A stretch of 34,907 bases of DNA from Prevotella sp. (GTDB taxonomy: Bacteria > Bacteroidota > Bacteroidia > Bacteroidales > Bacteroidaceae), in the NCBI GenBank assembly GCA_017615355.1, contig JAGAAJ010000082.1, positions 1 to 34,907 of the forward strand, in the 5' to 3' direction. Below the pieces are notes generated by a model. It worked only from the letters and a program-made list of their open reading frames with translations. It had not been told where the DNA came from and ran no database searches. The first letter of the stretch is position 1. Each line of letters opens with the position of its first letter. Position numbers and translations under genes: made by a program. Shown here piece after piece: positions 1 to 34,907 of this stretch.

Positions 1-78
1 ATCTGTTATCACAAAGTGGTCAAGCACTTCCTTGGGAAGTACAAGACGGGCTAACATTATCAAACCTTTGTCTTCCAT
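1..78 (-). CDS. Partial transposase N-terminal region (ISAon1-like), cut by window edge
   Basis: Only the first 26 codons are present on the minus strand; the frame stays open to base 1. The peptide reads MEDKGLIMLARLVLPKEVLD followed by HFVITD. The pattern L-x-L-P-K-E-x-x-D-x-F resembles the N-terminal region of ISAon1-type transposases that are frequent in Bacteroidota genomes; I recall this family resemblance and have not searched it. A TACCTTTG element lies at 83-90 on the minus strand, only 4 nt before the first ATG, so translation may instead begin at the second ATG (55-57). If the call is right, an insertion sequence borders the chaperone operon to the right. Confidence 0.45.
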   Translation of the reverse strand, partial: MEDKGLIMLARLVLPKEVLDHFVITD

Positions 79-213
79 GAGGCAAAGGTAATAAATTTAA
101 TTGAAACAAAGAATTACCCCTATGAAAAATCTACTGAGCCATTTATAGCTACCCAATAACTACAGAACCACCAAGTGCCGGGAGTCTGCTTGGGATAGAT
201 AGTATAACTACAA

Positions 214-3200
214 GTGGACACTATACCTAAAATCGTCTTGCTTAATCCCTTTAGGGTTCTTGGTGTTTATGCCAATTCCAAACGCCAGGAGATTCTTGCC
301 AACAAAAGTAAGGCTACGGCATTCTTGAATGTTAACAAACCTGTCGAGTTCCCTCTTGATTTGAAGGGAATTTTACCGTCTCTAAATCGTACCCTTAACT
401 TGATGAATGAGGCTGAAGCGCATCTGGCGATTGCAAAGGAGCGGATTAAGTATGCTCAGTTCTGGTTCTTGCAGAAGATGTCTCCACTAGACGACATTGC
501 TTTTAACCATCTATTAGCGGGCAATATGGCAGGGGCTATAGAGATTTGGTCAAAACAAGATTCTTTATCTTCACTGCAAAACAGACTTGTTTGCTATCTC
601 ATTGAAAACAAACTTGAAGTTGCAATTAAGACTGCAGAAAAGCTCTATGAAAAGTTCGGTAATGATTATATCAGCAAGGTAGACGCTAACAGTACCCTCC
701 AAATGACAGCTACCGACTTACTGCACCAATTTGTTGACTCATTAGGGGAAGAGATTGGAATGCAGAAGTTGTTGGATTTTGACCTAGGAGCAGAGACGAA
801 AGAATATATCAGCAGTCAGACCATTGGCCCACTTGTCAATAAGATTTCTTCTGAGGTTGACAAAACAAAGAGTGTTGACCACAAAAATCCAAAGGCTCGT
901 TTAGAGGCTGCGAGGGAATTGGTGGCAAACACAAAAGAGGCCTTTTCTCAGCTGAAGAACATCCTCCCTGCTACTGATTCACGGTATCAGATTATAGCTG
1001 ACAAATTAGGATTAGAGATTCTTCAATGTGGTATTGATTATTTTAATAACTCAAAAGACGATGGAAGGCATCAAACAGCAATGAAGATGCAAAAGTATGC
1101 CTTGTCCATTGTTGTGGGTACTCTGGCAAAGCAACGCTGCGAGGAGAACGTGAGAATCTTGCAGGATTTAATTGACAAACTCCCACCAGAAGAAATAAAG
1201 AAGGAACATGATAATCTTCAGGAAATCATCGCATTATTCATTCTGTTGCCAATTGATGTCGATGCTGTACTGAAATTCTTAAAAGACACATGTTCTGACT
1301 TGGTGTCAATAAAAGAGAAACTTGGGAAAAACAATCCTTTTTACATTCAACAAGCAACCTTGGTAGCCCAAATTGCTCTAAGTAAGTCCATTGATGCACT
1401 TAACGAAGCTCAAGAAGTAGAGTTGCCGAAGCTGAACGGAATTAATAGAGACAATGCAATAAAGACTATGAAACACGTCTTTGCTGTTTCTTGGGAAATC
1501 ATGTTGCAGATTGAACTGATAGATGCAGATTCTGATTTCAAAACTAATCGGTTGAAACCCAACAAGACTGCTCTAAAGAATATTCTGGACCAAGTAGATG
1601 CCTTCAAAGAAACTAGTACATTTGTACGGATGTTAGGTGGCTCATATTCGGTATTTGAAGGCTGTGCTAAGAGTGTAAAAGTGGACGTGTATCAATACTA
1701 TACCGAGAGTGAAATGTATAGCATTTGTACATCTGTCTCTTCCTGTCAATGTTATTTGAAGAAGTATCCACAAGGTAAACACGCAAATGATGTTCGCACA
1801 AAGCTGATATGTATGCAGGATGATGCCGATTTTCGGAAGGCCATAACGTTGTCTGATTACAAGAAATATCTTACAGCTTATCCTAAAGGCCGGCATGTAG
1901 ATGAAGTAAGAAAAAGAATTGGGGAGATAGAAGCACGACACAAAAAGATACTCTCAGAGATTGATCATTTGCAAACTTTTTCTGATGCTATCGCCTATTA
2001 CACGAGATGTAAAGAAGAAAAATATCGAATACTCCTTGATGATAAATGCTTTGAACTTTGTGAAAGAAAAGCCGACTTCAGAAAATATCTTGAATTATTT
2101 GGTTCAAAAGCCAAGCATAAAGTTGAAGCTGAAGACCATCTAAAATTTGACCGTGTAAAAGAGTACATGAATAAGCATAGGGGTTTGGCTGTCTTAGTTC
2201 TCATAATCCTTGTGGCCATCTTGTGCGTAGGAATCATTTGGGGGCTCTCAGGTTATTCAAAGATGTTGTTCGTTATCGGAGGTATTGCAGGCTTAATAGC
2301 ATTTGGCAGCTTACAGTCAAAAGACGATTCTGGATGTCTTGTTTTCATCGTGGCTGGTATTATTGCTGCTGTATGCATTGCAGGTGGTAATGGCATAAAT
2401 GGATGTGTAGAAAGGAACGAAGAAAAGGAACAGGCCGCGCAAAGAGAATTGGCTGAACAGCAAGCAGAAAGGTCGGATTACGAAAGCCTCAAGTTTAGTC
2501 CTACGACAGACAAGTGTTCTTCTTTTTTGAGGAATCATCCGAGATCAGCCCATTATGAAGAAGTTCTTGAAATATACTATTATTGTGCCCAAGGGAATAT
2601 AATGAGCCTGAATAAACTTGCAGAAGAATACGGAAGGACAAAATGGGGAACAAGAGCGTCAGAGCGTGTTGGTCAATTATGCGATTCTCTTTATCAAATA
2701 GCAGAAAGGACTCAAACCATAGCAGGATGGAGAGATTATCAAGCAGCAGTTCCCAATAATTTTTATGCGGACTCAAATGAAAAAATAAAAGAAATAGAAA
2801 ATGAAGCATGGAATACGGAAGCCAAAGCATGGCGACAAGCTTCTAATGAAAATACATTGGCTGCTTACAGAAAATACTTGAGCATGTATCCTAATGGGTC
2901 ACACAAAAACGCAGCTGATAAAAAAGTAATTGACTTAGAAGTGCAGGCTGTTGCCAGTAGCGGTGATTATGGCTATTTGCCACCTTCACAAAAATTGTCG
3001 TATGGAACAAGCCGCACAAGTAATGTATTTATTAAAAACAGCTCAAGTTCAACAATTACGATTCTTTATAGCGGAGCTAATAGTAGGAGGATTATACTTA
3101 GCCCACACCAATCACAAACTGTCAGCCTTCCTTCAGGTTCTTATAGAGTAGTGGCTACTGCTCCAGGGGTCAGGTCTTTCTATGGTACTGAAAACCTAAC

Positions 3201-3249
3201 AGGAGGTGACTATAGTTCTGAATACTATATCACAACAACAAGATACTAA
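214..3249 (+). CDS. J-domain-like multi-pass membrane protein with repeated helical motifs
   Basis: The 1011-residue protein starts at GTG; no in-frame ATG precedes the conserved-looking N-terminus. Residues about 8-90 look like a J-domain scaffold: N-P-F-R-V-L-G-V opens helix I and K-E-R-I-K-Y-A-Q closes the unit, but no HPD tripeptide is present. Residues about 100-640 are mostly helical. Three hydrophobic segments follow at about 657-680, 684-701 and 708-727. A degenerate Y-x-x-Y-L-x-x-Y-P-x-G-x-H motif recurs at about 514, 549, 770 and 885, suggesting TPR-like units on both sides of the membrane segments. Residues about 920-1011 are Ser/Thr-rich and probably a beta-sandwich. It is the first gene of a tight operon with GrpE-like and Hsp70-like genes, so a co-chaperone or scaffold role is inferred. 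No promoter with the usual motif is evident upstream. Confidence 0.7.
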   Translation: MDTIPKIVLLNPFRVLGVYANSKRQEILANKSKATAFLNVNKPVEFPLDLKGILPSLNRTLNLMNEAEAHLAIAKERIKYAQFWFLQKMSPLDDIAFNHLLAGNMAGAIEIWSKQDSLSSLQNRLVCYLIENKLEVAIKTAEKLYEKFGNDYISKVDANSTLQMTATDLLHQFVDSLGEEIGMQKLLDFDLGAETKEYISSQTIGPLVNKISSEVDKTKSVDHKNPKARLEAARELVANTKEAFSQLKNILPATDSRYQIIADKLGLEILQCGIDYFNNSKDDGRHQTAMKMQKYALSIVVGTLAKQRCEENVRILQDLIDKLPPEEIKKEHDNLQEIIALFILLPIDVDAVLKFLKDTCSDLVSIKEKLGKNNPFYIQQATLVAQIALSKSIDALNEAQEVELPKLNGINRDNAIKTMKHVFAVSWEIMLQIELIDADSDFKTNRLKPNKTALKNILDQVDAFKETSTFVRMLGGSYSVFEGCAKSVKVDVYQYYTESEMYSICTSVSSCQCYLKKYPQGKHANDVRTKLICMQDDADFRKAITLSDYKKYLTAYPKGRHVDEVRKRIGEIEARHKKILSEIDHLQTFSDAIAYYTRCKEEKYRILLDDKCFELCERKADFRKYLELFGSKAKHKVEAEDHLKFDRVKEYMNKHRGLAVLVLIILVAILCVGIIWGLSGYSKMLFVIGGIAGLIAFGSLQSKDDSGCLVFIVAGIIAAVCIAGGNGINGCVERNEEKEQAAQRELAEQQAERSDYESLKFSPTTDKCSSFLRNHPRSAHYEEVLEIYYYCAQGNIMSLNKLAEEYGRTKWGTRASERVGQLCDSLYQIAERTQTIAGWRDYQAAVPNNFYADSNEKIKEIENEAWNTEAKAWRQASNENTLAAYRKYLSMYPNGSHKNAADKKVIDLEVQAVASSGDYGYLPPSQKLSYGTSRTSNVFIKNSSSSTITILYSGANSRRIILSPHQSQTVSLPSGSYRVVATAPGVRSFYGTENLTGGDYSSEYYITTTRY

Positions 3250-3268
3250 CTACAAAATACATAATCCT

Positions 3269-4138
3269 ATGAAAAGAATTCTATTATTGCTATCCGTCTT
3301 TATAACCGTATCATCATTTGGTTTCTCAACAGACTCTTTAAAGATTGTCGCTCTTCAAAGAGAAGTGAGATATTTGAAGTCTACCATCTCCAGGCTTCAA
3401 CAGGAAGATGGGCGGTTGACAAGTTTATATCAACAGCAAGCAAAAGAATTGGACAGCGTGCGGACTTTTCAACAGGCGCAAGCTGATAATATAAATACTT
3501 TGGCGGATAAAGTTGGGACAGAAATTTCTGATGCTAACCAGAAGATTGACAACAATGTCAGTACGATATCTGGCAGTATCAATAGCCGCACATGGTATGG
3601 GGTGATCGGTATTCTGATAGCCTTAGTCCTATTGGCTCGCACATATTTTATATTAAGGAGAAAGATTAGCATCGGAGTCACGACGATTGACAAGATTCGT
3701 TCAGCCCAGGAAGGGTTGGAAGCGGCTCAAAAGGCGTTGCAAGCAGAGTCGGTAAAACTGGATAACAAATTAATGGAAATGCTGACAGATAAAATGGGAA
3801 CGATGCAAAAGGTTGATCATTCGTTTGCATTAAAGGTTGGTGATGAGATTGCGAGAATTGAGACAAATCTTTCAAAAATGGATAAGAACGTCAGAGGTTA
3901 TAACCAGTTAAAAGGCGCATTGCAACGCATTAAGGATAATTTCAATGCACATGGTTATGAGATTGTTGAGCTATTGGGACTTGACTATAATGACGGAATG
4001 CCTTTTGAGGCACAATTTGTCCCTGATGACACATTACCTGAAGGAAAACGTATTATATCAGGCATCACCAGGCTTCAGATCAATTATAATGGAGAGATGA
4101 TACAATCAGCGAAAATTGTTGTAAGGCAAAACATATAA
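3269..4138 (+). CDS. Membrane-anchored coiled-coil protein with GrpE-like C-terminal domain
   Basis: I place the start at the ATG at 3269, which gives a 289-residue protein beginning with a signal-like MKRILLLLSVFITVSS. Upstream in-frame codons overlap the preceding gene and look non-coding. Residues about 25-105 are heptad-like (Q/L/E rich), a TM helix follows at about 109-129, and a second long coiled coil runs to about 230. Residues about 240-287 match the GrpE beta-wing pattern: G-x-P-F near its start, then F-V-P-D-D-x-x-P-E-G, then N-G-E-M-I-x-x-A-K-I-V-V. Family knowledge says GrpE dimerises through long helices and uses this wing to release ADP from DnaK. The gene lies 12 nt before an Hsp70-like gene, so it is probably its dedicated, membrane-bound exchange factor. 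GrpE is normally soluble and lacks TM segments. Confidence 0.75.
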   Translation: MKRILLLLSVFITVSSFGFSTDSLKIVALQREVRYLKSTISRLQQEDGRLTSLYQQQAKELDSVRTFQQAQADNINTLADKVGTEISDANQKIDNNVSTISGSINSRTWYGVIGILIALVLLARTYFILRRKISIGVTTIDKIRSAQEGLEAAQKALQAESVKLDNKLMEMLTDKMGTMQKVDHSFALKVGDEIARIETNLSKMDKNVRGYNQLKGALQRIKDNFNAHGYEIVELLGLDYNDGMPFEAQFVPDDTLPEGKRIISGITRLQINYNGEMIQSAKIVVRQNI

Positions 4139-4150
4139 ACATAAACGATT

Positions 4151-6667
4151 ATGGCAAGACATAAAATTGATTATGGCATTGATTTGGGAACAACCAACTC
4201 TGCCATCGCGAGAATGGAGAATGGCGAGCCTGTTATAAAGAAAACACGTCAGCCACAGAATGACACTCTACCTTCTTGTGTTTATTTTTCACAAGATAGG
4301 CATGGACAGCAAACTATAAGAGTTGGACTTCGTGCCAAAAATAGCCTTGCTTCCGATTATATTGAGGCCTTGAAGAAAGGTTCTCAATCCGAAACTTATG
4401 GTTATATAGAGTTCAAAAGAGAAATGGCTCGTGACACCATCTTCAGAAACTCCCACATGAAAAAAGATGGATATACCCCTATTGAACTTTCATCAGAGGT
4501 CTTAAAGGAGTTAAAATCAATCATCAATGATGAAGATATAAATTCTGTCGTGGTTACTGTTCCCGCCAAATTTACTGTAAACCAAAATGATGCAACGAAA
4601 AAGGCCGCTGAGATTGCAGGATTTCACCAGTGTGAATTGCTTCAAGAGCCAATCGCCGCATGTTACGCATACGGCGTGTCCAGTTCGCAAAAGAATGGAT
4701 TTTGGTTAGTGTTTGATTTTGGCGGAGGAACATTTGATGCAGCACTTGTAAGGGTAGAAGACGGAATAATAAGTATAGTTGATACTGAAGGCAACAACTG
4801 GCTTGGAGGAAAGAATCTTGACGAAGCTGTTATTAATAATATCCTTATTCCAAAACTTAAAGAGACTTATGCTTTAGACTCAATTTTCGAGGAAGAATGG
4901 AAAGCCAAATCTCTGCGGGAAGCCCTTAAAGCTGTTGCGGAAGAATTGAGAATCAATCTTTCATTTGATGAACATGCTGACTTCTCAGCATACGACCGCG
5001 ATATGGATTTTGGAGAAGACGACAGCGGGGAGACTATAGAACCTGATTTTAGCGTAACACGTCAAGAGTTGTCAGATGTTATAACTCCAATATATCAAGA
5101 GGCCGTAGATATTTGCAAGAAGTTGTTGAGCAGAAACAATCTGGAAGGAAAAGACTTGGCTTCTCTTATCCTTGTTGGTGGTCCGACACTATCTCCAATA
5201 GTTAGAGAAATGTTGAGGAAGCAAATAACTGAGAAGGTTGAAACTAATGTAGACCCGATGACGGTAGTTGCACGTGGAGCAGCCTTATACGCCTCAACTA
5301 TAGATATTAGTGAGGGAACAGGCCCAGGACCGTCTATTGGTGAGCAACTTGTGAAATTGAATGTCGGCTATCAAGCTGCAACTGTAGAGGATAGTCAGTG
5401 GGTTAGTGTCTCTTTGGATAGTAGCAATAATATTGAGGAAGTTCAAATTGAGTTTGAGCGTTCAGACAAGGCCTTTATATCAGAAAGGATTGATGTAAAC
5501 AAACAAGGAAATGTTGTCGAACTACATTTTCAGAAAGGAAAGCCAAATGCATTCACCATCAACTGTTATGGTAAACAAGGAAAGATGGAATGCTTCCCGT
5601 CAGAGATTACCATCATTCATGGCATCAATGAACCTCGTGCTACGCTTCCTTATGACATCGCAATTGGTGTCTGGAATCATGAAAAGGAGAAAGCCGTGAT
5701 TGAGCCAATCAGAGGATTAGAGCGAAATAAGCCATTGCCTGCAACAGGAATTAATAATGAGCGCCACACTTTGAAAGACTTACGTCCAGGAAATCCTAAT
5801 GATGTGCTTGTTATCCCTATTTATCAGGCAGATGAAGGAGGAAGAGGCAAGTCAGTCTCGTTTTATGATCAGGTGTGTGAGGTGGCTATTAGCGGAGAAG
5901 AAGTGGAGCAATTTATTCCAACAGGTAGCGACGTCCACATTACATTGAAAGCAGACAGGTCACAAATGATGTCTATGGAAGTTTATTTCCCTGCATTTGA
6001 TTTTGCTATTGCAAAAGCCGTTGATACCAGTGGTACAGTTGAATATGGAAAGAAACAATTTGAAAGAGACTTGAATGATGCTTTGGAACAGGCAAGATCT
6101 CTTGAATTAGAGGGAGTTGACGTAAAAAAGATACGGGAAGACTTATTAAAGTTGAAGGAGGAGTCGCATAATAGTGATGACTGGATGAAGTTGCGTGACA
6201 GATTGCGTCTGATCAGACGCGAAATGGAAGACTTGGATGCTTCAACTGAATGGGAAAGACTAGAAAAGGATTTACGTGAGTCTTATGACATGTTAGAGAG
6301 AACAAATAAAGACTTGGGCAATGACCGATCTTCTGAGATTGTCAAGCAATTGCATTCACAGGTAGATAGTGTTATTCGTTCTAAGAACAATGCTACGGGT
6401 CGCGCTCTGCTTGACCAAATTAATGCTTTACAGTATCAGTTAGCTCGAGTACATTATTATATACATTGGATTATCGACTGGAATAATGATTTTGCTTCTC
6501 AACCCTGGAAAGACACCAGAAGAGCAAGGGATCTTGTGAATCAAGGAATGTCTATCATTGGGAATCAGCCAACAGCAGAGAAACTGCATCCAATAGTAGG
6601 TGAACTAATCGCCTTGTTGCCAGAGGGAAAAGGTCCCAAAGACCCAGAAGGCCCAGGTCTTGACTAA
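4151..6667 (+). CDS. Hsp70/DnaK-like chaperone, divergent, 838 aa
   Basis: The ATPase domain (about 1-385) is intact by motif: G-I-D-L-G-T-T-N-S-A near residue 9, F-D-F-G-G-G-T-F-D at 188-196, and L-I-L-V-G-G-P at 339-345. Residues about 395-510 are an extra beta-rich stretch not typical of DnaK. A recognisable substrate-binding beta-domain follows (about 510-620; L-P-A-T-G then V-L-V-I-P-I-Y-Q), then a long helical region (about 625-825) and a Gly/Pro/Asp-rich tail ending GPGLD. DnaK is usually near 640 residues, so this is a larger paralogue and not the housekeeping copy. It sits between a GrpE-like gene (12 nt upstream) and a kinase-AAA gene (10 nt downstream). Client and cellular role cannot be read from sequence. 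Confidence 0.93.
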   Translation: MARHKIDYGIDLGTTNSAIARMENGEPVIKKTRQPQNDTLPSCVYFSQDRHGQQTIRVGLRAKNSLASDYIEALKKGSQSETYGYIEFKREMARDTIFRNSHMKKDGYTPIELSSEVLKELKSIINDEDINSVVVTVPAKFTVNQNDATKKAAEIAGFHQCELLQEPIAACYAYGVSSSQKNGFWLVFDFGGGTFDAALVRVEDGIISIVDTEGNNWLGGKNLDEAVINNILIPKLKETYALDSIFEEEWKAKSLREALKAVAEELRINLSFDEHADFSAYDRDMDFGEDDSGETIEPDFSVTRQELSDVITPIYQEAVDICKKLLSRNNLEGKDLASLILVGGPTLSPIVREMLRKQITEKVETNVDPMTVVARGAALYASTIDISEGTGPGPSIGEQLVKLNVGYQAATVEDSQWVSVSLDSSNNIEEVQIEFERSDKAFISERIDVNKQGNVVELHFQKGKPNAFTINCYGKQGKMECFPSEITIIHGINEPRATLPYDIAIGVWNHEKEKAVIEPIRGLERNKPLPATGINNERHTLKDLRPGNPNDVLVIPIYQADEGGRGKSVSFYDQVCEVAISGEEVEQFIPTGSDVHITLKADRSQMMSMEVYFPAFDFAIAKAVDTSGTVEYGKKQFERDLNDALEQARSLELEGVDVKKIREDLLKLKEESHNSDDWMKLRDRLRLIRREMEDLDASTEWERLEKDLRESYDMLERTNKDLGNDRSSEIVKQLHSQVDSVIRSKNNATGRALLDQINALQYQLARVHYYIHWIIDWNNDFASQPWKDTRRARDLVNQGMSIIGNQPTAEKLHPIVGELIALLPEGKGPKDPEGPGLD

Positions 6668-6677
6668 ATAGTTAGGT

Positions 6678-8432
6678 ATGTTATTTCAAAAAGGACAAGC
6701 AATAGACAATCGCTACACGGTGGTGTTTCCGCATAAGGAGGGTTCTTATGCGGAAACCTATCGTGTGAGGGATGCAAGTGGAAAACTGCGGTTCCTGAAA
6801 CTGATATACTACTCAAAGTTGCAGTATTCGCAGTTTGATAAGGATGGCAGTATCATTGAGATGGAAGTCGCTAAGATGCTGAACCATCCCAATGTATGTA
6901 AGTATGTGGATAGTGGGAAGTTGATAGCCAACGGGCAGCAACTGGCTTATATTGTAACTGAGTTTGTGAGTGGTGAGACACTTGATAAGCGGATAGTCCG
7001 TGAGGATTTAAGCGTCTATGAAATCAAACTGGTGGTTAAGTCTTTACTTTCTGCCCTTCAATATCTGCATACACAGAGTACACCGATTATCCACAACGAG
7101 GTGACTATACAGAATCTGATGCTTGATTTGTCAGGTACATTGGAAAACTTAAAGCTGATAGACTTTGGCTATGCACGTTTTCTGAACCAAGAGCCAGCGA
7201 AGCCCAACTTGAAGCAACTCAATCCGTTCTATATGGCACCAGAGCGTCTGAATGGTGTGAGTTGTGTACAGTCAGATTTGTTTTCTGTGGGTGCGATACT
7301 CTACCAGTTGATATTTGATGAACTTCCTTGGTTCTTTGATGCCTCCAGAATGAGTGAGCAGCAGATAGTTGATAGATTGTCGGTAGAAAGGAATCATCCA
7401 CTGCGTATGCCCAACATAGACATGTTTGAGTTGGACGAACAACTGTTGAACATAATCAATAAGGCTACACAGAACGATACACAAGATCGTTTTCAGACGG
7501 CACAAGAAATGATGGATGCAATTGAAGGGAAGGTTAAGGTGGAGATAGCGAAGAGAATAAATGACACTGTAAAGAGCAAAGAACCACAGAAAAGAGTCAA
7601 GCGGGGTAATGGCTTCGCAGATGTCGCTGGTATGACTGAGCTCAAAGGGCAACTGCAATCCGATGTGATAGACCTGCTGCATAATCCTGAGCAAGCAAAA
7701 GAATTGGGGCTGAGCATTCCTAATGGACTGTTGTTCTACGGGCCTCCTGGATGTGGCAAGACCTTCTTTGCAGAGAAGTTTGCTGAAGAAACAGGGTTCA
7801 ATTATCAGTATGTCAGAGGCTCAGATGTTGCATCACCTTATATTGACGGTGGCAAGGGTAAGATAGCTAGTATATTCAATGAGGCCAGACAAAATGCACC
7901 AACCATTTTGTTCTTGGATGAGGTGGACTCTCTAATAAGAGACCGCAGCGCTCATAATAATGCTACTACGGCAGGGGCTGTGAATGAATTCTTGACCCAA
8001 TTAAATAATTGTGGTGAGGATGGTGTCCTTGTGATTGCTGCAACCAACAAACCAACAGACATTGACGAAGCGGCACTACGCGCAGGTAGATTGGAATTGA
8101 AGTACTACATACCTCAGCCTGATAAGGAAACTAGAAAGCGAATGTTCCAGATAGGCATTGGTAAGCGTAATTTTGACTTCGGTATTGATTATGACATACT
8201 GGCAGAGCGAACGGAGAATTATGTTTCTGCTGACATTAGCCTCATTATTGATACTGCCGCCCGTCTTGCTTTCAGGAGAAAGATTGGTAAGTTAACAATG
8301 GCACTACTTGAAGAGGCTATCAGTCAGACCAAACCGAGTCTGACATTAGAACAAATCAAACGTCATGAAGAAATTCGTGACAAGTTTATGGGGGTGAAAA
8401 AGAATAACGAACGACGTAAAATAGGTTTTTAA
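6678..8432 (+). CDS. Protein-kinase-like domain fused to Cdc48/FtsH-type AAA+ ATPase
   Basis: Residues about 8-275 form an Hsp70-operon kinase fold: a modified Gly-rich loop (E-G-S-Y-A-E-T-Y), ATP Lys K41, D-F-G at 162-164 and A-P-E at 187-189. The catalytic HRD is H139-N140-E141 and the following K is Thr143, so it may be a pseudokinase or a weak kinase. After a linker of about 35 residues, an AAA+ module (about 310-560) carries Walker A G-P-P-G-C-G-K-T (355-362), Walker B L-F-L-D-E (411-415), sensor-1 A-A-T-N, and R-A-G-R at 468-471 as the arginine-finger region. The fusion suggests the kinase fold controls or targets an unfoldase. No TM is seen. It is 10 nt after the Hsp70 gene and 2 nt before the next start. 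Confidence 0.9.
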   Translation: MLFQKGQAIDNRYTVVFPHKEGSYAETYRVRDASGKLRFLKLIYYSKLQYSQFDKDGSIIEMEVAKMLNHPNVCKYVDSGKLIANGQQLAYIVTEFVSGETLDKRIVREDLSVYEIKLVVKSLLSALQYLHTQSTPIIHNEVTIQNLMLDLSGTLENLKLIDFGYARFLNQEPAKPNLKQLNPFYMAPERLNGVSCVQSDLFSVGAILYQLIFDELPWFFDASRMSEQQIVDRLSVERNHPLRMPNIDMFELDEQLLNIINKATQNDTQDRFQTAQEMMDAIEGKVKVEIAKRINDTVKSKEPQKRVKRGNGFADVAGMTELKGQLQSDVIDLLHNPEQAKELGLSIPNGLLFYGPPGCGKTFFAEKFAEETGFNYQYVRGSDVASPYIDGGKGKIASIFNEARQNAPTILFLDEVDSLIRDRSAHNNATTAGAVNEFLTQLNNCGEDGVLVIAATNKPTDIDEAALRAGRLELKYYIPQPDKETRKRMFQIGIGKRNFDFGIDYDILAERTENYVSADISLIIDTAARLAFRRKIGKLTMALLEEAISQTKPSLTLEQIKRHEEIRDKFMGVKKNNERRKIGF

Positions 8433-8434
8433 GT

Positions 8435-9439
8435 GTGGAGATTGATGAGAGACACGAAATTATTCGTAAGGAACAATTAGAAAAGGTAAAGACGGGAAAT
8501 AGTGTTTTTGGCAAGGTCCCGTCTGAAATCGGTATAATTACATTCTGCGATTCTAGCACTTGGGATGAGAAAGCACCGACCATTGCAGAAGCAAATAAAA
8601 TAAGAATATGGTGCTTTGTTATTGGGGCTGGGATTATCGCATTCTTTTGGTCTGTTTTTCCAAATGCTATGGTATTAAATATCATAGTAACAATTATCGT
8701 ATCAATTTACTCAATTCTACTAATACTTTTGGCAGGTGAATTCTCAGGAACAGATTATTTTATTGGTGATCAAGGCTTTGCTGTTATGAAATTTAAAAGA
8801 GAGAGACACAATTTCATAAAAAAGGACGTTGTGAAATTTTCGGAAGTATCGGATGTCGTGGATAGTGAAATAGATTATTATGACAGCAAGGGCAATTATG
8901 AACGTTCAATGTATTCTTACTACTTTCATAACGTTTATAGAAAAGAACTTTATGATATCAGTGCTCATTATTCTTTTATTGGTTTACACAAGAAACTCCC
9001 TTGGCAAGAAATTGATTTTAGATTTTGGAAGAAACTAGAAGATGCATGGTATGATTATTATATAAAGGAACTTGCATATATTAACAATGAAATGGGGGGT
9101 ACTTTTGTCTTTGTGATGTTTGAATCTGCAAACAAAGAAGATTTAAGCAGATGTAATGCTACGCCATTTGCAGTTATCGAAGGGGAAAAACTCATTTTGG
9201 GGGACAGGACATTTACACCAGAAAGCATAAGAAAAATTTATATAGATAAAGGTGTGAGTAATAAAACTCATGAGAGGAAAGGAATGCTTGTCATCGAGGG
9301 TATAGATTACACCCCCAAGAAGATGTTTAAGAAAGAAAGCGGTACTATTGAAAGGATTCCGCTCGCAAACGTCGGTAATTGTCGCATTTTTATTAAGGTG
9401 ATTGAGAATTATATAAAGCAAAATAATATTAATAGTTAA
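8435..9439 (+). CDS. Two-TM membrane protein, possibly PH-like cytosolic domains
   Basis: The 334-residue protein starts at GTG, 2 nt after the kinase-AAA stop; no ATG gives a better fit in this frame near the start. A hydrophilic N-terminus (about 1-45) is followed by two hydrophobic segments (about 50-68 and 71-94) forming a hairpin in the inner membrane. The remainder is soluble, with short alternating strands (for example D-Y-F-I-G-D-Q-G-F-A-V-M-K-F), as in bacterial PH-like domains of membrane proteins. That fold assignment is a guess from pattern only. Its position inside the operon indicates it works with the chaperone and ATPase genes, perhaps as a membrane recruiter. Confidence 0.75.
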   Translation: MEIDERHEIIRKEQLEKVKTGNSVFGKVPSEIGIITFCDSSTWDEKAPTIAEANKIRIWCFVIGAGIIAFFWSVFPNAMVLNIIVTIIVSIYSILLILLAGEFSGTDYFIGDQGFAVMKFKRERHNFIKKDVVKFSEVSDVVDSEIDYYDSKGNYERSMYSYYFHNVYRKELYDISAHYSFIGLHKKLPWQEIDFRFWKKLEDAWYDYYIKELAYINNEMGGTFVFVMFESANKEDLSRCNATPFAVIEGEKLILGDRTFTPESIRKIYIDKGVSNKTHERKGMLVIEGIDYTPKKMFKKESGTIERIPLANVGNCRIFIKVIENYIKQNNINS

Positions 9440-9443
9440 GATT

Positions 9444-9950
9444 ATGGAACAAAGCGAATTGTTGTTACGAACGGCTTTTGCCTGTATGTCATGTGACGGT
9501 GATATAGCCTCAGAAGAAGTCGAACTGATCAAACAGATGTCAAAAGAGAAACAACTCTTTGGCGAAGTTGACATTGACAAAGAATTGGATGAATTGGTGA
9601 GTGAAATCAATCTGAAGGGTAAAGGCTTCTTAAAACAATATCTGCAAAGCCTGGCTGAAGAGTCTTTGACTGAAGAGCAGGAACTGAAGGTGGCTGATGT
9701 AGCTGTGCAAACTATTCGTGCTGACAATAGAATCGAATACAGCGAGATTAAGTTCTTCAAGGTGCTTCGTTCAAATCTGAAGATCGTTTCAGACGAGACG
9801 CTTCTTGAAAAGATAGATGGCATTGATGAAAACTATCTCGCTCAGGACATTCAGGCAGATTATCTACAGATGTATGATGACTACTTCAGCACGATAGAGT
9901 TGCCTAAGTTCGAAATATTGAAACAAGACTTTAAATCTGTAGGCAGTTAA
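9444..9950 (+). CDS. TerB-like (TerB/DjlA N-terminal fold) protein
   Basis: The 168-residue, all-helical, acidic protein has two metal-site-like acidic motifs spaced as in TerB: C-D-G-D-I-A-S-E-E near residues 18-26, and A-D-N-R-I-E-Y-S-E near residues 93-101, each followed by a helix. TerB domains are known from tellurite-resistance (Ter) stress systems and from the N-terminus of the co-chaperone DjlA. Finding one next to J-like, GrpE-like and Hsp70-like genes fits that theme. It starts 4 nt after the preceding stop and is the last gene of the operon. Biochemical function of TerB domains is not settled; metal binding here is inferred. Confidence 0.8.
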   Translation: MEQSELLLRTAFACMSCDGDIASEEVELIKQMSKEKQLFGEVDIDKELDELVSEINLKGKGFLKQYLQSLAEESLTEEQELKVADVAVQTIRADNRIEYSEIKFFKVLRSNLKIVSDETLLEKIDGIDENYLAQDIQADYLQMYDDYFSTIELPKFEILKQDFKSVGS

Positions 9951-10375
9951 TGCCAATGATATTATTGAAGCAGAAAGTGCAAGAGCTGGGTGGAGGGGAT
10001 GGATCTGCTTCAAACTCCTAGTGCCACAGGGAGAAAGGGTGTGGTGGAATTGTATAACTCTCCTCATCATTTTTATAATGAAAAAGAGAATTTGCAGTTA
10101 GGTTGGGCATAAAATTGCCCAACTTATCAAAAGTAAGCGAGGGCATGACCTCATGAAGTTCATGGAACTTGGTTGTTCATTGGTTGATTTGCTAACAATT
10201 ATTGCTAAATGCTTTATTAAAGGCGAGACTCTATAGTTAACAGATTTGTCAAGTGGACTCAAAGATGCAGCTACAATTTGTTGTTGTTGTTTCAGAAGGG
10301 GAAATGTTTAACCCTCCAAATCGGGATGGCACCCAATGCGGGTGCTATCCTTTCCATAGCGAATAACTGTAGACA
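9951..10375. other. Gene-poor spacer with two hairpins
   Basis: I see no convincing gene in these 425 bases. Two strong inverted repeats occur. One is at 10102-10109/10116-10123 (GTTGGGCA / TGCCCAAC, 6-nt loop), extendable to 11 pairs through a G-U at its base. The other is at 10324-10334/10340-10350, 11 pairs with one G-U and a 5-nt loop. The first follows the chaperone operon and may end or stabilise its transcript, although no T-run follows. The second lies 25 nt before the next gene and is followed by TTTCC. Confidence 0.6.
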
Positions 10376-10675
10376 ATGAAACAGGTATACCTCATTCTTG
10401 CAGCTCTCCTGCTGCTGTGCCTCGCCCCTATGCCTTACGGCTATTACCAGTTGGTAAGGTTCGTGGCAATGGTGGCGTTTGGTGTGATGGCCTACAATTA
10501 TTGCAACGAGAAGAAGGAAGTGTTGATGGTTGTCTTTGGAGCCTTGGCTTTGCTGTTCCAGCCATTTTTCAAGGTGGCTTTAGGCCGCACAATGTGGAAC
10601 ATCGTGGATGTAATTGTTGCCATCGGACTGATAGCTTTGTTCTTTTACGAAACGAAAAGAGAAAAAGACAGATAA
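10376..10675 (+). CDS. Small membrane protein, DUF6804-like
   Basis: The 99-residue protein is almost entirely hydrophobic: segments at about 4-20, 26-42, 49-66 and 73-90, with short loops and a charged K-R-E-K-D-R end. The motif P-x-P-Y-G-Y-Y-Q-L-x-R-F at about 18-29 recalls DUF6804 small membrane proteins of Bacteroidota; this is recall, not a search. Function is unknown. It stands alone, preceded by a hairpin at 10324-10350 and followed by a non-coding stretch. Confidence 0.7.
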   Translation: MKQVYLILAALLLLCLAPMPYGYYQLVRFVAMVAFGVMAYNYCNEKKEVLMVVFGALALLFQPFFKVALGRTMWNIVDVIVAIGLIALFFYETKREKDR

Positions 10676-10816
10676 GCCACTAGGAACAGGTGGGCGATAT
10701 CTGCGTGCCTAGTTCCTGGCATATTACTCCATGCTTGAGAAGGTCGGCGTTTCCCGAATTTGTGACGTTGTGACAGGTGACGTTTTGCCCCATATTCGGG
10801 GCTTTTATAAAATAAT

Positions 10817-10920
10817 GTGGAAAACCTGACCATAAGGAGAAATAAAAGGGCGCTTTTTTATTTCAAACTTTTAAACGGGCATTTCGTACAGATGCCCGTT
10901 TTTTGTTGGCATATTCATGC
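10817..10920 (+). repeat. Direct repeat copy 1 (terminator-bearing, about 105 bp)
   Basis: This segment runs from GTGGAAAACCTGACC to CATATTCATGC and matches 13081-13188 along its full length with scattered substitutions and small indels. Its 5' part corresponds to the last codons of the gene at 12224-13111 but is frameshifted here, so it looks like a fossil of a similar gene end. Confidence 0.8.
10873..10904 (+). terminator. Rho-independent terminator within repeat copy 1
   Basis: The arms AAACGGGCAT (10873-10882) and ATGCCCGTTT (10892-10901) are perfect complements with a 9-nt loop, followed by a T-run. It would end transcription entering from the left. Confidence 0.8.
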
Positions 10921-10941
10921 TATTATGTGAAATGAAAATCG

Positions 10942-10949
10942 TATCTTTG
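10942..10949 (+). promoter_or_regulatory. Bacteroidota -7 element (TATCTTTG)
   Basis: TATCTTTG followed by CAGTCG is the same core seen before several genes in this window. No TTG lies 19-21 nt upstream, so the -33 box is weak or absent. It probably drives the 200-residue gene at 11060. Confidence 0.6.
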
Positions 10950-11059
10950 CAGTCGTAACTGCCAGCACTTATTTATGTTGAGTTGATATTTGCCTTGGTG
11001 AATAAGTAACTAATAGAAATCAAGTGAAATAGAAATAAGTTGAATTAAATCGTTGGGAC

Positions 11060-11662
11060 ATGAAAGGTTCTATAATTGAAAAAGAGTTTCTGGGGTTCTT
11101 AAATGTAGATGCTTTGATTAGAATCAAAGACAAAAGTGGGTTCTTTGATAAGAATCAGAATAGGCTGAAAGCATTGCTCTTCGTGGCAAATAATTGCGAA
11201 GCGAAAGTATCTCATGTGGGGATAGAACCTGACATAATAATCACATTCTCCAATTTAAATTCTATTATGGGTAGTCCAACAGAGAAAAGGCATTCATACG
11301 AACCATTTTATAGGGAGGTGATACGTATAGGATTACTTTTAGAAAAGTTTATTATGCTTGTCGATTCCAAAGCCATCGTTGAAATAGATTATCCTTCTAA
11401 AAAAATATTAGAAGGAAGGGCCATATCGAGTTATGATGAATTTATGAATGAACCCTCAGAAAAAAGCGAATTGTCAACAGTGATCCCAGAAAGTATAGTT
11501 GCAAAGGTAGACTCCTTCATAGCATTAGTAATTCCACCTCAGAATTATAAGATGGGAACGTGTCACTGGATTTGGAATATGAAGAAAACGATACTGCGCT
11601 ATTGTTTCGGATTTAACTGGAAAACCCCTTCTGAGAGGAATCCGCATATCTTTTATGACTGA
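11060..11662 (+). CDS. Hypothetical protein, 200 aa
   Basis: I do not recognise the family. The protein is soluble, with mixed alpha/beta character and no signal peptide or TM. The C-terminus is distinctive: G-T-C-H-W-I-W-N-M-K-K-x-I-L-R-Y-C-F-G-F-x-W-K-T-P-S-E-R-N-P, a Trp/His/Cys-rich motif ending in a P-S-E-x-N-P turn. Similar tails occur in orphan Bacteroidota proteins that I recall only as hypothetical. The gene is AT-rich compared with the genes further right and is bounded by a terminator repeat upstream and a separate promoter downstream, so it is monocistronic. Confidence 0.65.
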   Translation: MKGSIIEKEFLGFLNVDALIRIKDKSGFFDKNQNRLKALLFVANNCEAKVSHVGIEPDIIITFSNLNSIMGSPTEKRHSYEPFYREVIRIGLLLEKFIMLVDSKAIVEIDYPSKKILEGRAISSYDEFMNEPSEKSELSTVIPESIVAKVDSFIALVIPPQNYKMGTCHWIWNMKKTILRYCFGFNWKTPSERNPHIFYD

Positions 11663-11791
11663 TAAGTGCCATTTGTCCGCAGCAATTAGAAAAATTCGAA
11701 TTCCTTCGGAAAATGGGATGAACAGGGCATTCCACAAGTGTTTCGACAAGTTTTATAAAAGGCTTGAAATGACAGTTTTATCCGCAAATAT

Positions 11792-11822
11792 TTGGTGTTT
11801 ATAAAAGAAGTTCATACTTTTG
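11792..11822 (+). promoter_or_regulatory. Promoter for the LytTR operon
   Basis: TTG (11792-11794), 20-nt spacer, TACTTTTG (11815-11822): a good match to the Bacteroidota housekeeping promoter, 34 nt before the LytTR start codon. Confidence 0.8.
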
Positions 11823-11856
11823 CAAAAAATTTGACAGGGAGAACAGACGGAATAGT

Positions 11857-12231
11857 ATGCAGGAACAGGAATATCTGATGATTTCCACATCGACTGAGAT
11901 GGTGCGACTCCGAGAGGAGAACGTGGTCTGCATTACCTCTGATGGCAATTATTCGAAGATATGCGCCATCGGAGGACGGTCGTTCCTTGTGGCCTCTCAA
12001 CTGGGACAGGTAGAACAGATGATTGCTGCACAGCTGCATTCGTCGTACGGATTTTTCGTACGTATAGGCCGAGGACTGATCATCAATATGAGATACCTGT
12101 GCTATATCAATATCACGAAACAACAGCTGCTCCTGATGGATGCGTCAGGACGGCAATATGAACAGAAGGCCTCGAGGGAGGCTTTAATACAACTCAAGGG
12201 TATAACTGAGAAAGGTACATCAAATGGATAG
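11857..12231 (+). CDS. LytTR-domain DNA-binding regulator (stand-alone)
   Basis: The 124-residue protein is essentially only a LytTR domain: V-R-L-R-E-E-N-V-V-C-I-T-S-D-G-N-Y-S opens it, followed by a middle stretch with Q-L-x-Q-V-E-Q-M and F-V-R-I-G-R-G-x-I-I-N at about residues 66-76, then L-x-Y-I-N-I. LytTR domains bind DNA through beta-strands. There is no receiver domain, so activity is not set by phosphorylation of this protein. Its stop overlaps the next start by 8 nt, indicating translational coupling with a membrane protein. LytTR-membrane protein pairs often behave as regulator and antagonist; that role here is inference. Confidence 0.9.
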   Translation: MQEQEYLMISTSTEMVRLREENVVCITSDGNYSKICAIGGRSFLVASQLGQVEQMIAAQLHSSYGFFVRIGRGLIINMRYLCYINITKQQLLLMDASGRQYEQKASREALIQLKGITEKGTSNG

Positions 12232-13111
12232 CTTTGACAACATAAGCGAGAATGAGATCCGTATCATCGGTACGAATCCAGAGGAGCAGAAAACACCGCC
12301 AAAGAGTAATAAATGGCGGGTGCTGATGATGTCGCTGGGCGTGGCTCTGGTATTACTGGCCGTGACATTGCTTTGGCCAAAGGCTCATCAGGAGGCTGCG
12401 GAGCCTGCAAAGCCGGTAGCCACCGTGCAGCAGCAGAAGGTGGATAGCGTGGTGGTGGAGAAGAAGGCCTACGTGGAGATCACTGATACTATTATTAATA
12501 ATGTGAGCCTTCATAGGTATATTCCTGTGAATGCTGTTCCCAGACTTGAGGTGGGTCTTCTGAAAGCTATTCCTGAGGAGTATGTCCTGGGCGCTATGGC
12601 TGCCGACTTCGGACAGGATCACGGGAAATACCAGGTGATAGGCGCCTTCGTGCATCAGGGCAAGATGATGAGCCACTCTAAATCGAAATATGGCTTCTGC
12701 GCCCTGCTGAAAGATACGGTGGTGATAGGCGACGATCTCTCTACTTCATATTTCGAACAGGCTATTGAGGAGAATGGTGATTTCTTCAGACAGCATGCGC
12801 TGGTGCATGACGGTGAGGTGGTGACGAAATTCATCACCCAGGGCGAGGCCCTCAGAAGGGCCCTGTGCGTGCTGAAGGACGGCCGCATCTGTATCATCGA
12901 CACGGACATGAGCGTGACCTTCGACAGCTTCGCTGAGGCATTATGTGGATATGGCGTCAGGGATGCCATCGCCCTGATGGGCAGCGGAGCAGCCGTGAGA
13001 TGGGCTGTGGACGAAGCCGGAAGACGATACATCGCTGGGGCTGACGAATATGATTTTCCTGAAGTGGTGAACTACATCGTGTGGGAGAAACCTGACCAAA
13101 AGAAAGAATAA
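12224..13111 (+). CDS. Membrane-anchored phosphodiester glycosidase-like (NAGPA/DUF2233) protein
   Basis: The 295-residue protein has an acidic cytosolic N-terminus (about 1-32), one TM helix (about 33-50) and a large external domain. The external part follows the NAGPA order: Y-G-F-C-A-L-L-K-D-T-V-V-I-G (about 146-159), F-F-R-Q-H-A-L-V-H-D-G-E-V-V, then R-R-A-L-C-V-L-K-D-G-R-I-C-I-I-D-T (about 210-226) and G-V-R-D-A-I-A-L-M-G-S-G (about 243-254). In active family members the last motif is usually D-G-G-G-S; here it is M-G-S-G-A, so the catalytic Asp appears lost. It overlaps the LytTR gene by 8 nt. It may be a sensor or binding protein for the regulator, or an enzyme with altered chemistry. 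Confidence 0.65.
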   Translation: MDSFDNISENEIRIIGTNPEEQKTPPKSNKWRVLMMSLGVALVLLAVTLLWPKAHQEAAEPAKPVATVQQQKVDSVVVEKKAYVEITDTIINNVSLHRYIPVNAVPRLEVGLLKAIPEEYVLGAMAADFGQDHGKYQVIGAFVHQGKMMSHSKSKYGFCALLKDTVVIGDDLSTSYFEQAIEENGDFFRQHALVHDGEVVTKFITQGEALRRALCVLKDGRICIIDTDMSVTFDSFAEALCGYGVRDAIALMGSGAAVRWAVDEAGRRYIAGADEYDFPEVVNYIVWEKPDQKKE

Positions 13112-13188
13112 AAAAGGCGCATTTTCATTTCAAACTTTAAAACGGGCATTTCGTACAGATGCCCGTTTTTTAGTTGGCATATTCATGC
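13081..13188 (+). repeat. Direct repeat copy 2 (gene end, terminator, -33 box)
   Basis: This is the counterpart of 10817-10920. It contains the last codons of the NAGPA-like gene, the AAACGGGCAT hairpin, and the TTG that serves as -33 box of the next promoter. The hairpin core is identical in both copies. Confidence 0.8.
13140..13171 (+). terminator. Rho-independent terminator after the NAGPA-like gene
   Basis: The arms 13140-13149 and 13159-13168 pair perfectly over 10 bp with a 9-nt loop and run into a T-tract. It lies 28 nt after the stop codon and ends the LytTR operon. Confidence 0.9.
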
Positions 13189-13204
13189 TTTCTTGCTATC
13201 TTTG
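13174..13204 (+). promoter_or_regulatory. Promoter for the gene at 13236
   Basis: TTG (13174-13176), 20-nt spacer, TATCTTTG (13197-13204), 31 nt before the start codon. It begins directly after the terminator T-run. Confidence 0.85.
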
Positions 13205-13235
13205 CGGAGTGAGTAGAATACAAAAACCAATAGCA

Positions 13236-13709
13236 ATGACAGACTACGAATTTATCATGGAGAAATGCCGGAAGTATCATTTCACGAAGTGGGATGAGAA
13301 CGTGCTGAGGGAGTGCCAGTCGATACTGCCGAACCTGACGAGGGAGGAGCTGGTGAGTGTATACAGGAGTAAGATGCTGGACGAGCGGCATCCGCTGAGA
13401 CAGACGGCCTTCAAGGTGCTGTTTGCCGACAAGGTGGGGAAACGGGAGGAACGTATCAAGGCCCTTGATACGGATGCACTCATCGCAGAGTTTCAGGACA
13501 GGAAGAGCGGCAACGTGGCACTGATCAGGAAGGAGATGCGCGACAGATACAAAGAGAACAAAGGCTATGACCGCAGCAAGATAACAGCCGCCTTCAACGC
13601 CTCCACCAAGGGCGACCAGCAATGGGTGACGTCCCAGATTCGCAAGGAGCAACAGGCCAATACAAACAACAATTACCAATGGAAGAAGCCTGCATGGAAA
13701 AAGAATTAG
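13236..13709 (+). CDS. Hypothetical charged helical protein, 157 aa
   Basis: I choose the ATG at 13236, because the frame upstream runs through the promoter. The protein is soluble, rich in Lys/Arg/Glu and predicted helical, with a low-complexity tail (Q-Q-A-N-T-N-N-N then W-K-K-P-A-W-K-K-N). I do not recognise a family. The basic, Trp-containing tail could contact nucleic acid or membrane, but this is speculation. A membrane-protein gene begins within or just after its 3' end. Confidence 0.65.
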   Translation: MTDYEFIMEKCRKYHFTKWDENVLRECQSILPNLTREELVSVYRSKMLDERHPLRQTAFKVLFADKVGKREERIKALDTDALIAEFQDRKSGNVALIRKEMRDRYKENKGYDRSKITAAFNASTKGDQQWVTSQIRKEQQANTNNNYQWKKPAWKKN

Positions 13710-14233
13710 GATCTGCAAAGAAAGTAAGAATGAAAGTTGGGGTCTTTTTGTCGAAGATGAGGAGGCTATTGAATTGGTATGTCATCTGGTTTGTCCTATA
13801 CGCGCTAATCTTTAGTATACTTATGAGCCTTCCTATTGAAAACGATGAGATTAAGGAAGGTCCATGTCCTTATCCCGTAGCCTTTTTTAGGGTGTATTTT
13901 GTAGTGGCTATAATGCTGGTTTTTATTTCAAATGTGGCAGGATTGTTACTGGGTTTACGCGTGTTATATCATTCGCTTTCGGATATTTGGATGTGGCTTT
14001 ATGATGGGGAGCATTGGTTTATGAAACATTCTCATGGTATAGGAACAGAAGGATTCAGCTTAGAACGTATCGTTGAGGAAGATTTTATATGGGTATTAAT
14101 CGTGCTCGTCTTCATCTCGCATCTGCTGCTGTCAGCAAAGCGATGCAAGGAAAATGGTGTGAGCGCATGGCTGGCATTGATTCCGATATATAATCCTTTG
14201 GGGTTGTTTTACAGAAAGAAGATTATTTTGTGA
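13694..14233 (+). CDS. Small membrane protein with DUF805-like C-terminus
   Basis: I place the start at 13694 (overlapping the previous gene by 16 nt); ATGs at 13679 and 13730 are alternatives. The protein of about 179 residues has an N-terminal TM helix (W-Y-V-I-W-F-V-L-Y-A-L-I-F), a second (F-F-R-V-Y-F-V-V-A-I-M-L-V), part of a third, and a C-terminal helix pair. The C-terminal A-K-R-C-K-E-N-G-V-S-A-W-L-A-L-I-P-I-Y-N-P matches the style of DUF805 proteins. Function unknown. Base composition is AT-rich relative to the HD-domain gene that follows. Confidence 0.6.
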   Translation: MEKELGSAKKVRMKVGVFLSKMRRLLNWYVIWFVLYALIFSILMSLPIENDEIKEGPCPYPVAFFRVYFVVAIMLVFISNVAGLLLGLRVLYHSLSDIWMWLYDGEHWFMKHSHGIGTEGFSLERIVEEDFIWVLIVLVFISHLLLSAKRCKENGVSAWLALIPIYNPLGLFYRKKIIL

Positions 14234-14257
14234 TTTGATTGAAAATTTGTATCTTTG
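14228..14257 (+). promoter_or_regulatory. Promoter for the HD-domain gene
   Basis: TTG (14228-14230), 19-nt spacer, TATCTTTG (14250-14257). The -33 box overlaps the stop region of the preceding gene. A GGAG ribosome-binding site precedes the ATG at 14285. Confidence 0.8.
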
Positions 14258-14284
14258 CAGTCGTATATTAAATAAGGAGAAAAA

Positions 14285-14878
14285 ATGGAAGAGATGAAAA
14301 CGAAGTTTAAGGAGATGCTCCTCTCTACTCGTAGGGAGGGAATGGAAAAAATCATCGAGAAGCTGGAGGAGCTGGGATTCTTCAAGGCTCCCGCCAGCAC
14401 GAAGTTCCACCTGAACTATGAGGGCGGACTGCTGGAACACTCGATGAACGTGTGTGAGACGGCGCTGGAGCTGCGAGAGCTGATACTCAGAAAGAAAGCG
14501 GAGCTGCAAGAGGCGCTGCCCGTGGAGAGTGTGATAGTGGCTGCCCTGCTGCACGACGTGTGCAAGGCCGACATCTACATACCGACCATCAAGAAACAGA
14601 AGAACGCGGACGGATCGTGGAGCGACGTGCCGGGATATGACGTGGACTACGGCCACTTCCCCCTGGGACACGGCGAGAAATCGGTGGCCGTGCTGCTGAA
14701 GAACGGACTGAGGCTGACCGACGACGAGATCATCGCCATCAGATGGCACATGTCGCCCTGGGACCTGGCTTTCCAGTCGTATGAGATGAAGAGCAACATG
14801 AACGCCGCACGCGAGCGCTGCCCGCTGCTGTCGCTCATACAGGCTGCCGACGGACTGGCTGCAAGCATCCTGGAATAA
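14285..14878 (+). CDS. HD-domain phosphohydrolase-like protein
   Basis: The 197-residue soluble protein has a full set of HD-superfamily metal ligands: H52 (L-L-E-H-S), H90-D91 (L-L-H-D-V-C-K), H129 (G-H-G-E-K-S), H155 (R-W-H-M) and D189 (A-A-D-G-L-A). This arrangement is typical of metal-dependent nucleotide or nucleic-acid phosphohydrolases of the YqeK/RelA-type superfamily. The substrate cannot be told. It has its own promoter, and its strongly GC-rich third positions match the chromosome backbone to the right, marking a return to core-like DNA. Confidence 0.88.
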   Translation: MEEMKTKFKEMLLSTRREGMEKIIEKLEELGFFKAPASTKFHLNYEGGLLEHSMNVCETALELRELILRKKAELQEALPVESVIVAALLHDVCKADIYIPTIKKQKNADGSWSDVPGYDVDYGHFPLGHGEKSVAVLLKNGLRLTDDEIIAIRWHMSPWDLAFQSYEMKSNMNAARERCPLLSLIQAADGLAASILE

Positions 14879-14918
14879 AGTTTCCAAGGGCGGCGCAAGG
14901 CTTGCGAGGAAAAAAGAT

Positions 14919-14949
14919 TTGCAGGGAAGGGAGAAAAACCGTATCTTTG
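14919..14949 (+). promoter_or_regulatory. Promoter for the structured RNA / ftsZ leader
   Basis: TTG (14919-14921), 20-nt spacer, TATCTTTG (14942-14949). It lies 424 nt before the ftsZ start codon, so transcription produces a very long leader or a separate RNA. Confidence 0.85.
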
Positions 14950-14954
14950 CAGTC

Positions 14955-15373
14955 GCTTTCTGAAGTTCATTTATGAAAACAAAAACAATAAAAAACCCTT
15001 CTGTGGTATTGACGCTCATTCTGAGCATCTGTGACGAGTGTTATGGCTCTGTCATTAAAAGCACGCTTTTATGCCAGCGTCATACCACTCGTCCCGACCA
15101 CTGTCGTGGTTCAATCCCACAGAAGGAAAAACAGGAAAAACCTTTTTCCTCAGTGCATAGCACGCTTAAGTATATGCGCAGCTGGTTTTCTTGTTTTTTC
15201 CTTGATGAGAAAGAGTCCCTGAAAGGGATAACGGTATTTGGTGAAAGGCTGTCTGTGTGCTTGCACACAAGCAGCCTTGCAACAAATGACGTTAATACTC
15301 TGACAAGAGTATCTTTCTCAGCAAGGGGTTTTGAAGGTTTTTGTTAATAACCGAAACTTTTAAAAAAAAGAGG
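14955..15373 (+). ncRNA. Structured RNA or long leader upstream of ftsZ, family not recognised
   Basis: Within the first part, a perfect 10-bp stem (14997-15006/15117-15126, CCTTCTGTGG with CCACAGAAGG) encloses three arms. P2 is 15014-15018/15022-15026. P3 is long, 15033-15045/15081-15093 with one mismatch and an inner hairpin near 15054-15073. P4 is 15097-15101/15106-15110. This is a cloverleaf-like four-way junction. An alternative pairing GTGG/CCAC around TTCAATC competes with P4. Further hairpins follow at 15125-15131/15143-15149, 15247-15260/15263-15276 and 15295-15301/15306-15312. A reading frame at 14973-15347 exists but looks non-coding. I could not match it to RNase P RNA, tmRNA, SRP RNA or a known riboswitch. 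Confidence 0.55.
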
Positions 15374-16672
15374 ATGGACGAGATACTGGACTTTGGGCCC
15401 GTGGAGGACCAGATGCAGAACATCATCAAGGTGATCGGCGTGGGCGGCGGCGGATGCAACGCCGTGAGCCGTATGTATGACGAGGGTATTCAGGGCGTTT
15501 CTTTCGCCGTGCTGAACACCGACAGCGCCTCGCTGGCACACTCGCCGGTGCCCGTGAAGCTGCAGCTGGGCTCTGGCCTGGGAGCCGGCGCCAAGCCGGA
15601 AATCGGCAGGGCTGAGGCGGAGAGCAGCATCGACAGCATTGAGCGACTACTGGACGACCAGACGAAGATGGTGTTTGTGACGGCGACGATGGGCGGCGGC
15701 ACGGGAACGGGCGCTGCTCCCGTGGTGGCCCGCGTGGCAAAGGAGCGCGGACTGCTGACCATCGGCGTGGTGACCATCCCCTTTTTCTTCGAGCACCGCC
15801 GCAAGATCATCAAGGCGCTGAAGGGCGTGGACGAGCTGCGGGAGAACGTGGACGCGATGCTGATCGTGAACAACGAGCGGCTGTGCGACGTCTACAGCGA
15901 CACGTCGATGTCGCTGAAGGATGCCCTGGCAGAGGCGGACAACGTGCTGAAGAACGCCGTGAAGGGCATCTCGGAACTCATCACCATCAGCTCGGCGGGA
16001 AACATCAACCTTGACTTCCGCGACGTGGAGACGACGATGCGCAACGGCGGCGGCGCCATCATGGCCATCGGCAGGGCCGGCGGCAACCAGCGCGTGGAAC
16101 GCGCCATCCTCGACGCCCTCGACTCGCCCCTGCTGCACGGCAACGACATCAACCGAGCCAAGCGTATCCTCTTTAATATCTATGCCAGCGAGCAGCATCC
16201 CGTGCTCATACCTGAGATGCAGGAGATATCGGAGTTCTTCGACCAGCTGGACCCCGACATCGAGGTGATATGGGGCACGTCGACGGACAACTCGCTGGGC
16301 GAGGATGCGAAGGTGATCATCCTGGCTGCCGACATGGGCGACGAACTGAAACCCGACAAGGTGGAGGATGACGAGCGGGAAGACCACTATGAGCGGCTCA
16401 TCGGCAGGCTCTACCAGCCTCTGGTGAGAACCGTGAAGAAGGAGGAACCCGATCCGCCCTTCGTGGTGGAGAAGGCTCCCGAGGTAGAACCCGCCGTTGA
16501 GGAACCCGCCGCAGAGGAGCCCGCCATCGCTGAGCCAACAGCAGAGGAACCTGCCGCAGAGGAGCCCGCCAGCGCCGCCGCCGTCAAGGACATAGAAGCC
16601 ACCACGACGCTGGGCCGATGGAAGAAATGGCTCATGGAGAAGGTGGATGTGCTGACAAAGGACGACAACTGA
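15374..16672 (+). CDS. ftsZ: Cell-division GTPase FtsZ (outside dcw cluster, possible paralogue)
   Basis: The start is the ATG at 15374 after AAAAGAGG. The 432-residue protein has the tubulin-type GTP-binding loop G-V-G-G-G-G-C-N-A-V (about 22-31), signature G-G-G-T-G-T-G-A-A-P (107-116) and T7 loop N212-L-D214-F-R-D217, so both nucleotide binding and hydrolysis in the polymer should be possible. The globular core ends near 330. The linker is acidic and Pro-rich with repeated E-E-P-A units (about 370-400), and the tail ends W-L-M-E-K-V-D-V-L-T-K-D-D-N; I do not recognise the usual C-terminal FtsA-binding peptide. FtsZ normally sits behind ftsQ and ftsA, but none are here. It may be the main or a second FtsZ; the window cannot decide. 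The next gene starts 4 nt downstream. Confidence 0.92.
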   Translation: MDEILDFGPVEDQMQNIIKVIGVGGGGCNAVSRMYDEGIQGVSFAVLNTDSASLAHSPVPVKLQLGSGLGAGAKPEIGRAEAESSIDSIERLLDDQTKMVFVTATMGGGTGTGAAPVVARVAKERGLLTIGVVTIPFFFEHRRKIIKALKGVDELRENVDAMLIVNNERLCDVYSDTSMSLKDALAEADNVLKNAVKGISELITISSAGNINLDFRDVETTMRNGGGAIMAIGRAGGNQRVERAILDALDSPLLHGNDINRAKRILFNIYASEQHPVLIPEMQEISEFFDQLDPDIEVIWGTSTDNSLGEDAKVIILAADMGDELKPDKVEDDEREDHYERLIGRLYQPLVRTVKKEEPDPPFVVEKAPEVEPAVEEPAAEEPAIAEPTAEEPAAEEPASAAAVKDIEATTTLGRWKKWLMEKVDVLTKDDN

Positions 16673-16676
16673 ACCG

Positions 16677-17249
16677 ATGCCTTACCTGAACCTCACACCT
16701 GAAGAGATGGCCGACGAGATGGGCCAGCTGGCCCGTCAGCTGCAGGCCGCAGGGCGCACCGACCTGGTGCTCCGTGCCCTCGGCGTGTCGATGATCGAGG
16801 ACCTGCGACTGGAGGCGGCCAAGGGCAGCCTGCAGCCGCTGCGCATCACCAGCGACTACCGATTCTTCGTAGGACAGCGGGAGGTGGAGCTGCAGCCTGT
16901 GCACAAGGCGGTGTACCTGCTCTTCCTGGCTCATCCCGAGGGCATCGAGTTCAAGCGGCTGTCGGAATACCGTGAGGAGCTGACGGCCTATTATATGAAG
17001 ACGGCCCGCAGCATGGACAAGGAAAGCATTGTGGAGGGCGTGAGCCGACTGGTGAATCCGCTCGACAATGCCATCAATGAGAAGTGTTCGCGTATCAAGA
17101 ATGCCTTCCTCTCGCTGATGGACGCCTATTCGGCCAGCTATTACATCATCAGCGGACACGCCCAGCGACACATCGTGGGGTCGAGCCGTGTATGGTACAA
17201 CAGACTGAAGGTGATCACCCTGCCCAGGCACCTGGTGCAGTTTACGTAA
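16677..17249 (+). CDS. Hypothetical protein co-transcribed with ftsZ, 190 aa
   Basis: The soluble protein has two halves. Residues about 1-65 are helical (L-x-P-E-E-M-A-D-E-M-G-Q-L-A-R-Q-L). Residues about 75-190 contain H-K-A-V-Y-L-L-F-L-A-H-P-E-G-I-E-F-K, N-A-I-N-E-K-C-S-R-I-K-N-A-F and a closing L-P-R-H-L-V-Q-F. I recall the second half as a recurring orphan domain in Prevotella and relatives, with a winged-helix-like look; no function is assigned. It begins 4 nt after ftsZ stop, so it is probably in the same transcript. Its last 8 nt overlap the 3' end of the opposing histidine-kinase gene. Confidence 0.75.
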   Translation: MPYLNLTPEEMADEMGQLARQLQAAGRTDLVLRALGVSMIEDLRLEAAKGSLQPLRITSDYRFFVGQREVELQPVHKAVYLLFLAHPEGIEFKRLSEYREELTAYYMKTARSMDKESIVEGVSRLVNPLDNAINEKCSRIKNAFLSLMDAYSASYYIISGHAQRHIVGSSRVWYNRLKVITLPRHLVQFT

Positions 17250-19170
17250 GGCTGCCGTTAGTGGATTTGGTGCGCGGCACCTCGAGGACGAAGCGGCAGC
17301 CGGAGGTGTAGTCGCGGTCGAGATAGAGGTCGCCGCCGAGGATGCGGGCAAACTGGCGCGAGATATTCAGACCCAGGCCGAGACCTTCGGTGAAATCATC
17401 AAGTTTTGAGAATTGTGTGAAGAGGGTGTCGATGGCCTCCTCGGGAATGCCCGGGCCGGTGTCCTCGACGATGAATCGCACCATACGGGCACCCTGGCGC
17501 AGGCGGAGGGTGATGCAGCCCTTGACGGTGAACTTCTTGGCATTGTAGAGCAGCTCGTCGATGGCCTTCGTGAGATAGTCGCGATGGGTGACGATGACCT
17601 CCGTGTCGGGCAGCTGGCTGTCGACGCTGATGATGATATGCGTGGGCGGACGGCTGTTGGCGCGACTGACCAACTCATGGGCGAAGTCGTTGCACGGCAC
17701 GCGGTCTTTCAGGCTGACTTGATGACGGTCGATATAGGAGGCGGCCAGCAGCATGTTGACCATACGGGTGACGGCGGAGCTGTTCTGCTGCATCGTGTCG
17801 GTCATGCGGTGGCGCTCTTCCGGCGTCATCGAGGCATGATGGTCGCGCATGACCTGCGTGAAGCCCATGATGATGTTCAAGGGCGTGCGTAGCTGGTGGG
17901 AGATGCTCTTGATGAAGTCGCTCTGCTTGCGGTCGGCCTCGCTGGCCATGCGCTGGGCCTTCTCCAGCTCGCGGTTCTGCTGCTCTGCCTCATTGCTGGC
18001 GCGTGTCAGGTCCTCCACATGCTCCTGGAGGGCATGCTGCATGGTGGCGAAGTGGTTTTGCAGACGTCCCACGGCATCGCGGCGCCTGCTGCGCGGCATC
18101 TGCTCGCTGAAGTTGCCGGCGGTAATGTGGGCGACCTGCCACTCCAGCTCCTTGACGGGCTTGAGGAAGCCTCGCACAATGCGTATGCAGAAGAGGGCGA
18201 TGATGAGCAGTCCGATAATCAGAATGGGAAGGATGATGTAGGGCAGTTGATGATAGCCTGCCAGCACGTCGCGTTCTTCACAGACGAGACCCAGGCTCCA
18301 GCCCGTCTTCGGCACCGGCTGATAGAAGGTGACATAGGTGACGCCCTCGGCCACGGTCTTCATGTTGCCCTTGTGGCCGGCTATCATCTCATGGCCCAGG
18401 GTGATGAGATCGGGCTGCACCTTGGGGTCGACATCGGTGAACATGGTGGTCTTGACAAGTCGCGAGGTGTCGGGATGGACGAAGTAGCTGCCGTCGTGGC
18501 CCAGCATGAGGCTGTAGGCATTGGGATAGGGCTTGAGGGCACTGACGGCCTCAGAGAGACGCGGCAGGGAGATGTCGGTGGAGAGGACGCCGATGAAGGT
18601 GCTGTCGGCATCATAGAGGGGCACGCAGTAGGACGCAATCATCTCGGCCGAGGAGAGGGTGCCCTCGTTGTAGTCGTCGAAGGGGTCGACCCACACGGCC
18701 TTGCCGGCATCGCGCGGCGTCTTGTACCACACCTTGTCGAAATACTCGTACTCGCCTTCACGCACGGTGGCGATGGTGTCGCCTTGCCGCACGGAATAGG
18801 CCGAGAAGTAGCGGCCGTATTCGGGGAAGAAATCGGGCTCGGTGGTGATGGAGCAGCTGTTGACATTGGGATTGATCTCCACCACACGGCGGGTGAAGGA
18901 CATCAGCGAGTCGGGCTGCATATTGGCCGTCACCTGCCACATGATGTTGTGGGTGGCCGTCTCCACCTCTCTCAGATAGCCGGTGACACGCTGGGCGGTG
19001 TTGTCGAGGGCGCGCTCAGCATGCTGATAGGCCTCTTGCAGCACCAGCCGGCGGGCATTGATGGCGAGGAAGCCCAGGCCCACGACGAAGGTGACGAGGA
19101 CGAGGGCGAGGATGCCGGCGCAGATTTTCTTGGCCAGCGACTTTCGGATGATCTTGAAGAGGCTGGTCAT
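17242..19170 (-). CDS. Membrane sensor histidine kinase (dCache-HAMP-HisKA-HATPase)
   Basis: The 642-residue protein has TM1 (about 15-37), a periplasmic double-Cache-like sensor (about 38-305), TM2 (about 308-330), a HAMP-type segment, a coiled coil, and a HisKA domain with S-H-Q-L-R-T-P-L-N (H425). The ATPase domain has the N-box L-L-Y-N-A-K-K, G1 D-T-G-P-G-I-P and G2 G-L-G-L-G-L-N, all apparently intact. It should autophosphorylate in response to a small periplasmic ligand. No response regulator is adjacent. Its ATG overlaps the stop of the preceding sensor by 4 nt (ATGA), so the two are made together and share architecture, suggesting duplication. Confidence 0.93.
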   Translation of the reverse strand: MTSLFKIIRKSLAKKICAGILALVLVTFVVGLGFLAINARRLVLQEAYQHAERALDNTAQRVTGYLREVETATHNIMWQVTANMQPDSLMSFTRRVVEINPNVNSCSITTEPDFFPEYGRYFSAYSVRQGDTIATVREGEYEYFDKVWYKTPRDAGKAVWVDPFDDYNEGTLSSAEMIASYCVPLYDADSTFIGVLSTDISLPRLSEAVSALKPYPNAYSLMLGHDGSYFVHPDTSRLVKTTMFTDVDPKVQPDLITLGHEMIAGHKGNMKTVAEGVTYVTFYQPVPKTGWSLGLVCEERDVLAGYHQLPYIILPILIIGLLIIALFCIRIVRGFLKPVKELEWQVAHITAGNFSEQMPRSRRRDAVGRLQNHFATMQHALQEHVEDLTRASNEAEQQNRELEKAQRMASEADRKQSDFIKSISHQLRTPLNIIMGFTQVMRDHHASMTPEERHRMTDTMQQNSSAVTRMVNMLLAASYIDRHQVSLKDRVPCNDFAHELVSRANSRPPTHIIISVDSQLPDTEVIVTHRDYLTKAIDELLYNAKKFTVKGCITLRLRQGARMVRFIVEDTGPGIPEEAIDTLFTQFSKLDDFTEGLGLGLNISRQFARILGGDLYLDRDYTSGCRFVLEVPRTKSTNGSLT

Positions 19171-20627
19171 GCGTCGGTAGATTTAGGGATGGGACTGTCT
19201 TTGGAGACGTTGGTGACGGCTATCATGCGGTCGAGGAGCGTCGTGATGGCATCGGTCTGCTCAATCATCTTCTGCGTGAGCTGTTCCATCGAGGCCTGAT
19301 CTATCTGATCCTGGTCATGCAGGGTCTGCACCAATGCACCGATGTTGTTGGCGGGTTGCACCAGCTGGTCGGTGGCGCTGTTGAGGAAGGCCGTCTTGGC
19401 GCGGTCGGCTTTCTGGGCATGTTCGTAGGCTTCATGCAAGGCCTGGCCCTGCTGCTCAAGACTCTGGCGGTGGTGGACGATCTTCTCGAGGAAGTCAGAC
19501 ATCGACCGCTGCATGCCGTAGAAGGCATTCTGCAGGCGTCCCAGCTCGTCCTGCCGCTTGGTCTCGTCGATGGGATGGTCGAAATGACCTTCTGCCAGGC
19601 GCTGGGCTGATGCATCCAGCTGCTGCAGCGGGTGCAGCTGGCGCCGGATAAAAAAGATGAGGAAGGCCAACAGGATCACTATGCCGATGAAGGTGATGAC
19701 GATGGCCAGGCGCCGCAGCTGGAAATAGGATGCCAGCATCTCATGCTCAGGACACAGCACCTCGATGCTCCAGTCGGCTTTCTCGAAGGGACGGTAGAAG
19801 GCATAGCAGTCTTCACCGTTCACCTGGAGCTTCATCATGCCACTCTCGCCGTTGAGCTGGGCGGTGATCAGATTGCGCAGGTTCTCGTCGCTCTCATCCG
19901 TCATCATACGGAGGACGGCCCCCGGCTGCAGCATCGCACTGTCGGGATGGATGATGAACGAGCCGTGATGGCTCAGCAGGGCACAGGAGGTGTTGGGATA
20001 GGGCCGTGTCTGCTGGATGGTGCGCGAGAGCTTGTCGAGCGAGATATCGACGGCCAGCACGCCAATGGCCTCGCCATCCTGATGAATGGGAACGGAATAG
20101 GTGGTGATGGGCGAAGGACTGTAGACGCTCACCCATGAGGGGTCGATCCATTCGGAGTCGTTGTTCATGACAGGGTCGGCATACCACACCTGCTCGGTGA
20201 AGGGCACATCGCCAAAGGTGTCGAAACGGGTTATCTTGCCGGCTTCGCGGCGGTAGTAGGCCATGTAGTGGGTGCCCTTGTCGGGATAATAGTCAGGCTT
20301 GAAGGCGATGGCACACCCCTCGATGGCAGGATTGTCGAGCAGCATCTGACGGCCGAAGACGAGCATGGCGTCGGCATCGTCGAGATGGTGCTCCACGTTC
20401 CATAGCATATTGTGCGTGGCCGTCTCTACTTCATTCAAGGCATTATCGATGGTGAGGATGGCAGAGTTGAGCACCGACTGTACCTTGGCCACCGCCTCGT
20501 CGACGACGGTCTGTCGGACAAACCACAGCACGACCCATACAACGGCAACGAACATCACCGTTACTAACGTCATCACCCAGAGGCCGAGCCTTGCGGTGAG
20601 CGTGTTGGGCCGAATCAATCTACGCAC
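19167..20627 (-). CDS. dCache-HAMP receptor with degenerate HisKA and no ATPase domain
   Basis: The 486-residue protein starts at GTG. It has TM1 (about 15-38), a double-Cache-like external domain with F-K-P-D-Y-Y-P and W-Y-A-D-P segments, TM2 (about 305-325), HAMP (Q-L-H-P-L-Q-Q-L-D-A-S-A-Q-R-L-A-E-G) and a coiled coil. Where its neighbour has S-H-Q-L-R-T-P-L-N, this protein has S-A-T-D-Q-L-V-Q-P-A-N-N, lacking the phospho-acceptor His, and it stops soon after without an ATPase domain. It is therefore a receptor without kinase activity, likely pairing with the full kinase encoded immediately downstream. It is intact, not frameshifted. Confidence 0.88.
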   Translation of the reverse strand: MRRLIRPNTLTARLGLWVMTLVTVMFVAVVWVVLWFVRQTVVDEAVAKVQSVLNSAILTIDNALNEVETATHNMLWNVEHHLDDADAMLVFGRQMLLDNPAIEGCAIAFKPDYYPDKGTHYMAYYRREAGKITRFDTFGDVPFTEQVWYADPVMNNDSEWIDPSWVSVYSPSPITTYSVPIHQDGEAIGVLAVDISLDKLSRTIQQTRPYPNTSCALLSHHGSFIIHPDSAMLQPGAVLRMMTDESDENLRNLITAQLNGESGMMKLQVNGEDCYAFYRPFEKADWSIEVLCPEHEMLASYFQLRRLAIVITFIGIVILLAFLIFFIRRQLHPLQQLDASAQRLAEGHFDHPIDETKRQDELGRLQNAFYGMQRSMSDFLEKIVHHRQSLEQQGQALHEAYEHAQKADRAKTAFLNSATDQLVQPANNIGALVQTLHDQDQIDQASMEQLTQKMIEQTDAITTLLDRMIAVTNVSKDSPIPKSTDA

Positions 20628-20706
20628 TCTGTATTTCCTTCAGGTTCTTCACTCAATCATTCTCTCACTCATCACTCATCACTTCTCACTCATCATTTCT
20701 CATTTC
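20628..20706 (-). repeat. Low-complexity short repeats between operon genes
   Basis: On the plus strand the stretch about 20661-20708 is made of CTCATCA, CTCACT and TTCTCA units repeated with variation. It separates the CE15-like gene from the sensor gene and contains no obvious hairpin terminator. It may be a slippage-prone spacer. Confidence 0.6.
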
Positions 20707-21840
20707 TCACTTCAGGAGGAAACGGTCGATGAACGACTGCACGATGGCATACTGCTCGAGGGGCAGCTGGCAGTGACCATGGCCGCCAAGGATGTCGCAG
20801 CCGAAGCGGTCGGCGATGCCGAAGCGTTCCCACACCTTCTGCGCAGCATCGGCTGAGACACGCATCGAGCCGTCGGCCAGCCAAACATAGTCTGGATTGC
20901 CAAGCAGCAGGAGGGCTCGCGGACAGACCATCGCACAGAGCTCGTGCTGGTCGTAGGGCAGACGGTAGACATTGTCGCCGCCGAAATTCTCGAGCTGGCT
21001 CTCGAGGAACCAGTGGTAGTCGGTCTTGTCGAGATTCTCCAGATTCTCGGTCGACTCATGGCTGGTGCGCCAGGCAGCAGCGCCGCCGCCGCCAGGCTCC
21101 TGTGCGATGGTGAGAGCGATACGCTCGTCGAAGGCGCCGCAATAGAGGGCCATCTTGCCTGCATAGGAGCAGCCGCTGACGCCGATATGACGGGTGTCAA
21201 TCTTCGTCACCTCAGGGCCTAAAAGCTGCAGGCCGTCGATGAGGCGGCTCATGCCCCAGGCCCACTCGCTGTAGGCACCATTGCTGGTGAGGGCAGGGTA
21301 GAGGCGGTCGAAATGATGCTCGCCGCGATCATGGTGCTTGCCGAACTGCTTGTAGTCGTTGACATCGGCAGAGCGGAAGGTCATGAAAGCCACCGGACGG
21401 CCTTCGAACAGCTGTCGAGGCAGCGTGAGCATGTCGGTGCCGATCATCACGGCGTAGGGCGGACGTCCCACGTTGGGATAATGGATGAGCGAGCGCAAGG
21501 TCAGCGTCTCGCCACCGACGGTGACATCGACGACGATGGCCGTGTCGCCCTCCATGTGGGCCGTCACCTGTCCGGGCTCCATAGCTGGCTTCGTGCCGAT
21601 GCCATAGTGCTGGATGAGCGAGCCAATCTCATTGCGACGGCGCTCCCAGTCGCCAAAGCCGCTGACACCCTCCAGGGCATCGGGCAATCCCTTGACGACA
21701 GGCAGCTCGGAAGCCGCCTTAAACTGTTTCAGGGCAAACTGAGCGCCTGTGTTCTCCTGTTCGTAGACACGTGGCTGGGCCACCGTTGTGGCAACGCCGA
21801 TGGTGCAGAGCAACGCTGCAATCGTCAGTATTCTTTTCAT
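20707..21840 (-). CDS. Secreted CE15-like glucuronoyl esterase
   Basis: The start chosen gives MKRILTIAALLCTIGVATTVAQ, a clear signal peptide; the frame upstream overlaps the spacer. The mature protein of about 355 residues matches CE15 order. The nucleophile elbow is G-V-S-G-C-S-Y-A-G-K, followed by I-A-L-T-I-A-Q-E-P-G-G-G-G, then L-P-Y-D-Q-H-E-L-C-A and R-A-L-L-L-L-G-N-P-D-Y-V-W-L, and the His motif G-G-H-G-H-C-Q-L-P near the end. CE15 enzymes cleave the ester between lignin alcohols and glucuronic acid on xylan. The family elbow is usually G-C-S-R-x-G-K; Arg is replaced by Tyr here, so activity may be changed. It lies 16 nt downstream of the GH43 gene. Confidence 0.85.
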   Translation of the reverse strand: MKRILTIAALLCTIGVATTVAQPRVYEQENTGAQFALKQFKAASELPVVKGLPDALEGVSGFGDWERRRNEIGSLIQHYGIGTKPAMEPGQVTAHMEGDTAIVVDVTVGGETLTLRSLIHYPNVGRPPYAVMIGTDMLTLPRQLFEGRPVAFMTFRSADVNDYKQFGKHHDRGEHHFDRLYPALTSNGAYSEWAWGMSRLIDGLQLLGPEVTKIDTRHIGVSGCSYAGKMALYCGAFDERIALTIAQEPGGGGAAAWRTSHESTENLENLDKTDYHWFLESQLENFGGDNVYRLPYDQHELCAMVCPRALLLLGNPDYVWLADGSMRVSADAAQKVWERFGIADRFGCDILGGHGHCQLPLEQYAIVQSFIDRFLLK

Positions 21841-21856
21841 GGGAAATGATAGTTTT

Positions 21857-23329
21857 CTAGGGTCTGAACTGCCACCAGTCGAGACGGACATCGCCCTTCA
21901 TACGGCTGAAGCAGAGATAGAGGTCGTGGACATTGGTGGTGCGACGTACCGTGGTCTGGAACATGCGGTAGTCGTTGACGGAGCCTGTCGAGCTGATGCG
22001 GACGGTGCCGATGACGGGACCGTTCTGCGAGTCAAGGCGCAGGGTGATGATACCTCCCTCAGTCCCCTTGGATGTAGGAAGGCAGGCTGCGCTGACGGTG
22101 AAGTTGCTGGCACCCTTGGCACCGAAGTCGACACCACGCAGACGGATGAACTCGCCGTCGTCGAGGTCGTAGACGTACATATTACGGCGACCCGTCGAGG
22201 ACGGCATCTTGTTGACATCGCCCGTGTTCTCGATACCCACCTTGGCACTCTTCAGTCCGTAGCCCCAGTTCATGGTCTCGGCCTGCACGATGTCGTAGGG
22301 GTCGAGCCAGCACAGCTGCTCCAGCGGCTGCTGGTCGAGCCAGTAGGGCAGCTCCTGGATGGTGCCGTCGGCATTGTATTTCATCTCGCCACAGGACACG
22401 CTGCGACGCTCGTGATGGGTGAAGGTCTCGAGGTGCATCAGGTCATAGCTCTGGCCGAAGACATAGGTGTGGCCCTTGAAGTCGCAGATGCCGGGATGGT
22501 TGCCGCGGTCACGCTGCGTGGGACGCATGATGTAGCCCTTCGACGTCCAGGGACCCGTAGGCGATGTGCTCATGGCATAGCCCAGACCCTCGGGGCAGCA
22601 GGTGGAGGCGAAGCCGAGATAATAGAAGTTGTTCTTCCTGTAGAACCAGGGGCCTTCCTGGTAGTTCTCGATATGGGGCAGGCGGACGACGCTGTCCTTC
22701 AGCGAGATCATGTCGTCGTTGAGGCGGGCATAGAATGTGTGGGGATTGCCCCAGTACATATAGGCCTGACCGTCGGCATCGGTATAGACGGAGGGGTCGA
22801 TGTCGAACCAGTTGCTCTTGTCCCACACCAGCGGCTTGCCTAAGGGGTCGCGGAAGGGTCCGTAGGGCGAGTCGGCCACAAGGACGCCGATGCCGTGACC
22901 ATGCAGCGGGGCATAGAGATAGTATTTGCCACCCCGCTCAACGGTCTGTATGGCCCATCCGCCATTGTCACGACTGCGCCAGGCAAAGTCCTTCAGCGAG
23001 GCCACAGCGCCGTGCTCCGTCCAGTTCACCATGTCAGTGGTGCTCCAGAGCAGCCAGTCATACATGAAGAATCCGGCTGAGCTGCGCTCGTTGGGGTCGA
23101 CGATATCCTCAGGCGAGGCATCGTGAGAGGTGAAGAGAAACAGCGTGTCGCCGATGACGAGCGGCGAGGGGTCGGCGGTGTACTTCGTCTGGAACAGGGG
23201 CAGGTTGACCTGCTTCTTGCCCTTCACGGCATCCTGCAGCAGCAACGAGTCGCTGACATTGGGATTCTGTGCAAAAGCACTAAAGGTAAGGGTGGCAGCA
23301 AAGGCCGTCAGCAATAAGGTGGTTTTCAT
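21857..23329 (-). CDS. Secreted GH43 glycosidase with C-terminal CBM6
   Basis: The 490-residue protein has a signal peptide (MKTTLLLTAFAATLTFSAFA) and a five-bladed propeller domain (about 45-345). The expected GH43 residues are visible: base D53 (T-A-D-P-S), D178 (D-I-D-P-S) and acid E225 (Y-Q-E-G-P-W). Residues about 350-490 form a CBM6-type beta-sandwich ending L-D-W-W-Q-F. GH43 enzymes are mostly beta-xylosidases or alpha-arabinofuranosidases acting on arabinoxylan; the exact substrate cannot be read here. Next to a CE15-like esterase, xylan side-chain processing is the best inference. It starts 15 nt after the hydrolase gene upstream. Confidence 0.92.
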   Translation of the reverse strand: MKTTLLLTAFAATLTFSAFAQNPNVSDSLLLQDAVKGKKQVNLPLFQTKYTADPSPLVIGDTLFLFTSHDASPEDIVDPNERSSAGFFMYDWLLWSTTDMVNWTEHGAVASLKDFAWRSRDNGGWAIQTVERGGKYYLYAPLHGHGIGVLVADSPYGPFRDPLGKPLVWDKSNWFDIDPSVYTDADGQAYMYWGNPHTFYARLNDDMISLKDSVVRLPHIENYQEGPWFYRKNNFYYLGFASTCCPEGLGYAMSTSPTGPWTSKGYIMRPTQRDRGNHPGICDFKGHTYVFGQSYDLMHLETFTHHERRSVSCGEMKYNADGTIQELPYWLDQQPLEQLCWLDPYDIVQAETMNWGYGLKSAKVGIENTGDVNKMPSSTGRRNMYVYDLDDGEFIRLRGVDFGAKGASNFTVSAACLPTSKGTEGGIITLRLDSQNGPVIGTVRISSTGSVNDYRMFQTTVRRTTNVHDLYLCFSRMKGDVRLDWWQFRP

Positions 23330-23344
23330 TTTTGTGTAAAGGTT

Positions 23345-24085
23345 TTATTTGTAGTCGCGGATACGTACCTCGATGTCGGTGTCGGCTGCCAGCAGGATGC
23401 GTGCCTGCTGGATGGGCGTCTCAGAGAAATGGTAGGGGAAGAGCACATGCGGCATGATGGTCTTCGCAGCCTTCACCAGCTGGTCGATGGTCATCGTGTA
23501 GGGCTGGTTGCAGGGCAGGAAAGCAATGTCGATGTTTTCCAGCTGCTCCATCTCAGGGATGTACTCCGTGTCGCCGGCGATGTAGATGCGCAGGCCACCC
23601 AGCTCAAGGATATAGCCGTTGTCGCGGCCCTTGGGATGATACTGCTGGTGTCCCTGCGTGGTGTTGTAGGCAGGCACCGCCCAGATTTTGATGTCGTTGG
23701 AATAGATGAGGCTGTCACCGTTGTGCAGGGCGATGCCGCGATGCACCTTGTCAATGACGATGGGGTTGGCATAGACAGCGGTGTTGGGCTGGAACAACTG
23801 CGGCAGGGCGATGGGATCGTAGTGGTCGGCATGCTCATGCGTGAGAAGGATGATGTTTGCCCTCGGCATCAGGCTGAAGTTGGTCTCTGGCAGCACGGTG
23901 TTGCCCACAGGGTCGACGTAGATGTGCTTGCCGTCGTACTCGATGTAGATGCTGGCGTGCTTGATGTGGTTGATGACTACGGTCTTGCCGTTGGGCGTGG
24001 CGAAGATGTCGCTCTTCTGTGCGGCTGTCATAGTGCCTGCAAAAAAGACTGTCAGGCTGACGAGCAATGCTTTCATGAAGTTCAT
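23345..24085 (-). CDS. Secreted metallo-beta-lactamase-fold hydrolase (UlaG-like)
   Basis: I choose the start at 24085 (MNFMKALLVSLTVFFAG), 4 nt after the upstream kinase stop; 24076 is an alternative. The 246-residue protein has a signal peptide, then the metal motif T-H-E-H-A-D-H (82-88), Y-H-P-K-G-R-D-N-G-Y (149-158), A-G-D-T-E-Y (170-175) and P-Y-H-F near the C-terminus. This is the UlaG/UPF0173 subgroup of the metallo-beta-lactamase fold, which includes lactonases. An exported version beside carbohydrate-active enzymes might hydrolyse a sugar lactone or phosphoester; that is inference. An upstream in-frame extension is only read-through of the kinase gene. Confidence 0.88.
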   Translation of the reverse strand: MNFMKALLVSLTVFFAGTMTAAQKSDIFATPNGKTVVINHIKHASIYIEYDGKHIYVDPVGNTVLPETNFSLMPRANIILLTHEHADHYDPIALPQLFQPNTAVYANPIVIDKVHRGIALHNGDSLIYSNDIKIWAVPAYNTTQGHQQYHPKGRDNGYILELGGLRIYIAGDTEYIPEMEQLENIDIAFLPCNQPYTMTIDQLVKAAKTIMPHVLFPYHFSETPIQQARILLAADTDIEVRIRDYK

Positions 24086-24089
24086 TTTT

Positions 24090-25847
24090 TTATGCTGATA
24101 TTGGTATTGTGACAATGAAGCGGGCACCGTTGTGGTAGCTGGTGTCGAGGATGACGTTGCCGCCCAGGCTCTGTGCGGTGGTGCGGCAGAGTGTGAGGCC
24201 CAGGCCGATGCCCACCTTGAACTTGTCGAGCTTGACGAAGCGGTCGAAGATATGCTCTGCCTCTTTCTCAGGAATGCCGCAGCCAGTGTCCTCGACAACG
24301 AGTTTCAGCTGGCCGTCGGCCTCTGAGGCACGCAGCAGGATCTGGCCCTCCGTGGTGTTCTTGACGGCGTTGTTCAACAGGGAGCTGACGATACGCTTGA
24401 GCATCAGCTCGTTGGTCAGCAGCTTGAAGTCGTCGCTAAACTCGCTCTTCAGCATCATGGTCGTATTGTCGGTGAGGGCGTCTTCCTCGCTGGCGATGAT
24501 ATCCATGAGAAGGGCGTTGAGCCTGACGGTGTCTTCCTTGCGTGCACGTCCGCTGGTCTCGTTGCTTGACAGCTCCAGCATCTCGTCGACAAGGGAGGTG
24601 ATGATACGAGTGTTGCGCTGCACCATCTGAGCCATGTGCTGACGCTCAGTAGCGCCGATGTCGAGAGTCGGGTCGGCGATGACCTGCGCAAAGCCGCTGA
24701 TGATGTTCAGCGGAGTGCGCACCTCATGGCTGACATTCTTGATGAAGGCCGACTTCATGTTGTCTGAGCGCAGCGCATGCTGGTAGGCTTTGTTCAGCTG
24801 TCGCATATGGCGGCGGCGTGAAAGGATGATGTAGGTCATGCCCAGCACGAGGGTGGCCAGCAGGGCGATGGCGATGACGAGCGCGATGGTGCGACTGCGA
24901 GTGGCCTGTCGCTCTGCGTCATAGATGCGCAGCTCGCTCTGGATGCCCTGCATGCTATTGGTCAGGATGACGCTATTGATAGAGTCGTTCTCCTTGTAGG
25001 CCAGCTGGAGTGCTTTGTAGGCGTCTTTCCATCGGCCGGCCTTGCTCAGGATTTTCTCCTGCGTGTCGTAGCTGTCGCTGCCAAGCTCTTCTTGAGCCAG
25101 GGCGATGGCTTCATCCACCTTTCCCTGCATGGCGAGATTGTAGACCTCCAACTGGCGTCCGTGCACAGACGTGCGACCGTCGGCCTCGCCCACCTTATAG
25201 GCGGCGTAGCCCTCGTTGAAGGCTGCCGTGTCGCCCAGCTCATAGTAGGCAGCGGTGCGGCGAGCCTCGATGTCGAACACACGCTCAGGGGAATACTGTC
25301 GGGCTATCTCGATGGCTTTCTCCAACAGGCGCATTGCCTCCTCGGGATTTTCGTTGATCTCTACATTCACAATATTCATGTAGATGGGCGGCATACTCTC
25401 GTAATAGCCAGCCTGCTCCATCCTCGAGATGACATCGCGGAAACAGCGCTTCGCACTCTCCTTGTTGCCGCAGTAGCGATAGATGTGGCCCAGCATGTTG
25501 TAGGCCATGTACATCTCCTTGTCCAGTTTCTTTTCGCGCAGCTCCTGCGACATCTCACGGGCCCGTTTGTAGGCCTCGAAAATCTTCTGGCGGTTCATCA
25601 GGAAGATGATTTCGTTGCAGCGCTGTGTGTAGTAACCGTGCATGTCGCCCTTTTCCAGCAGATAGTCCTCCAGCTTCTGCAGGGCAGGGTAGAAGGCGGC
25701 GCTGTCGGCCTGGTTGAAGCCGCGCGTCATATCCTTGCGCAGGCGTATGTAGGTCTGGTCGTTCTGGTAGTCAATGTTCTGTGCTCCAGTGGCGATTGAG
25801 ACCAGCAGGGCAAGCAGCATGAGGAGGGTATGATGAGGTCTTCTCAT
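24090..25847 (-). CDS. TPR-containing membrane histidine kinase
   Basis: The 585-residue protein has a signal peptide (about 1-22), an external helical TPR-like domain (about 25-310), one TM helix (about 318-340), a HisKA domain with S-H-E-V-R-T-P-L-N (H374), and an ATPase domain with N-box L-L-N-N-A-V-K-N, G1 D-T-G-C-G-I-P and G2 G-I-G-L-G-L-T. All catalytic motifs are present. This layout is common in Bacteroidota sensor kinases. It is the first gene of the minus-strand run and has its own promoter. No partner response regulator is encoded in the window. Confidence 0.93.
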   Translation of the reverse strand: MRRPHHTLLMLLALLVSIATGAQNIDYQNDQTYIRLRKDMTRGFNQADSAAFYPALQKLEDYLLEKGDMHGYYTQRCNEIIFLMNRQKIFEAYKRAREMSQELREKKLDKEMYMAYNMLGHIYRYCGNKESAKRCFRDVISRMEQAGYYESMPPIYMNIVNVEINENPEEAMRLLEKAIEIARQYSPERVFDIEARRTAAYYELGDTAAFNEGYAAYKVGEADGRTSVHGRQLEVYNLAMQGKVDEAIALAQEELGSDSYDTQEKILSKAGRWKDAYKALQLAYKENDSINSVILTNSMQGIQSELRIYDAERQATRSRTIALVIAIALLATLVLGMTYIILSRRRHMRQLNKAYQHALRSDNMKSAFIKNVSHEVRTPLNIISGFAQVIADPTLDIGATERQHMAQMVQRNTRIITSLVDEMLELSSNETSGRARKEDTVRLNALLMDIIASEEDALTDNTTMMLKSEFSDDFKLLTNELMLKRIVSSLLNNAVKNTTEGQILLRASEADGQLKLVVEDTGCGIPEKEAEHIFDRFVKLDKFKVGIGLGLTLCRTTAQSLGGNVILDTSYHNGARFIVTIPISA

Positions 25848-25869
25848 AGAAAAAAGGTAAAATCAAGTG

Positions 25870-25899
25870 CAAAAATACACAATCTTTCCGAAACGGCAA
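25870..25899 (-). promoter_or_regulatory. Promoter of the minus-strand sensor/xylan operon
   Basis: Read on the minus strand: TTG (25899-25897), 19-nt spacer, TATTTTTG (25877-25870), about 20 nt before the kinase start. It diverges from the trmO promoter; the two -33 boxes are about 20 nt apart. Confidence 0.8.
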
Positions 25900-25918
25900 A
25901 AGTTTTTCACATTTTCTT

Positions 25919-25948
25919 TTGCTTTTCCGTTGTATATTCGTATCTTTG
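25919..25948 (+). promoter_or_regulatory. Promoter of trmO
   Basis: TTG (25919-25921), 19-nt spacer, TATCTTTG (25941-25948), only 10 nt before the ATG. The stretch TTTTCTTTTGCTTTTC around the -33 box is shared with the metY promoter. Confidence 0.8.
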
Positions 25949-25958
25949 CAGTGTTAAG

Positions 25959-26690
25959 ATGGAGATACAACCCATAGGATTCTTCCACTCGCCGCTGACG
26001 TCAAAGTTCGGCATCCCCAGGCAGAGCGGCCTTGCCGAGAGCCTGGCGGGCAGCATTGTCTTTGAGCCTGACTATCGTCGTGCAGAGGCTGTAAGAGGGC
26101 TGGAGGACTTCGACTATGTATGGCTTATCTGGCAGTTTAGCGCCCGCTCGACCTCTGGTCGCTTGCTACCATCGGGACGCAAGAATGCCTCCACCCTCCA
26201 TCCGTCATCCTCAACTCCCATCCCTCTCACCGTCCGTCCGCCGCGTCTAGGAGGCAATCGCCGCGTGGGTGTCTTTGCTTCGCGCTCACCCTTCCGTCCC
26301 AATAGTCTCGGACTCTCCTGTGTGCGTTTGGACCACATTGAGCAGCATCCTCAGCTGGGCCCTGTACTGCATGTGCTGGGTGCCGACCTGATGGACGGTA
26401 CACCCATCTTCGATGTCAAGCCCTACGTCACCTATGCCGACAGCCGTCCGGATGCACGCAGCGGCTTTGTCGATGAGGAGAAGTGGGAGCCGTTGCAGGT
26501 GGAGATACCGGCTGATGTGATAGCCTTCTTTACCACTGAAGAGCAGGATGCCCTGCGCAGTATTCTTGCCCAGGATCCCCGTCCGCGCTATCACGACGAC
26601 GATACCCGCATTTATGGGATGCCCTTTGCCGGCCGCGACGTCCGTTTCTGTGTCAGCAAAGGTGTCCTCACCGTCGTCGGCGTGAAATGA
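25959..26690 (+). CDS. trmO: tRNA (N6-threonylcarbamoyladenosine-37) methyltransferase TrmO
   Basis: The start is the ATG at 25959 just after the promoter, giving 243 residues. TrmO uses S-adenosylmethionine to N6-methylate t6A37 in tRNA. The N-terminus I-Q-P-I-G-F-F-H-S-P, the F-D-Y-V-W-L-I-W segment, V-R-P-P-R-L-G-G-N and F-A-S-R-S-P-F-R-P-N-S-L-G-L-S are the family hallmarks, and D-x-K-P-Y follows. Between the W-L-I-W strand and R-P-P-R there is an unusually long, Ser/Thr/Pro-rich loop (about residues 50-78) compared with typical members. It is transcribed divergently from the sensor operon. Confidence 0.92.
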   Translation: MEIQPIGFFHSPLTSKFGIPRQSGLAESLAGSIVFEPDYRRAEAVRGLEDFDYVWLIWQFSARSTSGRLLPSGRKNASTLHPSSSTPIPLTVRPPRLGGNRRVGVFASRSPFRPNSLGLSCVRLDHIEQHPQLGPVLHVLGADLMDGTPIFDVKPYVTYADSRPDARSGFVDEEKWEPLQVEIPADVIAFFTTEEQDALRSILAQDPRPRYHDDDTRIYGMPFAGRDVRFCVSKGVLTVVGVK

Positions 26691-26758
26691 AATGTACGCG
26701 CTCTCGCTCGCTTATTCGTACCTTTGGCTAACGCCGAAAGTACGCTCGCTCGGAAAAG

Positions 26759-26784
26759 AAAAGAAAAAACAAGCTTTTTCTTTT
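26759..26784 (+). repeat. Inverted repeat overlapping the metY -33 box
   Basis: AAAAGAAAAA (26759-26768) pairs with TTTTTCTTTT (26775-26784) across a 6-nt loop. The right arm overlaps the TTG of the promoter, so it could be an operator or simply a low-complexity palindrome. Confidence 0.5.
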
Positions 26785-26812
26785 GCTTTTCTCTCGCTTA
26801 TTTGTACCTTTG
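26783..26812 (+). promoter_or_regulatory. Promoter of metY
   Basis: TTG (26783-26785), 19-nt spacer, TACCTTTG (26805-26812), 29 nt before the ATG. A similar TACCTTTG at 26719-26726 lies upstream within a related sequence but lacks a -33 TTG. Confidence 0.8.
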
Positions 26813-26841
26813 CAGGCCGAATAACAATCTTATCAGAAACA

Positions 26842-28131
26842 ATGGAAAAGAAACTACGTCAAGGCTCGCTCTGCGTACATGCAGGCTACAAGGCCAAGAA
26901 CGGGGAGCCCATCGAGCTGCCCATCATCCAGTCTACCACCTTCAAATATGATGACTCCGACGAGATGGCGAAGCTCTTCGACCTGGAGAAGGAGGGCTAT
27001 TTCTATACCCGTCTGCAGAATCCCACCAACGATGCCGTGGCTGCGAAGATTGCCGCGCTCGAGGGAGGAGTAGGGGCCGTGCTGACCTCCAGCGGACAGG
27101 CTGCCAACTTCTACGCCATTTTCAATATATGTGAGGCTGGTGACCACTTCATCACCTCCAACGAGATCTATGGCGGCACCTACAACCTCTTCGGAGTGAC
27201 GCTGAAGAAGCTGGGCATCGACTGCACGTTCATTTCGCAGGAAGCCAGCGACGAGGAGATACAGGCCGCCTTCCGTCCCAATACGAAGGCTGTGTTTGGC
27301 GAGACAATTTCGAATCCAGGCTGTGCCGTATTCGATATTGAGCGATTCGCCAGGATTGCCCATAAGAACGGGGTGCCCCTCATAGTCGACAATACCTTTG
27401 CCACACCCATCAACTGCCGTCCCTTCGAGTGGGGTGCCGACATCGTGACACACAGCACCACGAAATACATGGATGGCATGGCTACTCAGGTAGGTGGATG
27501 CGTCGTCGACAGCGGCAATTTCGACTGGCTTGCAAATGCTGAGAAGTTCCCTGGCCTCTGCACGCCCGATGAGAGCTATCACGGCCTGACCTACGTGAAG
27601 GCCTTCGGCAAGATGGGCTTCACCACGAAACTCATTGCACAGCTGATGCGTGACCTTGGCTCCATCCCTGCTCCGCAGAACTCGTTCCTGCTCAACCTTG
27701 GCCTGCAGACGCTGCATCTGCGTGTGGCACAACATTGCAAGAACGCCCAGCGTGTGGCCGAGTTCCTGCACGACTGCCCGAAGGTGGCGTGGGTGCACTA
27801 CTGTGGCCTGAAGGACGATGCCAACTATGCCCTCGGCCAGAAATACCTGCCCAACGGCTCCTGCGGCGTCATCGCCTTCGGTCTGAAGGGTGACCGCGAG
27901 ACGGCTATCAAGTGGATGGACTCGCTGAAGATGATCAACATCGTCACCCACGTGGCCGATGCCCGCAGCTGTGTGCTCCATCCTGCCAGCCACACCCATC
28001 GCCAGCTCTCCGACGAGCAGCTGCGCCAGGCTGGCATTGCCCCTGACCTTATCCGTCTCTCTGTGGGCATCGAAGACGTGGAGGATATCCTCGACGACAT
28101 CCGTCAGGCTTTGGAGAAAATTGACAATTGA
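26842..28131 (+). CDS. metY: O-acetylhomoserine sulfhydrylase / Cys-Met metabolism PLP enzyme
   Basis: The start is the ATG at 26842, giving 429 residues, typical for MetY (about 430) and longer than methionine gamma-lyase. Motifs of the Cys/Met metabolism PLP family are present: Y-T-R-L-Q-N-P-T (about 54-61), S-S-G-Q-A-A, the V-D-N-T-F-A-T-P strand, and the PLP Schiff-base lysine in H-S-T-T-K (K208). C-terminal A-S-H-T-H-R-Q-L and R-L-S-V-G-I-E-D close the fold. It would make homocysteine from O-acetylhomoserine and sulfide in the cytosol. Related lyases cannot be excluded by motif alone. The TonB receptor gene starts 34 nt downstream. Confidence 0.9.
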   Translation: MEKKLRQGSLCVHAGYKAKNGEPIELPIIQSTTFKYDDSDEMAKLFDLEKEGYFYTRLQNPTNDAVAAKIAALEGGVGAVLTSSGQAANFYAIFNICEAGDHFITSNEIYGGTYNLFGVTLKKLGIDCTFISQEASDEEIQAAFRPNTKAVFGETISNPGCAVFDIERFARIAHKNGVPLIVDNTFATPINCRPFEWGADIVTHSTTKYMDGMATQVGGCVVDSGNFDWLANAEKFPGLCTPDESYHGLTYVKAFGKMGFTTKLIAQLMRDLGSIPAPQNSFLLNLGLQTLHLRVAQHCKNAQRVAEFLHDCPKVAWVHYCGLKDDANYALGQKYLPNGSCGVIAFGLKGDRETAIKWMDSLKMINIVTHVADARSCVLHPASHTHRQLSDEQLRQAGIAPDLIRLSVGIEDVEDILDDIRQALEKIDN

Positions 28132-28165
28132 GAATAGGTAATTGACAAATGATAGTCCCGCAGGG

Positions 28166-30289
28166 ATGGGGAAGCTCTTGATTGTGTTCGTCGCTGTCCT
28201 GCTGACGATGACTGACGCCGATGCCGCAGGCATACAGACGGCTCGGGAGGTCAGCAGCGACAGTATTGTACCCAACAAGGGCACCCAGATGCAGGACACG
28301 CTGAATGAGGTCATCGTGCGCTCGCAGGCCACGAAGCGTCGTATCAACGACTTGCAGATAGGCGTGGAGAAGGTGGACGTGGAGACGATGAGCCAGCTGC
28401 CGGCCATGCTGGGCGAGCGCGACATCATCAAGGGTCTGCAGCTCCTGCCCGGCGTGAAGATGGAGGGCGACGGCCTGGGCGGCTATCAGGTGCGAGGCGG
28501 CACATCGGCACAGAACCAGATCCTGCTCGACGGCGCCTCCGTCTACAACGTGGGCCACCTGATGGGACTCTTCTCGTCGTTCAACGATGATGCGATGGGC
28601 AATGTCGACCTCTACAAGGGGCTGGTGCCTGCCCGCTATGGTGGCGGCTCGTCGTCGGTGCTGAACATCGGCACACGCAGCGGCGACCCCGACCGGCATC
28701 ATCTCTCCACCACCGTAGGCCTGCTCTCTGCGAAGGTTGAAGCCGACGGACCGATGGGCCACAACGGCTCCTCCTATCTTGCGGCAGGACGCACCTCCTA
28801 CGTCAACCTCTTTATCAAGGGAATACATGACTATAGCAGCAACTCGCTGCGTTTCTACGACATGAACACCCGCTTCAACTTCCGCTTGGGCGATGCCGAC
28901 CAGCTGTCGCTCTCGTTCTTCCACAGCTACGACCGCATCGATGTGGAAAAGATGATGCGGATGGCGTGGAGCAATACCTCGGCCTCCCTGGGATGGCTGC
29001 ATACGAGGAGTACGCATAGCTTCGCCCACACGCAGCTGGTGGCCAGCGACTACGACAACAGCCAGGGTGTGGATATCTACAGCTTCAACGTGGACATGAA
29101 GGGCTACAACCGTCAGCTCACCCTGCGCCATCAGCAGACGTGGTCACCCAATGCCATGCATACCTTCAACGCTGGCGGCGAGACCACATTGACGGGCCTG
29201 CAGTCGGCAGCGTGGCGCATCATGTCGACCTATGAGCGTGAGAAACGCGACACATGGCTCGCTGCGCTGTGGCTCTCCGACGATATGTCCTTCCTTAACG
29301 ACCGGCTGCTGCTCTCTGCAGGCTTGCGTTGCGAATGGATCTCACCGCTTGGCGGCAAGCCCTATTACAAGCTGGATGACAACGGCAACATCACGGAGAC
29401 CTTCTATCCCAAGAAATGGTCGACGGTGACGACCTATACCTATCTGCAACCCAGGGTGAACCTGACATGGAAGGTCAGCCTCACATGGGCCGTCAAGGCG
29501 GGCTACAGCAGGCTGACACAGACGGTGCAGCCCATCCGCAACAGCTCGATGACGCTGCCCATCGACCGCCTGGCCTTCACCAGCAATAACATCCGACCGC
29601 AGGTGTCCGACCAGGTGGCGGCAGGATTCTCGGCGATGACGGCTGACGGCGCCTGGGACTTCTCGGCCGATGGCTATTGGAAGAAACTCGAGAACGTCTA
29701 CGACTTCCGCGAGGGCAAGGTGTTCAATATGGACATCGAGATCGAGCGGCTGCTCACCGGTGGAAGCGGCAGAGCCTACGGCGCAGAGCTGTCGGCACAC
29801 AAGAACAAGGGCCTTGTCACAGGCTGGGCAGCCTACACGCTGTCGTGGGTGCAGAATAAGATTGACGGCATCATGGACGGAAGGTGGTACACGGCCTCCA
29901 ACGACCGTCGCCACGATTTTGTGATTGTGCTCCTCTCGCAGCCCGTGCCCCATTGGACGTTCTCCTCCACCTGGCGCTATACTACAGGACAGGCCATGAC
30001 GGCGCCGGCAGGAAAATATGAGGTGAGCGGCGAGACCCACTACTACTATAGTGATAGGAATCAGAATCGTGCCCCGGCCTATCACCGTCTCGACCTCAGC
30101 GCTGCCTACAGCACCACGAGGGGCAAGGCCACACGCACCTGGACCTTCGGCATCTATAACGCCTACAACCGCTACAACCCCTTCTTCATCTCATTCGTCG
30201 AGGACGATGCCAAGCCCACAGGCACCAAGGCTGTCGTCACCACTATCTTTGGCATCGTGCCTACCGTATCGTTCACCTACAAGTACTAA
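28166..30289 (+). CDS. TonB-dependent outer-membrane receptor
   Basis: I choose the ATG at 28166 (MGKLLIVFVAVLLTMTDADA, a signal peptide); a TTG at 28142 is possible. The 707-residue protein has a plug domain (about 45-165) with L-N-E-V-I-V, L-P-G-V-K-M-E-G-D-G, G-G-Y-Q-V-R-G-G and L-L-D-G-A-S-V-Y-N, followed by a beta-barrel with alternating strands ending in aromatic T-Y-K-Y. It lacks the N-terminal carboxypeptidase-like extension common in SusC proteins. The next gene is a DUF4249 lipoprotein, the usual partner of this receptor type. The substrate is unknown; proximity to metY does not define it. Confidence 0.92.
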   Translation: MGKLLIVFVAVLLTMTDADAAGIQTAREVSSDSIVPNKGTQMQDTLNEVIVRSQATKRRINDLQIGVEKVDVETMSQLPAMLGERDIIKGLQLLPGVKMEGDGLGGYQVRGGTSAQNQILLDGASVYNVGHLMGLFSSFNDDAMGNVDLYKGLVPARYGGGSSSVLNIGTRSGDPDRHHLSTTVGLLSAKVEADGPMGHNGSSYLAAGRTSYVNLFIKGIHDYSSNSLRFYDMNTRFNFRLGDADQLSLSFFHSYDRIDVEKMMRMAWSNTSASLGWLHTRSTHSFAHTQLVASDYDNSQGVDIYSFNVDMKGYNRQLTLRHQQTWSPNAMHTFNAGGETTLTGLQSAAWRIMSTYEREKRDTWLAALWLSDDMSFLNDRLLLSAGLRCEWISPLGGKPYYKLDDNGNITETFYPKKWSTVTTYTYLQPRVNLTWKVSLTWAVKAGYSRLTQTVQPIRNSSMTLPIDRLAFTSNNIRPQVSDQVAAGFSAMTADGAWDFSADGYWKKLENVYDFREGKVFNMDIEIERLLTGGSGRAYGAELSAHKNKGLVTGWAAYTLSWVQNKIDGIMDGRWYTASNDRRHDFVIVLLSQPVPHWTFSSTWRYTTGQAMTAPAGKYEVSGETHYYYSDRNQNRAPAYHRLDLSAAYSTTRGKATRTWTFGIYNAYNRYNPFFISFVEDDAKPTGTKAVVTTIFGIVPTVSFTYKY

Positions 30290-30296
30290 GTCAATT

Positions 30297-31127
30297 ATGT
30301 ATAGGAGTCTGTTGTTCATTGCCTGCTGCCTCATGCTGCTCATCTCCTGTGAGCATGAGATAGACTTCGACTATCCCACTTCTGAGACGATGGTGGTCTT
30401 CGACGGACGTGTTACCAACGAGGGCGTCTTCGTGCGCATCAGCGAGACACGTCCGATGAGCGACTCTACCAAGCACCACGTCATCAGCGATGCCCAGGTG
30501 TGGATAGGTTCCGACGACGGCAACGAGGAGCAGCTCTACTACGACGCCCATGAGCAGCGATACCTCTCGCCGACAGGCCTCATAGGTATTCCTGGCCATA
30601 CTTATACCATGCGTGCCAACATCGGTGGGCGGCAGTTTGAGGCCTCGGCGACGATGAGCCTGCCCACACCTGTCGACACCGTCTATTTCCGTTCCCTCGA
30701 CGTGCTGAAACAGCGCATCTATTTCCTTTGCATCAAGGGACGCAATGCCTATCCCGACGATAGAAACTACCTGTTGCTGCAGCTGTGGCGAGGCGATGAG
30801 CTCTATAGGTGGAATCCCCACTCTGGGCGCAGCAGCGTCGATGGCATCTACGAGTATGACATCGTCTGCACTTCTGAGAAAGAGATTGAGGAGGGTGTCG
30901 ACGACGAAGGCAAGGTTCCCCTGATGGACGGCGATGTCGTCAACCTTGAGGTGATGAGCATCGACCGCAAGTGCTGGGAGTATTTCCAGTCGCTGTCTTA
31001 CGGGCAGAGCATGATGACCAATCCCATTACCAATATCCAGGGTGGTGCCCAGGGCGTCTTCATGGCTGCCAGCGTCACCCGTCCTGACACCCTCGTCTTC
31101 CATCGTGTCGAGCCGACTGACGAGTAG
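30297..31127 (+). CDS. DUF4249-type lipoprotein partner of the TonB receptor
   Basis: The start at 30297 gives 276 residues with a lipoprotein signal; lipobox L-I-S-C places the acylated Cys near residue 19. The sequence continues E-H-E-I-D-F, then beta-rich segments (M-V-V-F-D-G-R-V-T-N-E; G-I-P-G-H-T-Y-T-M-R-A) typical of DUF4249 proteins. These are encoded next to TonB-dependent receptors and are thought to act at the outer surface, like SusD lids; the exact role is not established. It starts 7 nt after the receptor stop, so the two are translated from one mRNA. A reading frame extending upstream is only the receptor gene in another frame. Confidence 0.85.
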   Translation: MYRSLLFIACCLMLLISCEHEIDFDYPTSETMVVFDGRVTNEGVFVRISETRPMSDSTKHHVISDAQVWIGSDDGNEEQLYYDAHEQRYLSPTGLIGIPGHTYTMRANIGGRQFEASATMSLPTPVDTVYFRSLDVLKQRIYFLCIKGRNAYPDDRNYLLLQLWRGDELYRWNPHSGRSSVDGIYEYDIVCTSEKEIEEGVDDEGKVPLMDGDVVNLEVMSIDRKCWEYFQSLSYGQSMMTNPITNIQGGAQGVFMAASVTRPDTLVFHRVEPTDE

Positions 31128-31157
31128 TCAGCGGCTGTCATTCTAAACTGTAAAAAG

Positions 31158-32765
31158 ATGCGGAAAGGACTTCTTGCTATCGTCTTGGCTATGACTGCGA
31201 TGCTTCCGGCAGCAGCACAGGACTCGCTATCGACCAGGGCCTCCTTGCCGCGAGCCGCTGACTCGCCGTCCGTCAAGCCCTCCTTCCCCCGTGCTGTCGG
31301 CTCCCTGTTATTTGTCAACGGCTCCATCCACCTCCTTGGACGCCTGACCAACTTCGAGTGTTCTGAAGTGACCATGCACTCCCTGCGCCGCAACTTCCGT
31401 TCAGACTTTGAATGGGACAACGACCGCTATTTCATGAACCAGCTGGGCCATCCCTATCAGGGCGGTCTCTCCTTCAATGCTGCCCGCAACAACGGCTTCA
31501 ACTTCCTGCAGTCGGCGGCCTTCACCGTCGCAGGATCCTTTCTCTGGGAATATTGTGGTGAGAAAGAGCCGCCGTCCATCAACGACATCATCACCACCAG
31601 CGCCGGCGGCGTGTTGTTCGGCGAGTGCTCCCATCGTCTGGCCAATTGTGTCCTCGACAATAGCGACAGGGGTGCCCGTCGTGTGCTTCGCGAGGCTACT
31701 GCCGCCTTCCTCAATCCCCTGCAGGGATTAGAGCGGCTCCTCACGGGTAAGATGTGGAAGGTGAGGGGTAATGAAAACCAAAACGAAGACGAAAACGAAA
31801 ACTGTGTCCGGCGGTTTGCCCGCCGGAATGGAAACGAAGACCAAAACGCTTGGGTCAACATCAGCCTGGCTGACCGCTATGTCGTGGCTGCCGATGGAGC
31901 TTCTCATGGCAGTCATCATCCTTTTGTGACAATCTCTGCCGAGTATGGTGAGACGGCCGACGGCAAGCGTCATACCCATCCCTACGACTTCATCGCCGTC
32001 GACGGCGCCCTCGCCTTTGGTGGCGGACAGCCCGTCATCCCCCGCCTCAATGTCACAGCCCGCATCTGCAGCACACCCCTGAAGACGAAAACGAAGACGA
32101 AAACGAAAACTGTGTCCGGCGGTTTGCCCGCCGGAACGGAAACTTTAGAGGGACTGGAGGAGGCCGAATTAGGCCTCTATCAGTTCTACAAGTACGACGA
32201 CACCCGCCTGGGCGATTCCCTGCGCGGTCCGTTTCCCTTCGGCGAGACAGCATCCTTCGGCCCGGGTCTCATCATCAAGAGTCCGCAGGGAGGTCGTTTC
32301 TCCTTAGAGCAGCGTCTATTTGCCCGAGGTGTCATCCTGGGCACTGCCGAGAGCGACTACTACAACTGCTATCAGCGCCAGTACAACTTCGGCAGCGGCT
32401 ATGGTGCTTCGTCGATAACGCGTCTCTCGTGGAAGACAGGCTCCTCGCCTTTGGAGGACCAGCGGGAGACCTTCAGGCTGCAGCTCAACGCCTATTACCT
32501 GCACCTCTACACTTGGCGCGGCTACGATGCTGCCACACCTCCTTGGGAGACTACGGGGACGGCCAGCAAGTATCCCAACGTCCTCGGCGACCGCAGCCAT
32601 GCCCGTCAGCTGGCGCTCGACCTGCAGCTGCAGGCCCGCCTCACTCCTCACTGTGGCCTCTCCCTCGGCGCTGCCTGGTTCTCGCGCCACACCCACTACG
32701 ACGATTATCCCCGCCACCATGCTGACAGTTATGAACTGCGTGCCGGTCTGCTGTGGAGTCTCTAA
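31158..32765 (+). CDS. DUF3943 outer-membrane-associated protein with two repeat insertions
   Basis: The 535-residue protein has a signal peptide (MRKGLLAIVLAMTAMLPAAA). The DUF3943 core is clear: W-D-N-D-R-Y-F-M-N-Q-L-G-H-P-Y-Q-G (about 92-108), A-A-R-N-N-G-F-N-F, W-E-Y-C-G-E-K-E-P-P-S-I-N-D and G-G-V-L-F-G-E. The C-terminal part resembles a beta-barrel ending L-R-A-G-L-L-W-S-L. Two stretches, N-E-D-E-N-E-N (about 210-228) and K-T-K-T-K-T-K-T (about 311-330), interrupt it and are encoded by nearly identical DNA read in different frames. Function of DUF3943 is unknown. It is the last gene of the metY/receptor run. Confidence 0.85.
   Translation: MRKGLLAIVLAMTAMLPAAAQDSLSTRASLPRAADSPSVKPSFPRAVGSLLFVNGSIHLLGRLTNFECSEVTMHSLRRNFRSDFEWDNDRYFMNQLGHPYQGGLSFNAARNNGFNFLQSAAFTVAGSFLWEYCGEKEPPSINDIITTSAGGVLFGECSHRLANCVLDNSDRGARRVLREATAAFLNPLQGLERLLTGKMWKVRGNENQNEDENENCVRRFARRNGNEDQNAWVNISLADRYVVAADGASHGSHHPFVTISAEYGETADGKRHTHPYDFIAVDGALAFGGGQPVIPRLNVTARICSTPLKTKTKTKTKTVSGGLPAGTETLEGLEEAELGLYQFYKYDDTRLGDSLRGPFPFGETASFGPGLIIKSPQGGRFSLEQRLFARGVILGTAESDYYNCYQRQYNFGSGYGASSITRLSWKTGSSPLEDQRETFRLQLNAYYLHLYTWRGYDAATPPWETTGTASKYPNVLGDRSHARQLALDLQLQARLTPHCGLSLGAAWFSRHTHYDDYPRHHADSYELRAGLLWSL
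31780..31835 (+). repeat. 56-bp intragenic repeat, copy A
   Basis: A purine-rich GAAAAC tract is followed by a hairpin with arms CCGGCGG (31808-31814) and CCCGCCGG (31819-31826), ending GGAAAC. It is 55/56 identical to copy B by eye and is translated as acidic N-E-D-E-N followed by C-V-R-R-F-A-R-R. Confidence 0.9.
32088..32143 (+). repeat. 56-bp intragenic repeat, copy B
   Basis: Same sequence as copy A except one base near the end, 308 bp further along and thus in a different reading frame. Here it encodes K-T-K-T-K-T then V-S-G-G-L-P-A-G-T. Confidence 0.9.
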
Positions 32766-32860
32766 TTTTTTTGCAATGCCATACAGGGCTTTGAGGAATG
32801 ATAACGTTAGCTATTTCTGTTAAAAAAGCGTAAATAATTTAAATTTTCTGCTATTTGGGG

Positions 32861-32891
32861 TTGCGTGAATCATAAATAATGTGTACCTTTG
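32861..32891 (+). promoter_or_regulatory. Promoter of the rplC ribosomal operon
   Basis: TTG (32861-32863), 20-nt spacer, TACCTTTG (32884-32891). It is an excellent match to the Bacteroidota consensus and lies about 205 nt before rplC. Confidence 0.88.
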
Positions 32892-32895
32892 CAGC

Positions 32896-33098
32896 CGCAA
32901 AAGTGGTAATTGCGCTGGCGTTAAGCTAACAATACACTGAAAAAGAACGGTTTAGCCTCGAAAGAGAAGACTATTCCGATTCTTCTTTAAGTGTGTGTGC
33001 GCGGTAACCGAGAGGTGAAAGCGGCGAGGATGCCACTGGCGAAAAAGAATCAAAACATCAACGTATTACACATTATTATTTAATTATTTAAAACTGAA
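32896..33098 (+). promoter_or_regulatory. Long leader of the ribosomal-protein operon
   Basis: About 200 nt with no gene lie between promoter and rplC. Candidate stems include GTTA/TAAC around 32919-32929, AGAAGA/TCTTCT around 32967-32988 and GCCA/TGGC near 33032-33041. Such leaders often bind a ribosomal protein for feedback control; that is inference here. Confidence 0.5.
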
Positions 33099-33713
33099 AT
33101 GCCAGGATTAATTGGAAGAAAAATCGGAATGACATCCGTGTTCAGTGCCGACGGTAAGAATGTACCGTGCACTGTTATCGAAGCTGGTCCTTGCGTTGTG
33201 ACTCAGGTCAAGACCGTGGAGAAGGATGGCTACAAGGCTGTCCAGCTGGGTTTTGGCGAGGCTAAGGAGAAGAACACGACAAAGCCCATGATGGGTGTGT
33301 TCAAGAAGGCCGGCACAACACCGAAGGCCCACTTGGCCGAGTTCAAGTTTGACGAGGACTACAACCTCGGTGACACGATCACCGTAGAGCTCTTCGCTGA
33401 TGCAGAGTTCGTAGACGTAGTCGGTACTTCGAAGGGTAAAGGTTTCCAGGGCGTTGTGAAGCGTCATGGTTTCGGTGGCGTTGGCCAGAGCACTCACGGT
33501 CAGGACGACCGTCTGCGCAAGCCCGGTTCCATCGGTGCCTGCTCGTACCCCGCTAAGGTGTTCAAGGGCATGCGCATGGGTGGCCAGATGGGTGGCGACC
33601 GCGTGACCACGCAGAACCTGAAAGTGTTAAAAGTGATTCCGGAGCACAACCTCCTGCTCATCAAGGGCAGCGTTGCCGGTTGCAATGGTTCAACCCTCTT
33701 AATCAAGAAGTAA
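33099..33713 (+). CDS. rplC: 50S ribosomal protein L3
   Basis: The 204-residue protein begins [11 protein letters not shown] and has the L3 hallmark [13 protein letters not shown], then the [14 protein letters not shown] loop that reaches toward the peptidyl-transferase centre, and [10 protein letters not shown]. Length is normal. It is the first gene after the long leader, and rplD starts 3 nt later. No rpsJ gene precedes it, which is the usual first gene of this operon. Confidence 0.98.
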
Positions 33714-33716
33714 GCT

Positions 33717-34346
33717 ATGGAACTGAGCGTATTGAACATCAAAGGTCAGGAGACCGGAAAGAAGGTGACTCTGAATGACGCCATCTTCGCTATTGAGCCC
33801 AACGACCACGTCATCTATCTGGACGTGAAGCAGTACATGGCTAACCAGCGCCAGGGCAACGCCAAGTCCAAGGAGCGCAGCGAGATGAGCGGTTCTACCC
33901 GCAAGCTCGGACGCCAGAAGGGCGGCGGCGGTGCACGTCACGGCGATATCAACTCACCCCTGCTGCGCGGCGGCGGCCGTGTGTTCGGACCGAAGCCCCG
34001 CGACTACTCGTTCAAGCTGAACAAGAAGGTGAAGGAGCTGGCCCGCAAGTCGGCCCTGACCTACAAGGCACAGGAGAACGCTATCGTGGTGCTGGAGGAC
34101 TTCAACTTTGAGGCTCCTAAGACGAAGGAGTTCGTGGCTATCGCCAAGAACCTGAAGGTGGACGGCAAGAAGCTGCTCCTGGTGATGCCCTCTGCTAACA
34201 AGAACGTGTATTTGTCGGCCCGCAACTTGCAGGGTGCTGAGGTGCTGGAGGCCAGCAAGGTGAACACCTACAAGGTGCTGAACGCCGACGTGCTGGTGAT
34301 CACCGAGCAGTCGCTGCAGGCCATCGACAATGTCCTCGGGAAATAA
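33717..34346 (+). CDS. rplD: 50S ribosomal protein L4
   Basis: The 209-residue protein has the L4 loop motif [18 protein letters not shown] (about 60-77) followed by [13 protein letters not shown], which lines the exit tunnel, and a globular domain ending in L-V-I-T-E-Q-S. In enterobacteria L4 also represses its own operon; whether it does so here through the leader is unknown. It sits 3 nt after rplC. Confidence 0.98.
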
Positions 34347-34381
34347 ATTGTAAATTGTAAATTGTCAAATTGTAATTAGAC

Positions 34382-34678
34382 ATGGCATTCATCATTAAAC
34401 CCCTGGTCACTGAGAAGATGACCAAGCTGACGGAGAAGCGCCCCAATGTGTATGGCTTCATCGTACGTCCCGAGGCCAACAAGATTGAGATCCAGAAGGA
34501 AGTCGAGGCTACCTACAACGTTACCGTTGAGGACGTGAACACCGTGCGCTACGCAGGCAAGCGTAGCCAGCGCTATACGAAGGCCGGTCTCGTGAGGGGA
34601 CACAAGAGCGCCTTCAAGAAGGCTATCGTCACCCTGAAGGCTGGCGAGGAAATTGATATTTACAGCAATATTGAATAA
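34382..34678 (+). CDS. rplW: 50S ribosomal protein L23
   Basis: The 98-residue protein has the L23 pattern [10 protein letters not shown] at the start, then [19 protein letters not shown] and V-E-D-V-N-T-V. L23 lies at the tunnel exit and is the docking site for trigger factor and SRP. A 35-nt gap with repeated AAATTGT units separates it from rplD, longer than other gaps in the operon. Confidence 0.97.
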
Positions 34679-34683
34679 CAGAA

Positions 34684-34907
34684 ATGGCAGTACGTAAATT
34701 AAAGCCCGTAACTCCGGGCCAAAGACACAAGGTTATTGGCACGTTCGAGGATATTACTGCATCCGTGCCAGAGAAGTCTCTCGTTTACGGTAAGCGTTCT
34801 ACCGGCGGTCGAAACAACACCGGTAAGATGACTGTCCGCTACATGGGCGGCGGCCACAAGAAGAAGTATCGTCTGATCGACTTCAAGCGAGAGAAAGATG
34901 GTGTTCC
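34684..34907 (+). CDS. rplB: 50S ribosomal protein L2, 5' part (cut by window edge)
   Basis: The first 74 codons are present: [15 protein letters not shown], then [27 protein letters not shown], the conserved N-terminal rRNA-binding region of L2. The start is 5 nt after rplW. The frame is open to the end of the window. Confidence 0.97.

Follow-up and report, generated by a model that had tools for sequence, protein, structure and literature searches.

Hsp70 and a threading AAA motor are paired in the DnaK-ClpB bi-chaperone system. In the genome of a Prevotella sp., an Hsp70 gene lies in a row with genes for a kinase-like/AAA+ fusion and a TerB-like protein, on a stretch of 34,907 nucleotides (contig JAGAAJ010000082.1, here called the window). 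This raises the question whether these genes encode one dedicated system, and which role such a system would have. An earlier note, made from the sequence alone, had described six genes for a J-like protein, a GrpE-like protein, an Hsp70, the kinase-AAA fusion, a two-TM protein and a TerB-like protein as an apparently acquired operon with a full Hsp70 cycle, possibly for envelope stress or defence.

The operon in the Prevotella genome

Six co-directional open reading frames are located at positions 214-9950 on the plus strand. Their coordinates give intergenic gaps of 13, 12, 10, 2 and 4 nt, which agrees with the tight operon that had been described with gaps of 2-20 nt. The low GC content reported for the region was also found, with values of 0.372-0.436 in the ten 1-kb bins of positions 1-10000 vs 0.536-0.624 in the bins of 15001-34000. 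By hydropathy, TM segments are predicted in proteins 1, 2, 5 and 7, so that three of the six operon members carry them, as had been noted. The contig begins at base 1 of the window, with a repeat at the upstream edge of the operon. About the first 141 bases (1-141) are repeated at three further places in the same genome with 98-100% identity, one copy being located at base 1 of its own contig. For the IS fragment claimed at this edge, the repeated sequence at the contig start was thus recovered, while its identity as an IS end is probable. A protein encoded downstream in the window has matches in 5 of 29 other genomes of the same genus, with 47-55% identity.

Conservation of the gene set

A genome scan with the C-terminal half of the Hsp70 alone as marker identified 79 loci, partly non-independent; this number is a lower bound, since the scan used one ten-residue pattern, which retained 80 of 81 relatives. 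Flanking sequence on both sides was sufficient at 55 loci, and 42 of these contained all five core genes; extra gene copies were tolerated in this count, and some of the loci are close relatives. In 42 of 42 cases one order was found, namely J-like/TPR membrane protein, coiled-coil TM protein, Hsp70, kinase-AAA fusion and TerB-like protein, and the median gaps between the core genes were 2, 12, 38 and 5 nt. The proposed co-occurrence of the families as neighbours therefore holds for these five, but not for the two-TM gene.

TerB is missing in 11 and the kinase-AAA gene in 5 of the 55 loci, showing that neither is strictly required. The five loci without the kinase-AAA gene still contain Hsp70 and gene 2, and four of them also gene 1, which implies that the chaperone part can stand alone.

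In 44 complete loci, the pairwise distances of the five proteins were correlated with r=0.59-0.82, compared to a maximum of 0.23 for any pair in 500 shuffles. This correlation would fit co-function or inheritance as one DNA block alike. The flanks of the module differ between loci, as would be expected if unrelated genes had come together on an island by chance; however, the single order in all complete loci with room and the matched divergence rule this explanation out for practical purposes.

The Hsp70 and its putative partner proteins

Gene 3 (4151-6667, plus strand) codes for the Hsp70 that had been predicted, with a Pfam HSP70 match of 9.8e-59 over residues 9-382. The ATPase domain with its phosphate and adenosine motifs is present in the window protein, and in 79 proteins, including some incomplete ORFs, GIDLGT[TS] was found in 70 and FDxGGGTxD in 67. 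As to a canonical substrate-binding domain, the Pfam match ends at residue 382, and the distinct C-terminal half comprises about 450 amino acids. When a profile of 11 sequences of this half was compared to the PDB, no Hsp70 chain was among the 29 hits at E<=5.

Gene 1 (214-3249, plus strand) codes for a protein with an N-terminal J-like domain, a TPR-like helical region and a TM cluster near residues 657-725. The J-like domain reached an hhalign probability of 73-78% against a J-domain profile, exceeding 100 of 100 column shuffles. However, DnaJ is absent among the Pfam matches listed (25 of 27 families) for 52 gene 1 members, and the HPD motif was identified in none of 70 N-termini (the ones with a recognisable NP[YFLW]R start among 81 proteins). 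The J motif is thus degenerate, and the description as a J-like protein stands for the profile likeness, but not for the motif.

Gene 2 (3263-4138, plus strand; an alternative GTG start at 3206 overlaps gene 1) codes for a protein with an N-terminal signal or TM segment, a coiled coil, a second TM segment and a conserved C-terminal domain of 112 amino acids with a weak sequence resemblance to GrpE. With a C-terminal slice picked by eye, local hhalign against a cleaned GrpE set gave a probability of at most 2%, equalled in 2-3 of 50 shuffles, and global alignment gave at most 3.5%, equalled in 0 of 50 shuffles under two settings. The uncleaned set included at least one wrong-frame ORF; against it, equally high values were reached by 4 of 100 shuffles in local and by 1 of 100 in global alignment. 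Comparison of the domain with the own GrpE gave 0.5%. A Pfam GrpE match was found in 5 of 60 gene 2 members, the best one (0.0016, L136) being located in the coiled coil, and the sole member matching GrpE 73-164 was L132 (E=0.0089). No GrpE was among the 12 hits of a PDB search with the C-terminal profile. GrpE homology was rejected as an established fact, since the local score is insignificant even after cleaning of the GrpE set; what persists of the GrpE-like protein is the weak resemblance in the C-terminal domain. The full Hsp70 cycle that had been proposed for the operon was not upheld. With a J-like domain devoid of HPD and a putative GrpE-type exchange, the cycle may be non-canonical.

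The kinase-AAA fusion protein

Gene 4 (6678-8432, plus strand) codes for the fusion protein, for which both domains are clear from Pfam (kinase, 4.4e-33; AAA, 1.3e-33). Residues were counted in 67 proteins, among them the window protein and a small number of copies that lie outside complete modules. In the kinase domain, the Lys of the VAIK motif is present in 62 and the Asp of DFG in 58, but the catalytic Asp of HRD in 17, with Glu in its place in 39. The window protein has HNE at the HRD site and retains the Lys and DFG. An active kinase was therefore rejected for most members; while the fusion was confirmed, its kinase is likely to be mostly a pseudokinase, and a minority of members may be active.

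In the AAA domain, the Walker A Lys and the Walker B Glu are present in all 67 proteins, the Arg fingers in 65 and 67, and the pore-loop aromatic residue in 66. The best solved relatives in the PDB are VCP-like ATPase, Cdc48 and p97, and the domain is classified by sequence as a classical AAA, Cdc48/p97-like, with near-complete catalytic and pore residues. The window protein ends with RRKIGF, and [IVL]GF is located at most six residues from the C-terminus in 55 of the 67 proteins. A family search identified 15 more distant AAA proteins, all with [IV]GF in their last 30 residues and 12 with the motif near the end.

The TerB-like protein and accessory genes

Gene 6 (9444-9950, plus strand) codes for a protein in which a TM segment is not predicted. 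Pfam TerB (PF05099) was matched by 24 of 31 members at E<=0.05, the best with 3.5e-7, and hhalign against a TerB reference set uncleaned of wrong-frame ORFs gave 94-96%. The assignment as TerB-like was thus confirmed at the family level, the window protein itself being devoid of a match. Gene 5 (8435-9439, plus strand), coding for the two-TM protein, is a sporadic accessory. It was rejected as a core part, since it was identified in five loci in all, the window included, and in L031-L034 the kinase-AAA gene has no such neighbour. Outside the range originally described, a seventh gene (10376-10675, plus strand) codes for a DUF6804 protein with three TM segments (Pfam 7.6e-33). At 20 of 79 loci, this recurrent last gene of the module lies within the block, and it is commoner there than the two-TM gene. 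Such block counts are understated, because blocks were split at gaps above 1500 nt, as for locus L126, whose kinase-AAA gene was seen separately.

Distribution and defence context

The Hsp70 of the module was found in 7 of 251 genomes of the window's family, but in no other of at least 16 searched genomes of its genus, and the C-terminal marker in 9 of 395 genomes of the phylum. Carriers are some gut and marine bacteria, mainly Bacteroidota, with the gene order conserved in distant bacteria. They include the environmental isolates Flavobacterium omnivorum and Haliscomenobacter hydrossis, the latter with a copy on a plasmid. Two loci labelled 'Clostridia' (L067, L068) were left out as a phylum, since their Hsp70s nest among those of Prevotella and the contigs are probably misbinned. 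One plasmid record of 72,556 carries a copy, which is located between SIR2/WD40 genes, with SIR2 upstream, and a BREX cluster. Among viral contigs, none of 28 pattern matches was a relative, and no module match was found in phages, so that phage or viral carriage was rejected. In the Hsp70 tree, bacterial classes are more clustered than in any of 200 shuffles, and much of the spread may therefore be by descent. The module is rare and seems to move between species, and the apparent acquisition suggested earlier is supported by synteny, matching divergence, patchy occurrence and the plasmid copy beside BREX.

Searches with PADLOC and NCBIfam gave no system-specific match for the window proteins. 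Gene 4 matches generic kinase/AAA models, among the matches listed (25 of 40) mad6, PD-T4-6, IetA and MkoA. For genes 1, 2 and 6 the matches are weak, the best being gene 2 to LmuB (6e-4), and the Hsp70 and gene 5 are without any match. In a check for defence islands with a cut-off of 1e-10, neighbours of the module exceeded the controls in the number of PADLOC models matched: 146 (118 proteins) and 50 (82 proteins) vs 34 (118 control proteins), counted as models, of which one protein can match many. The 200 neighbours scanned, a few from inside modules, were drawn from 224 selected proteins, and the controls, from 20 stretches of 13 genomes unmatched by genome, also match restriction and helicase models. 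Neither the Pfam results for the window proteins nor the family matches listed for the relatives included a nuclease, an NADase or another toxic effector.

Proposed function

It appears to us about evenly balanced that the operon belongs to mobile genomic islands and codes for a single protein-remodelling machine tethered to the membrane, with a client hand-off from Hsp70 to a threading AAA motor. In such a complex, the dedicated Hsp70 would be anchored and regulated by two TM proteins, namely that of gene 1 with its J-like and TPR-like regions and that of gene 2 with its coiled coil and conserved C-terminal domain. The Hsp70 would capture a client at the inner membrane or close to it, the presumed site and topology being predictions. 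A Cdc48/p97-like AAA, acting as a hexamer, would then receive the client and thread it via its pore. The pseudokinase may serve the AAA as a domain for docking or regulation, substituting for the N domain of Cdc48, and TerB and the three-TM DUF6804 protein may tune or localise the complex.

As to its role, there is a slight lean to conflict or defence, considered possible though short of probable, over envelope proteostasis, which is put forward more tentatively. For defence, a threshold switch is conceivable at a likewise restrained level of confidence, in which Hsp70 and pseudokinase-AAA hold or release a conformational state upon the sensing of a phage or mobile element at the membrane, with variable accessory genes or the membrane protein DUF6804 as effector. 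The patchy distribution, the plasmid copy adjoining BREX and the excess of PADLOC models among the neighbours are consistent with this, as are two themes described by Kaur et al. 2020 (PMC7159879), namely conflict systems in which a GTPase is partnered by HSP70, GrpE and DnaJ/TPR, and the mostly inactive kinases of other systems. However, no toxic effector was seen in the matches inspected, the core matches are generic, the neighbour comparison has the limits given above, and among the viral contigs, phages and plasmids searched one plasmid record gave a match. In a more doubtful version, the module would be mobile and form an immune or conflict system anchored in the membrane. Its dedicated Hsp70 with degenerate co-chaperones would sense or capture a foreign protein at the envelope, and the pseudokinase-steered Cdc48-like AAA would destroy or disassemble it.

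In envelope-stress proteostasis, an auxiliary chaperone line would extract or refold membrane and exported proteins without an anti-phage role. The conserved enzymes of chaperone and unfoldase type, the TM segments predicted for proteins 1, 2 and 7 and the lack of a visible effector would suit this role. Yet if the function were general stress, most members of a genus should have the module, in contrast to the few carriers in the family and the lack of a further one among the searched genomes of the window's genus. A further suggestion, that the AAA hands clients to a protease such as ClpP, docked by the conserved C-terminal [IV]GF tail, is prompted by the frequency of this tail and its presumed likeness to the IGF loop of ClpX. 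It is improbable, since the ClpX motif is an internal loop, the core is devoid of a peptidase, and AAA proteins whose partners are small c2 proteins have the tail as well.

If the proposed remodelling machine is correct, bacteria would have, in addition to DnaK-ClpB, another type of partnership between Hsp70 and AAA. This one would combine a p97-like motor with a regulatory pseudokinase and with cofactors linked to the membrane, and it is apparently exchanged among bacteria. Should the capture-and-disassembly reading apply, a bacterial counterpart of Hsp70-p97 extraction would be at hand. The module makes testable the role of mobile chaperone sets, of TerB-like proteins beside chaperones, and of an Hsp70 with an HPD-less J-like partner.

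Comparison to known systems

No earlier description of the module as a system was found in the literature searched; the search, for which subscription journals were mostly beyond reach, returned no title on this gene set. DnaK-ClpB differs from the module, which has a classical Cdc48/p97-related AAA, membrane-linked cofactors and a patchy distribution. In the GAP1-N2 systems described in PMC7159879, the gene for Hsp70 likewise has J/TPR and GrpE partners as neighbours. However, they have a GTPase and an FNIII-repeat protein at the centre, for which no Pfam match was found among the window core proteins, and their HSP70 theme is mainly found in actinobacteria and firmicutes, whereas the module has a Cdc48-like AAA with pseudokinase and TerB and occurs mainly in Bacteroidota.

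Shango, which originates from defence hotspots, likewise has a TerB-like protein and an ATPase in one operon, but contains a helicase, and the portion of PMC10250203 consulted mentions neither Hsp70 nor a kinase-AAA fusion; no DEAD/DEAH helicase is among the window core proteins. In CoCoNuT type III-A, according to PMC11090510, Hsp70-like domains and TerY-P add-ons (vWA, phosphatase, kinase) occur in operons, but the system is built on McrB GTPase and nuclease components, which had no match among the window core proteins. The same AAA subfamily with the [IV]GF tail is present in kinase-AAA or AAA-only genes accompanied by small c2 proteins. These have one or two c2 partners instead of the Hsp70 triad and TerB, and the pairing was identified in 19 of 23 family-search loci without the module.

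The Operon and Its Conservation

At positions 214-9950 of the window, six genes are arranged in one direction with gaps of 2-13 nt, which confirms the tight operon proposed in the earlier note. They code for a J-like/TPR membrane protein (gene 1), a coiled-coil transmembrane (TM) protein (gene 2), an Hsp70, a kinase-AAA fusion, a sporadic two-TM protein (gene 5) and a TerB-like protein. The Hsp70 and the kinase-AAA fusion were identified by Pfam. As had been claimed, three members carry TM segments predicted by hydropathy (proteins 1, 2 and 5), as does the outlying DUF6804 protein (10376-10675).

With the kinase-AAA protein as query, matches were identified in 28 of 251 family genomes at 30 loci, seven of which contain the Hsp70. 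Among the 23 others, 19 encode a small protein, here labelled c2, either singly or in two copies. The loci L007-L012, L015 and L019-L030 carry the AAA subfamily of the operon paired with one or two c2 proteins in the absence of the Hsp70 triad, and most of these AAA proteins have [IV]GF near the C-terminus. The best PDB match of c2 was DR_1245, which was not significant (E=0.19).

The C-terminal half of the Hsp70 is a specific marker, and was identified in 7/251 family genomes and, at E<=1e-8, in 9/395 phylum genomes. In the stretches fetched for these nine carriers, the window and five others contain Hsp70 and kinase-AAA together, while the remaining three contain a diverged Hsp70 and no kinase-AAA. 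A single scan of 84,980 species genomes with the marker resulted in 79 loci. The Hsp70-containing block included gene 2 in 68, kinase-AAA in 64, gene 1 in 63, TerB in 54 and DUF6804 in 20 of them, counts which are underestimates due to contig ends in some loci and the block rule in others. When the count was restricted to the 55 loci in which Hsp70 is flanked by 3.5 kb or more on both sides, the numbers were 54 (gene 2), 53 (gene 1), 50 (kinase-AAA), 44 (TerB) and 16 (DUF6804). The full five-gene core was present in 42 of the 55, always in the order gene 1-gene 2-Hsp70-kinase-AAA-TerB (42/42). Across 44 loci, the distances of the five proteins correlate at 0.59-0.82, with a shuffle maximum of 0.23.

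Since some loci contain gene 1-gene 2-Hsp70 or fewer without the motor pair (kinase-AAA and TerB), the module seems to consist of two sub-modules, the chaperone triad and the motor pair. This applies to the Bacteroidales loci L097, L099, L102 and L107 and to the Desulfobacteria loci, where some sequences end shortly beyond. These Bacteroidales loci contain up to four copies of gene 1: in L099, L102 and L107, two to four J-like genes stand in tandem ahead of gene 2 and Hsp70, and kinase-AAA and TerB are absent. In 16 of the 42 complete loci, a gap of >400 nt between Hsp70 and kinase-AAA leaves space for an additional gene, which in L092 matches a CpXC zinc protein. A second, distinct Hsp70 was observed between the first Hsp70 and the kinase-AAA gene in L108, L129, L138 and L139.

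Domain Composition of the Proteins

The N-terminal domain of gene 1 (NPYRILGV..) resembles J domains with a profile-comparison probability of 73-78%, reached by 0/100 shuffles, and is followed by a TPR-like stretch, but the HPD motif was identified in 0/70 domains. A CFI-box pattern was present in 13/63 gene 1 proteins. In gene 2, a coiled coil and TM segment precede a conserved C-terminal domain. Its claimed likeness to GrpE is visible on inspection and in a global alignment. The local score was not significant, however, and GrpE was not listed in an open PDB search with this domain. The Hsp70 retains the ATPase motifs, and its C-terminal half has no sequence match to solved Hsp70 domains. 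In 67 kinase-AAA proteins the AAA residues are almost invariant, with an [IVL]GF tail in 55; the fusion is as described earlier, although its kinase domain is mostly degenerate. The TerB-like assignment was borne out at family level by Pfam TerB matches in 24/31 members.

Distribution and Possible Transfer

The Hsp70 was found in Bacteroidia, Flavobacteriia, Saprospiria, Vibrio ezurae, Succinivibrionaceae and Desulfobacteria, among others, and in one Melioribacteraceae and one Endomicrobiaceae MAG. The latter two loci (L120, L134) contain all five genes; the Vibrio locus contains four, with TerB not found. A quick tree of the Hsp70 proteins interleaves Prevotellaceae, Bacteroidaceae and Muribaculaceae and places Succinivibrionaceae with the window on long branches, yet classes are mostly clustered, beyond any of 200 shuffles. 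Horizontal transfer of the module is therefore suggested, not proven.

Genomic Context and Proposed Role

On the Haliscomenobacter hydrossis plasmid pHALHY02, the five core genes are flanked by SIR2/WD40 genes and a BREX cluster. The record annotates them singly, as CFI-box-CTERM protein, septum formation initiator, Hsp70 family protein, AAA family ATPase and TerB family protein. Past this BREX cluster lie two further genes, one encoding a macro domain and the other DUF4433 (NC_015512.1, 36468-38173). Module neighbours matched 146 (118 proteins) and 50 (82 proteins) PADLOC models versus 34 for 118 controls, a comparison which counts models, not proteins, and in which restriction and helicase models were matched by controls too. 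The remaining neighbours are varied.

PADLOC gave no match specific to the gene set, and NCBIfam no model at cut-off among the matches listed. Within the literature searched, the nearest published theme is Hsp70-GrpE-J/TPR within GTPase conflict systems (PMC7159879).

The most economical model would be a membrane-tethered Hsp70 handing clients to a p97-like motor, for which the pseudokinase might serve as docking domain. For the biological role, we lean slightly towards conflict, in view of the rarity of the module and its plasmid context, although the lack of a recognised effector speaks against it; envelope proteostasis is an almost equally likely alternative.

Other Features of the Window

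Base 1 of the window is the contig start, and the first ~141 bases are repeated at three other genome sites. This recurrence fits an IS end, in line with the IS fragment placed at this edge. A 100-nt intergenic repeat occurs at 10822-10921 and 13088-13189 in copies 90% identical, containing, by eye, a terminator-like inverted repeat. On the minus strand at 17242-20627, two neighbouring sensor kinase-like genes share their layout as judged by eye, the second seemingly without the ATPase end.
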